Shown in pieces: positions 1 through 64,000 of a DNA stretch of 64,000 nt. Position 1 is the stretch's first letter, and every line of letters starts with the position of its first letter. A program made the position numbers and the translations under genes. Where the stretch lies: assembly GCA_030430205.1 (NCBI GenBank), contig JAUIGE010000017.1:1-64000 (forward strand), in the 5' to 3' direction. The stretch is from Bacteroidia bacterium (lineage in GTDB: Bacteria; Bacteroidota; Bacteroidia; J057). The notes under the pieces are model-generated. The model worked only from the letters and a program-made list of their open reading frames with translations, made no database searches and was not told where the DNA came from.

Positions 1-108
1 GCAGAAAAACCAAAGCAGAAGAAATTGATTCAAACAAAATTGATTTTCACAAAGATCTGCCCAAATTGTCATACAGAATTGCCGCATAATTTTAATGATT
101 TATTTTGA

Positions 109-1029
109 CGGCGTTCCTTACTTAAACCAGTTAATGATTTTTTACACCATAGAGGGGAGCTTCTGTTTCTTACCTATTTCAAATTTACTCAGCTTTGGGA
201 GGACTTGATTGCCCAAAATAAGGTATTCGATCTGCTTGTGATAGAAGAAGCTTCTCAGGCTTTTTTGGCTTCCATTGCCTTGTTTTCGTCTGTTGCGAAG
301 AAAGTGCTTGTTATTGGAGACCACAAGCAATTGATGCCCATTGTCATGAATCGGGACGAGGCTAAAGATATCCATATACATATTGATGGCATCATAGATG
401 GTCTCAAAACATTTGCCTTTAACCACAACCCGATTTCCTACAGACTAACCAGGACCAGAAGACTAACAGCTGCCTCGGCTGCGCTTACAGGCTTATATTA
501 TGAGGGACAATTGGCTTCAATTTCTGATATCGCTGAAAACATGTATGCGGTGCCCAAATATGGAGATCTCTTCCATGATAAGGGAGGTATAACCAAGGCC
601 TTGTTGCCCCCTTCCAGAAGAGGTTTTACAGAGAAAAGGCTAATGGAAATTCTTTGTGAGATCGCGGCAGATATATTGTCCATCAATAAAAAGGTGGAAG
701 TCGCCCTCCTTTCCCCATTGATTAGGGTTGAATCTGCGCTATATGAAGCTTGCAACCAGAGAGGAGTAGACTCCTCCAGGCTAACGATTAGCACGATTCA
801 TAAAATCCAGGGATTAACAACGGATTATACCATTTTGTACTTACCGCTTTCGAATCCTTCTTTTGAGGCAGATGATAATTTATTTAATGTAGCTACAAGT
901 AGAGCAAAAAGGGGTACCTTAATTGTCTCATACAGCAGTATTCATTTACTTAGCTCTGCCTCAATAGAATTTCAAGCGTTTCTCTCAAAATGTGAGGACG
1001 TAACCGAGCAGTTTAATCACTATCTTTAA
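109..1029 (+). pseudogene. C-terminal remnant of a DNA2/Upf1-like SF1 helicase
   Basis: Only the second half of a superfamily 1 (Upf1/DNA2-like) helicase is seen. The frame carries a Walker B-like motif (VIEEASQA), motif III (GDHKQLMPI), and late motifs V-VI (TIHKIQG and NVATSRAKRG), so the RecA2 part is well preserved. No Walker A lysine loop is present. The same frame is closed by a TGA at 106-108, and the first possible start after it is a TTG at 205; helicase-like sequence seems to continue upstream of that TTG. Upstream of the stop the frame reads a CPNCH zinc-ribbon-like stretch. It ends 13 bases before the large DruE-like helicase, suggesting one former operon. I read it as a decayed gene; alternatives are a sequencing error at 106 or a short expressed fragment. 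The part left of the window is unseen. Confidence 0.6.
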
Positions 1030-1042
1030 GAAGTATTCCTAC

Positions 1043-4000
1043 ATGCTTTCCCTCCACCAGGCTATAGAAATCCAGGCATCCATCATCGCCTACCTGAAAG
1101 CCACCTTTGGCTTTCAGGATAAAAAAGTAGAAAAGGCGTTTGACGCCTTTATCCACGATCCGCAGGAGGGCCTGTTCAAAGGGCCTTACTTATCCCTTCA
1201 GCCCGGCTTTGTCAAGGTAGATGAAGCTACGCAGGCAGCGGTTCCCCTTGACATCAAGCCGGATTGGCGCGCCTATGATCACCAGATCAAGACCTGGCAG
1301 CGATTGAGCACGCATGATCAGGAACCCCAGCCTACGCTGATCACCACAGGTACAGGTTCCGGTAAGACGGAATCTTTCCTCTTTCCGATGCTGGATTACT
1401 GCTACCGGCAGCAGCATCGCCCGGGCATCAAGGTGATCATCCTCTATCCCATGAATGCCCTGGCCAGTGACCAGGCCAAGCGCCTGGCGGAAGCCATAGA
1501 CGAAGATGCACGCCTGAAAGGGAAGATCACGGCAGGTCTCTTTATCGGCGAAGGCAAAAACGAAACCAAATACCCCAAATCCATGGGGCCGGATCATATC
1601 ATCGAAAACCGGGAGTCCATCCTGGCCTCCCCACCAGACATCCTGCTCACCAACTTCAAAATGTTGGATTATGGGCTGATGAAGCACAATTACCATGATT
1701 TGTGGGCGTATAATCTGCAGGACACCGGCCTGCTCCGCTTTCTGGTGCTGGACGAGCTCCATACCTACGATGGGGCCCAGGGGACAGATGTCGCCAACCT
1801 GATTCGCCGATTGAAGCTGAAGTTGAATCTGCCCGCAGGGCAATTGTGTCCGGTAGGTACTTCGGCGACCATAGGCTCAGGAGAAGAAGCGCCTGTGCTC
1901 CTGGCGGAATATGGCTCGCGTATCTTTGGGGAAAGCATTTCGCCGGAAGCCATCATCACGGAAAACCGTATCAGTCCGGAAGCCTTTTTTGGCCTGGATG
2001 AGGAGCTTGATCCATTTATCCCACGTGCCATGCGTCTGAAAGACAGCATGCTGCGCAAGGATGAAGCCTTTGAAGATTTTATCCAGCGACAGGTGGACCT
2101 CTGGCAGTTAGATGCAAATGAGCTGGCGAATGGGCTACGGAAGCAGCTGATCGTCAAGCACCTGGTACAGGTGATCAATGAGGGAACAGGTATTCACACA
2201 CTGGATGAGATTGAGCGGGAGCTTTCCCGCCTTAACCCGCGCTTTCGCGAGCTCCCCCAGTGGGACGAAAGCGAACAATTCGCTCCCCGGCGGGCCTTGC
2301 TGGAGTCGCTTTATGCGTTGGTCTCCATCGCAAAAGAAAATGACGGCAGAGACTCGCCCTTTCTCTTTGCCCGCACCCAACTTTGGATCCGCGAGTTGAG
2401 CGGTCTGCTTCGGGTATTTGGGCATGAGCCCCAGTTTATCTGGCGTGACCTGGCAGAGAAGCAGGAGACAAAGGCCCTGCCGCCCTGGTTTTGCCGCGAA
2501 TGCGGCGCAACGGGCTGGCTGGCTGTCAAGCAGGACAACCGGGAGCAGTTTGAGCAGGATATCAATGACCTGTACCAAAAGTTCTTCAGCAATAACAAGA
2601 ACCTGTATTTTGTTTCTGCCTTTGCGGACTTCAACCCCCAGGATTTGAAGCTTTCCGGCTATGAACATACTGATATGGTGCATGAATTTGTGGATCAGCA
2701 CAATTTGCTCTTTCACGATGAAAGCGACCCGGAAAGGATAGAAGTCATGGCTGTTCGCAAACTGGATTCCAAAAACAGGAATGACCATGTTTGTCCGGCT
2801 TGCAATACGCGTAATACGGTCTCCATCATCGGTACCCGCATCGCTACCCTCAGCTCCATTGCGATGAGCCAAACGCTGGCGACAGACCTGGATATGCAGG
2901 ATGAAAGGGAGCGAAAGGTATTGGCTTTTACCAATTCTGTGCAGGATGCCGCCCATCAGGCGGGCTTTGTGGAAGCAAGAAATTATCGTTTTACCCTGCG
3001 CTCCTCCCTGCAGCAGGTGATCAATGCGCAGGAAGGTCCGCTCTCCCTTTCCGAACTGGCAGAGCAATTTAAAGCCCACTGGAAAACGCGCGCCGATGAG
3101 TCAGGTCAGCAATCGCTGCCAGCCTATTTTTACCGCTTTTTTCCCAAGGACTATATCGGAAAGGCATCTCCGGCTGATTATGCGGAAAAAGAAAGGTATG
3201 AAACGCACTTTCAAAAGGAATTTGATATGCGGGTGGATTGGGAGATTTTTGCCGAATTTGGCTATGATTCCCTCATTGGCCGTACGCTGGAAAAGACAGG
3301 TAGCTCGGCGGCTTATTTCCAGCCGGAAGCCCTTGCCCGGACCTGGGCACTGGCAGAGGATTGGCTACAGGTCCATGACCCGGCCAGGAAGGTAGATCGT
3401 GCTGACTTTGAGCGTTTTCTGTTGCTGATGCTACATCGTGTGCGGGTACGTGGCGCGGTTTCCCATCCTTTCCTGGAAAAATTTCGCAGCCAGGACCTCA
3501 AGCTTTGGGACCTCAACTGGATTAGCGATACCCGCCACTTCCTGAACAAGCGCTTTGGACCAAGAACCCGCCTCCCCAAACTGCTGACCAGCCAGGTCGA
3601 AAATCGGGGCCTGCTGGACAGTACCTTTGCCAGGACAACCAATTGGTTTCATAGTTATTTCAAGAAATGCTTTGAAATGGCCAATGACAAGGTTGACTTT
3701 ATCAATGAGTTTTATGCCATGCTCCTGCCTGCCATGGAAGCCTCAGGCCTCCTCGATAAGCGGCAGACGCTTGATCTTGTCAATTATGCCTTGCGACCCG
3801 CCAGTATATTCGTCGGCAAGGAAGTGCATGCGCTGAGCTGTAAGCGCTGTGGGCATGAAGTCCACGGAGGAGCGCCTGTTCAGCAGGCGGCAGGTGGGCA
3901 TTGCCTGAATTATCGTTGCCAGGGAACCTATGAGCTGCAGGCGCAGCCTGAAGAAAATTATTATCAGGCGGTGTACAACCGCAAGCGGGCGCCGCGTATC

Positions 4001-7000
4001 TATGCGAAGGATCATACGGGCCTGCTGGACCGTCAGGTCCGGGAAGAACTGGAAGACGACTTCAAGTACAGACCCAAATTCAATTCCACCAATGCCATGG
4101 TTGCGACCAGTACGCTGGAGATGGGAATTGATATCGGGACGCTGAATGCGGTTTATAACAATTCTGTGCCGCCCTTGCCATCCAATTTTTTGCAAAGGAT
4201 CGGGCGGGCAGGCCGGAAGAGTGGTTCTGCCTTTGTGATCAATTTTGCACAAAATAAGGCCCATGACCTCTTTTATTTCCAGGGGCCTTATGACATGATG
4301 GCCGGGGAAGTGGCTACGCCGGGCTGCTTTCTGGAAGCGAAGGAGATTCTGCGGCGGCATTTCTTTGCCTATTGCATCGACTCCTGGACGAGTTTGGCAC
4401 CTAAAAAGCATCACCTCCCCGTGCAGTTGCGTTCGCTCAAACTGGAAACGCTTGATCTGCAGGATGCATCATTTTTTATGAATCGCCTGCTGAACTATAT
4501 CAAGCTGAATGAGGAGGCCCTCTTTTCCCGTTTCCGTGGGCAATATGTAGGCGAAGTGAAGGAAGAGGTGTTTGCTGAACTTCAATATCAGCTTGATAGC
4601 GAGCAGTTTTATGAGGACTATAAGGCGATTTTTAAGCGCATCAAGCAGGAAATCGCGAATATTCGTCAAAAGCAGCAGGAGACCGTGGATATGATCAAGA
4701 CCCTCAAACTGGGCAAGGAAGATCCCGAACGGCTGGAGATGGAAAGAGAAAGGAAAAACCTGGGAGGCATCATCAAAAGCATACGCGATCGCCATACGCT
4801 GGAGCATCTCACCAATGTCGGCGCCCTACCCAACTATGCCTTTCCTGAAACAGGGGTCACCCTGAGCGCAAGGGTACTCGGAACGCAGGCAGAGGGGAGT
4901 ACGCATGATCCCATGCAAAAGGATTTTGAGATGGTACGGGCTGCTTCCCAGGCGCTGAGGGAGTTTGCGCCGGATAATTATTTTTATTCACAGGGCTTTC
5001 GCTTCCAGGCATCTGGCATCAACACCTATGACTGGGCAGATAACAGTGTTTTCCATAGCAAACGCTTTTGCTCGCAGTGTGATCATATCGAGATCAACAG
5101 CCTGGCAGCAAAAGGAAATTGTCCCAAATGTGGACATGAATCCTGGGGCGCTTCCTCCAATGTGCATGAATTTGCGAAACTGTTGACAGTCAAATCCTTC
5201 AATAACCAGGCTAAGGCGGCCTTGAATGACAGCAAAGATGAACGGGAGGCATTGATATATCATAGATTGCGTCACTTCAAATTTGATCCCAGCCGATCCC
5301 GGGGTGCCTGGGCCCTGGTGGAAATCCCTTTTGGGATTGAATTTGTGAAAAGTGTCACCATTCTGGAAAGCAACCTGGGCCGCTCAGACGTCACGGACGC
5401 CCGCAAACTGCAGATCAATGAGTTGGAAGTGCCTGTGCATGGTTTTATCACCTGCAGGCATTGTGGCAAATCTTCCTCTCACATTAACCAATATGAGTAT
5501 AAGCAGCACTTTGGCTATTGCAAACACAAAAACGAGGAATATAAAGGGAAAAGCGATGCGGTATTTAAGGAGGTATTCTTCTTCCGGGAAATGACTACCG
5601 AGGCTCTCAAAGTGCTGCTGCCTGTACAGGAACTGGACAGTGAGGCCAAGGTAAAGATGTTTAAAGCAGGCATTGAACGCGGACTAAAAGATTTCTACAA
5701 AGGAAATCCGCAGCACATAGAAATTGCCGAATACAAGGAATACAATCACAAATCCATGCGATTTGACCGCTACCTGGTTCTTTTTGACAAAGTGCCGGGA
5801 GGGACAGGCTATTTGGAGCAGCTATTTGATCGGAGCGAGTTTACCAAACTGATGAAGCAGGCTTATGAGAGCATCCGGGATTGTAGCTGCCAGCATGAAG
5901 GCAAGGATGGCTGCTATCGCTGCATCTATTCCTATGGCAATCAATATTACCATGCGGACCTTAGCCGGGCAGAGGCAGAAAAATCTTTTCGGGCCATCGT
6001 TGAAAAGTCAGAGACCTGGGAACGACAAAGCGAAGGCCTTTCTCAGATCGCTGCCACAGGTAGAATTGAAGAATCAGAGCTGGAAGAGCGATTTATCAGG
6101 AGCTTATCTAAATTTGCCTCGAAAGAAGCGCAGTGGAAATTTCAGGAAAAAAATGAGGATGGGACGGTCAGTTATTCCCTAAGCTATCGAAGTCCGTTGA
6201 CTCAGGTTTCCTACCATATCCGTCCTCAGGTAGAGTTGGGTCGAGTGGATGGTATTGCCTATTATACCCGTTCCGATTTTCTGATTGTCTGTACAGAAGC
6301 AACCCTGGATGGACAAAATTATCAGGATACCATTCCCAGCATAGCTGTCTACCTGGACGGTTATCAGTTTCATGCTTCCACTGAAAACAACCGTTTTTTC
6401 AACGACTTCCAAAAACGGCAGGCCATCAATGCCCATGATGGCTACCATAGCTGGACACTGACCTGGGATGATCTGGAAAAATTTGACCAGCGCTTTCTGG
6501 ATGCCAAAGAACAAAAAGACAGAAAAGACTTTTTGCGTTTGCTGCTGGAGGAAGAAGGCTATAAAGACAGTAGAAAACAGCTGCTCAACATGAGTAAGGG
6601 AAAAACCATGGACATAGGCCATGCGCCCAATAACCTGGAGCGTCTGTTGCTCCTGTTGCAGTACCCTTTCCGGGATAAACAGATGAAAGCCAGTTGGAAT
6701 CTGTTTTTGGCGACCTATCAGCCATCCTTATTTCGTCCCTCTTTCCCTCCGCAGGAAATGGAAAAAGCATTTGATTATTCCGTTCAGGAGGGAAGTTTTT
6801 GTCTTCAGCAAAAAACGCTGGATGGATGGCTTCGGGTGCAGGCCTTGCCTGCCTGTGAGTTGTTCGTTTGGCGAACGATTGCCAATATTCAGCAGCACGA
6901 GGTTGCCAGTAGACTGTTACTCAGGCGAATAGATGAGATCCCAAAAGCGGGTTGGAATCAGTTTTGGCTCTACTACAACCTGATTCAATTCTTTCCGCTG

Positions 7001-7318
7001 GAAGAAGTGGAAACCTTTGACCTGCTGCCGGAAATGGAGTTGGATATGGTTAATATGGAAGGTTTGGAAGATTTTATTGATCTGTTTGAACCTGCTTATG
7101 CAGATTTGATCCGACAGCTTTTCCAAAAAGGCCTGGTTCGCTCAGAAGATGAAGATGCCCTTAGTATTTTATTGGATGAAAAAGGAGGAGAATTAGCCAC
7201 AGCAGAACTCATCATTCCTCACTTACAGCTCGCCTTTGAACCCCACGATCCCGCTGCTTTTCAAAAAGCAGGATATACCATCTTAACCCAGGACCAGATT
7301 AAAGAAATAAACTTATGA
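1043..7318 (+). CDS. Large DEAD/DEAH helicase with DUF1998 region and Vsr-like tail (DruE-like)
   Basis: A 2,091-residue SF2 helicase. The N-terminal RecA lobe has Walker A GTGSGKT (about residue 102), motif Ia YPMNALASDQ, Walker B DELH (about 235) and a SAT motif (GTSAT). Cys pairs interrupt the core (FCRECG, VCPACN, SCKRCG). The second lobe has STLEMGIDIG and QRIGRAGR (about 1053). Further zinc-ribbon pairs follow (FCSQC, CPKCG, CRHCG), then the DUF1998/MZB-type cluster CSC...CYRC near 1613-1628. The last 350 residues contain YLDGYQFHAS, KRQAI and SWTLTWDDL, resembling Vsr/DUF559-type PD-(D/E)XK tails. Size and order resemble DruE of Druantia anti-phage systems (known family); no other recognisable Druantia gene is beside it. 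Its stop overlaps the next start by ATGA, so the two are probably translationally coupled. The helicase call is firm; a defence role is inferred. Confidence 0.88.
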   Translation: MLSLHQAIEIQASIIAYLKATFGFQDKKVEKAFDAFIHDPQEGLFKGPYLSLQPGFVKVDEATQAAVPLDIKPDWRAYDHQIKTWQRLSTHDQEPQPTLITTGTGSGKTESFLFPMLDYCYRQQHRPGIKVIILYPMNALASDQAKRLAEAIDEDARLKGKITAGLFIGEGKNETKYPKSMGPDHIIENRESILASPPDILLTNFKMLDYGLMKHNYHDLWAYNLQDTGLLRFLVLDELHTYDGAQGTDVANLIRRLKLKLNLPAGQLCPVGTSATIGSGEEAPVLLAEYGSRIFGESISPEAIITENRISPEAFFGLDEELDPFIPRAMRLKDSMLRKDEAFEDFIQRQVDLWQLDANELANGLRKQLIVKHLVQVINEGTGIHTLDEIERELSRLNPRFRELPQWDESEQFAPRRALLESLYALVSIAKENDGRDSPFLFARTQLWIRELSGLLRVFGHEPQFIWRDLAEKQETKALPPWFCRECGATGWLAVKQDNREQFEQDINDLYQKFFSNNKNLYFVSAFADFNPQDLKLSGYEHTDMVHEFVDQHNLLFHDESDPERIEVMAVRKLDSKNRNDHVCPACNTRNTVSIIGTRIATLSSIAMSQTLATDLDMQDERERKVLAFTNSVQDAAHQAGFVEARNYRFTLRSSLQQVINAQEGPLSLSELAEQFKAHWKTRADESGQQSLPAYFYRFFPKDYIGKASPADYAEKERYETHFQKEFDMRVDWEIFAEFGYDSLIGRTLEKTGSSAAYFQPEALARTWALAEDWLQVHDPARKVDRADFERFLLLMLHRVRVRGAVSHPFLEKFRSQDLKLWDLNWISDTRHFLNKRFGPRTRLPKLLTSQVENRGLLDSTFARTTNWFHSYFKKCFEMANDKVDFINEFYAMLLPAMEASGLLDKRQTLDLVNYALRPASIFVGKEVHALSCKRCGHEVHGGAPVQQAAGGHCLNYRCQGTYELQAQPEENYYQAVYNRKRAPRIYAKDHTGLLDRQVREELEDDFKYRPKFNSTNAMVATSTLEMGIDIGTLNAVYNNSVPPLPSNFLQRIGRAGRKSGSAFVINFAQNKAHDLFYFQGPYDMMAGEVATPGCFLEAKEILRRHFFAYCIDSWTSLAPKKHHLPVQLRSLKLETLDLQDASFFMNRLLNYIKLNEEALFSRFRGQYVGEVKEEVFAELQYQLDSEQFYEDYKAIFKRIKQEIANIRQKQQETVDMIKTLKLGKEDPERLEMERERKNLGGIIKSIRDRHTLEHLTNVGALPNYAFPETGVTLSARVLGTQAEGSTHDPMQKDFEMVRAASQALREFAPDNYFYSQGFRFQASGINTYDWADNSVFHSKRFCSQCDHIEINSLAAKGNCPKCGHESWGASSNVHEFAKLLTVKSFNNQAKAALNDSKDEREALIYHRLRHFKFDPSRSRGAWALVEIPFGIEFVKSVTILESNLGRSDVTDARKLQINELEVPVHGFITCRHCGKSSSHINQYEYKQHFGYCKHKNEEYKGKSDAVFKEVFFFREMTTEALKVLLPVQELDSEAKVKMFKAGIERGLKDFYKGNPQHIEIAEYKEYNHKSMRFDRYLVLFDKVPGGTGYLEQLFDRSEFTKLMKQAYESIRDCSCQHEGKDGCYRCIYSYGNQYYHADLSRAEAEKSFRAIVEKSETWERQSEGLSQIAATGRIEESELEERFIRSLSKFASKEAQWKFQEKNEDGTVSYSLSYRSPLTQVSYHIRPQVELGRVDGIAYYTRSDFLIVCTEATLDGQNYQDTIPSIAVYLDGYQFHASTENNRFFNDFQKRQAINAHDGYHSWTLTWDDLEKFDQRFLDAKEQKDRKDFLRLLLEEEGYKDSRKQLLNMSKGKTMDIGHAPNNLERLLLLLQYPFRDKQMKASWNLFLATYQPSLFRPSFPPQEMEKAFDYSVQEGSFCLQQKTLDGWLRVQALPACELFVWRTIANIQQHEVASRLLLRRIDEIPKAGWNQFWLYYNLIQFFPLEEVETFDLLPEMELDMVNMEGLEDFIDLFEPAYADLIRQLFQKGLVRSEDEDALSILLDEKGGELATAELIIPHLQLAFEPHDPAAFQKAGYTILTQDQIKEINL

Positions 7319-9420
7319 AACTCTTCATTTACGATAAATTCTGGGATGCTTTTATTGACCTGAATAAAACTACCCAAAAGAAAGTCCTGGACTTTCAAAA
7401 GAAATTTCGGGAGAACTCGAAATCTGCTGCTATTCACCTGGAACCCATCTCGACCTTTAGGGATCAGAGCCTGCGTACAGCACGGATTGATCAAAAATAC
7501 CGTGCAATCGTCAAAGTGCCAGAGACAGGAAGTGCCTACTACCTGCTTTGGGTGGATAACCACGATGAAGCCATGGATTGGGCGCGCGATAAGATGTTTG
7601 AGTGGAATGAAACAACGCAATCTATTCAGGTTTTTACTGTCCCGGATGAAGCAGTGCTTCCTTCAGCATCCGATAAGGCCCCGGTGCCAAAGCCTGCAGT
7701 TACTCAGGGCTTGGGAAAATACACCCTGGAACAGCTCAAGGGACTGGGCGTACCTGAAATCCTGCTCCCCTCTGTGCAAAAGGTCAGCAGTTTGGACCAA
7801 TTGGAAAAAATGCAGGCCTACCTTCCTGAAGCCGTATTTGAAAATTTATTCTATCTGATGGATGGTGCGCAGATTGATTTGCTGCTACACGAAGTAAAAG
7901 AAGGGACCATCAATTCTGATAATCCGGATGAGACGGCAGAAAGTGCCAACAACCGACGTAGTTTTGTGGAGTTGACCGATGACGATATGTTCAATGAGGT
8001 GCTTTCCGGCAGTCTTGACAAATGGAAGTACTATCTACATCCCTCCCAGCGAAAATTGGTTAATGGCCATTTTCAGGGTCCGACCAAAGTTACAGGCGGA
8101 GCCGGTACCGGAAAAACCGTAGCTGCCCTGCATCGCCTGAAAGTACTTGCCGGGCAGGCAAGTGTGGATCAGCCGGTGCTCTTTACCACCTTTACCAAAG
8201 CCCTGACAAAAAACCTGATTGCGCTAGCCAATGGCCTGAAAGTTCCTACAGAGCGGGTCCGAATCGTCCATATTGATCTGCTGGTTTTTGAATTGGCGAA
8301 AGAATATGAAATCATTTCTGATCAGGCGAAAATATTTGGGTTTGCCGGAGTAAAAAAAGCCTCCGATGTGTGGGAGGAAATACTGGAAGAAACCCTGGTT
8401 ACCTATGATCGGGACTTTTTGGAAAAAGAATATGAGCAGGTCATCTTATACCATAACATCGGGGACCGATCTGATTATCTGCGGATCGCCCGGTTAGGGC
8501 GGGGCAAAGCCATCTCCCGCCGCCAGCGCGCCGAACTCTGGAAGGTATTCGAATTATTCAAAGCACGGGCAAAGCAATACGATTGCTTTTACAAAGAGGA
8601 AGTATTCAACCAGGTAACGGACCACTTCACCCAGAACGAAATACACCCTTTTTCAGCTGCCGTGGTAGACGAGTTACAAGACATGTCAAATGTGGAACTG
8701 CGCTTTATTCGCTCACTGGTTACAGAAAAACCCAATGACTTGTTTTTAGTTGGAGATCCGCTCCAAACCATTTATGCCAAACGCATCAACTTCACCAAGG
8801 CAGGCATCAATGTCAGAGGCAAGCGCAGTCTAAGACTTCGAATCAACTACCGCACCACAGAAGAAATCAAGAAACTGGCAGTCTCTATCATTGAGGATTG
8901 TCATTATGACAACTTTGATGGGGAAGAGGAAGAGAAAAATGGGTATGTATCGCTTTTCCATGGACAGAAACCCAGTTATCAGTTGTTTAAAACCAAAGCG
9001 GACGAAGTAGATGCTGTCCTAAGCAGGATAGAAAAACTGATTGAAGCTGGAATTGATTATCCTGAAATCGCGATCGCATCCCGTTCAAGAAGTGGCCTGA
9101 AAGACTTCACCGATGCCTTACACAAGCAAAACCTTCCCTATTATGAGATGCATTCCGGCAAAGCAGTGGGCCAGAAAAATGGGATTCATCTCTTCACCCT
9201 GCATAGCATTAAGGGCCTGGAATTTAAGCATGTTTTTTTGGTAGATGTGAATAACAGGACAGCGCCCAAGCAATTTACCGGCTTCGATGACATGGATGCA
9301 GAAAGCAAAGCGATGTATCTACGTGCAGAAAAGTCGCTGATGTATGTGGCAGCTTCGCGGGCCATTGAGGGATTGTGTATTTCGGGGGTGGGGCAGGCTT
9401 CGGAGGTGGTGCGGGTGTGA
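7315..9420 (+). CDS. UvrD-like SF1 helicase with N-terminal RelE/ParE-like domain
   Basis: A 701-residue protein. Residues 1-110 resemble a RelE/ParE mRNA interferase or gyrase-toxin fold: basic helices, then RTARIDQKYRAIV and the YYLLWVDNHDEAMDWA strand-helix end typical of this fold. After a linker, a complete SF1A helicase follows: Walker A GGAGTGKT (about 264), Walker B VVDELQD (about 451), motif III VGDPLQTIYA, motif IV LRINYRT, motif V LHSIKGLEF and motif VI YVAASRA. The ATG overlaps the stop of the DruE-like gene by four bases. No antitoxin gene is adjacent, so the toxin-like domain may act as a ribosome- or DNA-gyrase-sensing module rather than a free toxin (inference). The gene ends nine bases before a GC-rich palindrome where the convergent viperin gene breaks off. 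Confidence 0.85.
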   Translation: MKLFIYDKFWDAFIDLNKTTQKKVLDFQKKFRENSKSAAIHLEPISTFRDQSLRTARIDQKYRAIVKVPETGSAYYLLWVDNHDEAMDWARDKMFEWNETTQSIQVFTVPDEAVLPSASDKAPVPKPAVTQGLGKYTLEQLKGLGVPEILLPSVQKVSSLDQLEKMQAYLPEAVFENLFYLMDGAQIDLLLHEVKEGTINSDNPDETAESANNRRSFVELTDDDMFNEVLSGSLDKWKYYLHPSQRKLVNGHFQGPTKVTGGAGTGKTVAALHRLKVLAGQASVDQPVLFTTFTKALTKNLIALANGLKVPTERVRIVHIDLLVFELAKEYEIISDQAKIFGFAGVKKASDVWEEILEETLVTYDRDFLEKEYEQVILYHNIGDRSDYLRIARLGRGKAISRRQRAELWKVFELFKARAKQYDCFYKEEVFNQVTDHFTQNEIHPFSAAVVDELQDMSNVELRFIRSLVTEKPNDLFLVGDPLQTIYAKRINFTKAGINVRGKRSLRLRINYRTTEEIKKLAVSIIEDCHYDNFDGEEEEKNGYVSLFHGQKPSYQLFKTKADEVDAVLSRIEKLIEAGIDYPEIAIASRSRSGLKDFTDALHKQNLPYYEMHSGKAVGQKNGIHLFTLHSIKGLEFKHVFLVDVNNRTAPKQFTGFDDMDAESKAMYLRAEKSLMYVAASRAIEGLCISGVGQASEVVRV

Positions 9421-9423
9421 GAT

Positions 9424-9921
9424 TTATAGGGGGCTGGAAACCAGCCCCCGCCGAAAACGCATATCCTTGATCTGTTGGATCAATTGCCGGTAATGGCTTT
9501 CATCCATCACTTGTTTTTTGCCAACAGCATACCTGCCCGTTTTTTGGTTGATTTCAGGGTTCAGGCTGTCGATACTGAGGCAAAGCCAATCCAGCGAAGC
9601 CTGAAACTGCTTCATGTACTGTGGCGTCAGCTTGCTGCCATTGGTAACCAACATGGTAATAAGGCCAAGCCGCTTAGCTTCTTTAATCAAATCCGCTAGC
9701 CAGGGACAGAGGGTAGGTTCTCCACCAACAAAGGTGATCTTCTGGAAGCCATAGGCTGCCAGTTGGCGCACAACCTCGAGGGCATCTTCCTTAGGTAGAT
9801 GTCCTTTGGGTAGCACAGAGGCTTTCACATCCTGAAAGCGGGCGAAGCAGAAGCCGCAACGCATGTTGCAGGGTTCCCAGAGGTGGAAATTGACGGCGGG
9901 GATTGATGGTTTGTTTTGCAT
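9424..9921 (-). CDS. Prokaryotic viperin (radical SAM), C-terminally truncated
   Basis: A 165-residue radical SAM protein. The cluster-binding motif CNMRCGFC is at Cys18, Cys22 and Cys25, preceded by VNFHLWEP; then FVGGEPTL (the SAM-binding GGEP), LVTNGS, and SIDSLN...TGR, which matches the viperin-specific CDS/IGR region. Viperins make 3'-deoxy-3',4'-didehydro nucleotides that terminate viral RNA synthesis; bacterial pVips defend against phages (established). Known pVips are about 290 or more residues, so roughly the C-terminal half, including later barrel strands and nucleotide contacts, is missing. Similarity stops at QQIKDM; the last 11 residues are coded by a palindrome and flanking sequence. 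It is probably inactive. The nuclease-TPR gene is 57 bases upstream on the same strand. QueE and other radical SAM enzymes were considered, but the flanking motifs fit viperin better. Confidence 0.8.
   Translation of the reverse strand: MQNKPSIPAVNFHLWEPCNMRCGFCFARFQDVKASVLPKGHLPKEDALEVVRQLAAYGFQKITFVGGEPTLCPWLADLIKEAKRLGLITMLVTNGSKLTPQYMKQFQASLDWLCLSIDSLNPEINQKTGRYAVGKKQVMDESHYRQLIQQIKDMRFRRGLVSSPL
9429..9449. repeat. Perfect GC-rich palindrome at the helicase/viperin junction
   Basis: Nine-base arms GGGGGCTGG and CCAGCCCCC flank an AAA loop. It lies between the two convergent genes, just after the UvrD stop (9420), and encodes the last residues of the truncated viperin. It could be a bidirectional terminator, although no T-run follows on either strand, or a REP-like or recombination scar. 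Because viperin similarity stops at its edge, a breakpoint is plausible. Confidence 0.7.
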
Positions 9922-9936
9922 AATTACATGGATTAA

Positions 9937-9956
9937 TAGGTTACCCCGCAGGGTAG
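9937..9956 (-). promoter_or_regulatory. Imperfect palindrome upstream of viperin
   Basis: On the minus strand this 20-mer begins CTACC and has GGTAAC near its end, giving arms CTACCC/GGGGTA(G-like) around TGC. It ends 15 bases before the viperin ATG and agrees at 16 of 20 positions with the box before the nuclease-TPR gene (13083-13102). A shared operator or 5'-leader hairpin is the likely role. The regulator is unknown. Confidence 0.55.
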
Positions 9957-9978
9957 TCAGTAACTATGCTTAAACTCC

Positions 9979-12900
9979 CTAGGCTCCCTCTGCCAACTCA
10001 TCCTTTAGTGCCATCCAAAGGGTTAAACAATTATCATCACCTGCAACAAACGCTTTTTGATAATACTGCAATGCCTTATTCTTTTCGCCTAATTGATAAG
10101 CGACAGCAGCAGCATTTACAAAAATGCTGGCGTGAGTATTACAAATTGAAGCTGCCTTCTCATAGCAAGTCAAGGCCTCTTTTAGGGAGCCTGTTTTCAT
10201 ATACAGTACCCCTAAGTTATACCAGGCTCTCCAAAAAAGGGGGGCTGCATCTATAGCTTTTTGGTAGGCTTCATGGGCATCTTTGTTTTGCCCCAGATCC
10301 GCTAAGGCATTTCCCAGAATATCCCAATAGTCAGGAATAGAAGGATCGAGTTCACAAGCTTTTTCCAAATCAGGGATTGCTTCCACTTTAAGCTCTTGAT
10401 GCATTTTGTACCAACCTCGATTATGCCAAGCTGCAACCATTTTAGGTTCCAGGTCAATAACTTCATTCACCCAATCGAGGGCTTTACTGATCTTTCCTTT
10501 AAGAAACCAGATACCTGCTAAGTGCAGTTTATCTTCTGCAGTTTCGGGCGTAAGTTGAAGTACTTTTTCCTCAAATTTTCCAAGAGCGGTTAAAAGTCTA
10601 GGGTCGTTTGGGAAAAGCTTTAGGGCTTTTTCAATTTCAGCCACGACCTCAAGCTCTTTACCCATTTCAAGCGAAATGACAATCTTATGGATGAGTCCTA
10701 CTTGATTATCCGGTTCTATCCGTAAAACTTCATCCAGATCTTGGAGTGCCTGGTCACTTTTTTTCAACTCCCAATAAGTAGCTGCTCTGTTTAAATAGGC
10801 TGTTGTACCGTCAGGATATTTCTGTATGATATCACTGTAGCTATGTATTGCTCGGTCCTTCTGGTCATCCTCCGCATAAGCATCTGTCAGGAGGTGCTTT
10901 GCTTCAAGATAAGCCGGATGGGAGGAAAGTGCTTTTTCCAGGAAAGCTATGGCAGATTTGAAATTTTGTTGATTAAAAAAGTATTGCCCCTGTTGATAAA
11001 GAATATAAGCCTCGTGAATCTCCGGAGAATCATTTTCAGAGGGTAAATCAGGATATGATACCTGAATCAGTTCCCGCCAGACTTTATCCTCTTCGATAGC
11101 TTCCATGATGTCAGCCGCAGTACAATTTTGGGGGTCTTTCCAAAGGCCCTTGAATTGATTGAAATGGGCTTCTATTTCTTGTTCTTTAGGTAGGATGATT
11201 CTGATGAAAACATTTTGTAATGCTTTATTATTAGGGTTTTGGTAGAGCCGCTGCATAAACCGTTCTGCGAAATCACGATCTCCTGTCGCTCCCACGATCT
11301 TCTCCACTTCGATATCCCGAAGAAGTAAGTCGCTATTACTAAGAATAATTTTAAATTCCTGAACACCAACTTTAGGGTGTTTTCCCTCTCCCCAGCGTTC
11401 ATAATTCCCCTCAGGCGTAGAGGTAACGATTAAGGGAATAAGTTGCACATCCTGTGGGGGTGAGGTGATATCCAGATCTTTGAATACCTGAGATTTTTTT
11501 TCCCTTTCTTCCAAAAACTTCATGCATTTGTCAAGTTGAGTTCCTGCTTTCTCTATCTTTTCACGATATTCTTGGATCGAAACAGGCGTGTAGCGTGCAA
11601 AAGTATCTTTTACTTGAATGACAAAAAGGCTATTACCCTTCCAAGCAAATAGATCTACATCTGTTATTTTGCCCTCACTTTTTGTCCAGAGATCATATTC
11701 TTTTCGAATATTAAAGCCAGCATTTTCAAATGCCATTACAATTACATCATCTAATCCTTTATTTTTTTGTTGGACGGAATCAGTGTCTTTTTCTTTAATC
11801 CAATACTTTAAAAGTCTATTTTGTAGCCCTACTGCATGATTTTTTTGTCCTAAAATTCCTGGGAGCCAGCAAACCATCTCTCCGAATCGGATAAAAGGTT
11901 GCTCAAGTAAATTGACCCTTTGCTTGTCTGCATAAGGGGTATCTAGTTTCCAGGAAAGGAAATCAAACGAGGGCTCAATATTTTCTGGTTCAAAGTCTTC
12001 ATGTTTCAACAATGCTTCAAAGGTTTGTTGAAGAAATTCATTTTTAGTACGGAAGGCGAGTGGTCCAATATTTTTCCCACTGACAAAGGCTTTAGAAATT
12101 GTAAAACCAATGAAATCAAATGTATTTGCTTCCACTTGAGATTTGTGGAGATTAACAAAAGCAGAGTTTGCCGGAAGCAAATAGGCATCCGTTTGATGTC
12201 GATCCACTAAACTTAGGTAGTGCAACACATTTCGGGGATTAATCTTGTTTCCTTTGACTTCCACTTCTTCTGGAAAACCCAAATCATTCCAGTAAAGCAT
12301 TTCAGCAAGGGTAATAGGGGATATTTTTGGTAAAGCATCCTTCTCTCGTTGTATAGCAAGGGCTTTGGCAGCATTCAAATAATATCCAGTAATTTTTCTG
12401 TATTGTTGCCCAATCCTATTCCATCGATTTTCACTTTCTCTATTTAAAGGATAAAGTTGAAAACCTTCAACTCCCATAAATATCATTTGATAATTTCGGA
12501 AAGAGTAAAGGCTTTGTTGTTCGAAATAGATCTGTTCCTGAATGAAAGCACCTACTATTTCTTCAAAAGGATCCCAGTATGCTGAACTATTACATTTCCC
12601 TAAGACCTGAAAAAGTACTTCCTGATATCTATCAGGATCAGTTTCTTTTGGGAATGTAGGCTTTGTTCGAAGAAATGCCTTAATTAATTGGCCAAATGCA
12701 CTTGCATAAGTTTGTTCAAATGGAACAAAATCTCCCCCTCGGAGAAAAATGGTTTCCAACCTATTTTTTTCCCAATAAATGGCTAGTAAGCACAGGAATT
12801 CCACAAGCTCATATTGCTTGAGATTTCCAGTCATTTCATTCCTTTGTGATTTGACTTGATCCCGAAGCGCCCTCCACTGCCTAAATTCTTTCATTCGTTT

Positions 12901-13074
12901 TTGAATGAAGGGATCTGTCGTATTTTGGGTAAGTAGTACAAGGTTATTCCATTCAATATCATTATTGAATGCTTGGCTTGTACGATAGGTTTCAATAACC
13001 TCAAAGGAAGACTCTTCAAATTGTTTTTGAAGGTCTTTAAATAGCTTGGAGTTAGAATTTGATTTTCTCATCAC
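9979..13074 (-). CDS. Nuclease-like protein with C-terminal TPR repeats
   Basis: A 1,031-residue protein. The first 430 residues are unlike anything I recognise. About residues 440-530 contain DVDLFAWKGNSLFVIQVKD followed by helices; the spacing of Asp, then Gln-x-Lys after a hydrophobic strand resembles a PD-(D/E)XK (Mrr/restriction-type) nuclease core, with Gln in place of Glu. From about 690 to the end run TPR repeats (for example AYLNRAATYWELKKSDQAL, AWYNLGVLYMKTGSLKEAL). The gene can start at GTG (13074) or the next-codon ATG (13071). No signal peptide is seen, so it is cytoplasmic. It precedes the viperin gene and both carry the same upstream palindrome. I infer a defence effector or sensor with TPR-mediated partner binding; the enzymatic activity is unproven. 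Confidence 0.75.
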   Translation of the reverse strand: MMRKSNSNSKLFKDLQKQFEESSFEVIETYRTSQAFNNDIEWNNLVLLTQNTTDPFIQKRMKEFRQWRALRDQVKSQRNEMTGNLKQYELVEFLCLLAIYWEKNRLETIFLRGGDFVPFEQTYASAFGQLIKAFLRTKPTFPKETDPDRYQEVLFQVLGKCNSSAYWDPFEEIVGAFIQEQIYFEQQSLYSFRNYQMIFMGVEGFQLYPLNRESENRWNRIGQQYRKITGYYLNAAKALAIQREKDALPKISPITLAEMLYWNDLGFPEEVEVKGNKINPRNVLHYLSLVDRHQTDAYLLPANSAFVNLHKSQVEANTFDFIGFTISKAFVSGKNIGPLAFRTKNEFLQQTFEALLKHEDFEPENIEPSFDFLSWKLDTPYADKQRVNLLEQPFIRFGEMVCWLPGILGQKNHAVGLQNRLLKYWIKEKDTDSVQQKNKGLDDVIVMAFENAGFNIRKEYDLWTKSEGKITDVDLFAWKGNSLFVIQVKDTFARYTPVSIQEYREKIEKAGTQLDKCMKFLEEREKKSQVFKDLDITSPPQDVQLIPLIVTSTPEGNYERWGEGKHPKVGVQEFKIILSNSDLLLRDIEVEKIVGATGDRDFAERFMQRLYQNPNNKALQNVFIRIILPKEQEIEAHFNQFKGLWKDPQNCTAADIMEAIEEDKVWRELIQVSYPDLPSENDSPEIHEAYILYQQGQYFFNQQNFKSAIAFLEKALSSHPAYLEAKHLLTDAYAEDDQKDRAIHSYSDIIQKYPDGTTAYLNRAATYWELKKSDQALQDLDEVLRIEPDNQVGLIHKIVISLEMGKELEVVAEIEKALKLFPNDPRLLTALGKFEEKVLQLTPETAEDKLHLAGIWFLKGKISKALDWVNEVIDLEPKMVAAWHNRGWYKMHQELKVEAIPDLEKACELDPSIPDYWDILGNALADLGQNKDAHEAYQKAIDAAPLFWRAWYNLGVLYMKTGSLKEALTCYEKAASICNTHASIFVNAAAVAYQLGEKNKALQYYQKAFVAGDDNCLTLWMALKDELAEGA

Positions 13075-13082
13075 ATTAATAT

Positions 13083-13102
13083 TAAGTTACCGCGTACGGT
13101 AG
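13083..13102 (-). promoter_or_regulatory. Imperfect palindrome upstream of nuclease-TPR gene
   Basis: On the minus strand the 20-mer starts CTACCG and contains CGGTAAC, with arms TACCG/CGGTA around a 4-base centre. It lies 8-11 bases before the start codon and matches the pre-viperin box at 16 of 20 positions. The divergent gene starting near 13206 could also be controlled from here. Confidence 0.55.
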
Positions 13103-13205
13103 GTGATTAAGAAAATCAATTAAATGTAAGAATCTTTTTTCAAAATGCAATGAGAATTATAAAGGGGTTGGGCTAATCATTCCAGAATCGAAAATAGTTA
13201 AATTC

Positions 13206-13826
13206 GTGTCTAAGAAGATTAGAGCAGCTCAACCTACTTTTGAAAGAAAAATCCCCATGAAACCCAAAACCGGTAAAGAACCCTTCCACCAGCAAGCCCA
13301 ACCTCTGTCATTTACCCTCCTGGACTTCTGGGCCTGGTCCCAGTCTGATCTGACGAATAATACCCTGAGGGGCATTATTGCTGAGTTCATCGTCATGAAG
13401 GCCCTGGGCATATCACAGCCCTTCCGGATAGAATGGGACGCCTACGATTTAATAACAGAGACCGGGCTAAAGATTGAAGTCAAATCAGCTGCATACCTAC
13501 AAAGTTGGCACCAGGAAAAACTTTCGAAAATATCCTTCGGCATAGCACCCACTATTGCATGGGATGCTAAGACAAATACATACGCTACGCAAAAAAAGCG
13601 ATGGGCAGATTGTTACATTTTTTGCTTGTTACACCATCAAGACAAGTCGAACATCGATCCCTTAAATATGGACCAATGGACTTTTTATGTGTTGCCGACC
13701 GCAATATTGGATAAGGAAAAACCTAATCAGGGCACAATTACATTGGGAGTATTACAGAAACTTCAGCCTATTCAATGTCGGTTTGAGAAACTAAAGACTG
13801 TTATTCAGGAATTATCAAGAAGCTGA
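13206..13826 (+). CDS. Small protein with ExK nuclease-like motif
   Basis: A 206-residue soluble protein. The core reads LRGIIAEFIVMKALG, then WDAYDLITETGLKIEVKSAAYLQSW; a conserved Asp followed 13 residues later by E-V-K fits a PD-(D/E)XK nuclease active site, with an N-terminal helix carrying Glu. Later IDPLNMDQWTFYVLPT is a conserved-looking strand. Two starts are possible: GTG at 13206, or ATG at 13257, which removes a basic 17-residue tail. It is divergent from the nuclease-TPR/viperin pair and shares its 130-base intergenic region. I do not know a named family; a standalone defence or repair nuclease is an inference from the motif and its neighbours. Confidence 0.65.
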   Translation: MSKKIRAAQPTFERKIPMKPKTGKEPFHQQAQPLSFTLLDFWAWSQSDLTNNTLRGIIAEFIVMKALGISQPFRIEWDAYDLITETGLKIEVKSAAYLQSWHQEKLSKISFGIAPTIAWDAKTNTYATQKKRWADCYIFCLLHHQDKSNIDPLNMDQWTFYVLPTAILDKEKPNQGTITLGVLQKLQPIQCRFEKLKTVIQELSRS

Positions 13827-13873
13827 TCCTTTTTGATTTAGAGGTATGGGAATAGGATGCAGGAGAAAACATT

Positions 13874-16744
13874 TTAAACTCCCCTCATCCTTTCCTTTCT
13901 CTTAGAATAAGTCAGCCCAAACCCAATCCCCCCACCAACAAGCAACAGCCCTACGACCCACCACCAACTCCCCCCCGCCACAATCGCCCCATCATCTCCA
14001 ATCACCACAAAACCCGCCCAATAATAAGGATGCAAAGCCGCATTGGAGGCCGTCTCCAGGTACTGCTGCTTCGCAGCACGCAAAGCTTCCGATTTGGAAG
14101 CACCCTCCTCCAGCGCCGCATAAAACCCCTGCATCAGCTCAATCGTCGCCTGTCCATCCGCCTTCCAGAGGCTGCTCACCACGCTGGGACAGCCCGCGTA
14201 GCGAAAAGCCCGGGCGAGGCTGTAGATGCCCTCGCTTTGTTCGAGCTTGCCATAGCCGCTTTCGCATGCGGCGAGCACAGCCATTTTGGCGTTGAGGTTG
14301 AGGTTATAGATCTCGTAGGCGTAGAGGGAGTTGGCGGCGGCGGTGTCATCACCGGCGAAAAGCAGCCTCGCCCGCAGGGGAGAGTACAGATCGGGTTCGC
14401 CATGCATGGCGAGGTGCAGGACACTGAAGTCGGGTGCGGCTTCCAAAAAACGTGCTTTGTTGACCTGCTCGCCGGTAAAGGCCGTGCCTCCCATCATCGC
14501 GGCGACGGCTTTCGCCTGGGGTTGGTTGTGGACGAGAGACCAGGGGCCGCTATAGGCCGGGGCGAAGGCGGCGACTTCGTTTCTGCGCGCCCTGGGGCGG
14601 TAGGGATTGCTGAACAGCAAGGTCGCCGAGTAGGCATAGCGCGTGCTGGTCTCGCGGAAAAAATAGGGGAGATGGCGGTATTGGCGGTCCGCCTGCCGGT
14701 CATCCAGCGATGACAAATCGGGGCTGCTGCGCAGCAGCAACTCAAAGGGCAGATAGCTCAGCTGCCCATCGGGAATAAGGATCAGCTGGTCGGGGCTTTT
14801 CTCCCCAATCAGCGGCTGCAGGAAGCGGGCAAACAACTGATGGGCAGGCCGTGCAAAAGCCGTTAGTCCCTTCAGGCCCTTTTGCGGCTGTTGCAGGGAG
14901 CTGAGGAGCTGCCGGATCTGCTTGTCCAGCAGGCTATCCCGGGGAACTTCATGTACCATGATCCCCTGCCGGTCGATCGCAAATGCATAGACCGCGCTAT
15001 CCCCCTCAAAAAACGCCAGCAGCATCTGCGAGCCGGAGAGTTGCTGCTGAATTTCTGCCACCTCCACAATCCTGTGGTCATACTTCAATTGATGGTATGC
15101 GGGATAGCGCTTTTCCAGCGATTCGCTGAAGCTGCGATATGCCTCTTCTCTGTCAAAGAGAATCTGTCGCCAGCTTGTCAGGCGGGCGCTGTCTGCTGCG
15201 GTTTGCTTTTGCTCCGCTTCGAATATTTTATTTTGGTAGAAGGCGATGTCTACCTTGAGGTTGCGCTCCTGTTCGAGCAGGCTGTCGGGGAGGCCGGCGG
15301 CGAGTTTGGCGCCTGCGTCTTGGAGGGATTGGAATAATAAGGTCGCCTTATTTCGCTCGCTGAAGGAGAAGGCCTTTTCGAGGTATTGTGGCTCGCCTGT
15401 TTTTGCATGCATCATCAGACAGAAGCGGATGGCGCGCTCGTAGATGGGGCGGGATTTTTGGGAGAAGAAGAGCTTGGAGGATTCGTTTTGGAGGCGGTCG
15501 CGGGCTTTGTCAACCAGCGAATCCGCAATAAGATAGCACCAGAGGGCGGTGTCGAGGTCGGGTTGTTGTTGGGTTTGGTGGTAGCGGCCGATGTGGGCCT
15601 GGGCTTTGCCGTCGAGGATGGGGACGGCGAGGAGGGGGTAGGGGGTGGTGGGGGATTGGGGGGTGAGGGTGAGTTTTTTGAGGGCGGATTGGTAGGTTTG
15701 TAGAGCGGAGTCGGGATGGTTGAGGAGGAGGTAGGTGGAGGCGAGAGTCTGATATGCATCCATTAGAAAGTTAATGCTTTCATTTCCTGTGTACTCTTTT
15801 TCCCTCAATGCTACTGATATTTTGAAGTCTCTAAGTGCTTTTTCTGTGGAATCAACAAGTAGATAATATTCTCCTTTGATTTGGTGAAGTACTCTGGGAC
15901 GATAACCGGGTTTGATTTTGGGGAGTTTTTCTATTGCATTGATAAGGATTTTTGCGCTGTCGGGTTGGGCTGTTTTGATGTAGATGAAGGCTAGGGTGTG
16001 GAGGCAGTCGTATTCGTGTCTTGTTCCTTTTCCCTTCAAATCGGATGACTCAATAATAGCCAGATTTTTCAAAAAAAGTGATTTCGCATGAAAATAATCT
16101 TGAGCGAAAAATAAAGCAGCAGCTAAATTATTGATTTTCAACTGCGTTTGGGGTGCATTTAAACCATAACTACTCATTGAAAGAGTAATTGCTTTTGTTC
16201 CTATATTTTTGGCATCTTCATAGTTTCCAATTCTCAAATAATAAGAACTTAAAGAACTGTAAGTATTAGCAAAACTCTTTAAATACTCAATTGTATCCTC
16301 TGGAGCAGTAATTGACTTAATTATTTTTAATGACTCATTTGTATAGTCTAAAGCTTTTTGATAGTTGCCCATTCTTGAGTAAAAAATGCCAAGATTTAAT
16401 GCAGATGATGCGCAATATCCTGGTATTTCTGCTAGATAATTAGTTTTCATTGAGTATGCATAAAATCTGAATTTTTCTTCTTCCTCAATATTATTTAATT
16501 TTTGATAAGCGGTTGCAATCCCTTGGTAACAAAGGTTGTATCTTGCTAAATTACATTGGTCAAAGTACTCTTTCGATGCTACTTTTAGAATACTAATAGC
16601 TGAGTCTGGTTTAGAAGAAAGGATTTTTACGGCATTCCAAAAAATAGAATCTGTAGCAACTCCAGTATCTCCAATATTTTGACTATTAATAGGAAGGATA
16701 AATCCTATATTAATAATCAGGAATACGATAATATTTATTTTCAT
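13874..16744 (-). CDS. Membrane-anchored TPR-CHAT caspase-like protein
   Basis: About 956 residues starting at ATG 16744. A longer reading from 16786 is rejected because it would run through a 15-bp terminator hairpin. Order: signal peptide (MKINIIVFLIINIGFILPINSQ), TPR repeats to about residue 420 (for example ALNLGIFYSRMGNYQKALDYT), a helical linker, and a C-terminal CHAT domain. The caspase-type dyad is visible: His about 779 in LHLAMHGEPD and Cys about 825 in LAACESGYG, followed by SVVSSLWKAD and HPYYWAGFVVIGD. A Trp/Gly-rich membrane helix and a basic tail end the protein, suggesting a C-terminal anchor with the protease outside the cytoplasm. The CHAT region (about 14.0-15.7 kb) is clearly more GC-rich than the TPR part. 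Partner substrates are unknown. Confidence 0.85.
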   Translation of the reverse strand: MKINIIVFLIINIGFILPINSQNIGDTGVATDSIFWNAVKILSSKPDSAISILKVASKEYFDQCNLARYNLCYQGIATAYQKLNNIEEEEKFRFYAYSMKTNYLAEIPGYCASSALNLGIFYSRMGNYQKALDYTNESLKIIKSITAPEDTIEYLKSFANTYSSLSSYYLRIGNYEDAKNIGTKAITLSMSSYGLNAPQTQLKINNLAAALFFAQDYFHAKSLFLKNLAIIESSDLKGKGTRHEYDCLHTLAFIYIKTAQPDSAKILINAIEKLPKIKPGYRPRVLHQIKGEYYLLVDSTEKALRDFKISVALREKEYTGNESINFLMDAYQTLASTYLLLNHPDSALQTYQSALKKLTLTPQSPTTPYPLLAVPILDGKAQAHIGRYHQTQQQPDLDTALWCYLIADSLVDKARDRLQNESSKLFFSQKSRPIYERAIRFCLMMHAKTGEPQYLEKAFSFSERNKATLLFQSLQDAGAKLAAGLPDSLLEQERNLKVDIAFYQNKIFEAEQKQTAADSARLTSWRQILFDREEAYRSFSESLEKRYPAYHQLKYDHRIVEVAEIQQQLSGSQMLLAFFEGDSAVYAFAIDRQGIMVHEVPRDSLLDKQIRQLLSSLQQPQKGLKGLTAFARPAHQLFARFLQPLIGEKSPDQLILIPDGQLSYLPFELLLRSSPDLSSLDDRQADRQYRHLPYFFRETSTRYAYSATLLFSNPYRPRARRNEVAAFAPAYSGPWSLVHNQPQAKAVAAMMGGTAFTGEQVNKARFLEAAPDFSVLHLAMHGEPDLYSPLRARLLFAGDDTAAANSLYAYEIYNLNLNAKMAVLAACESGYGKLEQSEGIYSLARAFRYAGCPSVVSSLWKADGQATIELMQGFYAALEEGASKSEALRAAKQQYLETASNAALHPYYWAGFVVIGDDGAIVAGGSWWWVVGLLLVGGGIGFGLTYSKRKERMRGV

Positions 16745-16752
16745 AATAAATG

Positions 16753-16789
16753 AAAGTGATCCCAAAGTAAGAATCTTTGGGATCACTTT
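16753..16789 (-). terminator. Hairpin terminator after the T9SS cargo gene
   Basis: A perfect 15-bp stem (16753-16767 pairs with 16775-16789) with a 7-base loop lies ten bases after the stop of the 335-residue cargo gene and nine bases before the CHAT ATG. There is no long T-run on the minus strand, but stem strength and position fit a terminator or attenuator and rule out the longer CHAT start. Confidence 0.7.
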
Positions 16790-16798
16790 TATTCACTT

Positions 16799-17806
16799 TT
16801 ATTCTTTCACAAATTTCTTAAAAAAATGAGAGTTCTTTGATTCAAGTTCTAATATGTAGATTCCAACTGGCAAATAATCTAGATTGGGAATATGTATTTT
16901 CCCTCCAGAGTTTTCAAGTGTGCTTAAAATCTCTTTTTCAATTAATAACCCTCCATGAATATTATGAATTGAAACTTTGTACCAAACTTCCTCTCTAATT
17001 GGAATTTTAACATTAAGTGTCTTTCCTACAGGATTGGGACTTATTATTAATTCAGACTCAATTCTATTCCCTGTGCCGCCAAAACGATTTGGAGATGGTA
17101 GCCACCATGGGAAATTGTTTACACACCTTGAACCTTCCATAACTTTTTGACTTCTATTATATTTTACCACTGTATTTTGCCCCGAGTTTTGAGTGTAATT
17201 TTGTCCTGAGATAAATGAATAACCTACTTCCAAATCAATACTTATTTTCTTGGCCCCATTCAAAGCCACATAAATATCAAACTCGCCTTCCCATCTATTT
17301 CTAAAAGGATTTTCATGAAGTAATCTTTGCCAGCCACTAGAAAGAGGGTAATTTGATTTATTTTGCAGAGTAGAAAAGTCAATTGTAGTATAGCTCAGCG
17401 GATTATTACTAGAATCATAAGCCAATATTCTAATGAAATATTCCCATGGATTTAATTTCCTTAGAATACTATCTGGATTGAACTTTAATTTAAAAGCGAT
17501 TATTCCAACACTAGAATCCCTATCATGGACATGGAAACAATTTTTCATGTTACTTTCATCCTTTCTGCTTACGGAGTCATCAATAGTCCCAAAATTGTAC
17601 GTTTTTTTGCCATTAACATAAATTACTTTTATCGTTTGAAAATTGTAATTAATAACATTAAATGGGGCAACCAAAGAGTCTAAACAGTTTGGACAATCTT
17701 CATCATTTGCTGTAAATAGTTGTTCTTGAGCATAACTCCTATTAGAGATAGATAAGGTAGTACACAAAATAAGAAGTAATAGGGTAAGTAAATTTGTTTT
17801 TTTCAT
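16799..17806 (-). CDS. Secreted protein with T9SS sorting domain
   Basis: A 335-residue protein with a signal peptide (MKKTNLLTLLLLILC... SYAQ) and a C-terminal T9SS type A (Por) sorting domain of about 80 residues: ELIISPNPVGKTLNVKIP, a Gly-rich middle, YLPVGIYILEL and a basic end. The central 220 residues (Cys-poor, beta-rich, with IRILAYDSSNNPL and FDIYVALNGAKK) match no family I can name. It probably crosses the outer membrane through the Por machine and stays on the surface. It lies just upstream of the CHAT gene on the same strand but is separated from it by a strong hairpin. It is AT-rich like the catalytic halves of the neighbouring S8 genes. Confidence 0.75.
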   Translation of the reverse strand: MKKTNLLTLLLLILCTTLSISNRSYAQEQLFTANDEDCPNCLDSLVAPFNVINYNFQTIKVIYVNGKKTYNFGTIDDSVSRKDESNMKNCFHVHDRDSSVGIIAFKLKFNPDSILRKLNPWEYFIRILAYDSSNNPLSYTTIDFSTLQNKSNYPLSSGWQRLLHENPFRNRWEGEFDIYVALNGAKKISIDLEVGYSFISGQNYTQNSGQNTVVKYNRSQKVMEGSRCVNNFPWWLPSPNRFGGTGNRIESELIISPNPVGKTLNVKIPIREEVWYKVSIHNIHGGLLIEKEILSTLENSGGKIHIPNLDYLPVGIYILELESKNSHFFKKFVKE

Positions 17807-18054
17807 GATTACTATTTAGTTAATTTTAAAAATATAATTTTGGTTTGAGGTTTTGAAGTACATGTACAAAGAATTCTTACATAGATGACTTTTTTAATTA
17901 AAATCAATAGCTGTTATTATCTATAAATTGAATTCATTGTTATTAGACGCATTCCCCTAGCTCCTATCAACACTTTCTCTAGAAATACTCAAAAAAAGAA
18001 TATATAGCACTAGAATTAGCCAATAAGATATTGAACAACAAGGCTTTACATATT

Positions 18055-21003
18055 ATGAAAACATTTTCTGTTTTACTTTTTCTTCTGGTCCCAAAATTAT
18101 TTTTTGCCCAAAATGAGGATGTAACATTTATATACCTCGATACAATACACTTACATAACAATGATGAATATTTTTCATTTTTATTCGACATAAAATTTCA
18201 TCATGATGGAATTAATGAAAAATATATTGTCAATGTTGTTGAATTTAAAACATTGCTATCAAGTGGTGAAGTTCAGCGATTAAAAAAAAATAAAATAAGT
18301 ATCCATGAGTATGTCTCCCAATATTCTTATATCAGCACTATGCCTCTAGAATTTGAAAATAATTTATTTGAGAAATTTCAGATAAGGAGAATTACGCCGA
18401 TATCCATTTTTTCAAAAATAATATCTGAAAAGAGTGAGAGGACAAATTATGTTATTTTGAATTGTAGCTACTTTAAAGAGTTTAAAGATGTAGAAAAAGA
18501 GCTAATTAACTTAAATGCTGAGATTTTGGAGCATAATCGAAATTACTCGGTTCTGAAAATCAAAATCCATCGGAGTAGAATAAAAGAATTGTTAGCCCTT
18601 TCTGTTATCAAGTTTGTGGAAGAATCCCATCCCCCATCAAATGAAAACCATGTTAGCAGAGGAACTCTTGGTGGTTATAGTATCTCAAATGGAATCGGGT
18701 TAATAAATAAATATGACGGAGGCGGTGTCAATTTAGCGATTAATGATTCAGATGGGATTGGAGATCACATTGATTTCTCGGGAAGGATAAAGTTTGTCAA
18801 TGACCGCGAGGATAGCCATGCTACCCACATTTCAGGTATTTTGGGTGGAGCTGGAAATTTAAATCCTCTGCATCAGGGATTTGCGAGTCAAGCAGATTTG
18901 TTTTCCTATGGAAATTCATCAGCATATGGGGATTTTCCATTCATCTATACCGAAAAAGGGATTCGAATAATTAATACATCCCAAAATGACGGCTGCAATG
19001 TATACACAACTTTGAGTAACAGGGTAGACCTAGAATCTAAAAATCTTCCCGGACTACTGTTTATTTTTTCGGCTGGAAATCAAGCTGCAAATGGATGCCC
19101 TGGCATTTCAGGAGCATGGTATTCAATTACTGGGGGTGACAAAATGGGCAAAAACGTCATCACCGTCGGAAACCTAACCTCCACCGACGAAATCAACTCC
19201 ACTTCCAGCAAAGGTCCCGCCAACGACAACCGAATAAAACCCGATATTTGCGCCATGGGAACAGGCATCGTATCCTGTGACCTGAATAACACCTATTCCA
19301 CCAAAAGCGGTACTTCCATGGCGGCGCCAGCAATCTCGGGTTTGACTGCCTTGATGATGCAAGCTTACAAAGAAACACATGGAGGGCAAGAGCCTGATGG
19401 TGGACTGATGAAAGCGATCCTCCTGAATACGGCTACCGACCTGGGCAATGAAGGGCCGGACTTTACCTACGGCTGGGGAAAAGCCAACGGCTTGAGGGCG
19501 ATTCAGGCCATAGAAGCGGACCGCTTCAGAGACAGCACGATCAGCCATGGCGAAACGCATTTGATTGATCTTGAAATTCCTGCAGGAGTAGAAAAAGCGC
19601 GCATCATGCTTTACTGGACGGATAAAGAAGGCAGCCCGATGGCTGCGAAAGCTTTGGTAAACAACCTGGATTTGAGGCTGCTTGATACAGTTGGGAACAG
19701 CTATTTGCCCTGGGCACCAGATCCGGGCCCCAATGCCACGGGTGCACAAATCGCACAGCCAGCACAGAAAGGAGTCGACACGCTCAATAATGTTGAACAG
19801 GTGGAGATCATCCGACCGCAGGCTGGGACATACCAAATTGAAATCAAAGGAACCAAAATCCCTTTTCCTCAGCAGAAATATTTCATTGTATATGAATGGA
19901 TAAAAGATGAAATAACCATTTTGTTTCCTGCCGGAAAAGAATCCTTGCTCCCTAATGAATCTCATATTATCCGATGGGATGCCCCTACAGATTCGAATGC
20001 CACATTTGATATTCATTACACCTTGGACAATGGGCGAAATTGGACACAAATAGGTGCCAATATCCCGGCTACTCAACGATATTACTTTTGGAATACGCCG
20101 CAGGCCATAAGCGGACAAGCCCGCGTCCGCGTCACCCGCGGCCCACAATCCTCCGAAAGCCAGGCCAACTTCACCCTCATCGAAACCCCCGCCAACATCC
20201 AGTTCGCCCGCGTCTGCCAGGACTTCGTCACGCTGACCTGGGACGCCGTCCCCGGCGCCACCGCCTACGACATCTTCGTCCTCGGCGAAAAGTACATGGA
20301 CTCCGTCGGCACGACGACCCACACCTTCTTCGAACCGAAGATCCGCTACCAGAACGAAAACTGGTTTTCGGTGCGGGCCCGGGGGGATAGTGGTATCGTC
20401 GGGCGACGGGCGATCGCGGTGAAGCAAGACGCAGGCATGCTGATGAGTTGTGCAGGCGTAGCGCCCACTGCCAACTTCATCCTGGATACGGTCTTGTGCG
20501 ACAGCCAGTGGGTCTTTCTGCAGGACCGGAGCGGCAAATCGCCCGACAGCTGGCAGTGGACCGTCATTCCGTCGGCAGGCGTCAGCTTTATCCAAAATAC
20601 CGCTGACAGCAGCGCGAATCCGGTGATCAGCTTTGCTGATACGGGCCGCTACCAGATCACCCTCAAGGCCATCAGCCAGTTTGGCGCCGACTCTATCACG
20701 CAGACCCTGCGTATCACATCCTGCATCACCGCCCATGCACCCGCATTTGAGCCCTTTTCCCTCCAGGTCACTCCCAACCCCAATACAGGCATTTTCCAGC
20801 TGCGGATGGAAGGGCAGTTGAGCGGGTGGTATCAGCTCGAGTTGCTTGATTTGCAGGGGAAGAAGCTGTTGGAGCGAAGCTTTCATGCGCAAGCGGAGCA
20901 GCTGGTGCAGGAAATTGATGTGCGGGAGCTAAGTGGCGGGGTCTATTTTTTGCGGGTGGGAGATGGCAGGCGGGCTGTGGTGCGGAAGTTGATTTTGCGG
21001 TAA
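18055..21003 (+). CDS. S8 subtilisin-like peptidase 1 (long form, T9SS-secreted)
   Basis: About 982 residues from ATG 18055 (signal peptide MKTFSVLLFLLVPKLFFAQ); an upstream TTG is not needed. Residues about 30-200 form an inhibitor-I9-like propeptide. The S8 domain has Asp about 231 (LAINDSDGIG), His about 255 (SHATHISGILGG), an oxyanion Asn (FSAGNQ) and Ser about 421 (SGTSMAAPA). Then follow a beta-sandwich (PIP-type convertase-like), an Fn3-like module (LTWDAVPGATAYDIFVLGE), a PKD-like module and a T9SS type A tail (TPNPNTGIFQLRM to VRKLILR). It is likely a surface protease of the Por pathway. The DNA changes from AT-rich to GC-rich near 20108, and the last 900 bases are almost the same in the other four copies. 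Substrate is unknown. Confidence 0.88.
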   Translation: MKTFSVLLFLLVPKLFFAQNEDVTFIYLDTIHLHNNDEYFSFLFDIKFHHDGINEKYIVNVVEFKTLLSSGEVQRLKKNKISIHEYVSQYSYISTMPLEFENNLFEKFQIRRITPISIFSKIISEKSERTNYVILNCSYFKEFKDVEKELINLNAEILEHNRNYSVLKIKIHRSRIKELLALSVIKFVEESHPPSNENHVSRGTLGGYSISNGIGLINKYDGGGVNLAINDSDGIGDHIDFSGRIKFVNDREDSHATHISGILGGAGNLNPLHQGFASQADLFSYGNSSAYGDFPFIYTEKGIRIINTSQNDGCNVYTTLSNRVDLESKNLPGLLFIFSAGNQAANGCPGISGAWYSITGGDKMGKNVITVGNLTSTDEINSTSSKGPANDNRIKPDICAMGTGIVSCDLNNTYSTKSGTSMAAPAISGLTALMMQAYKETHGGQEPDGGLMKAILLNTATDLGNEGPDFTYGWGKANGLRAIQAIEADRFRDSTISHGETHLIDLEIPAGVEKARIMLYWTDKEGSPMAAKALVNNLDLRLLDTVGNSYLPWAPDPGPNATGAQIAQPAQKGVDTLNNVEQVEIIRPQAGTYQIEIKGTKIPFPQQKYFIVYEWIKDEITILFPAGKESLLPNESHIIRWDAPTDSNATFDIHYTLDNGRNWTQIGANIPATQRYYFWNTPQAISGQARVRVTRGPQSSESQANFTLIETPANIQFARVCQDFVTLTWDAVPGATAYDIFVLGEKYMDSVGTTTHTFFEPKIRYQNENWFSVRARGDSGIVGRRAIAVKQDAGMLMSCAGVAPTANFILDTVLCDSQWVFLQDRSGKSPDSWQWTVIPSAGVSFIQNTADSSANPVISFADTGRYQITLKAISQFGADSITQTLRITSCITAHAPAFEPFSLQVTPNPNTGIFQLRMEGQLSGWYQLELLDLQGKKLLERSFHAQAEQLVQEIDVRELSGGVYFLRVGDGRRAVVRKLILR

Positions 21004-21077
21004 GTGGGAATGCGTTCTACTAAACTCCATAGCTGATGTAAAGCAGTTTTTTCAAGCCTGAATTCGGAGCGATTTTT
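21004..21077 (+). repeat. 3'-flank repeat copy A (after S8 gene 1)
   Basis: About 70 bases after the stop (GGGAATGCGTTCTACTAAAC onward to the T-run) are nearly the same as 26588-26662 after S8 gene 3. The duplicated or converted unit therefore reaches past the coding region. It ends in a T-run and may include the transcription terminator. Confidence 0.75.
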
Positions 21078-21111
21078 TCCTAATTTGTCCTTGTATTTTC
21101 ATGCAAGCCAA

Positions 21112-23535
21112 ATGAACAATTCCGTATACCTCCTTATCTGTTTCCTCCTGATTTTGGGTCCCATTGCCAGGGGGCAAATTGCTTTGCATAAAGCTAACCT
21201 GATTAATAACCATCTTGATGAAGGGTTGCGGTTTGGTGGATCTGGGGTGAAAGTTTTGGTAAGAGATGAAGGTTTCATCGGACCTCATATAGATTTCAAA
21301 AACCGGGTAACCTCTAACTCAAATTTGCCTTCAGGTGCTCCAGATCATCATGAGGATGTAGTGACAGGCTGTATTGGGGGAGGAGGAAATTTGGACCCTA
21401 TGATTATTGGACTTGCACCTGAAGCAATTATTCATGTTATAAGGTATTCCCGGAACTTTAATGATTCTACCCTATATTTTCATAAAAATAAAGGATTCCT
21501 CATTACAAATAGTTCCTGGGGGGAAAATTGCAATGAAGGCTATACAAACAGGTCCGCTACGGTAGATAAGCAGTTATTTGAGAATCCAATCCTCATGCAT
21601 GTTTTTTCAGCTGGCAATGCGGGAGTTTCTGATTGTGGTTATGGTGCTGGGCCTGGTTATGGAAATATTGAAGGAGGACATTTAGCGGCAAAAAATGCGA
21701 TAGCTGTGGGATCAGTTTCTGTCTTATCCTTTTTAAGTGGTTTTAGTAGCCGAGGACCTACAGCTGACAAAAGGCTTAAACCAGACATGCTTGCTATGGG
21801 CGAGGATTATCAAACAACTTTTCCGCCAAATACATATCAAACAAGAAACGGCACCTCCTACGCCGCTCCCGCCGTAGCCGGCATAATGGCCCAACTCTAC
21901 CAGGCCTACAAAGAAATGCACAACGGCACCAATCCCCCCTCCGCCCTCATCAAAGCCATCATGTGCAACACCGCCGAGGACCTCGGCAACCCCGGCCCGG
22001 ACTACAGCCACGGCTTCGGTCTGGTACATGCCGGCAGAGCCTACGAATCCCTCCGGGATCGCCAATATATCGCGGACAGCCTGCCCCAACTGGGCAGCCA
22101 CAGCCACAACCTGACAATCCCAACAGGCATCTCCGAAGCACGCATCATGCTCTACTGGCCGGATAAAGAAGCCGCACCCGGCGCGACGAAAGCACTCGTC
22201 AATGACCTCGATATCACCCTGACCGATTCGGCAGGAACGGTTTTTCAACCCCTGGTGCTGGACCCAACGCCAATCCTCGCACGCCTCAGAGCCAATGCTG
22301 TCCCCGGCACGGACACCCTCAACAACATCGAACAAATCGTTCTCAAAAACCCCGCCCCCGGCACCTACCAAATACATGTCAACGGCAGCATCATGCCATT
22401 GGGCAAAGTCGGCTACTACCTCACCTACTACTTCTTCAAAGACACCCTCCAACTCACCTTCCCCCTCGGCGGGGAAGCCTTCCGCCCCAGCGAAGACCTC
22501 ATCCTCCGCTGGGACGCCTACAGCGACACCGGCGCCTTCGATATCGACTACACCCTCGATGACGGCCGCAGCTGGACCCCCATCGCCTCCAACGTCAGCG
22601 GCGCCCTCCGCTACCAGACCTGGCAAACGCCAGCCCAAATCTCCGGACAAGCCCGCGTCCGCGTCCGCCGCGGTCCACAATCCTCCGAAAGCCGCGCCAA
22701 CTTCACCCTCATCGAAACCCCCATCAACATCCAATTCGCCCGCGTATGCCAGGATTTCATTAGCCTGACATGGGACGCCGTCCCGGGCGCCACCGCCTAC
22801 GACATCTACGTCCTCGGCGAAAAGTATATGGACTCCGTCGGCACGACCACCAACACCTTCTTCGAACCGAATATCCGCTACCAGAACGAAAACTGGTTTT
22901 CGGTGCGCGCCCGGGGGGATAGTGGTATCGTCGGGCGACGGGCGATCGCGGTAAAGCAAGACGCAGGCATGCTGATGAGTTGTGCAGGCGTAGCGCCCAC
23001 TGCCAACTTCATCCTGGATACGGTCTTATGCGACAGCCAGTGGGTGTTTTTGCAGGACCTGAGCCTGAAGTCTCCTGATAGCTGGGAATGGCAGGTTTCG
23101 CCGGCGGCGGGCATCTCTTTTGTACAGCAAACCTCCGATACCAGCTCCAACCCGATTCTTAGTTTTGCCGATACGGGAACCTATCAGGTCACGCTGAAAG
23201 TGGTCAATCAATTTGGGGTTGATTCGGTAACTCAGGCCCTGCATTTTACAGGTTGTAGTGTGGCTATCGAACGTCCGCTCAAACAAGTGACGGTTGAGGT
23301 GAGTCCCAACCCCACTTCCGACAGGCTCCGCCTCCGGCTGACGGGCAGACTGAAGCCTGTTTATCAGGTTGAGCTGATCGATATGTTGGGGAAGCGGGTG
23401 CTGAGCCACAGGCTGACTCGCCAGGGGAATATGCTGGAGGCAGAACTACAGCTTCAGGATTTGCCTGCGGGGATTTATTTTTTGAGCGTTGAGGATGGAG
23501 TGACGCGCCAGGTGCTGAAGGTGGTGAAGTGGTAG
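21112..23535 (+). CDS. S8 subtilisin-like peptidase 2 (short form, T9SS-secreted)
   Basis: About 807 residues from ATG 21112 (signal peptide MNNSVYLLICFLLILGPIARGQ). The catalytic domain starts right after the signal: Asp about 52 (VRDEGFIGPHIDF), His about 80 in an unusual DHHEDVVTG context, and Ser about 249 (NGTSYAAPA). There is no propeptide, unlike copies 1 and 3. The C-terminal half has the shared beta-sandwich, Fn3-like, PKD-like and T9SS tail (VSPNPTSDRLRLRL to VLKVVKW), but the last 150 residues differ from copies 1, 3 and 5. GC rises sharply from about 21850; bases 22438-22587 are identical to 25490-25639 in copy 3. A surface or secreted protease is likely. Confidence 0.87.
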   Translation: MNNSVYLLICFLLILGPIARGQIALHKANLINNHLDEGLRFGGSGVKVLVRDEGFIGPHIDFKNRVTSNSNLPSGAPDHHEDVVTGCIGGGGNLDPMIIGLAPEAIIHVIRYSRNFNDSTLYFHKNKGFLITNSSWGENCNEGYTNRSATVDKQLFENPILMHVFSAGNAGVSDCGYGAGPGYGNIEGGHLAAKNAIAVGSVSVLSFLSGFSSRGPTADKRLKPDMLAMGEDYQTTFPPNTYQTRNGTSYAAPAVAGIMAQLYQAYKEMHNGTNPPSALIKAIMCNTAEDLGNPGPDYSHGFGLVHAGRAYESLRDRQYIADSLPQLGSHSHNLTIPTGISEARIMLYWPDKEAAPGATKALVNDLDITLTDSAGTVFQPLVLDPTPILARLRANAVPGTDTLNNIEQIVLKNPAPGTYQIHVNGSIMPLGKVGYYLTYYFFKDTLQLTFPLGGEAFRPSEDLILRWDAYSDTGAFDIDYTLDDGRSWTPIASNVSGALRYQTWQTPAQISGQARVRVRRGPQSSESRANFTLIETPINIQFARVCQDFISLTWDAVPGATAYDIYVLGEKYMDSVGTTTNTFFEPNIRYQNENWFSVRARGDSGIVGRRAIAVKQDAGMLMSCAGVAPTANFILDTVLCDSQWVFLQDLSLKSPDSWEWQVSPAAGISFVQQTSDTSSNPILSFADTGTYQVTLKVVNQFGVDSVTQALHFTGCSVAIERPLKQVTVEVSPNPTSDRLRLRLTGRLKPVYQVELIDMLGKRVLSHRLTRQGNMLEAELQLQDLPAGIYFLSVEDGVTRQVLKVVKW
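22438..22587 (+). repeat. 150-bp tract identical to S8 gene 3
   Basis: Every base from 22438 to 22587 matches 25490-25639. The tract codes for KDTLQLTFPLGGEAFRPSED and the following strand of the beta-sandwich. Upstream of it the two genes are different, so there is a sharp conversion boundary. Confidence 0.9.
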
Positions 23536-23605
23536 GCGGAAAATGATTATTTCCTAAATTGGTCATCTTTCAAGTCATTTTTTCAAAAAGGCTTAGGAAC
23601 AGCAG

Positions 23606-26587
23606 ATGAACAAATACATAATAATAACAATTTTGCTTTCATGGATTTCTCATGATAAGATAATTTCTCAAAATTTGCTTTTTTATGACCAAAAAGAAAC
23701 CCGCGCTATTGATGGTATTTATCCTGAAAAGAATTTCTTCCGAATTAGCTTTAATTATATCCCTTCCCTTAAGTTTAGGCAAGAATTAGAGCAAAATGGA
23801 TTGAAGCTGCACTATTATCTTGAAGAGAACACTTACTTAGGATCATTGCCTTTAGGTGCGGGGGATTACCTCCTTCGTTTTGATGAAGTTCAGTCGGTTA
23901 AGCCATTTTCGTATGAGGAAAAACTATTTCTTGACCAAACGAAACTTGACTCTTTGTCTTCAGAAAACCTGATTGAAGTAATCGTTTCTTTTAGAGAGGA
24001 TATTTCAACTTCAGATCTAAAATCATATTTAGATGGGAATCAGTATGAGATTATTTACCTTTCTCCTCACCATCATTTTGGCATTATAGGAGTTTCAAAA
24101 AAAAGTTTAGAAAGAATAATACAATTACCATTTGTGATATCAATAAGTGATGTTCCCGTTTTTGAAAATCACAATTTAGTAAGCCGGACTTCCATTAAAT
24201 CAAATCTCATTTGCGATCAATCTTTTTCAGGCTGTTTTATGGGAAATGAGGTTAAGATTGGGATTAATGACGATGATTTTTTCAATTATCACCATATTGA
24301 CTTTGCCAACCGAAACTTCTGGGGACCAGGAAATCTTCAGAATGGCTCTGCTGTAGTTAGGCAGCATGCTTCTCATGTTGCGGGAACAGTTGGTGGTGCT
24401 GGTAATTTAAATCCTCTTTATTCTGGTTTTGCTGCGGGAAGTGATTTATTTGCCTTTCGGGCAAGATCTATCAATGGAATTGTGTTTGAAAATATCCCCC
24501 AAAGTGTAGCGAAAGGGATATCTTTGACACAGACATCATTAGGGCTGGTTTGCGATCCTCCAAACCTCATTTTACCATTTGTTTACGATGTGAATTCTCA
24601 GGCTGTAGATTGGGATATGTATGACTATTCAGGCCTTTTACATGTATTTTCTGCGGGCAATTTCGGTTTGGTTGATGTGACTCCTTGTGAAGGTGTTGGT
24701 GTGGGCTGGAGAAGTATTACAGGTGGATATCAAATGGGTAAAAACATCATCGCGGTTGGGAATCTTACTCATACGGATGAAATAAATCCTTCTTCCAGCC
24801 GAGGGCCTGCAATAGATAATCGTATCAAGCCAGATATTTGCGCAGTTGGGACAGATGTTACTTCAACAGATGTGACCCAAGGCTATTTTACGCTAAGCGG
24901 AACTTCCATGGCTGCTCCAGCGATTACAGGCTTACTTGCCCAAATGACTGAAGCCTTTAAGAGCTACCATAATTATCAGCCTGATGGAGGCTTACTAAAA
25001 GCGCTCTTATTGAATTCCGCAGATGACTTAGGAAATAAAGGGCCAGACTACACCTATGGATGGGGAAAAGCAAATGGTCGAAAATTCCTTGATGCAATTC
25101 AAAAGTATCATTTCCAGGATAGTCTGATCGACCATAATGAAGTGCAGCAAATTGACCTTTGGATACCAGAAGGTGTCAAAGCAGCCCGGATCATGCTTTA
25201 TTGGACAGACTATCCTGCGATGGTAAACTCAACCAAAAACCTGGTAAACGATCTGGATTTACTTGTTTCAGATTCAGCATCCAACAATTTCTTCCCATGG
25301 AAATTAGATCCAGGGGCAAATCCAACGGTTTCTTCTATTCAATTACATGCCACAAAAGGCATTGATACCCTAAACAATGTAGAGCAGGTCGAAATAGAGA
25401 ATCCCATTCCAGGAACATATACAATTGAAGTCAAAGGGACAAGCGTTCCTATGGGTCCTCAAAATTACTTCCTGGTATATCAGTTTGAAAAAGACACCCT
25501 CCAACTCACCTTCCCCCTCGGCGGGGAAGCCTTCCGCCCCAGCGAAGACCTCATCCTCCGCTGGGACGCCTACAGCGACACCGGCGCCTTCGATATCGAC
25601 TACACCCTCGATGACGGCCGCAGCTGGACCCCCATCGCCACCGGCATCAGCGGCGCGCTCCGCTACCAGACCTGGCAAACGCCAGCCCAAATCTCCGGGC
25701 AGGCCCGCGTCCGCATCACCCGCGGCCCCCAACTCTCCGAAAGCCGCGCCAACTTCACCATCATCGAACCCCCCGCCAACATCCAATTCGCCCGCGTCTG
25801 CCAGGACTTCGTCACGCTGACCTGGGACGCCGTCCCCGGCGCCACCGCCTACGACATCTTCCTCCTCGGCGAAAAGTACATGGACTCCGTCGGCACGACC
25901 ACCAATACCTTCTTCGAACCGAAGATCCGCTACCAGGATGAAAACTGGTTTTCGGTGCGGGCCCGGGGCGATAGCGGCATAGTCGGTCGGCGAGCGATCG
26001 CTGTGAAGCAGGACGCAGGCATGCTGCTCAATTGCGCAGGCGTAGCGCCCACTGCCAACTTCATACTGGATACTGTCTTGTGCGACAGCCAGTGGGTCTT
26101 TTTGCAGGACCGGAGCGGCAAATCGCCCGACAGCTGGCAGTGGACCGTCATTCCGTCGGTAGGTGTTAGCTTTATCCAGAATACCGCTGACAGCAGCGCG
26201 AATCCGGTGATCAGCTTCGCTGATACGGGCAGCTACCAGATCACCCTCAAGGCCATCAGCCAGTTTGGCTCCGATTCTATCACGCAGACTGTGCGTATCA
26301 CATCCTGCAACACCGCCAATGCACCCACTTTCGAGCCCTTTTCCCTCCGGATCATTCCCAACCCCAATGCAGGCATTTTTCAGCTGCGGATGGAAGGGCA
26401 GTTGAGCGGGTGGTATCAGCTCGAGTTGCTTGATTTGCAGGGGAAGAAGCTGTTGGAGCGAAGCTTTCAGGCGCAAGCTGAGCAGCTGGTGCAGGAGGTT
26501 GATGTGCGGCAGCTAAGTGGTGGGGTGTATTTTTTGCGGGTGGGAGATGGCAGGCGGGCTGTGGTGCGGAAGTTGATTTTGCGGTGA
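23606..26587 (+). CDS. S8 subtilisin-like peptidase 3 (long form, T9SS-secreted)
   Basis: A 993-residue protein starting at ATG 23606 with signal peptide MNKYIIITILLSWISHDKIISQ. A propeptide-like region covers about residues 25-200, as in copy 1. The triad is visible: Asp in IGINDDDFF, His in QHASHVAGTVGG and Ser in LSGTSMAAPA; the oxyanion Asn is in FSAGNFG. Then come the beta-sandwich, Fn3-like and PKD-like modules and a T9SS tail almost identical to that of copy 1 (ending VVRKLILR). The first 1.9 kb is AT-rich; at about 25490 the DNA turns GC-rich and becomes base-for-base copy 2, then copy 1. The 3' flank is also shared with copy 1. This gene is the clearest mosaic of the set. Confidence 0.88.
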   Translation: MNKYIIITILLSWISHDKIISQNLLFYDQKETRAIDGIYPEKNFFRISFNYIPSLKFRQELEQNGLKLHYYLEENTYLGSLPLGAGDYLLRFDEVQSVKPFSYEEKLFLDQTKLDSLSSENLIEVIVSFREDISTSDLKSYLDGNQYEIIYLSPHHHFGIIGVSKKSLERIIQLPFVISISDVPVFENHNLVSRTSIKSNLICDQSFSGCFMGNEVKIGINDDDFFNYHHIDFANRNFWGPGNLQNGSAVVRQHASHVAGTVGGAGNLNPLYSGFAAGSDLFAFRARSINGIVFENIPQSVAKGISLTQTSLGLVCDPPNLILPFVYDVNSQAVDWDMYDYSGLLHVFSAGNFGLVDVTPCEGVGVGWRSITGGYQMGKNIIAVGNLTHTDEINPSSSRGPAIDNRIKPDICAVGTDVTSTDVTQGYFTLSGTSMAAPAITGLLAQMTEAFKSYHNYQPDGGLLKALLLNSADDLGNKGPDYTYGWGKANGRKFLDAIQKYHFQDSLIDHNEVQQIDLWIPEGVKAARIMLYWTDYPAMVNSTKNLVNDLDLLVSDSASNNFFPWKLDPGANPTVSSIQLHATKGIDTLNNVEQVEIENPIPGTYTIEVKGTSVPMGPQNYFLVYQFEKDTLQLTFPLGGEAFRPSEDLILRWDAYSDTGAFDIDYTLDDGRSWTPIATGISGALRYQTWQTPAQISGQARVRITRGPQLSESRANFTIIEPPANIQFARVCQDFVTLTWDAVPGATAYDIFLLGEKYMDSVGTTTNTFFEPKIRYQDENWFSVRARGDSGIVGRRAIAVKQDAGMLLNCAGVAPTANFILDTVLCDSQWVFLQDRSGKSPDSWQWTVIPSVGVSFIQNTADSSANPVISFADTGSYQITLKAISQFGSDSITQTVRITSCNTANAPTFEPFSLRIIPNPNAGIFQLRMEGQLSGWYQLELLDLQGKKLLERSFQAQAEQLVQEVDVRQLSGGVYFLRVGDGRRAVVRKLILR
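25490..25639 (+). repeat. 150-bp tract identical to S8 gene 2
   Basis: Identical to 22438-22587. The change from AT-rich to GC-rich sequence inside S8 gene 3 falls at its left edge, marking the probable left end of a conversion tract. Confidence 0.9.
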
Positions 26588-26662
26588 GAGGGGAATGCGT
26601 TCTACTAAACTCCATAGCTGATGTAAAGCAGTTTTTCCAAGCCTGATTCCGGAGCCAATTTT
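26588..26662 (+). repeat. 3'-flank repeat copy B (after S8 gene 3)
   Basis: This is the second copy of the roughly 70-base flank seen after S8 gene 1, with a few changes and a longer T-run at its end. Its right end touches the broken HNH gene, so the junction is a recombination scar. Confidence 0.75.
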
Positions 26663-26671
26663 TTTTTTAAA

Positions 26672-26770
26672 AGGGAAGGTATGTCTTTCGTGAATTTTAC
26701 AATATTCGCACCTGTGATCAGCCCTTTTTGCTACTTCAATTCTAACCTTTTCGGAAATATATTTACTCAT
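26672..26770 (-). pseudogene. HNH endonuclease, N-terminal remnant
   Basis: From ATG 26770 the minus strand reads MSKYISEKVRIEVAKRADHR followed by CEYCK, the usual start of a small HNH endonuclease (RA..RCEYC is the first zinc pair). Similarity stops after HERHTFPF, before the DHI active-site histidine and the second Cys pair. The open frame then runs into the S8 3'-flank repeat. It is a truncated, inactive gene. It overlaps the end of the gene above it by eight bases, the normal layout of a two-gene cassette. Confidence 0.7.
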
Positions 26771-27005
26771 AACCGCCTTGAGCTTCAGCTTTAATCTTTG
26801 CCAATCTGAATAGTCGCTCAAGGACGATAAAGTGATTTAATTCGTCTTTTTCGGCTGCTTCAATATCTTGATGTTTTTGTTTTTCAACCAAAAAGTTAAA
26901 ACGCGTTTGCATTTCGTCCGAAGGGCGAAGAGCTGCAATTTTTTTGGGTTCGAGTAAGGCGATCAGGTCTGCCACCTGGTCATATACATGATAGATCGTT
27001 TTCAT
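26763..27005 (-). CDS. Small helical protein of an HNH cassette
   Basis: An 80-residue protein (MKTIYHVYDQVADLIALLEP ... LERLFRLAKIKAEAQGGYE) that appears intact and all helical. Its stop overlaps the HNH start, and similar small helical proteins are often found before HNH genes, so it is probably the first gene of that cassette (inference). Function is unknown; an inhibitor or partner of the nuclease is possible. Since the HNH gene is broken, this may be an orphan. Confidence 0.6.
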   Translation of the reverse strand: MKTIYHVYDQVADLIALLEPKKIAALRPSDEMQTRFNFLVEKQKHQDIEAAEKDELNHFIVLERLFRLAKIKAEAQGGYE

Positions 27006-27204
27006 ACTTCACGTTAATTACATTCGTATTCCCATCAAAATGGCTCCTGAGAAATTCTGAACCCTCATTCACAGGCAAGTGATTTGGAACAAAAGCATTA
27101 TTTAAACGGGTTTTATGGTTAATGTGTTTGAAGGAACAAACGGTCGTCGAGATGCTAAAGGAGAAGCTCAAGATCCTGGAGTGGGAAAGGATCTTTGATG
27201 CCAA

Positions 27205-27380
27205 AACGATGAGCTGCTCATAGAGCTTGAGGTTATACAACTCGTAGGCATAGAGCGGAGCAGTATCCGCCGTCTCATCGCCAGCAAAAATCAAACGCGC
27301 CCGAAGTGAGGAATAAAGATCTGATTCAGCATGCATGGCCATGTGAAGGATGCGGTAATCGCCCGCCAGACTTTCAGCCT
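27205..27380 (-). pseudogene. CHAT-domain gene fragment
   Basis: The minus strand reads DYRILHMAMHAESDLYSSLR, then ARLIFAGDETAD and LYAYELYNLKLYEQLIVLA. This aligns closely with LHLAMHGEPDLYSPLRARLL and the residues after it in the intact CHAT gene at 13874-16744. The His is present but the match ends just before the catalytic Cys (ACESG). It is therefore a leftover of a second CHAT gene, cut at both ends. The coordinates are approximate breakpoints. Confidence 0.75.
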
Positions 27381-27395
27381 ATGCCTGGTTGCTGG

Positions 27396-27494
27396 CCAGG
27401 AACCTTTGATATCAACCATTTGGGCGCTGGTATTTATTTTATGAGGATTGATGATGGAAGACAGCGGCAGGTTGTAAAGGTTGTGAAAAAGTAA
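27396..27494 (+). pseudogene. T9SS tail of a lost S8 peptidase gene
   Basis: The last 30 codons (FDINHLGAGIYFMRIDDGRQ through VVKVVKK and a stop) are nearly the same, at DNA and protein level, as the end of S8 gene 4 at 30053. Nothing upstream in the frame resembles the rest of an S8 gene; the CHAT fragment abuts it. It is the tail of a sixth S8 copy, removed by deletion. Confidence 0.8.
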
Positions 27495-27554
27495 GGTACT
27501 TTTATGGGGTTTTCCTTTCTAATTTATTGACCAAAACCATCATCAGATAAACCC

Positions 27555-30053
27555 ATGAAGTTTCCTTTCGTTCCTTTATCCATCCGCTTTATCGTGATTT
27601 TCAGTCTGTTTTGGAGTTCAATTCATCAATCTGCTACTGATTTTCCTAAATTATTTGAACATCACGCTTTTAAGCTCTCCGAAAAATCCAACTCCATCCA
27701 TCGCTCTAATGTCATCAAGGGTATGGGGAATATAGCATCCAGGGTTACAGGAGAAGGGGTGAAAGTCATGATAAGAGATGAAGGGACAATAGGGCCCCAT
27801 ATTGATTTTAAAGGTAGGGTTACCAACCTTATTTCAAGATCAGGTGGTCCTGACCACCATGAAGATTTGATTGCTGGCTGTATTGCCGGAGCTGGAAATT
27901 TGGATCCAACAATATCAGGAATGGCCCCTCATGCATTGCTTTTTGCAGTCACATATACAGATCATTTTTCTGGGCTTGACACCACATTGGGTATGCACAA
28001 ATATCAAAATGTGATGATTTCTAACTCTTCTTATGGAGATTTGACAGCCCCCTGCAATGGCGATTATAATCAATTTGCAAGTACAGTAGATAAACAACTT
28101 TTTGAAAACCCTAGTTTAATGCATGTTTTTGCAGGAGGAAATGAGGGAAATGAAGACTGTGGATATGTGCGAGGCTTTGGAAATATGGCAGGCGGACATT
28201 TGATAGCTAAAAATGCAATTGCAGTAGGTAGTGTGTCTCCCTTATCGGTTGTGAGTTGGTTTAGTAGCCGTGGACCTGGCAAGGATAAAAGACTTAAGCC
28301 TGATTTAGTTGCTATGGGAGAAGACTATAACACAACTTTTCCGCCAAACACTTATGACGTTGCTGTAGGGACTTCCTTTGCTGCTCCCGCAGTGGCCGGC
28401 ATCATGGCCCAACTCTACCAGGCCTACAAAGAACTCCACAGCGGCATCAATCCGCCTTCAGCCCTTATCAAGGCCCTGATGTGCAACACCGCAGAAGATC
28501 TGGGCAATCCCGGCCCAGACTACAAGCATGGCTTCGGCCTCGTACATGCAGGCAGGGCCTATGAATCCCTTAAAAACCAACAATATCTTTCAGATAGCCT
28601 GCAGGTATCTGCTACGCATACCCACAACCTGCAAATCCCCGCAGGCATCTCAGAGGCCAGAATCATGTTATATTGGCCTGATAAGGAAGGAATGCCAGGC
28701 GCTGCCAAAACGCTCATCACAGATTTGGATGTCAGCCTGACAGATACAGCGAACCAGACCTATTTGCCGCTCGTCCTCGATCCAACGCCCAATCTCACCA
28801 ACCTTAACCGAAATGCGCAGCCAGGAATAGATACCCTGAATAATATCGAACAGATCGTTCTGAAAAATCCGCAAGCCGGCAGCTACCAAATCCATGTTGA
28901 TGGCACGAGCATGCCTGTGGGAAAAACAGGTTATTACCTGAGCTGGTTCTTTTTTAAGGATGAGCTTCAGGTCACCTTCCCTTATGGTGGCGAAGCCTTC
29001 GCTCCGCAGGAAGATGTCATCATCCGATGGGATGCATATAGTGACACAGGGACATTTGATGTTGATTATAGCCTGAATAATGGCCGAAATTGGACAAGTA
29101 TTGCCACCGGCGTCAATGGTGCGCTGCGCTATCAATTGTGGCAAACGCCAGCCCAGATATCGGGTCAGGCCCGCATCCGCGTGACACGCGGTACACAAAC
29201 CTCTGAAAGCCAGCAAAACTTTACGATCATCGAAAGTCCGGATAATCTGCAATTCGCAAGGGTGTGCCAGGACTTTGTCAGCCTGACATGGGATGCCGTA
29301 ACAGGCGCCACTTCTTACGATGTCTTTGTGCTGGGCGAAAAATATATGGATTCTGTGGGCTCAACCAGCAATACCTTTTTTGAACCAAAAATCCGATACC
29401 AGAATGAAAACTGGTTTTCCGTCAGGGCCAGGGGGGATAGTGGAATTGTTGGTCGTAGGGCGATTGCGGTAAAGCAGAATCCTGGGATTTTGCTTAATTG
29501 TGCTGGTGTGGCTCCGACGGCGCTTTTTAGCGTGGATACCGTCATTTGTGATAGCCAATTCGTCTTCCTGCGAGATCATAGCCTCAAATCACCAGATAAT
29601 TGGTCGTGGTCCGTTTCTCCTGCTCAAGGTGTTAGCTATATTCAAAATACATCGAATAGCAGCAGGCATCCCATTTTGAGCTTTGTTGATACGGGCACAT
29701 ATCAGATTTCTTTACAGGTTGCCAGCCAATTTGGAATGGACTCATCCACACAAACTGTCCTTATCAAAAGCTGTAATACACCCATTGAAAATGATTTTGG
29801 CAAAACTGCCATTTCCGTCTTTCCCAATCCTAATAATGGGGTCTTTCGACTTAAAATAGAAGGGAAAGCCCCTGCAACCTACCAAATAGAATTAATTGAT
29901 TTGCAAGGGAAAAGCGTGCATCGCTTTCAATTGACCAGCTCAGGAAATCGGGTGGATCAAACTTTTGATTTCAGCCATTTGGTGGCTGGTATTTATTTTA
30001 TGAGAATTGATGATGGGAGACAGCGGCAGGTTGTTAAGGTTGTGAAAAAGTAA
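27555..30053 (+). CDS. S8 subtilisin-like peptidase 4 (short form, T9SS-secreted)
   Basis: An 832-residue protein from ATG 27555 with an N-terminal hydrophobic signal and a roughly 40-residue spacer. Catalytic Asp lies in MIRDEGTIGPHIDF, His in PDHHEDLIAGCIAG and Ser in VGTSFAAPA. The C-terminal half has the same beta-sandwich, Fn3-like, PKD-like and T9SS modules as its neighbours, ending MRIDDGRQRQVVKVVKK. It is the most divergent at DNA level: its C-terminal half lacks the strongly GC-rich synonymous pattern of copies 2, 3 and 5, so it seems to have escaped recent conversion. No separate propeptide is visible. Likely surface protease; substrate unknown. Confidence 0.87.
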   Translation: MKFPFVPLSIRFIVIFSLFWSSIHQSATDFPKLFEHHAFKLSEKSNSIHRSNVIKGMGNIASRVTGEGVKVMIRDEGTIGPHIDFKGRVTNLISRSGGPDHHEDLIAGCIAGAGNLDPTISGMAPHALLFAVTYTDHFSGLDTTLGMHKYQNVMISNSSYGDLTAPCNGDYNQFASTVDKQLFENPSLMHVFAGGNEGNEDCGYVRGFGNMAGGHLIAKNAIAVGSVSPLSVVSWFSSRGPGKDKRLKPDLVAMGEDYNTTFPPNTYDVAVGTSFAAPAVAGIMAQLYQAYKELHSGINPPSALIKALMCNTAEDLGNPGPDYKHGFGLVHAGRAYESLKNQQYLSDSLQVSATHTHNLQIPAGISEARIMLYWPDKEGMPGAAKTLITDLDVSLTDTANQTYLPLVLDPTPNLTNLNRNAQPGIDTLNNIEQIVLKNPQAGSYQIHVDGTSMPVGKTGYYLSWFFFKDELQVTFPYGGEAFAPQEDVIIRWDAYSDTGTFDVDYSLNNGRNWTSIATGVNGALRYQLWQTPAQISGQARIRVTRGTQTSESQQNFTIIESPDNLQFARVCQDFVSLTWDAVTGATSYDVFVLGEKYMDSVGSTSNTFFEPKIRYQNENWFSVRARGDSGIVGRRAIAVKQNPGILLNCAGVAPTALFSVDTVICDSQFVFLRDHSLKSPDNWSWSVSPAQGVSYIQNTSNSSRHPILSFVDTGTYQISLQVASQFGMDSSTQTVLIKSCNTPIENDFGKTAISVFPNPNNGVFRLKIEGKAPATYQIELIDLQGKSVHRFQLTSSGNRVDQTFDFSHLVAGIYFMRIDDGRQRQVVKVVKK

Positions 30054-30147
30054 GAGGGTTCGATGGTACATGCTAAAAGCAGAATTGATAATTTTAAAAC
30101 AGTAATTATCCGTCTATTAAAGATGTAGCATACCATCCAGATTCAAA

Positions 30148-32580
30148 ATGAAAGTCGCTGTATTCTTCCCACTTTTATTCTTTTTTCATCTAGCCCCCCT
30201 TTCATCCCAGGTAGCACTGCATAGATCCAATTTGATAAACTCCTTTTTAACAAATGGGTTGAAATATGATGGCGCAGGAATAAAAGTAGTAGTCAGGGAT
30301 GATGGCTCTGTAGGGCCACACATAGATTTCAATGGTCGATTAGAAAATATTTATCAGAACCACTTAGGGCCGCATCACAGCGATTTAGTTGCTGGTTGTA
30401 TCGCTGGTTATGGAAATGTTAATCCTGAAATAAATGGGATGGCACCAGGTTCTGATTTAATCATCTGGGCATTTCCAGATACCTTCGGATCCCGTTTTGA
30501 TTCAACCCTTGTTTTTCATAAAAAGTATCAGGCTATGATCACCAACACATCATTTGCCGACCAAACGGCGATTTGTAATGGAGGATATAACATAAATGCT
30601 GCTACGGTAGATAGACAATTGTATGAGAATCCGAATCTGATCCATGTTTTTGTAGCTGGAAATGCAGGGACTAGAGATTGTGGCTATGGTGCAGGGTCAA
30701 GTTTTGGGAATATTGAAGGAGGCCATATGAGTGCGAAAAATGGCCTTGCTATTGGGTCTGTTTCGCATTTTTCGATTCTAAGTCCTTTTAGTAGCAAAGG
30801 CCCTACAATTGATGGCAGGCTAAAGCCAGATTTATTAGCTTTAGGAGAAGACTATACATCTACATTTCCTGCTCACAATTACCAAACAAATGATGGTACC
30901 TCCCTTTCTTCCCCTGCCGTCGCCGGCATCCTCGCCCAACTCTACCAGGCCTACAAAGAACTCCACAACGGCACCAACCCCCCCTCCGCCCTCATCAAAG
31001 CTGTCATGTGCAACACCGCCGAGGACCTCGGCAACCCCGGCCCGGACTACAGCCACGGCTTCGGCCTGGTTCACGCAGGAAGGGCCTACGAATCCCTCCG
31101 GGATCGCCAATATATCGCGGACAGCCTGCCCCAACTGGGCAGCCAAAGCCACAAGCTGGAAATCCCAGCTGGCATCTCCGAAGCACGCATCATGCTCTAC
31201 TGGCCAGATAAAGAAGCCGTACCCGGCGCAACGAAAGCACTCGTCAATGACCTCGATATCACCCTGACCGATTCGGCAGGAACGGTTTTTCAACCCCTGG
31301 TGCTGGATCCAACGCCAGTCCTCGCACGCCTCAGAGCCAATGCCGTCCCCGGCACGGACACGCTCAATAACATCGAACAAATCGTTCTCAAAAACCCCGC
31401 CCCCGGCACCTACCAAATACATGTCAACGGCAGTGTGATGCCATTGGGCAAAGTCGGCTACTACCTCACCCACTACTTCTTCAAAGACTCCCTCCAACTC
31501 ACCTTCCCCCTCGGTCACGAAGCCTTCCGCCCCAACGAAGACCTCATCCTCCGCTGGGACGCCTACAGCGACACCGGCACCTTCGACATCGACTACACCC
31601 TCGACAACGGCCGTAGCTGGACCCCCATCGCCACCGGCATCAGCGGCGCCCTCCGCTACCAAACCTGGCAAACGCCAGCCCAAATCTCCGGGCAAGCCCG
31701 CGTCCGCATCACCCGCGGCCAGCAAGTCTCCGAAAGCCGCGCCAACTTCACCATCATCGAAACCCCCGCCAACATCCAATTCGCCCGCGTCTGCCAGGAT
31801 TTTGTCACGCTGACATGGGATGCAGTGCAGAGCGCCACCGCCTACGACATCTTCGTCCTCGGCGAAAAGTACATGGACTCCGTCGGCACGACGACCCACA
31901 CCTTCTTCGAACCGAAGATCCGCTACCAGAACGAAAACTGGTTTTCGGTGCGGGCCCGGGGGGATAGTGGTATCGTTGGGCGGCGGGCTATCGCGGTAAA
32001 GCAAGAAGCGGGCACGCTGGTCAATTGCGCAGGCGAAGCGCCCACTGCCAACTTCATACTGGATACTGTCTTCTGCGACAGCCAGTGGGTATTTCTGCGG
32101 GACCGGAGCCTGAAGTCTCCTGATAGCTGGCAGTGGACCGTCATTCCGTCGGCAGGCGTCAGCTTTATCCAAAATACCGCTGACAGCAGCGCGAATCCGG
32201 TCATCAGCTTTGTTGATACAGGCAGCTACCAGATCACCCTCAAGGCCATCAGCCAGTTTGGCTCAGATTCTAGCACGCAGACCGTGCGCATCACATCCTG
32301 CAACACCGCCAATGCACCCGCTTTCGAGCCCTTTTTACTCCAGGTCATTCCCAACCCCAATACAGGCATTTTCCAGCTGCGGATGGAAGGGAAGTTGAGC
32401 GGGAGGTATCAGGTCGAGTTGCTTGATTTGCAGGGGAAGAAGCTGTTGGAGAAATCGCTCTCAGCCCAGGGGGAGCTGTTGGTGGAGGATGTTGATGTGC
32501 GGGGTCTGGCTGGTGGGCTGTATTTCCTGCGGGTGGGAGACACCAAAGGCTTTGTGGTGAAGAAGCTGATTCTTCAATGA
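30148..32580 (+). CDS. S8 subtilisin-like peptidase 5 (short form, T9SS-secreted)
   Basis: An 810-residue protein from ATG 30148, signal peptide MKVAVFFPLLFFFHLAPLSSQ. Asp is in VVRDDGSVGPHIDF, His in GPHHSDLVAGCIAG, and Ser in DGTSLSSPAVAG, where Ser-Ser replaces the usual Ala-Ala after the nucleophile region. The domain order matches copy 2 up to the PKD-like module, whereas the T9SS tail resembles copies 1 and 3 (IPNPNTGIFQLRM, VKKLILQ); it is therefore a mosaic. GC content jumps near 30905, within the Ser motif, as in copy 2. There is no propeptide. Last gene of the array. Confidence 0.87.
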   Translation: MKVAVFFPLLFFFHLAPLSSQVALHRSNLINSFLTNGLKYDGAGIKVVVRDDGSVGPHIDFNGRLENIYQNHLGPHHSDLVAGCIAGYGNVNPEINGMAPGSDLIIWAFPDTFGSRFDSTLVFHKKYQAMITNTSFADQTAICNGGYNINAATVDRQLYENPNLIHVFVAGNAGTRDCGYGAGSSFGNIEGGHMSAKNGLAIGSVSHFSILSPFSSKGPTIDGRLKPDLLALGEDYTSTFPAHNYQTNDGTSLSSPAVAGILAQLYQAYKELHNGTNPPSALIKAVMCNTAEDLGNPGPDYSHGFGLVHAGRAYESLRDRQYIADSLPQLGSQSHKLEIPAGISEARIMLYWPDKEAVPGATKALVNDLDITLTDSAGTVFQPLVLDPTPVLARLRANAVPGTDTLNNIEQIVLKNPAPGTYQIHVNGSVMPLGKVGYYLTHYFFKDSLQLTFPLGHEAFRPNEDLILRWDAYSDTGTFDIDYTLDNGRSWTPIATGISGALRYQTWQTPAQISGQARVRITRGQQVSESRANFTIIETPANIQFARVCQDFVTLTWDAVQSATAYDIFVLGEKYMDSVGTTTHTFFEPKIRYQNENWFSVRARGDSGIVGRRAIAVKQEAGTLVNCAGEAPTANFILDTVFCDSQWVFLRDRSLKSPDSWQWTVIPSAGVSFIQNTADSSANPVISFVDTGSYQITLKAISQFGSDSSTQTVRITSCNTANAPAFEPFLLQVIPNPNTGIFQLRMEGKLSGRYQVELLDLQGKKLLEKSLSAQGELLVEDVDVRGLAGGLYFLRVGDTKGFVVKKLILQ

Positions 32581-32688
32581 CAAAGGCATTGCCTTTTGCA
32601 GGCAGATCACGCAGATTTGTAGCACAAAGAAAATAGTCCCCATCCTCTCAATCTGCACATCTGCTAATTTGCTAATCCTCTTCCCTCC

Positions 32689-34026
32689 ATGCCATACTGG
32701 ACCGCCTACTTCATCGCATTCATCTCCATCCTCCTCTTCCAGCTTATCTTCACGCTGGGGCTGGGAGCGATCACGCGTAAGCGGTCTTTTCTGTACTATT
32801 CGGGTTTTTTGCTGATGATGTGCCTGTACAACTACCTGCGCTTCGGGGAGGTGCATCAGGGCTGGATGGGGCCGGAGGATGTCTTGCTGCGGGTAGCGGC
32901 GATTTTCCCCTTTTTGGCTTATTATTTCTACTTCCGCTTTATCCGTGATTTTTTGGATTTGCGGCAATTGTCGCCTGCGCTGGCGCGCCTGGCGCGCTAC
33001 CTGGAGTGGGGATCGCTGGCATATCTGCCGGTCTTTTTTGTACTGATGCAGGCGGAGGAGCTGCGGGTGATTGCCTACTTCATCATCGCCAGTGGCCTGG
33101 CTGTGGGCACCCTGGTCCTGCAGTTGCGCATGTTGGGCTTTCGCTCCATGCTGATCCGGCTGATCCAATGGGGCAGCCTCTTTTACTTTTTGGGTATGAT
33201 GACGGGTTTTGTCAGCAAAGCGATGGCTTCGCTGCAAGGAGGGGACCAGGGGAGGATCGAAATCGACTATATGTCGCTGGGTTTGCTGGCTGAAACCATC
33301 TTCTTTGCCCTGGCGCTGGCTTACAAGCTGCGCCAGGAGGCGCAGGAAAAGCAACATGCACAGGAGCGTGCCTTTGGTCAGCTGCAAAAAATACAGGAGC
33401 TGGGCACCAGCCTCCAGGAGGTGCGCGACAAGATCGCCCGCGATCTACACGATGACATCGGTTCCACCCTGGGAACCATCTCCCTGCTGGGCGCTTTGGC
33501 CAGTGAGCAGATCAGCCCGGAGCATCCGGCTACCCCGCTGGTGGCTCGTATGGGCGAGTATGCCCGCAGCATGGGCGAATCCATGAACGACGCCATCTGG
33601 GCCCTCAACTCCCACAACGATAAAGCCGAGGCGCTCATCAAGCACATGAAAGACTTTGCCGCCGTGCTGCTCACAGGAGCTGGAATCTCCTTTCGTTTTG
33701 ACAGCAGTGAACGCTGGAAGGCACAAGAGCTTTCGATGGCGCTGCGCAAAAACGTTTTTTTGATCTACAAAGAAAGCCTCTACAATATCGTGCGCCACGC
33801 CCAGGCCAGCGAGGTGGAGATTTGCCTGGAGGACAACCAGCAAGGCTTGTGGATGAATATCTCCGACAATGGCAAGGGCCTTGCCGATACCCACAGCCAT
33901 AGCGGCAACGGCCTGCGCAATATGCGCAAGCGCGCAGAGGAGTCGGGCCTTCAGCTGGAATTGGTCAGCAGTGAAAAGGGAGGGCTGATGGTCAGATTAG
34001 GAATAAAAGGTTTGAGTAGAAGCTAA
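32689..34026 (+). CDS. Membrane sensor histidine kinase (HisKA_3 type)
   Basis: A 445-residue protein. Residues 1-210 hold about seven membrane helices with no large sensor loop, resembling the 7TMR-DISM type. A coiled-coil (EAQEKQHAQERAFGQLQKIQ) leads to the HisKA_3 dimerisation box RDLHDDIGSTL with phospho-His near 253. The ATPase domain has the N-box IVRHAQASEV, G1 DNGKGL and G2 GNGLRNMRKRAEE. It acts with the response regulator 136 bases downstream (34163-34810) as a NarL/DesR-type two-component system. Signal and target genes cannot be read from the sequence. The next genes are a kelch T9SS protein and lipoproteins. Confidence 0.9.
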   Translation: MPYWTAYFIAFISILLFQLIFTLGLGAITRKRSFLYYSGFLLMMCLYNYLRFGEVHQGWMGPEDVLLRVAAIFPFLAYYFYFRFIRDFLDLRQLSPALARLARYLEWGSLAYLPVFFVLMQAEELRVIAYFIIASGLAVGTLVLQLRMLGFRSMLIRLIQWGSLFYFLGMMTGFVSKAMASLQGGDQGRIEIDYMSLGLLAETIFFALALAYKLRQEAQEKQHAQERAFGQLQKIQELGTSLQEVRDKIARDLHDDIGSTLGTISLLGALASEQISPEHPATPLVARMGEYARSMGESMNDAIWALNSHNDKAEALIKHMKDFAAVLLTGAGISFRFDSSERWKAQELSMALRKNVFLIYKESLYNIVRHAQASEVEICLEDNQQGLWMNISDNGKGLADTHSHSGNGLRNMRKRAEESGLQLELVSSEKGGLMVRLGIKGLSRS

Positions 34027-34162
34027 TAGTACAAAAGAGCTTATCTTATAAGCAGATTTCGAAATAACCCTCGTACTTGAACTCAAACTCAAACTCAAAC
34101 TCATCCTCCTCCCCCCCCTTTTGAGGGATGCACCCCTCACAAATCTCTCCTAAATTAGCGCG

Positions 34163-34810
34163 ATGAATAATCCCCCCATCCGAGTCAGCATCTTCGATGA
34201 TCACGCTCCCCTGAGAGAGGCCCTCAAGCTCCTGCTCAATGGCACGGCAGGCTATGTCGTCGGTGGGGTTTATGGTGATCCCACCGATCTTGCGCACAAG
34301 ATAAGCGAAAGCCAGCCACAGGTCGTCCTCATGGACATCTCCATGCCCGAGCGCAACGGCATAGATGCCGTGAAGGAAATGAAGCAGCTTTTCCCCGAAA
34401 TCCAGGTGCTGATGCTGACGGTATTTGAAGATGAAGAGCGCATATTTCAGGCGCTCTGCGCAGGAGCAAGTGGGTATTTGCTGAAAAATACCCCTCCGCT
34501 GCAACTCCTCCAGGCCATACAGGAGGTCCATGAAGGAGGTGCACCCATGTCCCCTTCCATTGCCCGCAAAACGCTCCGCCTGCTCCAACAGTTTGGAGGC
34601 CAGCCTGCGGCCTCTTCCTACCAGCTCACGCCCCGTGAGATCGAAGTACTGGCCCAGCTCACCAAAGGTTTTTCCACCAAAATGATCGCCGCAGAACTCG
34701 GCATCACCTACGAGACCGTGCGCTCTCACCTCAAAGTCATTTACGATAAGCTACATGTCGCTTCCATGACGGAAGCCGTCGCCAAGGCGCTCAAAGAGCG
34801 ACTTATTTAG
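34163..34810 (+). CDS. LuxR/NarL-family response regulator
   Basis: A 215-residue protein. The receiver domain has acidic residues at 12-13 (IFDDH), phospho-acceptor Asp58 (VVLMDISMP), Thr (MLTVF) and Lys (LLKNTPP). The C-terminal LuxR-type helix-turn-helix reads [20 protein letters not shown] with the recognition helix [16 protein letters not shown]. It is the partner of the histidine kinase just upstream. The gap between them contains a C-rich stretch followed by TTTTGAGGGATGCA, a version of which also precedes the kelch gene. Confidence 0.92.
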
Positions 34811-34942
34811 TTGGCAGTAGGCAGTAGGCAGTAGGCAGTATGCAGTAGGCAGTATGCAGTAGGCAGTAGGCAGTATGCAGTAGGAGTCTAATTACTGCCA
34901 ACTGCCAACTGCCAACTGTCACCTGCCACCTGCCAACTGCCA
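34811..34942 (+). repeat. Heptamer arrays in opposing orientation
   Basis: Right after the regulator stop come about ten units of GCAGTAG/GCAGTAT, a short spacer, then about seven units of ACTGCCA or close variants. The two arrays are partly complementary, so the RNA or single strand could fold into a long imperfect hairpin. It may work as a terminator for the two-component operon. Confidence 0.85.
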
Positions 34943-35065
34943 CCCCCCCTTTTCTGGGGATGCAACTTGCTGCAAAATGCAGGAGCTTTGGCTGATGATG
35001 TTGATAAACCAGCATCGCTAAGTAGGCCAACGGCCATGAAATCCTACCTCTTAACAGACAAAAAG

Positions 35066-36310
35066 ATGAAAAAAAACATCCTCTCCAACAGCATTTACCT
35101 CATTCTATTCGCAGCCTTTTTTCTCCTGATGGAAAATGATACCCTCGCCCAGCGTACACAGGGCACCTGGACAGCCAAAGATACCATGGGCTCCGGTCGC
35201 TTCTGGGCATTTAGTTTTGCCATGGAAGGCAAGGTATATGGCGGTACAGGGCGTCCCATGTTCTCTTCTCTTACGCCCTTGTCAGATTTTTGGGAATATG
35301 ATCCGGCTACGGATAGCTGGACCCAAAAGGCAGATTTCCCCGGAGGGGTTAGGGAAGGAGCCACGGGTTTCACCGCCAATGGTCGCGGCTTCGCGGGCTT
35401 TGGTTCGCCTTTTATCCAGTTTTCCAAAGACCTCTACGAATATTTCCCTGCTACCAATACCTGGAGTAGGAAGGCAGATGTGCCGGGCATCGGCTTTGCC
35501 TTCAGTTCAGGCTTTGTGCTGGATAGCATCTATTATATCGGCCCGGAAAACGGCACCAACCGCATGCTGGCTTACAATGTCAATACAGATATGTGGGATA
35601 CCGCCGCTGTATTTCCGGGAAATGACCGCCGCGCACAGGTGACTTTTGCCTTGCAGGGAAAAGGCTATCTCGGCATGGGCGCTGGCGTTTTCAGTGGTGT
35701 ATATGGCGACTTCTGGGCCTATGACCCCACGGTAAATCGCTGGACGCAGGTAGCAGATATTTTTCCAAAATCCGACCAGTCTACCGCTTTCTCCATTGGC
35801 AATTATGGCTATGTAGTCAATGCCGGCGGCACTGGAGGAGGAGGAAAAAATACGTATCGTTACGACCCGGTCGCAGACATCTGGGAGTTTGAAGCCAGCC
35901 TGCCCGACGATCGCATCGCCAATGGTACCAGTTGTGCACTCGATAGCGCGGGCTATTTGCTCTTTGGCGAGCGAAGCACTTCCATGGGCAATTTTTCCTC
36001 TCACAGAATCTATGAGTTTCGACCTGGTCATGACAACAATATGGCCATAGATGCCAGCCTCGCTGCTCAGGCAAAAGTCAGCTTGTATCCTGTAAGCCAA
36101 GCTTTGCTCAAAGGCAAAGTGGAGGGTGAAATGAGACCTGCCAGGGCTCAGCTCAGGATTTTGGATATGACAGGGAAAACCATTGCGAAGCAGGAAATCA
36201 GCATCCCGGGTAGCTTTGAGTTGTCTGTGGGACATCTCCCACAAGCTATGTATATCCTGCATTTAGAGCAGGCTGGTAAGACTTTTTATGCCCAAAAGTG
36301 GTTGAAATGA
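35066..36310 (+). CDS. Kelch-repeat T9SS-secreted protein
   Basis: About 414 residues if started at ATG 35066, which gives a clean signal peptide ([20 protein letters not shown]... TLAQ); an ATG at 35036 is also in frame. Five to six kelch repeats follow, each with the pattern [20 protein letters not shown] or similar, forming a beta-propeller. The C-terminus ([19 protein letters not shown] to YAQKWLK) is a T9SS type A sorting domain. Kelch propellers of this type bind glycans or proteins at the surface; no catalytic residues are evident. It is a separate unit from the upstream two-component genes. Confidence 0.85.
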
Positions 36311-36435
36311 TAAGGAAAAACGCTGATTTAGGCTGATTGTCAGGATAATTCTTAAAACTTAAAGAATCATATAGATCAGCGTAAATCAGCGTCAATTCCT
36401 ATAAATTTCAACAAAAGCCCCGGCTAATAATAACC

Positions 36436-36762
36436 ATGAACAAAAATTTTCTCCCAATAAAACTAATCACCTTCCTCCTCCTCTGCACACTCTCAGCCTG
36501 TGTACAGCCTACCTCCATGTCAACAGGCCATGAATTACGCATCATAGGCTCCGATGCCAGCGGTTATGGCTACGAAATATGGAAGGAGGGAAAACGCCTC
36601 ATCCGGCAGGAAAACCTCCCCACATTTGAGGGAATCGTCCGTTGCCCGGATAGAGCATGTGCGCAGCGGATTGGGGAAGTAATCCTTCAAAAGTTGAATG
36701 AAGGGCAATTTCCCCCAACGATGGAGCGGGAAGAGATAGAAAAATTGATGGAAATGGAGTAG
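36436..36762 (+). CDS. Small lipoprotein
   Basis: A 108-residue protein with a lipoprotein signal ending LLCTLSAC (lipobox, Cys22). The mature part is short (HELRIIGSDASGYGYEIWKE, ENLPTFEGIVRCPDRACAQR) with a CxxxxC pair and a charged end. It contains a DUF4907-like YGYEIWKEGKRLIRQENLP pattern, common in small Bacteroidota lipoproteins (weak recognition). Convergent with the membrane-protein gene that ends five bases away. Confidence 0.65.
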   Translation: MNKNFLPIKLITFLLLCTLSACVQPTSMSTGHELRIIGSDASGYGYEIWKEGKRLIRQENLPTFEGIVRCPDRACAQRIGEVILQKLNEGQFPPTMEREEIEKLMEME

Positions 36763-36766
36763 GAGA

Positions 36767-37174
36767 TTATTTCACAGCTTCTCCCAACAGCTGCCCGCTC
36801 AGGCTGCTCAAGCCGCCCAAAAGACCAGCGATAAGTGTCGTTACGATTATCAGGAACATAGGTCCTGAGTCAGCCGAGACAAAGTCCACGGGCAGGATGC
36901 CAAATATCCTGCTGCTGAGCACAGCTTCATTTTGCTTGTCCAGCCAGTAGGCTAAGCAGCCCCAGACGCCTGCGGCGGCGATAAAGCCACTCCAAAAACT
37001 CATCGGACGATGAGGGATACTTTTGCCATAGACACGCTTGCGGCGGGGTTTTCGCCCAAAAATAAGCCCAATCAGAAAGGCTGAAGAAGCCAGCGTAAAG
37101 ACAGGCCACGGCAAATACAAGCCCGAAGCAAAGACAAGTCCTGCGATCAGTATGATGCGAAGCAAAAATTTCAT
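36767..37174 (-). CDS. Small membrane protein
   Basis: A 135-residue protein with four predicted membrane helices (ILIAGLVFASGLYLPWPVF, FTLASSAFLIGLIFG, GFIAAAGVWGCLAYW, FLIIVTTLIAGLLGGL) and a basic loop RKPRRKRVYGK. No family is recognised. Its ATG follows the stop of the penicillin-acylase-family gene by one base, so the two are co-transcribed and probably translationally coupled. Confidence 0.7.
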   Translation of the reverse strand: MKFLLRIILIAGLVFASGLYLPWPVFTLASSAFLIGLIFGRKPRRKRVYGKSIPHRPMSFWSGFIAAAGVWGCLAYWLDKQNEAVLSSRIFGILPVDFVSADSGPMFLIIVTTLIAGLLGGLSSLSGQLLGEAVK

Positions 37175-37175
37175 C

Positions 37176-39617
37176 CTATTCCAATCTCATTTTGTGGGTG
37201 ACTCCCTGCTGCTCACTAGCAGCTTGCATAAATAGCAGGCGGTAATATTTCCCCGCAGCCCAATCATCTATAAAACGGTCATAGGCTCTCAACGCGGGAT
37301 CGCCACTCTGACCTCCTGGGTAAATAGCGTAAGCTTCCGTTTGAGGGCCAAGCTGTACCACCATCCGCCATGAGGGGCCGTGGCGCTCGCTTGCGGCATT
37401 GAGGATATGGCGATTGCCGCCTATGGGAAGATTTGTCCGGTTAAAAGAAGGAAAGACCCGGGTCAAATGCGTTACGCTGGTCTGTTTGTAATTTGACCAA
37501 CCCCAATGTGCCGGATCGCTATTATATCGAAACAAAGAGTCCAATGTCTCTTTAAAACTTTGGAAAATGAGCATTTTTCGATTCTCCTTTTCCGGCGTTC
37601 CTATGTTATCGTAAAAACGAAAAACGGAACTATCACGCAGCAATTGCAGCATCGTAGCACGATCAGGGAGACTCAAAGGTTGTTTTGCCTCAGTAAATTC
37701 ATCCTGCCAGATGTCCCGGCCGAGCAGGCGCCACCAAAGTTCAAAAATGGTGGGTTCTGTTTTCTCCGGATCAAACATGCAGTTGGTAGACCAGAGCCGC
37801 ATTTTTTGGAAAAGGTTGTATTCCTGGGCACTTAGACGCGAAGAATCAATTTCGGATAGCAATTGGGGAAGTATATCTGCAGCCAGAAGGCTGTAGTTGT
37901 CCAGCTGAAAGGCTTTCATGTCCGTAATCGTCAAAGAATCCTTTGAAGTCAATAGCCTGTTGAGGCGGCGGTTGCGAAATTCTTCATATTCACCATTGTA
38001 ATGGTAAGGATAGCGTGCCGATGTCGGCATCTGGTTGGCCGAGCTGACAAATCCGCGGGGCGGATTCAGGCTGCTTGGATTGTGCTCAAAAGGGATATAT
38101 CCCTGCCAGTCATGCGTGCTGTCGGCCGCATCCAGGACAAAGCGCCCCTGCTCTTCCCAGCGATTGACAAATTTGCCCTGCTGGGTGATGGCGACATCGC
38201 CCTGCTTACTCGCAAAAACGAAGTTTTGCGCTGGACAGGAGTACATGCGGATCGCTTCCCGATAGTCCGTATAATTATCGGCGCGGTTAAGGTTGTAAAA
38301 GGTCAAAAGCTCATCCGAAGGCTCATGGGCTACCCAGCGGCATGCCAGTGGCACATCATAGGGACCATAATTTTCGTCATAACGAACCGGCCCAAAACGT
38401 GTCATAACCAGGGTGTCAAAAAAGGATTTTTCTCCCCGAATAACATATTCTTCTATTCGCACACTATCAATAGGCCGCCAGCGGGCACTGTCCAGGTAGT
38501 GCGTTTTAGCATTGTTTCTGAAGGTGATTTTGTAAAAATCCATCACATCGCGGGCTGCATTGGTCATGCCCCAGGCGATGGAGTCATTAAAGCCTATGAT
38601 GATATTGGGAGCCCCGGGCAAACTGACGCCCATGGCATTTACATTCGGAGAATGAAGCTGAATGGCATACCAGATACTGGGAAGATTCAGACCCAGATGC
38701 GGATCATTGGCCAGCATAGGATATCCGCTTTTGCTTTTGCTGCCGTGTACGGCCCAGTTATTGGAACCGACAGCATCTGTCTGCTCTCTCACAATAGATG
38801 CTGAAAGCTGAGCCAGCATAAGAGAGTCAGGATGATAAGCTTCTGGCTTGGAGATCAATTTTACATCCTGAAAGCGAAAGCGTTCTTCTATCGGAACAAT
38901 GGGATCTTCGGCATAGGGACGCGCAGGATAAAGCAGGTCAAAGACACCCCTGCCCCAACTTTGCAGGGCATGGGAATAATCCATGTCTCTGGAATTACCC
39001 GTCAGGTTATCACTCAGGTATTTAAGTAAATAGGAAACCTTAATTGTTTCCCAGGCTTCAGGCTGGTAATTGAGAATTTTATACTCTATGGGATAGTCCT
39101 GGGGAGAAAGGCTATTTATATATGCATTCACTCCCGCAGTATAAGAGTCGAGTATACTTTTGGAAAGGGGATTTTTATTGAGCTCTTTATCCAGGCGCTC
39201 TGCGGCCCACCTCATGCCTTTTCGCCGGCTTTCCCTATCCAGCTCCAACACCCGGCCTCCCGGCCCTCTTCCGATCAGCTCGGTCAACCTGCCTGCGGCA
39301 GCATGTGTCTGAAACTCCATCTGCCAGAGACGATCTCTGGCTGTGACATAGCCCTGCGCCATGAAGAGATCATGGTCATTTTGCGCAAATATATGCGCAA
39401 TCCCCAGGCTGTCATAAGCCACCTCTACAGATGCTTCCAGCCCATCAAGCCGGAGGCTTTCGGGAGGTTTGGGATCCTGGGAACTGGCATTTTGCCAAAA
39501 ACCTGTAAAAGGATTGAGAAATTCACCCACAGCAAAGGGAGTACCCATGGGTGTCGTTAGTACATATAATATAGTACCTGTTATAATAAGGGAGAGAATA
39601 AACTTGAACCAGCGCAT
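37176..39617 (-). CDS. Penicillin-acylase-family N-terminal-nucleophile hydrolase
   Basis: An 813-residue protein with one N-terminal membrane helix or signal (FKFILSLIITGTILYVL). Order: A-chain (AQGYVTARDRLWQMEFQTHAA, GRLTELIGR), a spacer, then AVGSNNWAVHGSKS, in which the Ser (about residue 285) becomes the N-terminal nucleophile after self-cleavage, and ANDPHLGLNLPSIWY. The B-chain continues with NIIIGFNDSIAWGMTN. Family members hydrolyse penicillins or acyl-homoserine lactones; the substrate here is not determinable. It sits in the periplasm or on the membrane and is transcribed with the small membrane protein downstream. Confidence 0.9.
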   Translation of the reverse strand: MRWFKFILSLIITGTILYVLTTPMGTPFAVGEFLNPFTGFWQNASSQDPKPPESLRLDGLEASVEVAYDSLGIAHIFAQNDHDLFMAQGYVTARDRLWQMEFQTHAAAGRLTELIGRGPGGRVLELDRESRRKGMRWAAERLDKELNKNPLSKSILDSYTAGVNAYINSLSPQDYPIEYKILNYQPEAWETIKVSYLLKYLSDNLTGNSRDMDYSHALQSWGRGVFDLLYPARPYAEDPIVPIEERFRFQDVKLISKPEAYHPDSLMLAQLSASIVREQTDAVGSNNWAVHGSKSKSGYPMLANDPHLGLNLPSIWYAIQLHSPNVNAMGVSLPGAPNIIIGFNDSIAWGMTNAARDVMDFYKITFRNNAKTHYLDSARWRPIDSVRIEEYVIRGEKSFFDTLVMTRFGPVRYDENYGPYDVPLACRWVAHEPSDELLTFYNLNRADNYTDYREAIRMYSCPAQNFVFASKQGDVAITQQGKFVNRWEEQGRFVLDAADSTHDWQGYIPFEHNPSSLNPPRGFVSSANQMPTSARYPYHYNGEYEEFRNRRLNRLLTSKDSLTITDMKAFQLDNYSLLAADILPQLLSEIDSSRLSAQEYNLFQKMRLWSTNCMFDPEKTEPTIFELWWRLLGRDIWQDEFTEAKQPLSLPDRATMLQLLRDSSVFRFYDNIGTPEKENRKMLIFQSFKETLDSLFRYNSDPAHWGWSNYKQTSVTHLTRVFPSFNRTNLPIGGNRHILNAASERHGPSWRMVVQLGPQTEAYAIYPGGQSGDPALRAYDRFIDDWAAGKYYRLLFMQAASEQQGVTHKMRLE

Positions 39618-39776
39618 ACAGACTATCCTAAAGCTTCGCTCATATTACTACTAAATGGGAAAAAGAGCAAAAATGAGAGAAAAATTAGAGGATTTGATAA
39701 TTAGTGGATGAGAGAATGAAAAAATAGTTCTGACTTTCATCCTCGAATCTGCTCATCCTCTCATCCTCTCATTTTT

Positions 39777-40115
39777 TTACACCGCAAAACTCTCCCCACA
39801 TGCACAGGTGCGGCTGGCATTCGGGTTATTAAAGAAAAATCCCTGCCCTTTCAGGCCGCCTGTATAATCCAGCTCTGTGCCTACGAGATAAAGCAGGCTT
39901 TTCATGTTCACAAAAATTTTCACGCCATTGTCTTCAATGACATGATCTCCGGCTTTTTCTTCTTTGTCAAAGTCCAATTTGTACATGAGACCAGAGCATC
40001 CGCCTCCTTCTACGCTTACCCGCAAACCGTAACTTTCGTCATAGCCTTCAGTCGTCCGCAATTGCGCAACATGGGCTTTGGCAGTATCGGTTACTTTGAT
40101 CATTTTATCATCCAT
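39777..40115 (-). CDS. IscA/SufA/HesB-type Fe-S cluster assembly protein
   Basis: A 112-residue A-type carrier. The three cluster ligands are visible: Cys40 (VEGGGCSGLMY), Cys104 and Cys106 (RTCACGESF). Family length and spacing fit (usually 105-120 residues). It carries Fe-S or Fe to apoproteins in the cytosol. No other isc or suf gene lies beside it, so which A-type protein it is (IscA, SufA or ErpA) cannot be told. ATG start at 40115. Confidence 0.93.
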   Translation of the reverse strand: MDDKMIKVTDTAKAHVAQLRTTEGYDESYGLRVSVEGGGCSGLMYKLDFDKEEKAGDHVIEDNGVKIFVNMKSLLYLVGTELDYTGGLKGQGFFFNNPNASRTCACGESFAV

Positions 40116-40250
40116 ATCATGTATTGCTTAAATGATTTGTAATTTTGGCCTAAAGATACGCAGCGAAAACAATAAAGATACCGTTTTTCCCTTTGTGATA
40201 AAGGCCGGATTTTTGCCGTTAACCCATATCTCCACGAACGATTAATAATT

Positions 40251-40952
40251 ATGCTTTCTACCCGCCATCGTTTCCTCTTATTAAGCCTGTTAGCGCTATT
40301 TTGTTTGGGCATGGTCCAATGCAACCGCGTTAAGACACCCATTCCTGAATATACGGAGCGGATTTTCCCCTTAGAAACGGGCCAGTCACGTATCTATTGG
40401 GTGATTGACACGACCTATTCTGTTCAGGATACAAATGTAGATTGGTTCTTTCGGAAAGAAGTGATCGGAGAAACGGAGACCGACCTGTTGGGGCGGGATG
40501 TCTATAAGCTTCATACCTTTCGGTCGGAGTATGACCTCGGAACCAACTATGATTGGCAGCCCGAGCGGGTTTGGACGGTATATAAGGACGAAGAGTTTGC
40601 AGAAAGAATGCAGGATAACCAACGGGTACTGGTGCTGAAGTTTCCTGTCTTCCCGGCCATCAAATGGAATGGCAATCTATACAATGGCAAAGGCGAGCAG
40701 GAATTCAAGTACCAAAGCATAGACACAGTCATGGAGGTAAATGGAATTACCTATGATCCCCTGGTTTTTGTCCTCAACAGCCTGCCCTCAGATACCACCA
40801 GCCTTATCAAGCGAAGATTTGCCTACGAACTCTACAGCCCCGACATGGGTCGGGTCATGCATTACGACCTTACCAAGGTCTACGACCAACCCAACAGCCG
40901 GATTCTCAATCCGGACAAAAGCTACACCCATATTGAAATGCTGGTCCCGTGA
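40251..40952 (+). CDS. Probable lipoprotein, unknown function
   Basis: A 233-residue protein with a signal ending CLGMVQC, a lipobox-like site (Cys25). The mature part is beta-rich (FPLETGQSRIYWVIDTTYSV, DLLGRDVYKLHTF, RRFAYELYSPDMGRVMHY), suggesting a single sandwich or barrel. No family is recognised. The next gene begins 115 bases downstream, after a heptamer array. Confidence 0.65.
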   Translation: MLSTRHRFLLLSLLALFCLGMVQCNRVKTPIPEYTERIFPLETGQSRIYWVIDTTYSVQDTNVDWFFRKEVIGETETDLLGRDVYKLHTFRSEYDLGTNYDWQPERVWTVYKDEEFAERMQDNQRVLVLKFPVFPAIKWNGNLYNGKGEQEFKYQSIDTVMEVNGITYDPLVFVLNSLPSDTTSLIKRRFAYELYSPDMGRVMHYDLTKVYDQPNSRILNPDKSYTHIEMLVP

Positions 40953-40992
40953 GGGGAAGCGGGAAGCGCCAGGCGAGAGGCGGGACAGAACA
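40951..40992 (+). repeat. Short heptamer array (GCGGGAA/GCGAGAG type)
   Basis: Starting at the stop of the lipoprotein gene are about six degenerate 7-bp units such as AGCGGGA and GGCGAGA. It belongs to the same class as the arrays in the dcw cluster at 52830, 54225 and 56543. Confidence 0.7.
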
Positions 40993-41067
40993 AAACATAA
41001 CAATCAACTAACCGGGTCTTCGGGCTTACCCAAGGTAAAATCAGCGTCAAATTTTAAAACAAATACA

Positions 41068-41754
41068 GTGATCCAAAAAGCAATTCTCTTCTGCACCTTA
41101 TTCCTTCTGAGCGTATCCCTCTTTTCTCAAATGCCCAACCTAAAGGGGAAAACCATAGGACTGTACATCAGTGGAAAACAATTTAGCTTCTCAGATGAAT
41201 ACTATATGGCTATCAGTCAGTTTCTTCAGGCAGAAGAAGATCGCTCATGGGGCGAAAATGTAAAAACGGAGTTTTTGGTGAGGTTGGGGGAGCGCCTGCG
41301 CCTGGAGTTGCAGGTCAAAACGGAAGCCGATTCCGTTTACTTCCTCAATAGCGACCTGGAGCGCGGCAGCCTTTTTCAGCAGGCCTATCGGGCGGAGAGC
41401 AACTCCCATTTTTTACAATCTCCGCTTTTTGACAAAACCGATTTCATCCTGGTCATCAACGAGATGGACCTCTCGGTTCGCTATGTCAAATCCATGATCA
41501 TCAGAAGCAACCGCATGATCCCCGAACGGACCATGGTTCAAAAAGCAGCCCTCAAAGTAAGCTGGTTTACCCCTCAAAAGCGGGCAAGTCTTTTCGAGAC
41601 CCGGACCTGCTATGACGCAAAGCTCAGCGAAAACAAAGGCCCATTGATTGACATCTACCAGGACGAGTCCGCCATGGGTTCCTTCCTCAGTAGGCTGTTT
41701 TCAGCCTGGTGGGCTCAAAGCCTGGAAGGCATCGCCTCAGATTGCCCCAGGTAA
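41068..41754 (+). CDS. Secreted protein of unknown function
   Basis: About 228 residues from GTG 41068 (MIQKAILFCTLFLLSVSLFS Q signal). A longer open frame starts upstream inside the previous gene and is rejected because the signal peptide begins here. The mature protein reads GKTIGLYISGKQFSFSDEYY, ..FLVRLGERLRLELQ.., DFILVINEMDLSVRY; no family is recognised. The end of the gene is followed by about 480 bases without a gene. Confidence 0.6.
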   Translation: MIQKAILFCTLFLLSVSLFSQMPNLKGKTIGLYISGKQFSFSDEYYMAISQFLQAEEDRSWGENVKTEFLVRLGERLRLELQVKTEADSVYFLNSDLERGSLFQQAYRAESNSHFLQSPLFDKTDFILVINEMDLSVRYVKSMIIRSNRMIPERTMVQKAALKVSWFTPQKRASLFETRTCYDAKLSENKGPLIDIYQDESAMGSFLSRLFSAWWAQSLEGIASDCPR

Positions 41755-41778
41755 GCAACACATTTCTTGTGTAAAGTC

Positions 41779-41825
41779 GTGCCGCCAGGCACAAGCCCCA
41801 ACGATGGGAGGCATTTCCAAATGCC
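41779..41825. repeat. Two small perfect hairpins in the gap before mraZ
   Basis: Arms GTGCC/GGCAC around GCCA (41779-41792), then GGCATTT/AAATGCC around CC (41810-41825). They are REP-like or terminator-like for the gene ending at 41754. The rest of 41755-42155 is AT-rich and shows no gene. Confidence 0.5.
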
Positions 41826-42155
41826 GACCCAGCATAAAGAATAATATTTTATTCTTATACATAATTGATTATCAATTAGGTATATACTTATCATTAAAGT
41901 GATACTTTATGCCTATATTCCCCCTCCCAGTCCACAGGCCCCTTCCAAAGCCCCTGAAAAAAACCGCCATTCTCCCTCCGGTGGGAATTTCACGCCAATT
42001 TTTAGCTAAAAAGTAAATGGGAAAGGCTTTGACAAAAAAACGATACCCTTAAAATTGGTATTATGCCCATGATTGGCTACTTTAGTTAGTAAAAAACTTG
42101 TTAATGCTTAACTTTATGCCTAGCTTGCTAATCCATTGATATAGAAAGGAAAGAT

Positions 42156-42196
42156 CGGGGAACTTTTGTGGGAAAATGTGTAAAAATGTGGGAATT
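42156..42196 (+). promoter_or_regulatory. MraZ-box operator upstream of mraZ
   Basis: Ten-base-periodic repeats are seen: GGGGAACTTT, TGTGGGAAAA, TGTGTAAAAA and TGTGGGAATT. MraZ proteins are known to bind repeated TGGGN boxes separated by 5 bases. Two copies are exact (TGGGA), one is close (GGGGA) and one is degenerate (TGTAA). The position just upstream of the -7 element fits autorepression. Confidence 0.75.
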
Positions 42197-42202
42197 TTTT
42201 TC

Positions 42203-42210
42203 TACGTTTG
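42203..42210 (+). promoter_or_regulatory. Bacteroidota -7 promoter element for the dcw operon
   Basis: TACGTTTG fits the TAnnTTTG consensus of Bacteroidota sigma factor promoters exactly. It lies 27 bases before the mraZ TTG start, giving a short leader. The -33 TTG is not clear because the MraZ boxes occupy that place. Confidence 0.6.
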
Positions 42211-42236
42211 TATACATAGACTCATAATCCCCTGTT

Positions 42237-42764
42237 TTGAAACCTTTAATCGGTGAATATCGCTGCAAGTTGGACGCAAAAGGACGATTCCTTTTGCCCA
42301 CAAAATTGCGCAAGCAATTTCCCGAAGAGGAGCAGACACACTTCGTCATAAACCGTGGGATTGAGAAATGCCTGGTACTTCATCCACAAAAAGAGTGGGA
42401 AGTCCAGATAGAGAAAATATTCTCTAGAAATCAGTTCATTGAAAGAAACCGACGATTTGCCCGTCGCTTCACCAATGGTGCCACAGAGATTGAATTGGAC
42501 GGAAGTGCACGCATCAACCTCCCCAATAGTTTGATGGAGTATGCAGGCATGGACAAAGACATCATCCTGGTAGGGCAGTACAACAAAGTCGAAATCTGGG
42601 ATCAGAAGCGCTATGATGAAATGATGGCGATGGATGATGACGATGATATCGCTATGCTGGCAGAAGAAGTAATGGGAGATGCCCATTTTGGCGCTCCGGC
42701 ACTCAAGCCCCAGGCAGAGTTGCCCGCCAAAAGCGCACTTGATGAAGAAGGTCCATCAGCATAA
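42237..42764 (+). CDS. mraZ: Transcriptional regulator MraZ
   Basis: A 175-residue protein (E. coli MraZ is 152). It has the twin AbrB/SpoVT-like folds with the family DxxxR signatures LDAKGRFLLP (about residues 13-22) and LDGSARINLP. The start is TTG at 42237, confirmed by the family N-terminus (IGEYRCKLDAKGR). A C-terminal acidic tail of about 25 residues is extra. It represses or tunes the dcw operon by binding the TGGGN boxes upstream. First gene of the cluster; rsmH follows closely. Confidence 0.95.
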   Translation: MKPLIGEYRCKLDAKGRFLLPTKLRKQFPEEEQTHFVINRGIEKCLVLHPQKEWEVQIEKIFSRNQFIERNRRFARRFTNGATEIELDGSARINLPNSLMEYAGMDKDIILVGQYNKVEIWDQKRYDEMMAMDDDDDIAMLAEEVMGDAHFGAPALKPQAELPAKSALDEEGPSA

Positions 42765-42801
42765 TTCCTGACTTATCGAAACGCCTTATCACATACCGGT
42801 T

Positions 42802-43683
42802 TTGTTGCATGAAAGCATTGACCTGCTTGGCATAAAACCCAATGGCACCTATGTGGACGTGACTTTTGGAGGAGGAGGGCATAGTAGAGAGATATTGAAG
42901 AGAATGGACGCTGGGAAATTGATCGCCTTTGATCGCGACCCGGCTGCCAGATTGAATCTTCCCGATGATGACAGAATCAACTTGATTCCGGAAGATTTTA
43001 AGTTCATTGAAACAATGCTTCCAGCCTATGGGGTGGGAAAAGTAGATGGCATCCTGGCTGACCTGGGTGTCTCTTCGCATCAATTTGACACGGCCGATCG
43101 GGGCTTCAGCTTCCGGTTTGAAGGGCCATTGGATATGCGCATGAATCCCGGCCAGGAGCTGAATGCTGCCAAACTGATCAATGAGTCTGAAGCAGAGGTG
43201 CTGCTGAGCATTTTTCAGCAATATGGTGAAGTGCCAAATGCCAAAAAATTGGTACGCATCATCACCGAGCAGCGGCAGAGCGGGCTGATACAGACCACCG
43301 GACATTTTGAAACGGTGATTCAGTCTTGCATCCCACAGCATCGCCGATCCAAATACCTGGCGCAGGTATTTCAGGCGCTGCGCATCGCTGTCAACAGCGA
43401 GATGGAATCTCTGACCAGGCTTTTGCTGGCCTCCCTCCAGCTGCTGAAGCCAGAAGGAAGATTGGTCGTCATTGCTTACCACTCTCTGGAAGACAGGATG
43501 GTTAAGCGGTTTTTAAAAACCGGCAACCTCATGGGCAAACTCAACAAAGATTTCTACGGAAATCCTATCACTCCCTGGGAGCAAATCACCAGAAGGGCAA
43601 TACAGCCCTCAGAAGAAGAAATTGAAATAAATCCCCGCGCACGAAGTGCACGACTAAGAGCAGCAATGCTCATAAAAAAATAA
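42802..43683 (+). CDS. rsmH: 16S rRNA (cytosine-N4) methyltransferase RsmH
   Basis: 293 residues counted from TTG 42802. RsmH N4-methylates C1402 of 16S rRNA. Motif I DVTFGGGGHSREIL, DLGVSSHQFDTADRGFSFR and the C-terminal HSLEDRMVKRF are typical. Oddly, the conserved family start (T-P-Y-H-I-P-V-L-L-H-E-S) is coded in frame upstream of this TTG, from 42781, with a stop at 42769-42771 and no ATG, GTG or TTG between. So translation starts either at a rare codon (ATC 42775, ACG 42781 or ATA 42793), or late at TTG 42802 with the motif lost, or there is a sequence error. Confidence 0.9.
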   Translation: MLHESIDLLGIKPNGTYVDVTFGGGGHSREILKRMDAGKLIAFDRDPAARLNLPDDDRINLIPEDFKFIETMLPAYGVGKVDGILADLGVSSHQFDTADRGFSFRFEGPLDMRMNPGQELNAAKLINESEAEVLLSIFQQYGEVPNAKKLVRIITEQRQSGLIQTTGHFETVIQSCIPQHRRSKYLAQVFQALRIAVNSEMESLTRLLLASLQLLKPEGRLVVIAYHSLEDRMVKRFLKTGNLMGKLNKDFYGNPITPWEQITRRAIQPSEEEIEINPRARSARLRAAMLIKK

Positions 43684-43723
43684 AACCCGAAACTCGAAAC
43701 ACAAAACCCGAAACCCAAAAAAA
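43684..43723 (+). repeat. AACCCGA/AACTCGA heptamer array, rsmH-ftsL
   Basis: Beginning at the rsmH stop, five 7-bp units of the AACCCGA, AACTCGA, AACACAA class fill the gap to the ftsL start. It is the same class as 46178-46237 and 56543-56667. Confidence 0.8.
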
Positions 43724-44080
43724 ATGCGTGTAGTCAACAGAGAGCAAGGCCAGCGCGGCCATTCCAAACAAGGGGCAAAAAACCCCGGGAAAGGACTCTC
43801 TACCAAAAAGGTAGACCGCTACCTCCGTTTGGTCATTTTTTTGGCCCTTATCGGTCTGGTCTACATCGCCAATGCACATTATGCTGAAAAGCAGGTACAG
43901 AAGCGCGAAGCACTCAAGCAGGAAGTCAAGCGGCTTAAAGACCGCTATTATATGAAAGAGGCCGACCTGCACGCAGGCGTGCGCTACTCTGAGTTGGTCA
44001 AACTCACCGACTCTTTAGGACTGAAGAAGCTGACAGAGCCACCCTATAGATTAATTACCCCAACCAAACAGGAGGAGTAA
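43724..44080 (+). CDS. ftsL: FtsL-like cell division protein
   Basis: A 118-residue bitopic protein: a basic N-terminal 35 residues, one membrane helix (LRLVIFLALIGLVYIANAHY) and a periplasmic coiled coil (EKQVQKREALKQEVKRLKD). Primary similarity is weak, as is usual for FtsL, but size, topology and position between rsmH and ftsI identify it. It bridges FtsQ/FtsB to FtsI/FtsW. Confidence 0.85.
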   Translation: MRVVNREQGQRGHSKQGAKNPGKGLSTKKVDRYLRLVIFLALIGLVYIANAHYAEKQVQKREALKQEVKRLKDRYYMKEADLHAGVRYSELVKLTDSLGLKKLTEPPYRLITPTKQEE

Positions 44081-44092
44081 CCTCTTTGTATC

Positions 44093-46177
44093 GTGAAAAA
44101 GGTATCAGACAACATATTGACCCGCGTGTACGTCCTTTTCGCACTATTTGTCTTTTGCGGATTTATAGTGATGATTCGGGTGATGGCACTGCAAATCAAC
44201 CGGCCTTATTGGGTAAATAAGGAGCTGGAAGAAAAAGTATTTTTCAAAAAAGTTGTAGCAGACAGAGGCAATATCCTCTCTGAGGATGGAACCATTTTGG
44301 CCACCAGCGTTCCTTTTTACAGGATCGCCTGGGATGCTACCATTCTGGATACTACCCAATTGGAAAACTACCGTTTCCAGGATTCCGCTTTTGCGCTGGC
44401 TGTTTTGATGGCTGAAAACTTCAGCGACGAAGGCAAGGACACAGCCTTGTACTTCAACCGCATCCTTACAGCTTATCATACGCAGGATAAATTTACTTAC
44501 CTGACTCGCAAACTCCTTTCCTTCAGGGAGTTGGAAGAGGTAAAGACCTGGCCGATCCTCAATCTTGGCAGATATAGGGGAGGTTTTATTACAGAAAAAA
44601 TACACAACAAACGCCATTATCCTTTCGAAGAACTGGCGCGCGTCACCCTGGGATTGATGCAAAATGACACCCTCGGTATCAGGGGCATTGAAGCATCTTA
44701 CAATAACCAGCTCAGGGGAAGAGATGGCTACATCCTTGCCCAGAAAATCAGAGGCGGTGCCCATATTCCCCTGGATCAGTATGGCGAAAACGAATCTGAA
44801 GACGGGATGGATGTAACCACCACCCTGGATATGGATTTGCAGGATATCGTGTACAGTGCTTTGAGAAAAGGAGTAGATGCGGAAGAAGCTCGTTTTGGAA
44901 CGGCCATCCTCGTAGAAGTCAAAACAGGAAAAATCAAGGCCCTGGCCAACTATCCCGAAGACTATAACTATGGTATTGCCACTTTGCTCGAACCCGGTTC
45001 TACCTTCAAACTGGCTTCAGCCATGGCTGTATTGGATGATCAGCTGATAGATGTCTGTGATACTATAGATACAAACCCGGGCAAGGTCATTTTCGATGAC
45101 AAAGAAATTACCGATGGAGCAAACTATGGCAAACTGACCGTAGAGCAGGGATTTGCCAAGTCAAGTAATGTTTTTTGGGCGAAACTCATTGACAGCCTTT
45201 ACCGCGATCGGCCAGAGGTATTTATCCAACACCTGGAAAGATTGGGCCTGACAGGCACTGCCAACGACCAATTGGTCGGAGAGCCATCTCCTGTTATCCA
45301 TCGCCCGGGCGATGATATGTGGACAGTGGCAAGTTTGCCTTCTATGGCCATTGGCTACTCCATGCAGCTCACCTCTCTTCAAATGGCTACTGCCTATAAT
45401 ACCATCGCCAACGGTGGCATCCGCATGAAGCCCTGGCTTGTCAAAGAGGTACGGGATGATGCAAATATTTTGCTCTCCTATGGCCCTCAAGCAGTTGAAG
45501 AACGTGTTTGTAGCCCCGAAACGGCACAAAAGCTGACTGAGATGATGATGGAAGTCATCGAACACGGTACAGCCTGGAACATAAAAGGGACATCTTTTAG
45601 AATAGCCGGTAAAACCGGTACCGCCCGCAAAACCCAGGGAGGACAATATGTCAAAAAGCACGTCGCTTCCTTTGGTGGATTTTTTCCCGCCGGACGCCCA
45701 CGCTACACCTTATATATAATGGTGGATGAGCCAGGCACTGGCAGGTACTATGGCAACCAGGTGGCGGCGCCTATTTTTAAGGAAATCGCCGAGCGGATAT
45801 TTGAATTTGATTGGGAGATGGCTACTCCTCCTACCAAGCGAAATAATCGCCCGGCTGCAAGGCCTTCACGCCAGTTGCTTTATGCCCAAAATGCGCAGAC
45901 CGTTTTTGGAGGATTGAACATATCGACCAGCGAATTGCCGGAAGGAGAATGGGTCGTCACCAAGGACAACGACCACCAGGTTGACTACAAACTCTATGAA
46001 CCCTCCAGTGGGAGAGTCCCCAATGTGAAAGGAATGAGTTCAAGAGATGCATTGATTATGCTCGAAAAAGCAGGCGTAAATGTGCAATTGGTCGGACATG
46101 GGAGGGTAAAAAGACAATCGCTTTTGCCTGGATATAGGGTGGGAAAAAATACCAATATCACCCTCTACCTGGGCTAA
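44093..46177 (+). CDS. ftsI: Penicillin-binding protein 3 (FtsI) with PASTA domain
   Basis: A 694-residue transpeptidase for septal peptidoglycan. N-terminal membrane anchor (VYVLFALFVFCGFIVMIRVM), pedestal domain, then the catalytic motifs SxxK (PGSTFKLASA), SxN (SSNVFWAK) and KTG (AGKTGTARK). A C-terminal PASTA domain (VPNVKGMSSRDALIMLEKAG) is fused, as in many Bacteroidota. The start is GTG 44093, 12 bases after ftsL. Works with FtsW. Confidence 0.95.
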   Translation: MKKVSDNILTRVYVLFALFVFCGFIVMIRVMALQINRPYWVNKELEEKVFFKKVVADRGNILSEDGTILATSVPFYRIAWDATILDTTQLENYRFQDSAFALAVLMAENFSDEGKDTALYFNRILTAYHTQDKFTYLTRKLLSFRELEEVKTWPILNLGRYRGGFITEKIHNKRHYPFEELARVTLGLMQNDTLGIRGIEASYNNQLRGRDGYILAQKIRGGAHIPLDQYGENESEDGMDVTTTLDMDLQDIVYSALRKGVDAEEARFGTAILVEVKTGKIKALANYPEDYNYGIATLLEPGSTFKLASAMAVLDDQLIDVCDTIDTNPGKVIFDDKEITDGANYGKLTVEQGFAKSSNVFWAKLIDSLYRDRPEVFIQHLERLGLTGTANDQLVGEPSPVIHRPGDDMWTVASLPSMAIGYSMQLTSLQMATAYNTIANGGIRMKPWLVKEVRDDANILLSYGPQAVEERVCSPETAQKLTEMMMEVIEHGTAWNIKGTSFRIAGKTGTARKTQGGQYVKKHVASFGGFFPAGRPRYTLYIMVDEPGTGRYYGNQVAAPIFKEIAERIFEFDWEMATPPTKRNNRPAARPSRQLLYAQNAQTVFGGLNISTSELPEGEWVVTKDNDHQVDYKLYEPSSGRVPNVKGMSSRDALIMLEKAGVNVQLVGHGRVKRQSLLPGYRVGKNTNITLYLG

Positions 46178-46237
46178 ATACACGAAACTCGAAACGCGAA
46201 ACTCGAAACTCAAAACACGAAACTCAAAACAAAAAAA
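46178..46237 (+). repeat. AACTCGA/AACACGA heptamer array, ftsI-murE
   Basis: Almost the whole gap is 7-bp units of the AACTCGA, AACGCGA and AACTCAA type, ending in an A-run before the murE GTG. It is clearly periodic. Confidence 0.85.
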
Positions 46238-47707
46238 GTGCTGCTACAACAATTGCTTACAGGAATTGAGCTCAGGCAAACGCTCGGCAGCACAGAATTA
46301 GAAGTTCATGACTTCTTCTTCGACTCTCGGAAAGTAAGTCCCAACAGTCTTTTTGTAGCCATACATGGCACACAGCTAGACGGGCACCAGTTCATTGAAA
46401 AGGCCATTGCACAGGGTGCATGTGCCATTATTTGTGAGCATTTGCCACAAGATCTGCAGGATGCAATCACCTATGTGATTGTTGCTGATAGCCAGGAAGC
46501 CCTGGCGAAGATCGCGGCAAACTACTTCGGCAATCCTGCCGAAAAACTCACAGTGATTGGCATCACCGGCACCAACGGCAAAACTTCCGTAGCCACCCTG
46601 CTTCACAGTTTATTCAATAAACTGGGATATATGTCAGGCCTGGTTTCGACCATCAAATACCTGGTGGGAAATGAAGTCTTTCCCGCATCTCATACCACGC
46701 CAGACCCCAGACAATTGCACAGCATGTTTGCGCAAATGGTGGAGATGGGATGCGAATACTGCTTCATGGAAGTAAGCAGCCATGCACTGGTCCAGCAGCG
46801 AACTGCGGCGATCCCCTTTCGGGTGGCGGTTTTTACCAACATCACCCACGATCACCTCGATTATCACGGCACTTTTGCCGAGTATATAAAAGCTAAAAAG
46901 CTGCTCTTTGACAACTTGGATAAGGATGCACATGCCCTGATCAATACAGATGATCGCAATGCAAGGGTGATGGTCCAGAATACACAGGCAAAAGTGAAAA
47001 GCTTTGCTGTGAAGCGTATGGCCGATTATCGGGCGAAAATCCTCGAAAATACTTTCGAAGGACTTCAGCTACAGATTGACCAGCGCGAAGCCTGGTTTAG
47101 ACTTGTTGGCAGTTTCAATGCCTACAACCTGCTTGCCGCCTACGCGGTAGCGGTGGAACTGGGATTTGAGAAGGATGAAATCCTGCAAAAACTCAGTACC
47201 CTGGCGGGTGTGGAAGGCAGATTTGAGTCGGTAAGGGCTGAGAAAACAGGAAAAACCGCCATCGTCGATTATGCTCATACGCCCGACGCCTTGCAGAATG
47301 TCCTTCAGACCATCAAAGATGTGAATCAGAATCACATGCAGGGAAAAATCCTCACGGTTATAGGATGTGGCGGCAACCGGGACGCAGCTAAAAGGCCCAA
47401 AATGGCCAAAATAGCCGCTGATTATTCAGATAAAGTGATACTCACTTCTGATAATCCCCGCAACGAAGAGCCACAACTGATCCTCGACCAGATGGATGGC
47501 GGCATTTCTTTAGATCAAAAATTTAAAGTAATGCGGATTGAAAACCGAAGAGAAGCGATCAAAGTAGCAATACAACTTGCTCAACCCCAGGATATCATCC
47601 TGGTAGCGGGCAAAGGCCATGAAACATATCAGGAAGTGAAAGGGGTCAGGCACCCTTTCGATGATCGGGAAGAAGTCAGGAAAGCCTTTCAATTATTTCA
47701 ACAATAA
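46238..47707 (+). CDS. murE: UDP-MurNAc-tripeptide synthetase MurE
   Basis: A 489-residue Mur ligase, GTG start 46238. P-loop GITGTNGKTSVATLL, central-domain THDHLDYHGT, and the C-terminal DNPR motif (SDNPRNEEP), which indicates a meso-diaminopimelate-adding enzyme rather than lysine-adding. Adds DAP to UDP-MurNAc-L-Ala-D-Glu in the cytoplasm. No murF follows, as is common in this phylum. Confidence 0.96.
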   Translation: MLLQQLLTGIELRQTLGSTELEVHDFFFDSRKVSPNSLFVAIHGTQLDGHQFIEKAIAQGACAIICEHLPQDLQDAITYVIVADSQEALAKIAANYFGNPAEKLTVIGITGTNGKTSVATLLHSLFNKLGYMSGLVSTIKYLVGNEVFPASHTTPDPRQLHSMFAQMVEMGCEYCFMEVSSHALVQQRTAAIPFRVAVFTNITHDHLDYHGTFAEYIKAKKLLFDNLDKDAHALINTDDRNARVMVQNTQAKVKSFAVKRMADYRAKILENTFEGLQLQIDQREAWFRLVGSFNAYNLLAAYAVAVELGFEKDEILQKLSTLAGVEGRFESVRAEKTGKTAIVDYAHTPDALQNVLQTIKDVNQNHMQGKILTVIGCGGNRDAAKRPKMAKIAADYSDKVILTSDNPRNEEPQLILDQMDGGISLDQKFKVMRIENRREAIKVAIQLAQPQDIILVAGKGHETYQEVKGVRHPFDDREEVRKAFQLFQQ

Positions 47708-47728
47708 AGCGAATCAACTTTTTACAAA

Positions 47729-49174
47729 ATGCTTTACTATTTGCTGAACTGGCTGGACAAGGAATTTGATTTACCGGGATTCGGTGTATTTCAATACATC
47801 AGTTTTCGGGCTGTCATGTCTATCATTTTTTCCCTCATCATTGCCCTGCTGATTGGAAAGAGAATCATCCGTTTTTTACAAAAAAAGCAGATTGGAGAAG
47901 TGGTGAGAACAGGAGAGCTCGGTCCGGATCATGCCCACAAGAAAGGAACGCCTACCATGGGAGGCATCATCATTCTGGCAGCCATTGTGATTCCCACCCT
48001 CTTATGGGCGGATCTGAAAAATGGATATATCTGGCTGATTTTGATCGCGACAGTGTGGATGGGGCTGATTGGATTCATTGATGACTACATCAAAGTTTTC
48101 AAAAAAGATAAAAGAGGACTGAGCGGAAAATTCAAATTGATGGGGCAGATCTTGCTGGGATTGATTACGGGTTTGGTGATGCTTTTTCATACCGATTTTA
48201 TGGGTGCAAGAGCAAGTATCACTCAGCTCAATATGCTGAAAGCCAATCGTTTATTGCAAAGTGTAGGCTTTCAGCCGGGCGATGAACTCCTCGAAATCAA
48301 TGGAACCCTCTTCGAAACTTTTCCCAATACGGAGAAATATGCAGGTATAGAAAGTTATACCATTTTGAGGAGAGAGGAAGAGGAAAACCAGATCATCTAT
48401 GACAAAAAGCCAGAGGAGATATTGCTGAGTATTCCTGAAAACCTGAGAGCGGATGTTGCCGGAGAAATTTTTGGTCCCAGAGATAAGACTTTTGCTTACC
48501 AAACGGACTTCCCGTTCTTCAAAAATTATGTTTTTGACTACTCAAAAGTCATTTTTCTCAAATCGTTCATTGATAGCAAATGGTTGGGACGGATCGTCTA
48601 CCTGCTGGTAGTGATCTTCATCGTGACGGCGGTCTCCAATGCGGTGAACCTCACCGATGGGATAGACGGGCTGGCAGCGGGAACCACTGCCGTAGCGGGT
48701 ACGACCTTAGGCGTTTTCGCCTATGTCTCAGGTAATGCGATTTTTTCAGACTACCTGAATATCAGCTACATACCCATGTCAGCAGAGCTATTTATCTATA
48801 GCACGGCATTGGTTGGCGGATGTCTCGGATTTCTTTGGTACAACTCCTATCCTGCCCAGGTTTTTATGGGAGATACGGGTAGCCTGGCATTGGGAGGAGC
48901 CTTGGGGGTATTGTCGCTGATGGTGAAAAAAGAATTGCTCCTGCCGATCATCTGTGGGATTTTCTTTGCAGAAACCCTCTCTGTGATCATACAGGTTGCC
49001 TGGTTTCGCTATACCAAAAAGAGGTATGGAGAAGGAAGGCGGATTTTCAAAATGTCTCCCTTGCACCATCACTATGAGAAGGCAGGCTTTCATGAGTCCA
49101 AAATCGTTACCCGCTTTCTGATCGTGGCGATCATGCTGGCAGCATTGGCCTTTGCAACACTCAAACTCAGGTAA
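47729..49174 (+). CDS. mraY: Phospho-MurNAc-pentapeptide transferase MraY with PDZ-like insert
   Basis: A 481-residue membrane enzyme, against about 360 in E. coli. Family motifs [40 protein letters not shown] and HHHYEKAG are all present. Between the membrane helices at about residues 155 and 258 there is a roughly 100-residue extra stretch, including [19 protein letters not shown], whose GD-x-L-x-x-I-N-G pattern resembles a PDZ domain. It makes lipid I in the inner membrane. Between murE and murD, 22 bases after murE. Confidence 0.95.
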
Positions 49175-49190
49175 GCAGAATTTGACAAGC

Positions 49191-50522
49191 ATGAAAAAAA
49201 TAGTTGTTCTGGGAGCCGGAGAAAGTGGCGTAGGTGCAGCCTTATTGGGAAAAAAAATCGGTGCTGAGGTATGGGTCTCAGATGGAGGAAAGATAGGGGA
49301 GAAGTACCGAAATATTTTAAGTGAAAATGAAATCCCTTTTGAAGAGGGAAAACATACAATCGAATCGTTCTTTGACGCAGATGTCATCATTAAAAGTCCC
49401 GGGATACCGTCCAAAATTCCCCTCATAAAGGAGTTAAAAGCGGCGGGGAAGCAGATTATATCTGAGATAGAATTTGCTGCGCTCCATACGGAGATTCCGA
49501 TCATTGCTATCACAGGTAGCAATGGCAAAACGACGACTACAGCCTGGATTCATCACCTTTTATTAAAAGGTGGAATCCAGGCAGCCCTGGGGGGCAACAT
49601 CGGTAAAAGCTTTGCAGCGCTTTTGGCAGAAGAAGTTGAGTGTGAGGTGTTTGTGCTGGAGATCAGCAGCTTTCAACTCGACGATATCGATCGCTTTCGA
49701 CCCGATATCGCCGTGCTGACCAATATCACCGCGGACCATCTGGACCGCTATGATTACAGCATGGAAAAGTATGCTGCGGCCAAGTTTCGCATCGCGATGA
49801 ATCAGCAGCCTTCGGATGCTTTTATCTATCACGCAGCTGACATGGTCACACAGGGTGAATTGTGGAAACATCCCATCAAGGCGAGCAGCCTCGGTTTCGC
49901 TTTGGAACAGCGGCCCGATGTGCTGATTTGGGCAAAGGAAAATCAGATTGTAGCAGGCTACAAATTTGAATTGCTCATCTCTGAGCTGGGCCTCAAAGGC
50001 CCCCACAATGTCCTCAACGCCATGGCAGCGATTCTCGCCGCCAAACGCATGGGCGTCGCCGATGAAGCCATCATCGAAGGACTGAAAGATTTTCAGGCCA
50101 TCGAACACAGGATGGAGCCTGTCGCCACGATTCAGGATGTCACATACATCAATGATTCCAAAGCGACCAATATAGACTCTGTGGTCTATTCGCTGCAAAG
50201 CGTGGAAGGCCCCATCGTCTGGATTGCCGGTGGATTGGACAAAGGAAATGACTATTCCCTACTCAACACAAGCGCTGTCAAAGCACTCGTGATTTTAGGG
50301 CCCAACAAGGAAAAATTGTTGAAGACCTACCAGGGAAAAATGATGATATCCGAAGCAGAAAACATGGCGCAAGCCGTTCAGCAAGCCGCTCAATTCGCCC
50401 AACCTGGCGATACCGTCCTGCTGGCCCCCGCCTGTTCAAGCTTCGACATCTTTAAAAATTATGAAGACAGAGGACGACAGTTTAAGCGGGAAGTAGAGAG
50501 GATTAGCGGATTAGTGGATTAG
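49191..50522 (+). CDS. murD: UDP-MurNAc-L-Ala:D-Glu ligase MurD
   Basis: About 443 residues from ATG 49191; an upstream in-frame ATG (49152) inside mraY is not needed. N-terminal Rossmann GAGESGVGAA, P-loop ITGSNGKTTT, NITADHLDRY and C-terminal WIAGGLDKGNDY fit MurD. The last five codons are made of a GATTAGC-type repeat that continues beyond the stop (50501-50541). Confidence 0.96.
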   Translation: MKKIVVLGAGESGVGAALLGKKIGAEVWVSDGGKIGEKYRNILSENEIPFEEGKHTIESFFDADVIIKSPGIPSKIPLIKELKAAGKQIISEIEFAALHTEIPIIAITGSNGKTTTTAWIHHLLLKGGIQAALGGNIGKSFAALLAEEVECEVFVLEISSFQLDDIDRFRPDIAVLTNITADHLDRYDYSMEKYAAAKFRIAMNQQPSDAFIYHAADMVTQGELWKHPIKASSLGFALEQRPDVLIWAKENQIVAGYKFELLISELGLKGPHNVLNAMAAILAAKRMGVADEAIIEGLKDFQAIEHRMEPVATIQDVTYINDSKATNIDSVVYSLQSVEGPIVWIAGGLDKGNDYSLLNTSAVKALVILGPNKEKLLKTYQGKMMISEAENMAQAVQQAAQFAQPGDTVLLAPACSSFDIFKNYEDRGRQFKREVERISGLVD

Positions 50523-50541
50523 CAGATTTGCAGATTAGCAA
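50501..50541 (+). repeat. GATTAGC-type array over the murD 3' end
   Basis: About five degenerate 8-bp units (GATTAGCG, GATTAGTG, GATTAGCA, GATTTGCA, GATTAGCA). The array supplies the end of the MurD reading frame and its stop. It is close to, but not the same as, the heptamer class. Confidence 0.75.
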
Positions 50542-50567
50542 ATGGAACGATAAACGAAAAATGCATC

Positions 50568-51737
50568 ATGCTTAGTTGGATTTTACATAGGCTAAAAGGA
50601 GACAAGATCATCTGGATCACAGTCTTTCTGATTGCTGCAGTAAGCTTGTTGGCGATTTACAGCTCTACGAGTGCACTGGCTTACCGCTTAAAAGGCGGTG
50701 ATACAGAAGCCTATGCCATCCGGCATTTGGTGCTGCTGGGGACGGGTTTCGTCATCATTTTTGTGGTGCACCTGGTAGACTATCGGGTTTTTGCCCGCAT
50801 CGTCAACCTCATGCTGGCGATCACTTTGGGACTGCTGATATTTACCATTGCACAAGGAAGCGAGGTAAATGAAGCCGCACGATGGATCACCGTTTTTGGG
50901 CAATCCTTTCAGCCTTCGGATTTGGCAAAAATTACCCTGATGATCTTCCTCGCCAAACTGCTCACCCAGCGGCAGGAAGTGATCAAGGACTTTACCGAAG
51001 GCTTTTTGCCAGCCCTCTTTTGGGTCGTGATGATCTGCGGATTGATCGCTCCTTCGGATTTGAGTACAGCTTCACTCATGTTTATCGCCAGTGTGATGGT
51101 CATGTTTGTCGCAGGGATTGATTTGAAATACATCGGCATGTTGGTGCTTGTGGCCTTGCTGGGAGGATCTATCCTGTTCAATACAGCAAGTCGTGCTACT
51201 ACCTGGAACAACCGAATCGCGGAATACAAAGAGCGGATGTTTAATCCGGAATTTGATGGCAGCCCCACGACAGTGCAGGCACATATCGCAGTCGCCAAAG
51301 GCGGCCTATGGGGAGCCGGACCTGGAAAAAGCAGCCAACGGAACTTTTTGCCCAACGCTCAATCCGACTATGTCTACGCCATCATTATCGAAGAATACGG
51401 CCTGATAGGAGGGACTTTTGTTCTCTTGCTCTACCTGCTCCTGCTCTTCCGATCGGTGAGTATAGTGACGGTAAGTAAAACCTTTGGGGCCTTGATGGCC
51501 GCGGGATTATCCTTTATGCTGGTGCTTCAGGCACTGGTCAATATGGGCGTAGCCGTTGGAATCCTGCCCATTACAGGCCTTACCCTGCCGCTGATCAGCT
51601 ATGGAGGTACCTCCATTTTGTTGACCTCGGTAAGTATCGGAATCATCCTTTCTGTGAGCAGAAGTGCACTGGAAGTCAAGAAAAAAACGAAAACACAAGG
51701 CCGTGGTCGCGGTCGCAAAAAATTTGAAATAGCATAA
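50568..51737 (+). CDS. ftsW: Peptidoglycan glycosyltransferase FtsW
   Basis: A 389-residue SEDS-family polytopic protein (about ten helices), septal glycan polymerase working with FtsI. Conserved SEDS stretches are visible: NEAARWITVFGQSFQPSDLAK, GLWGAGPGKSSQ, NFLPNAQSDYVYAIIIEEYG and a late LPLISYGGTS. The basic C-terminus is KKKTKTQGRGRGRKKFEIA. The stop codon directly precedes the murG ATG, so translation is likely coupled. Confidence 0.95.
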   Translation: MLSWILHRLKGDKIIWITVFLIAAVSLLAIYSSTSALAYRLKGGDTEAYAIRHLVLLGTGFVIIFVVHLVDYRVFARIVNLMLAITLGLLIFTIAQGSEVNEAARWITVFGQSFQPSDLAKITLMIFLAKLLTQRQEVIKDFTEGFLPALFWVVMICGLIAPSDLSTASLMFIASVMVMFVAGIDLKYIGMLVLVALLGGSILFNTASRATTWNNRIAEYKERMFNPEFDGSPTTVQAHIAVAKGGLWGAGPGKSSQRNFLPNAQSDYVYAIIIEEYGLIGGTFVLLLYLLLLFRSVSIVTVSKTFGALMAAGLSFMLVLQALVNMGVAVGILPITGLTLPLISYGGTSILLTSVSIGIILSVSRSALEVKKKTKTQGRGRGRKKFEIA

Positions 51738-52856
51738 ATGAAACCCAGGATAATCATATCAGGAGGCGGCACAGGCGGACATATTTTTCCGGCAGTGTCT
51801 ATTGCTGGCGAAATAAAAAAGCGCTTCCCTGATGCGGATATCCTCTTTGTCGGAGCAAAAGGAGGGATGGAGATGGAGGTAGTGCCCCGCTATGGGTATC
51901 CCATAAAAGGGGTTTGGATCAGTGGCATTCAGCGGCAGATAAATCTGAAAAATATTATCAGAAATGCCTCTTTCCCACTGAAGCTCATTGTAAGTATGAT
52001 ACAGGCGGGCAGCATTTTCCGCTCCTTCAGGCCACAGGCTGTGGTGGGAGTCGGAGGCTATGCCAGCGGCCCCATGGGACGCGTAGCTTCCGCCAAGGTG
52101 CCTTTGATCATTTGTGAACAAAACGCCTATCCGGGTTTGGTGAATAAGTGGTTGGCCAAAAGAGCAAGTAAAATCCTGCTCGGCAATGAAGCCGCAAAGA
52201 AGTACTTCCCCGGTGAGCATGTCATCGTGACGGATAATCCCATCCGGGCTTTTGAATCCCTCAGCAGGGAAGAAGCCGCAAGCCGGCTAGGGATTGACCC
52301 CACTTTGCCAACCATACTGAGTCTGGGAGGTAGCCTGGGAGCAGGCCCCATCAATGAAGCGCTAAAAGCACAATTGGGGCTACTTACCGCCGAAGGTCAA
52401 AACATCCAACTGGTGTGGCAGGCAGGCAAGCGCTACTACGAAAGCCTGAGGCAGGAAGTCGCGGAACATCCACGGGTGAAGCTGATGCCATTTATCAATG
52501 ATATGGCGGCGGCTTATGCAGCAGCGGATCTGATTATCAGCAGAGCTGGAGGAAGTACGATCTCAGAGTTGATCGCCCTTTCAAAACCAGCCATTTTGAT
52601 CCCTGCCCCACAATTGGCAGAAGATCATCAGACCAAAAACGCGCGCTCGCTCTCAGATAGAAATGCAGCGATACTTATTCAACAGGCGGATGCCAAAGAA
52701 AATTTGCTCCCCGAAGCTATCGCTCTTTTAAACGATAAAAATAGGCTAAACCAGCTCCAGCAGGCAATTCAAGCTGTAGAAAAGCATGATGCCGCAAAAG
52801 AAATAGTAGACCAGATAATGGGACTGATAGAGGCGGGAGCCGGGAGGAGAGAATAG
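51738..52856 (+). CDS. murG: UDP-GlcNAc:undecaprenyl-PP-MurNAc-pentapeptide GlcNAc transferase MurG
   Basis: A 372-residue GT28 enzyme that makes lipid II. N-terminal GGGTGGHIFPA, VVGVGGYASGP and the donor-side motif ISRAGGSTISELIAL and PAPQLAEDHQTKNA are typical. It begins immediately after the ftsW stop. The C-terminal tail EAGAGRRE is coded by the start of a GAGGCGG-type heptamer array. Confidence 0.96.
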   Translation: MKPRIIISGGGTGGHIFPAVSIAGEIKKRFPDADILFVGAKGGMEMEVVPRYGYPIKGVWISGIQRQINLKNIIRNASFPLKLIVSMIQAGSIFRSFRPQAVVGVGGYASGPMGRVASAKVPLIICEQNAYPGLVNKWLAKRASKILLGNEAAKKYFPGEHVIVTDNPIRAFESLSREEAASRLGIDPTLPTILSLGGSLGAGPINEALKAQLGLLTAEGQNIQLVWQAGKRYYESLRQEVAEHPRVKLMPFINDMAAAYAAADLIISRAGGSTISELIALSKPAILIPAPQLAEDHQTKNARSLSDRNAAILIQQADAKENLLPEAIALLNDKNRLNQLQQAIQAVEKHDAAKEIVDQIMGLIEAGAGRRE

Positions 52857-52885
52857 AGAAAAGAGAATAGAGAAAAGAGACAAAA
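52830..52885 (+). repeat. Purine-rich heptamer array over the murG end
   Basis: Units such as GAGGCGG, GAGGAGA, GAATAGA, GAAAAGA alternate at a 7-bp period. The array starts inside murG and reaches to seven bases before the murC ATG. Confidence 0.8.
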
Positions 52886-52892
52886 CGAAACA

Positions 52893-54266
52893 ATGAATCT
52901 TGCTAACGCAAAACATATCTACTTCCTGGGAATTGGCGGCATCGGCATGAGTGCCCTCGCTCGCTTTTTCTCCCTGCAAGGGAAGCAGGTGTCGGGCTAC
53001 GACCGCAGTAGCTCGGTGGTGACGCGTGCGTTGGAAGAAGAAGGGATCAGCGTTTATCATGAGTTGAGCCGGGAGCATCTGCTGACAGCAGATTATATGG
53101 TCTACACCCCGGCGATTAAAGAAGACAACCTGGAGTACCAGGCCGCGATAGAAATGGGCTTGCCCCTTAAAAAACGCTCCCAGGTACTCGGTGAAATCAG
53201 TGAGCAATACAAAACCCTGGCAGTGGCAGGCACCCATGGCAAGACGACAACCTCCATCATGCTCACGCAATTGCTGAGGTCATCGGGGGTGGATTGCACC
53301 GCTTTTTTGGGAGGAATCTCCCGCAATTTGAATTCAAATTTTGCCTTTGGCCAAAGTGAATACATGGTCACAGAGGCTGACGAATACGACCGTTCTTTTC
53401 TGACGCTAAAACCCTGGGCAAGCATCATCACCTCCCTGGACCCGGACCATTTGGATATTTATGGTACGGCGGAAGAGATGAAAGCTACCTACCTGCGGTT
53501 TGCTTCACAGGTGACAGGACCCTTATTGGTATATGCTTCATTATTGAATGAAAACTGGTCCGTGAAGCCCATGACTTATGGGATTGATGAAGGAGATTTT
53601 CGTGCGGAGAACCTTCATGTGGAGGGACTTGTCACCTGTTTTGACTACCAAAGCCCCAGCCATCGGATCGAGGGCATTCGCCTTCCCCTGGCAGGCCGCC
53701 ACAATGTGCTCAATGCCGTGGCTGCCATGGGACTTTCGGAATTGGCAGGAGCAGATCAACGGCATTTCAAAAAAGCCCTGGCAGGTTTTAGTGGAATTTA
53801 CCGCCGCTTTGAGGTACAGCATGACAGCGAGCAAATCAGCTACATAGATGATTATGCACATCATCCCAGCGAGCTCGAAGCTGCCATACAAGCTGCACGC
53901 AGCCTTTTTCCCCAAAGACAGGTGCTGGTCGTTTTTCAACCGCATTTGTACAGCAGGACAAATGATTTTCACAAAGGATTTGCCGAAGCACTTTCTCAGG
54001 CCGATGTGGTCATCATGTTGCCCATCTATCCCGCAAGAGAAAAACCGATGCCGGGCGTAGACTCAGAAATGGTGTTAAAGCTGGTAAAGGCAAAAGAAAA
54101 ACAGATCGCAAGCAAAGAAAATCTGATAGAAGCAATCGCAGAGAAAATTCAGCCACCTACCGTGGTTCTCACCCTGGGAGCAGGAGATATTGACAGAGAA
54201 GTGGAAAAGGTGAGGGAGTGGATCGAGGCGAGAAGCGAGAGGCGGGAGGCGAGAGCAGAGAAGTGA
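52893..54266 (+). CDS. murC: UDP-MurNAc-L-alanine ligase MurC
   Basis: A 457-residue Mur ligase adding L-Ala to UDP-MurNAc. N-terminal FLGIGGIGMSALAR, P-loop AGTHGKTTTSIML, EADEYDRSF, SLDPDHLDIY and DYAHHPSELEA fit MurC. The final 14 residues (EARSERREARAEK) come from a heptamer repeat array and look like a repeat-derived tail. ATG 52893. Confidence 0.96.
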   Translation: MNLANAKHIYFLGIGGIGMSALARFFSLQGKQVSGYDRSSSVVTRALEEEGISVYHELSREHLLTADYMVYTPAIKEDNLEYQAAIEMGLPLKKRSQVLGEISEQYKTLAVAGTHGKTTTSIMLTQLLRSSGVDCTAFLGGISRNLNSNFAFGQSEYMVTEADEYDRSFLTLKPWASIITSLDPDHLDIYGTAEEMKATYLRFASQVTGPLLVYASLLNENWSVKPMTYGIDEGDFRAENLHVEGLVTCFDYQSPSHRIEGIRLPLAGRHNVLNAVAAMGLSELAGADQRHFKKALAGFSGIYRRFEVQHDSEQISYIDDYAHHPSELEAAIQAARSLFPQRQVLVVFQPHLYSRTNDFHKGFAEALSQADVVIMLPIYPAREKPMPGVDSEMVLKLVKAKEKQIASKENLIEAIAEKIQPPTVVLTLGAGDIDREVEKVREWIEARSERREARAEK

Positions 54267-54302
54267 GAGTAGAGAGTAGAGAATAGAGAATAGAGACGAA
54301 AA
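54225..54302 (+). repeat. Purine-rich heptamer array over the murC end
   Basis: Eleven or more 7-bp units, changing gradually from GAGGCGA/GAAGCGA to GAGTAGA/GAATAGA. Six lie inside the murC coding sequence, the rest between murC and ftsQ. Confidence 0.85.
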
Positions 54303-54321
54303 CTGAAAAACGATTTAAAAA

Positions 54322-55173
54322 ATGATCGGAACGACAACCACAAGAGAACGGCGAAACCGCCCGCTGGAAGAGGTTCTCTCTAACAAGCGAAGCCGTGCGG
54401 TCAACCTGCCTGTGCCTTTCAGGGTGAAAGGGGTATTCCTCTATGTGCTGATTGCAGTCGTGGTTTTGGGGATGCTCGGATTGGCAAATGGATACCAGGA
54501 AGGCCTGGTCTGTGACGATATAAGCATTCAGATTACAGCGGATAAGAACAATGCTTTTATGGAACCTGCCGATGTAAAAGGCTTGATCCTGGAAGAATAT
54601 GGAGAGGCCGTCATAGGCGAAAAGATGAACAGCATCGAGTTGCTGAAAATGGAGGAAATCCTCCAGGACAATGCATTCATCCGTCAGGCCGAAGTCTACA
54701 AAAGCCTCAAAGGAATTTTGTATGTAGATGTCGAACTCAGGAGCGCCATAGCAAGGATAGTGAATGAAAATGGAAGCAGCATGTACCTCGATGAATTTGG
54801 ATACAAATTTCCCACGACACACCGCTACATCGCCAATGTACCGCTGGTTAGGGGAGAGTTTATAGAAACATTTGTCCCCGCTGACAGCCTAAGCTGTGCC
54901 ATCGAAGAAGCGATGCCTGTATTGAAATACATTCATCAAAATGAATTCTGGCGCGCACAGATCAGTGAAGTAAGGATCAGGGAAAATGGCGATATATTGT
55001 TTTACCCTGAAGTAGGGAAGATGTATATGGAATTTGGGCAGGCAAATAATATGCAAGAAAAGTTCGACAACCTGAAGCTCTTTTTTGAGCAGGTTGCCAA
55101 TGAAATCGGATGGAATACCTACAAAGGTGTAAGTGTAAAATACAGAGGCCAGGTTGTGGCCAAAAAACGATAA
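54322..55173 (+). CDS. ftsQ: Cell division protein FtsQ
   Basis: A 283-residue bitopic protein: a basic N-terminus, one membrane helix (VFLYVLIAVVVLGMLGL), and a periplasmic POTRA-like region (LLKMEEILQDNAFIRQAEVY) with YVDVELRSAIARIVN and the FtsQ beta domain. Sequence is divergent from E. coli FtsQ, but position between murC and ftsA and topology support the name. It links FtsL/FtsB to the divisome. Confidence 0.88.
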   Translation: MIGTTTTRERRNRPLEEVLSNKRSRAVNLPVPFRVKGVFLYVLIAVVVLGMLGLANGYQEGLVCDDISIQITADKNNAFMEPADVKGLILEEYGEAVIGEKMNSIELLKMEEILQDNAFIRQAEVYKSLKGILYVDVELRSAIARIVNENGSSMYLDEFGYKFPTTHRYIANVPLVRGEFIETFVPADSLSCAIEEAMPVLKYIHQNEFWRAQISEVRIRENGDILFYPEVGKMYMEFGQANNMQEKFDNLKLFFEQVANEIGWNTYKGVSVKYRGQVVAKKR

Positions 55174-55243
55174 CACAAACGGAAAGACAAGGAAACGGAA
55201 AATTAAATTTTTGACCTACAGTACAAACCTAAACGCAAGTAAG

Positions 55244-56542
55244 ATGGAAAACGAAAAGATCATTGTAGGCCTGGACATCGGTACCACCAAAATCTGCGCT
55301 ATCGTAGGTAAGCGCAACGAATTTGGTAAAATCAATATCCTGGGCCTTGGAAAGTCCCACTCCGATGGCGTGAGCCGTGGGGTAGTGGTCAACATTGAAA
55401 AGACGGTTCAAGCGATCCGTCTGGCCATCGGAGAAGCTGAAAAGCAATCCGGAATCAAGATAGAAGTTGTGCATGTCGGCATAGCCGGCGAGCATGTACG
55501 CAGCATGCAGCACAAAGGCTTGATTACCCTGAACAACGAAGATTTTGAAATTTCTCGTGAAGACGTACAGCGTTTGCATGACGATATGTTTAAAATCGCT
55601 ACGCAACCCGGTACGGAAATTATACACGTCCTGCCTCAGGAGTACACCGTAGACGAACAAGCCGGTATCGTAGATCCGGTAGGGATGTCGGGTGTACGCC
55701 TGGAAGGCAATTTCCACATCGTAACCGGGCAGACTACCGCTGCCAACAATATCTACAAATGTGTCGTCCGGGCAGGCCTGGAGGTCGCAGAGTTGATCCT
55801 GGAGCCGCTGGCTTCCAGCGCAGCGGTGCTCACCGAAGAGGAAAAAGAAGCAGGCGTATGCCTGATTGATATCGGGGGAGGAACCACAGATATCGCCATT
55901 TTTGAAAACAACATCATCCGCCATACAGCTGTGATCCCTTTTGGAGGCAATATTGTCACGGAGGACATCAAGCAGGGCTGCAAGGTCATGAAGCGCCACG
56001 CTGAATTGCTCAAAATTGAGTATGGCAGCGCGCTGGCAGATGCTGTGAAAGATGATGTCGTCATCAGCATTCCCGGACCGAGAGACCGGCCCGCAAAAGA
56101 GATCCACAAAGCCATGCTTGCACAGATCATTCAGTCGCGCATGGAAGAGATCATGGAATTTGCTGCTGCCGAGATCAAAAATTCCGGATTCGAGGATAAG
56201 CTGGTCGCAGGTATCGTAGTGACTGGAGGGGGCGCGCAGCTTCAGCATATCAAGCAGTTGACAGAGTATGTCACGGGTATTGATACACGTGTGGGGCTAC
56301 CCGGCGAGCACCTCGCCAGTGGCATGGTTGACGAAGTCAACTACCCTATGTTTGCTACAGGTACAGGTCTGGTAATCATGGGATTACTGGCTGCGGATTA
56401 CCGCACAGCCACGAGAGGACAAAGCAAAGCTAAAGTCCCTCAGTATTCACAAAGAAGCAGCGGACCGCGCATCAGCTTTATCAATAAGGTAAAAGGTTGG
56501 TTTGAAAGTACATTGAGTAATACGGGTGAGTTTATTGAGTAG
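55244..56542 (+). CDS. ftsA: Cell division protein FtsA
   Basis: About 432 residues from ATG 55244; an upstream in-frame ATG (55154) overlaps ftsQ and adds a non-family stretch. An actin-like ATPase: phosphate-1 VGLDIGTTKICAIVG, phosphate-2 LIDIGGGTTDIAIF, adenosine motif VVTGGGAQLQ. The C-terminus (ISFINKVKGWFE) is the amphipathic membrane helix that tethers FtsZ filaments. It follows ftsQ by 70 bases. Confidence 0.95.
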   Translation: MENEKIIVGLDIGTTKICAIVGKRNEFGKINILGLGKSHSDGVSRGVVVNIEKTVQAIRLAIGEAEKQSGIKIEVVHVGIAGEHVRSMQHKGLITLNNEDFEISREDVQRLHDDMFKIATQPGTEIIHVLPQEYTVDEQAGIVDPVGMSGVRLEGNFHIVTGQTTAANNIYKCVVRAGLEVAELILEPLASSAAVLTEEEKEAGVCLIDIGGGTTDIAIFENNIIRHTAVIPFGGNIVTEDIKQGCKVMKRHAELLKIEYGSALADAVKDDVVISIPGPRDRPAKEIHKAMLAQIIQSRMEEIMEFAAAEIKNSGFEDKLVAGIVVTGGGAQLQHIKQLTEYVTGIDTRVGLPGEHLASGMVDEVNYPMFATGTGLVIMGLLAADYRTATRGQSKAKVPQYSQRSSGPRISFINKVKGWFESTLSNTGEFIE

Positions 56543-56667
56543 GAAGCGGGAAGCGAGAGGCGGGAAGCGGGAGGCGAGAACAGAGACCCGAAACTCAAAA
56601 CCCGAAACCCGAAACTCAAAACCCGAAACCCGAAACCCGAAACCCAAAACTCAAAACCCGAAACAAC
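56543..56667 (+). repeat. Long heptamer array between ftsA and ftsZ
   Basis: About 17 units at a 7-bp period. The first block is GAAGCGG/GAGGCGA-like, then it changes to AACCCGA/AACTCAA. The two repeat classes of the window are joined in register here, showing that they are variants of one series. Confidence 0.9.
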
Positions 56668-56697
56668 CTTTTAAAAAATCTTTCTAATAAAATCGTC

Positions 56698-58071
56698 ATG
56701 CAATTTGAATTTCCAAAAGACCAGGATTCCATCATCAAAGTAATCGGCGTAGGTGGCGGTGGTGGAAATGCAGTCAATAATATGTTTGATCAGGGCATAG
56801 ATGGAGTAGACTTCATCGTGTGCAATACCGATATGCAGGCCCTGAAAAATAGCCCTGTGCCTTCCCGCATTCAGCTGGGAGGTAACCAAACCGAAGGTTT
56901 GGGAGCAGGTGCTAATCCCGATGTGGGCCGCAAGGCCGCCATGGAGAGCCTGGAGGAGCTCAAAAACTCCCTCAAGGAAACCGCCAAGATGGTGTTTATC
57001 ACCGCCGGTATGGGCGGTGGCACCGGTACAGGAGCTGCTCCTGTGATCGCCTCCATGACCAAAGAACTGGGTATACTCACGGTCGGTATCGTTACCGTAC
57101 CCTTCCGCTTTGAAGGTCCCAAGCGCATGCACCAGGCGCTGGAAGGCATCAAAGAATTTGAATCAGTAGTGGATACCCTTATTGTCATTGACAATAACAA
57201 CCTCCAGAAGATACTGGGCAACAATGTCACCATGCGCAAAGCTTTTGAAGAAGCGGATCGCGTATTGCTGGATGCCGCTCGCGGCATAGCCGAGATCATC
57301 ACCTCTGAGGGCTATATCAACGTTGACTTTGCAGATGTCTGCACCATCATGCGTGATGGCGGAAAAGCCCTGATGGGCACCGCTGAGGCCGATGGGGAAG
57401 GCAGGGCTGTAGAAGCCGTACAGGCTGCTACGAGCTCTCCATTGCTCGATAACATCAACCTGCGGGGTGCCAGGGGCATAGTGATCAATATCACGGCTTC
57501 TGAGGATTCGCTTCGCATGGATGAAACCACGCAGATCGTAGAATACGTCCAGAATACAGCTGGCATGGATGCCAATATCATTTATGGTATTGTCTATGAT
57601 GAAGACATGGGCGACAAGCTGCGCGTCACGGTGGTGGCTACCCGTTTTGTGCATGAAGCAGAGGAAGTAAGTCTTCCTGCTGAGGTGAAAGAGGAAAAGA
57701 TTCCTCAAAACCCGCAGCCCAGCACACCCAGAGAGGTCAGGCCTCGCCGCCAGGTAGTTTCCCTCGGACAGGGAAGCGAGGAGCTGTCTGAGGTAGAGCG
57801 CCTGCGGCGCGAAGCCAACTTCAGAAGGCGCAGCCTGGAAGAGCGCGAAGCGCGCCTGGAGAAGCTCAACTCCAAGGATTATGATGTTCATGATCCCGAG
57901 AGCCTGCAAGGCCTGGAGTCTGTGCCAGCCTACATCCGCAAAAAAATTGCGCTGGAAGAACAAAATAAACATCGTGCCCAGGAGTACTCACGCCTCAGCA
58001 TAGACGAGGATGAGGACGAGCCATATCGCTTACGCGAGAATAATGGCTTCCTGCATGACAGAGTAGATTAG
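56698..58071 (+). CDS. ftsZ: Cell division GTPase FtsZ
   Basis: A 457-residue tubulin homologue. GTP-binding GGGTGTG box (AGMGGGTGTGAAPV, about residues 104-117), N-terminal GVGGGGGNAVNNM, T7 loop VDFADV. A basic/acidic linker leads to the C-terminal peptide YRLRENNGFLHDRVD, the Bacteroidota form that binds FtsA. Last gene of the dcw cluster. Confidence 0.97.
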   Translation: MQFEFPKDQDSIIKVIGVGGGGGNAVNNMFDQGIDGVDFIVCNTDMQALKNSPVPSRIQLGGNQTEGLGAGANPDVGRKAAMESLEELKNSLKETAKMVFITAGMGGGTGTGAAPVIASMTKELGILTVGIVTVPFRFEGPKRMHQALEGIKEFESVVDTLIVIDNNNLQKILGNNVTMRKAFEEADRVLLDAARGIAEIITSEGYINVDFADVCTIMRDGGKALMGTAEADGEGRAVEAVQAATSSPLLDNINLRGARGIVINITASEDSLRMDETTQIVEYVQNTAGMDANIIYGIVYDEDMGDKLRVTVVATRFVHEAEEVSLPAEVKEEKIPQNPQPSTPREVRPRRQVVSLGQGSEELSEVERLRREANFRRRSLEEREARLEKLNSKDYDVHDPESLQGLESVPAYIRKKIALEEQNKHRAQEYSRLSIDEDEDEPYRLRENNGFLHDRVD

Positions 58072-58321
58072 CAAAACGATTCACTTCCGTTAGGTTTTTA
58101 GATTGCTTGAACTGGCGAGTTCTCGCATTACGTACTGTAGTTCCCGGTCGTCTATGTGGCGGTCGGGGATTTTTTTGTGCCCCCAAACACCACCCAACAC
58201 CCAAAGTCCTTCGAAAATTCCTCAAAGCGATGCTCCACCTCCGCAGGCACAAAGAGCAAATTAATCCTTCCATTTATCCTTTTGGAGGCAGGGCTTTCCT
58301 ATAAAACCATAAAAGGCATAG

Positions 58322-58364
58322 AAGTTCATATAAGGCCTTCATATCAGTAAGCTTATATGAACTT
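58322..58364. repeat. 13-bp AT-rich inverted repeat after ftsZ
   Basis: Arms AAGTTCATATAAG (58322-58334) and CTTATATGAACTT (58352-58364) are perfect complements with a 17-base loop; a related half-site CTTATATGGTTC follows at about 58371. It lies between convergent ftsZ and the DinB-type gene, so a bidirectional terminator is likely; an operator or decayed element is possible. The rest of 58072-58432 shows no gene. Confidence 0.7.
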
Positions 58365-58432
58365 TATTCCCTTATATGGTTCAAAAATGCAGCCCTTATT
58401 GAAAAATTGGTTTTTATCGTAAGACCAGCGAC

Positions 58433-58888
58433 TCATGCCCTTTCCCCCAAAATCTGCTTCAGGTGATGCTCCAGGTGCACCACATAGTCGTCAGCCAAAA
58501 AGAAAAAATCCTTTTCTTCTCCATTAGGTAGCAAGATAGGCCAGGAAGCGGCCTCGGGCGGATAGCTTTTAAGCAGCACATATATCTGCTGATTGAGCAT
58601 TTGCCAATAGAGGATCAGGTTGTCAGGCGATGCCTGCTGGTATTGCTGGATGCTTACCAGCTCATCCTGGTGATAGGGTTGTATCCTCAAAGGTTTTGGC
58701 AAAAAGGAAATTTCCGTGAATCGCATAAGATTGTATCTTGCAGAATCAATCAAATGCCCAAGGATTTCCATCTTTGACCATTTGTCGGGCTGTGACTTGG
58801 ACAAAAGTTCTTTTTCTGTAATCGAAAGAAAGTGCCTCGGTACATCCTGGATGTGCTGGCTTAGGCGGTGAATAGCGGGAAAATCCAT
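58433..58888 (-). CDS. DinB-fold metal-dependent protein
   Basis: A 151-residue four-helix-bundle protein. KWSKMEILGHLIDSARYNL and DYVVHLEHHLKQI carry the three His (GHL, VHL, HHL) that bind a divalent metal in the DinB/YfiT superfamily. Many members use bacillithiol or other thiols; function here is unknown. Its start region overlaps the 5' end of a longer reading of the next gene, which supports the later start of that gene at 58958. Confidence 0.88.
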   Translation of the reverse strand: MDFPAIHRLSQHIQDVPRHFLSITEKELLSKSQPDKWSKMEILGHLIDSARYNLMRFTEISFLPKPLRIQPYHQDELVSIQQYQQASPDNLILYWQMLNQQIYVLLKSYPPEAASWPILLPNGEEKDFFFLADDYVVHLEHHLKQILGERA

Positions 58889-58957
58889 TATTTTTTAATA
58901 TTTATACCTTCAATTTTCTACTTTAATCCTAAATCTGCACAACAGCACACCATCTCC

Positions 58958-60928
58958 ATGCATTTTTCCAAATCCTTCTTCCTAACCCTTTGCCTCTCCT
59001 GTCTGCTGTTTTCAGTTATTCAGGGGCAAACAACGGAGTTGGACCAGTTGCGGAAAGAACTGAGCATGGCAGGCAGTGAGGAAGAGAAGCTGGAACTTCT
59101 CCTGGAGCTGTCATACAAAATGAGTCGCATACAGCCCGCAGTAGCCTATTTGTATGCAGAGCAGGCTGCTGGCATAGCCAAGAGCCTGGCATCTCCTTCT
59201 AAACTTGCGAACGCTTACAGCAATATGGGCGATTGCAAAATTTATCAGGGAGAATACAAACTCGCCAGGAATCATTATGAAGAAACACTCGCATTGCGGG
59301 AATCACAGGGTGATAGCCTGGCCATGGCTCGTTCTTATAGCAATTTAGGGGAAATCCACTTTTATCTGGGCAATTTTACAGAATCCTTGCCCCTTTTGCT
59401 CAAGAGCCTTCGTATCCGGCAGGCTTACAAGGACTCCATTGCCATTGCACACTCCTATCTTCTTTTGGGCATACTCGAAGAAGCTACCGGCAACTTCCAG
59501 GGCGCCCTCGACTACTATGATCGGGGATTGCCTATCGCTTTGCGCAAGGATCGCCTCCGCATGGTGGCAGTCTTTTACAATTATATCGGCCGGGCCTGGC
59601 GCAAACTCGATATATATGATAAAGCGCTCGAAGCGCATGCCCTTTCAAAAAAAATCTTAGACCAATACCATGATCCCGTCGGTCTTGCCGATTATTATAA
59701 CAATATGGGAAGTATTTTTCGGCGGCAAGGACAGTTTGGAAAAGCTCTGGACTATTTCTTTGAAGCATCCAAAATACATCAGGGCCTCAATGACAAGGAA
59801 GGCCTTGCCGACGGCTATAATGACATCGCAAAGACTTATGGACAGTTGGGAAAATATAAAGAAGCCCTGGAGTATGTCGAAAAAGCAATGAATATCGCCC
59901 GGAGAGCAGGTTTGCTGGATGATGTGCGTTATGCTTATTCCGTTTATGAAGGCATTTATAAGGCGCAGGGTGATTTTAAATCTGCGCTTGAGTATAGCCA
60001 TAAAGTAGACGAAATCAGGGACAGCCTGATCAATATTGAGAAAATAGAGCATGCAAATCGCCTGAAAGTGAGACATGAACGCGAAACCCTGCGGCTGCAG
60101 GAAGCCAATTTTCAGAAAGATCAGGCTCTGCGTGAAGAACGCGCACGCCTGGTATTTGTCTCTCTGGCAAGTGTCTTGCTGCTTTTGCTGGCTTTTGCCC
60201 TTTTTAGCTACAACCGCTACCGGATGAAGAATAAGGTCAATAAAGATTTGGCTGAAAAAAACGATGAACTGGAGTTGGAGCGCCTTCGCTCAGATGCGCT
60301 TTTGTTGAACATCCTCCCGGAGCAAACAGCGGAAGAATTGAAAAAGACAGGCAAGGCGATGCCACGCAGCTATGAAGAAGTCAGTGTACTTTTTTGTGAT
60401 TTTAAAGGCTTTACCCGCATTTCAGAAGAGCTTTCTCCCGAACTCCTGGTAGAGGAGCTGGATTTCTGCTTTAAAGTATTTGATGACATCATGGAGGAGT
60501 ATGGTATCGAAAAAATCAAAACCATAGGAGATGCTTATATGGCAGCTTCAGGCTTGCCGCTGATCCATGATCATCACGCCTATGATACCGTGAGCGCAGC
60601 CCTGGATATGCAGACTTTCCTCAAAAGCCTCCATCAGGAGCGTCTGCAAGAAGGCAAGCCTTCTTTTGAAGCCCGCATTGGAATCCATACCGGCCCCGTG
60701 GTGGCCGGTGTCGTTGGAAGCAAAAAATTTGCCTACGATATATGGGGAGATACCGTCAATACTGCTTCCCGCCTTGAGTCTGCCGGAGAAGTCGGCAAGG
60801 TAAATATATCCCAGCGGACCTATGACCTGATCAAAGATGATTTTGAATGTGTGTCACGAGGGGAAATCGAGGCAAGGAGCAAAGGCGAAATCGCCATGTA
60901 TTTTGTCAAAAGCAAGCTTAAATCTTAA
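58958..60928 (+). CDS. TPR-containing class III adenylate cyclase
   Basis: About 656 residues from ATG 58958 (signal peptide MHFSKSFFLTLCLSCLLFSVIQG). Periplasmic TPR repeats (ANAYSNMGDCKIYQGEYKLA and others) to about residue 370, a coiled coil, one membrane helix (LVFVSLASVLLLLLAFALF), then a cytoplasmic cyclase domain with metal Asp residues at about 480 (LFCDFKGFTR) and 524 (TIGDAYMA). The substrate-specifying Lys (KIKTIGD) and Asp (YDIWGDTVN) are those of adenylyl, not guanylyl, cyclases, and the transition-state Asn and Arg (NTASRLE) are present. It may sense an external signal through the TPR part and make cAMP. Confidence 0.9.
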   Translation: MHFSKSFFLTLCLSCLLFSVIQGQTTELDQLRKELSMAGSEEEKLELLLELSYKMSRIQPAVAYLYAEQAAGIAKSLASPSKLANAYSNMGDCKIYQGEYKLARNHYEETLALRESQGDSLAMARSYSNLGEIHFYLGNFTESLPLLLKSLRIRQAYKDSIAIAHSYLLLGILEEATGNFQGALDYYDRGLPIALRKDRLRMVAVFYNYIGRAWRKLDIYDKALEAHALSKKILDQYHDPVGLADYYNNMGSIFRRQGQFGKALDYFFEASKIHQGLNDKEGLADGYNDIAKTYGQLGKYKEALEYVEKAMNIARRAGLLDDVRYAYSVYEGIYKAQGDFKSALEYSHKVDEIRDSLINIEKIEHANRLKVRHERETLRLQEANFQKDQALREERARLVFVSLASVLLLLLAFALFSYNRYRMKNKVNKDLAEKNDELELERLRSDALLLNILPEQTAEELKKTGKAMPRSYEEVSVLFCDFKGFTRISEELSPELLVEELDFCFKVFDDIMEEYGIEKIKTIGDAYMAASGLPLIHDHHAYDTVSAALDMQTFLKSLHQERLQEGKPSFEARIGIHTGPVVAGVVGSKKFAYDIWGDTVNTASRLESAGEVGKVNISQRTYDLIKDDFECVSRGEIEARSKGEIAMYFVKSKLKS

Positions 60929-60954
60929 ATACCGAAGCACGAATTTTTTTAATT

Positions 60955-61722
60955 ATGACCAAAATCAGAGCCATTTTTCGTCTGATCTCTTTTGCCGTCA
61001 TTACAGCATACTATACATCGCTGGTGTTGATCAAACGTCCATTTAATCGAAAAAATCCTTATTACTTCCTGAGCCTCGAGCAGAATTGGACAAAGACTCT
61101 TTTGCGGGTAATGGGGGTCGAAATAGAGTTGGAAAGCGAGCTGCCTCAGGAACATGGGCTCCTGATGTGCAATCACCGCTCATATATTGACATAGTCATG
61201 GTACCTCCCTTTGTGCCGGCGACCTTTGTTGCTAAACAGGAGGTCCGTAAATGGCCTATTGTAGGCTTTGGCTGCACTTCTATCAAGGTGATTTTTGTGG
61301 ACAGGAGCAGCCCTGAGAGCAGGAGGAAGACGAGAGAGGATATTCGGGACAATGCCATAAATGGCCTTTCAATCCTGGTATATCCGGAAGGCACGACAAG
61401 TGCATCCCCTCATTTGAATTTGCTCAAACCAGGCATGTTTTTTATCGCAGCAGAAGCTGGAATTCCAATTTTGCCCGTAGCTCTGGAGTATGAGCGTATA
61501 GAAGACGCCTGGGTAGGCGATGATACATTTATGCCGCATTTTCTCAAGACATTTGGACAAAAGAAAACGAAAGCCAAAATCCGATTTGGGCCCCCCATGT
61601 ATGATGAGGATGGAGATAAGTTGAGGGAAAATGTGACGAGCTGGATGAAAAAAAACCTGAGGGAGATGCAGGAAGCCTTTGGACATCTTGAGGTAGAAAG
61701 TAAAAAAAATCCCTCTAAATAG
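60955..61722 (+). CDS. 1-acyl-glycerol-3-phosphate acyltransferase (PlsC family)
   Basis: A 255-residue protein with an N-terminal membrane helix. NHRSYID (residues 73-79) is the NHx4D active site; FVDRSSPESRRKTRED and YPEGTTS (about 143) are acyltransferase motifs II and III. It makes phosphatidic acid at the inner membrane. It starts 26 bases after the cyclase gene and probably shares a transcript. A glycolipid or ornithine-lipid acyltransferase cannot be excluded. Confidence 0.9.
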   Translation: MTKIRAIFRLISFAVITAYYTSLVLIKRPFNRKNPYYFLSLEQNWTKTLLRVMGVEIELESELPQEHGLLMCNHRSYIDIVMVPPFVPATFVAKQEVRKWPIVGFGCTSIKVIFVDRSSPESRRKTREDIRDNAINGLSILVYPEGTTSASPHLNLLKPGMFFIAAEAGIPILPVALEYERIEDAWVGDDTFMPHFLKTFGQKKTKAKIRFGPPMYDEDGDKLRENVTSWMKKNLREMQEAFGHLEVESKKNPSK

Positions 61723-61749
61723 AAAGAGACAGCTATTAGCTGCCTCTTT
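61723..61749 (+). terminator. Hairpin after the plsC-family gene
   Basis: Right after the stop, AAAGAG-A-CAGCT pairs with AGCTG-C-CTCTTT around ATT; one A/C mismatch. The stem ends in TTT but no long T-run follows. Confidence 0.65.
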
Positions 61750-61818
61750 GTGTTGTAATTCGGTTTAAATTTTTAATCGCGTGAACTAAGGGAATGGGTC
61801 AACCGAATGTTAAAATTT

Positions 61819-62190
61819 TCATGCCACATCGTTATGGGGGATGGGCATCTCCAAGCGTCCACTTGCCAGGCGGGAAGGAAGTAAATAGTCTTGGCGTCGT
61901 TTAGGGTTTTGTTGCCAAATGGCTACACCAGCCTTGCAGATGTCAGTCAAAGATTTGCGAATTTCTGACGCCATACTAAGATGCTCAGAGGAAGCTTTTG
62001 GGGAAGGTTGGCCTAATTGTTTCTCGAAAGTTTCGCATTTGATTGCCAGGGAGACAATGTCATTGGCGTGAATTCCCGCTTTGGTAAATTCGGCGAGATC
62101 GCGCGCGGCGCACACCATTTTCTCATTGCATACTGTGACTAGCTCTCTCATACTAAGTTGAGAAATCCAAGGCTGAACCGGAAAATCCAT
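61819..62190 (-). CDS. Unknown small protein
   Basis: A 123-residue soluble protein (MDFPVQPWISQLSMRELVTV ... IPHNDVA), rich in helix-forming residues and with three Cys in the first half (VCNEKMVC, CETF). It suggests a four-helix bundle; no family is recognised. A hairpin at 62231-62255 lies 41 bases upstream of its ATG. Confidence 0.5.
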   Translation of the reverse strand: MDFPVQPWISQLSMRELVTVCNEKMVCAARDLAEFTKAGIHANDIVSLAIKCETFEKQLGQPSPKASSEHLSMASEIRKSLTDICKAGVAIWQQNPKRRQDYLLPSRLASGRLEMPIPHNDVA

Positions 62191-62230
62191 AGGCTTAAAG
62201 ATTTATGAGTGGTTAGAACAAAAAAAATAA

Positions 62231-62255
62231 GGCTCCACCGTCGGTTGGATGGAGC
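62231..62255 (-). terminator. Hairpin with T-run on the minus strand
   Basis: Arms GCTCCA and TGGAGC with two further CC/GG pairs and a bulge; on the minus strand it is followed by TTATTTTTTT. Classic intrinsic terminator shape. It would stop transcription before the 61819-62190 gene, so it could be a leader attenuator for that gene or the end of an unseen transcript. Confidence 0.6.
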
Positions 62256-62483
62256 TATCAGCGTATCAACAATAATTAGATCTGCTTCCTATTTTAATAA
62301 CTCCAGCCAAATTAAAAAAGGCGTTGTTTCATCCAATAATGATGAAATAGACAGAAATTAAACAGGTTTTTATGATTTGTTCTGATCTTCATGCAATTCA
62401 ATTATACGGAAACGTTATGAGAATGTCAAGCTTTTTGTAGAATCAAGAAATCTTTGCAATTTTTGCTAAATTAATTAGACAAC

Positions 62484-63632
62484 ATGAAAAAAATCATTTT
62501 TATCGCCCTAATCAGCACCATCTGCTTGATTCTTTGCCCTGAAGCCTCCGCACAAGATCGTGGAGAAGGATTCGGGGAAGTTGCTGTCTGTGTTTACCCT
62601 GTTGCCGGTATGCGGCTTCAGGCGGGAAAGAACGCACAGTACCTCGAACCGATAAAGTACGGCCAGGAAGTAACTCTCCTGGGTGATACTGCTTACGTAC
62701 CCTCTGAAGCCAGGGTTTATATGCGGGTGAAATCTAAAAGTGGAAAAGTGGGCTGGGTCCATCGCCACTTATTTGAACTGCATGCAAATCAGGTAGTTGT
62801 CACCCGTACCTCCCAGATTTATGGTAGCCCCGGAGCTGTGACTACCATTACTACCGCTAAATTTGAAGCGGGAGAATTAGCAGCTATGGCTGATTTTCAG
62901 GAGGATTGGATTCTTTTGGTTGGGGCAAAGAAAGAAAAAAAGGGCTGGATCAAACGATCCGGTGGAGTAGAGCCAATCAGTGTTTCAAACACGGATATAG
63001 CGATAGCTGCCCTGATGGAAGCCGCCCTGGAGAATCCCGACATTACCGGGCAAATAACTTCGCTGGAAGCTATTCAGCAGCAGCCTGGATTCAGTAACTC
63101 TCCCATGAAGACGGTAGTCGTCAGCAAAATAGAATCATTGGTAATGGAGGCCAATCAGCAGGTCGCAGCTGAAAGCAGCAGCCAACAGGTCAATGAACCC
63201 CTGCCAGCGAATCAGTCATCCAACTCCCGGAATATGGCCAGTACCAGTGTCATGGCTGCTTCCTCTCAGCGCCTGGCCTCTACCTCTGTCTCTACTTCTA
63301 CCAATCCCAATAGATTGGAGGAGACGGTCTATGACAGTAATACAGGCCAGAATTATGTGAAAATAACTGAAAAGGGGACTGTCTATGTTGTAAAGGGCCC
63401 CGAAAATGCCAGGAGCATTTATTTTGCTTACCACAAAGACCTACCCAAAGGGGCAAAAATACTGGTCAATATCCCGGATAATAGCGGCTTTGTCGAACTG
63501 GAAGTGATCAATAAGTTGGGTGCTAATCGCCCCCAGATCATAGCCCTTTCGCAGGAATGTCTGGAAGCGATTTATGGTGAAGGCGTAAAGGATCCCCTGG
63601 TGGAGATCGTATACTTCATCAAGCAGCAGTAA
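62484..63632 (+). CDS. Secreted protein with SH3-like domains
   Basis: A 382-residue protein with signal peptide MKKIIFIALISTICLILCPEA. Two SH3b-like barrels follow: residues about 30-105 (VGWVHRHLFEL end) and about 108-165 (KGWIKRSGG end). A helical stretch leads to a Ser/Gln/Asn-rich linker (about 225-275) and a C-terminal beta domain of about 100 residues (IYFAYHKDLPKGAKILVNIP). Probably periplasmic and wall-associated. The C-terminal part has no family that I recognise. Convergent with the barrel gene after it. Confidence 0.75.
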   Translation: MKKIIFIALISTICLILCPEASAQDRGEGFGEVAVCVYPVAGMRLQAGKNAQYLEPIKYGQEVTLLGDTAYVPSEARVYMRVKSKSGKVGWVHRHLFELHANQVVVTRTSQIYGSPGAVTTITTAKFEAGELAAMADFQEDWILLVGAKKEKKGWIKRSGGVEPISVSNTDIAIAALMEAALENPDITGQITSLEAIQQQPGFSNSPMKTVVVSKIESLVMEANQQVAAESSSQQVNEPLPANQSSNSRNMASTSVMAASSQRLASTSVSTSTNPNRLEETVYDSNTGQNYVKITEKGTVYVVKGPENARSIYFAYHKDLPKGAKILVNIPDNSGFVELEVINKLGANRPQIIALSQECLEAIYGEGVKDPLVEIVYFIKQQ

Positions 63633-63638
63633 TTTTTT

Positions 63639-64000
63639 CTAGAAATAATACCCCATATCGAAGGCTACGTAATTGATGCGGACGATGGTCCCTTCGTATG
63701 CGTTGGTTTTGTTGTTGATATTGGTAAGGCCTCTGTGAAAGCTCAGGCCAAAATCCAGGGTACCCCAGTCATATTCTTGCTCAATCCCACCGCCAACAAC
63801 AAAACCAGCGGTGAAAAAGTTCATTCTATTGGGGTTTCGGATGTCATCGGGGTCCATGCCTGTAGTCTGAGTTACGCCTTTATAGCCTACATTTGCTTCT
63901 AACTCGGCATTGAAAAGCGCTTTAAGGTGTGTACCTGAGCCAATTTCGCTGGAGCGAAGTTTGAATCCAAAGGGAACTTGTATGGCAGTATATCTAATGT
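63639..64000 (-). CDS. Outer-membrane beta-barrel protein, 3' part
   Basis: The frame is open from the window edge to TAA at 63639: alternating beta strands (RYTAIQVPFGFKLRSSEIG, FTAGFVVGGGIEQEY, GTLDFGLSFHRGLTNI, IVRINYVAFDMGYYF) ending in Phe, the usual outer-membrane signature. It fits the OMP_b-brl/PorT-type family. The 5' part is beyond the window. Confidence 0.8.
   Translation of the reverse strand, partial: IRYTAIQVPFGFKLRSSEIGSGTHLKALFNAELEANVGYKGVTQTTGMDPDDIRNPNRMNFFTAGFVVGGGIEQEYDWGTLDFGLSFHRGLTNINNKTNAYEGTIVRINYVAFDMGYYF

Follow-up and report, generated by a model that had tools for sequence, protein, structure and literature searches.

Prokaryotic viperins (pVip; NCBIfam NF038283, PADLOC PDLC02903/02905) are radical-SAM proteins of about 290 residues whose N-terminal half carries a CxxxCxxC cluster motif together with the GGEP and SIDS stretches. 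The last barrel strands, a region of SAM contact and most of the pocket for the nucleotide belong to the C-terminal half. A review (PMC8124187) describes for viperins an active-site tyrosine that is conserved and has been proposed to act in catalysis. Upstream of viperin, pVip loci can have a nuclease-type gene, and the viperin-associated NERD protein (PDLC02906) is encoded directly before viperin. A further described system to which the locus can be compared is the Druantia-type DruE helicase with its UvrD partner.

The locus reported here lies in the window, i.e. the whole stretch of 64,000 nucleotides that was analysed, which forms the start of contig C6 in a draft assembly of a Bacteroidia bacterium (Table 1). 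Its viperin gene shares with pVip the sequence of the N-terminal half, the cluster cysteines, GGEP and SIDS, and likewise has a nuclease-type gene upstream. It differs from pVip in that the C-terminal half is missing (165 versus about 290 residues) and in a score under the NCBIfam cut-off. As in Druantia, the DruE-like gene of the window also overlaps a UvrD gene, a comparison that covers this pair of genes. Very probably, a NERD-viperin operon has here lost the 3' half of its viperin gene by rearrangement against a complete helicase operon, and the stump left behind would be a pseudogene.

Table 1. Features around the truncated viperin gene (positions within the window)
Feature	Position	Strand	Remark
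C-terminal piece of SF1 helicase (Mko/IGHMBP2-like)	205..1029	+	near contig start
Large DruE-like SF2 helicase with MrfA Zn-binding domain	1043..7318	+	4-base overlap with UvrD gene
UvrD/SF1 helicase	7315..9420	+	C-end complete
Truncated prokaryotic viperin, 165 aa	9424..9921	-	N-half matches only
Hairpin with perfect 9-bp arms and 3-base loop	9429..9449	.	at viperin/helicase junction
Viperin-homologous part, residues 1-157	9451..9921	-	alignment with relatives
NERD-type nuclease-related gene with C-terminal TPR repeats, 1031 aa	9979..13074	-	directly upstream of viperin stump

The viperin stump and its missing half

Against the NCBIfam model viperin_w_prok (NF038283) the stump aligns with model positions 3-151 of 281 (E 8.7e-47), its score of 159.6 bits lying below the curated cut-off of 180 and the next NCBIfam family being MoaA with 67.5 bits. 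The PADLOC models are likewise matched in part, pVip-kinase with 215 bits at positions 180-327 of 474 and pVip with 148 bits at positions 2-135 of 257, and the solved viperins 7n7h (E 1.2e-14) and 5vsl (E 7.2e-14) are matched as well. The cluster cysteines C18, C22 and C25 are invariant across a 23-row alignment, and GGEP (G66-P69) and SIDS (S116-S119, the SxDS region) are both present, in line with the preliminary description, which had proposed a viperin signature in the first 150 residues and whose region ends at position 9956, 35 bases upstream of the start codon of the stump. Within residues 6-153, at least 95% of the other rows agree in 44 columns, and the stump keeps the shared residue in every one of them; three mismatches called further on, at 159, 161 and 165, belong to a foreign tail and fall outside this count. 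The conserved regions of the C-terminal half, namely NTVV, RWK, QND, SYxMxDPxGRFF and RGGxY, are absent from the ORF. Judged by its sequence, the first ~157 residues of the stump are a genuine N-terminal half of a prokaryotic viperin.

Relatives were gathered by scanning genome contigs with peptide patterns of the N-terminal half, a search that is non-exhaustive yet unbiased against short forms. It matched 91 stretches, 62 of which are relatives. From the start of the match to the stop, 59 of these 62 loci span 280-477 residues, with 53 at 280-306 and six at 459-477; by eye, four of the six (L001, L010, L014, L025) carry a P-loop kinase-like extension. At L016 (266 residues up to the contig end) and L056 the frames leave their contigs. 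Among the 59 homologous frames that are complete, no short form was found. The gene thus indeed stops at about half the usual length, with 165 residues compared to at least 280 at 59 of the 62 loci, and a conserved 165-residue form, named beforehand as evidence against a break, was seen at none of the 62. A second broken viperin, which is apparently frameshifted, is present in a cyanobacterial genome (L060:8001-8479).

When the window is aligned with 59 relatives (without L016, L056 and L060; the end of homology read from the first 40 rows), homology runs through F156 and probably R157 (bases 9451-9456). Beyond this point the stump reads R-G-L-V-S-S-P-L-stop, and the relatives continue with (Y/F)-x-L-K-(I/V/L)-N, e.g. 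LKINTVV. A search profile built from 11 C-terminal halves (alignment A1) found nothing at E values up to 1 in the genome of the window (G000), an assembly of 80 contigs rated 100% complete. The same profile was positive in four of four control genomes with known viperin (E 2e-52 to 1e-68), i.e. G006 and the genomes of L011 and L031, none of which is in A1, and the genome of L021, which is. A nearby C-terminal part in another frame, which the preliminary description had named as evidence against its reading, was not found, nor was such a part found elsewhere in the assembly.

These searches bear directly on an alternative in which the helicase module inserted into the viperin gene, the C-terminal half lying past the far end of the module and beyond the start of the contig. 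The window does begin at a contig start and the helicase operon begins close to it, which places the other end of the module out of view. With the profile blank in all 80 contigs of an assembly rated complete and positive in every control, an insertion of this kind is nevertheless improbable, as it needs a C-terminal half that sits in an unassembled gap or has been lost.

At a threshold of 1e-20, no viperin was found in the one other genome of the genus, and a viperin was found in one of 12 other genomes of the family (G006; full-length frame of 295, 58% identity). Viral contigs gave no relative, and the viperin-like matches in 120 plasmid records were every one below 60% identity. In their titles and abstract openings, the literature matches listed do not report a truncated prokaryotic viperin, and one may still exist in print.

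The junction with the helicase operon and its palindrome

On the helicase side, the UvrD homolog in G163 is aligned over 1-700 of 701 residues at 51% identity. In the order, one of the 21 other genomes has a UvrD homolog at 1e-60, and in the phylum sample nine of 394 others have one at 1e-80, giving ten homologous loci (L069 from the order, L072-L080 from the phylum sample). The alignment extends to residue 693 or beyond at eight of these, to 683 at L080 and to 637 at L073, and the homologs stop 0-13 residues past the last aligned residue. A DruE-like match lies ahead of UvrD at eight of the ten loci, L069 and L074 having none within their short flanks. Since the homologs align to the end and stop there, and since the DruE-like partner recurs, the UvrD gene of the window is, by comparison with its homologs, uncut at its C-end and part of a separate module. 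The L073 homolog shows an apparent frameshift near its own C-end.

The convergent stop codons of the stump and the helicase (the latter at 9418-9420) are 3 bases apart, and 8 bases separate the helicase stop from the palindrome GGGGGCTGG-AAA-CCAGCCCCC. Homology ends near base 9451, so that similarity does cease where a perfect palindrome begins close to the end of the helicase gene, as first described. The foreign tail RGLVSSPL is encoded by the palindrome together with base 9450 and bases 9427-9428.

The palindrome had further been proposed as a special breakpoint element that might recur beside other breakpoints. A search of both strands finds it once in the window and never in the shuffles, a count that says little, any specific 21-mer being rare. 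In the genome of 7.24 Mb it is single-copy at up to 2 mismatches, and exact 8-bp arms with a loop of 1-12 are likewise found at one place. A background sample of 464 kb, made up of the window plus twenty 20-kb stretches from the same genome, holds 29 distinct perfect hairpins with arms of at least 8 and an arm GC of at least 0.75, and four with arms of at least 9 at the same GC, the palindrome included in both counts. The palindrome is thus strong but not exceptional. A repeated breakpoint element, i.e. a REP-like sequence or the end of a mobile element, was rejected since the palindrome is single-copy and comparable hairpins are scattered in the sampled genome. With nothing like it after the helicase at ten of ten homologous loci, the proposed special role is not borne out.

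Two other assignments were likewise rejected. As for a conserved terminator of the helicase operon, the 200 nt that follow each of the ten helicase homologs hold no comparable hairpin, the 7-bp one at L072 being unrelated. As for an element of viperin's own, hairpins with arms of at least 8 follow the frame at four of 59 viperin loci and none resembles the palindrome; the 59 are those with 200 nt after the frame, the frameshifted L060 being counted in and three of 62 being too short. The palindrome is missing from the output of a scan for intrinsic terminators between 6000 and 18500, and neither strand has a T run. RNA folding of 71-nt pieces of the region gave z values of -2.8 for the plus strand and -1.4 for the minus strand. 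Most likely, the palindrome either came with the junction or serves both convergent operons as a transcription stop.

Hairpins are also known sites of chimeric joins and the assembly is a draft, both of which would suit a junction created by an assembly or amplification artefact. A chimera should, however, leave the true continuation of viperin on another contig, and no viperin C-half was found anywhere in the assembly; in addition, the helicase gene ends cleanly. We consider an artefact very unlikely.

Structure and fate of the stump

An AlphaFold2 model of the stump, built with 22 relatives, reaches a mean pLDDT of 77.7. Its confident blocks hold the predicted strands 61-65, 88-93 and 112-117, and the first strand (9-13) lies in blocks of 61-64. 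A further strand is drawn at 157-162 in the foreign tail, after the fourth strand, where block 151-160 averages 73; residues 161-165 average 41, and residues 162-165 as well as the cluster-region stretches 23-28 and 31-33 fall below 50. In VIA-align, model residues 8-165 are placed on residues 74-226 only of mouse viperin (5vsl; Z 12.5, rmsd 2.9, 142 aligned). Viperins fill the first 8 rows and the radical-SAM enzyme PqqE comes close behind at Z 11.7, so that the fold alone is not viperin-specific. The alignment of a full-length relative with solved viperins covers almost the whole length and takes in the conserved RWK and SY regions, where the lysine of the nucleotide site and the tyrosine of catalysis are placed; the stump lacks both regions.

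Since the lost half carries barrel strands, SAM contact and nucleotide pocket, the stump should not be able to make ddh-nucleotides and would thus be a pseudogene. The earlier suggestion of a killed or reshaped viperin holds for the truncation as such, and the missing half makes the loss of activity probable. Conversely, the short protein might be functional, be it a half-barrel with SAM or cluster binding retained, or a protein that regulates the NERD-TPR nuclease or works together with it. Such a role would suit the complete set of conserved positions and a moderately confident model in which the palindrome-coded tail is partly drawn as a strand. With the entire C-half absent, no complete homologous frame being short, and both the end of the stump and its cluster region modelled at low pLDDT, we regard it as highly improbable. 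Chances are slimmer still that the half-viperin has been retained as a mini-protein in which the palindrome-coded tail replaces the fifth strand and which binds a cluster or partner, serving the NERD-TPR nuclease without making chain terminators.

According to the rearrangement reading, the minus strand of the region would once have held a defence operon of NERD and viperin. Viperin would then have been cut at about codon 157 by a rearrangement that left its stump facing the complete two-helicase operon, 3' end to 3' end, the palindrome-coded tail supplying a new stop after 8 residues. This event would have been a deletion or, alternatively, an insertion followed by loss; we infer it from the window, as no close relative with an un-truncated locus was found. 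The loss seems recent since the remaining viperin frame is undamaged, although an undamaged frame would equally fit a protein under selection. Most likely, this viperin, at a junction formed by rearrangement in a defence region, is dead or nearly so. Of the original proposal that two defence modules were joined here, the truncation at the junction with a complete, unrelated helicase module stands; the joining itself is a fair deduction, an un-joined relative not having been found.

The locus represents a clean example of a defence operon that has seemingly lost its effector, the partner nuclease gene being still open, and it cautions that N-half viperin matches in defence catalogues can be dead genes. 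An active stump would alter the view of what viperins require; the evidence points the opposite way.

The NERD-TPR gene and its surroundings

The gene upstream of the stump matches the viperin-associated NERD model (PDLC02906) with 49 bits (E 1e-13) at positions 405-542 of 542, a match for which PADLOC gives no cut-off, and its core matches a profile of six NERD neighbours with a probability of 97.9 (E 3.3e-13). It shares with the viperin-associated NERD proteins the position directly before viperin and the NERD core, which matches well, while the N-terminal part matches weakly; it differs from them by its long TPR tail and by the partial PADLOC match. It is thus best taken as a remote match to this model. 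At 1e-30 the gene was not found in the order (21 other genomes), nor were its first 658 residues matched at 1e-20 in the phylum sample (394 others); four plasmid records gave weak matches to the NERD part. A full-length viperin beside the same nuclease-TPR gene, as sought from the outset, was not found: the viperin of G006 is full-length, but the NERD-TPR gene was found in none of the order and phylum genomes searched.

Fourteen viperin loci have an upstream neighbour longer than 500 aa, and 11 of these proteins were scanned against PADLOC. The viperin-associated NERD model was matched by seven of the 11 (L001, L006, L009, L012, L019, L031, L037) and not by the neighbours of L002, L027, L028 and L030. 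The upstream protein of L002, which was outside the profile, is related to the NERD-neighbour profile (E 2.4e-41) and has C-terminal TPRs, placing a NERD-like TPR protein ahead of an intact viperin frame of 477 residues. L002 is an intact counterpart of the window arrangement, the two TPR-tailed proteins being only remotely alike (best E 0.034 in direct BLASTP, within the TPRs). Since NERD precedes viperin in seven of the 11 scanned neighbours and the L002 arrangement agrees, the gene order of the window would fit an inherited one.

The GC3 of the stump (0.583) exceeds that of the NERD-TPR gene (0.332) by 0.251, a difference larger than at any of the 44 loci where viperin follows a long gene on the same strand (mean 0.026, sd 0.083, maximum 0.176); the other 18 of 62 loci have no qualifying neighbour. 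Counting against the rearrangement reading, a gap of this size would equally suit a fragment that has a history of its own, and the stump and the NERD-TPR gene may have arrived separately.

A CHAT-TPR protein is encoded near the viperin operon at 13874-16786, with a 206-aa plus-strand ORF (13206-13826) in between. This ORF has no Pfam match and, taken as a marker of an empty site, was found in none of 12 other family genomes; as the NERD-TPR gene was likewise not found in the 21 genomes of the order, no empty site could be read. Five consecutive subtilase genes, each with a Por secretion C-terminal domain, occupy 18031-32580.

At 20 of the 44 viperin loci the upstream neighbour is a protein of ~250 aa with a start that by eye is response-regulator-like (e.g. 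L021:7135-7893), and all four of those scanned carry Response_reg and LytTR domains (Pfam). Two-component control of bacterial viperins may thus be common. A myxococcal viperin is preceded by a protein of ~446 aa with sigma-70 region 4 (L054:6528-7868), and genes with similar-looking starts, again judged by eye, precede several other myxococcal viperins.
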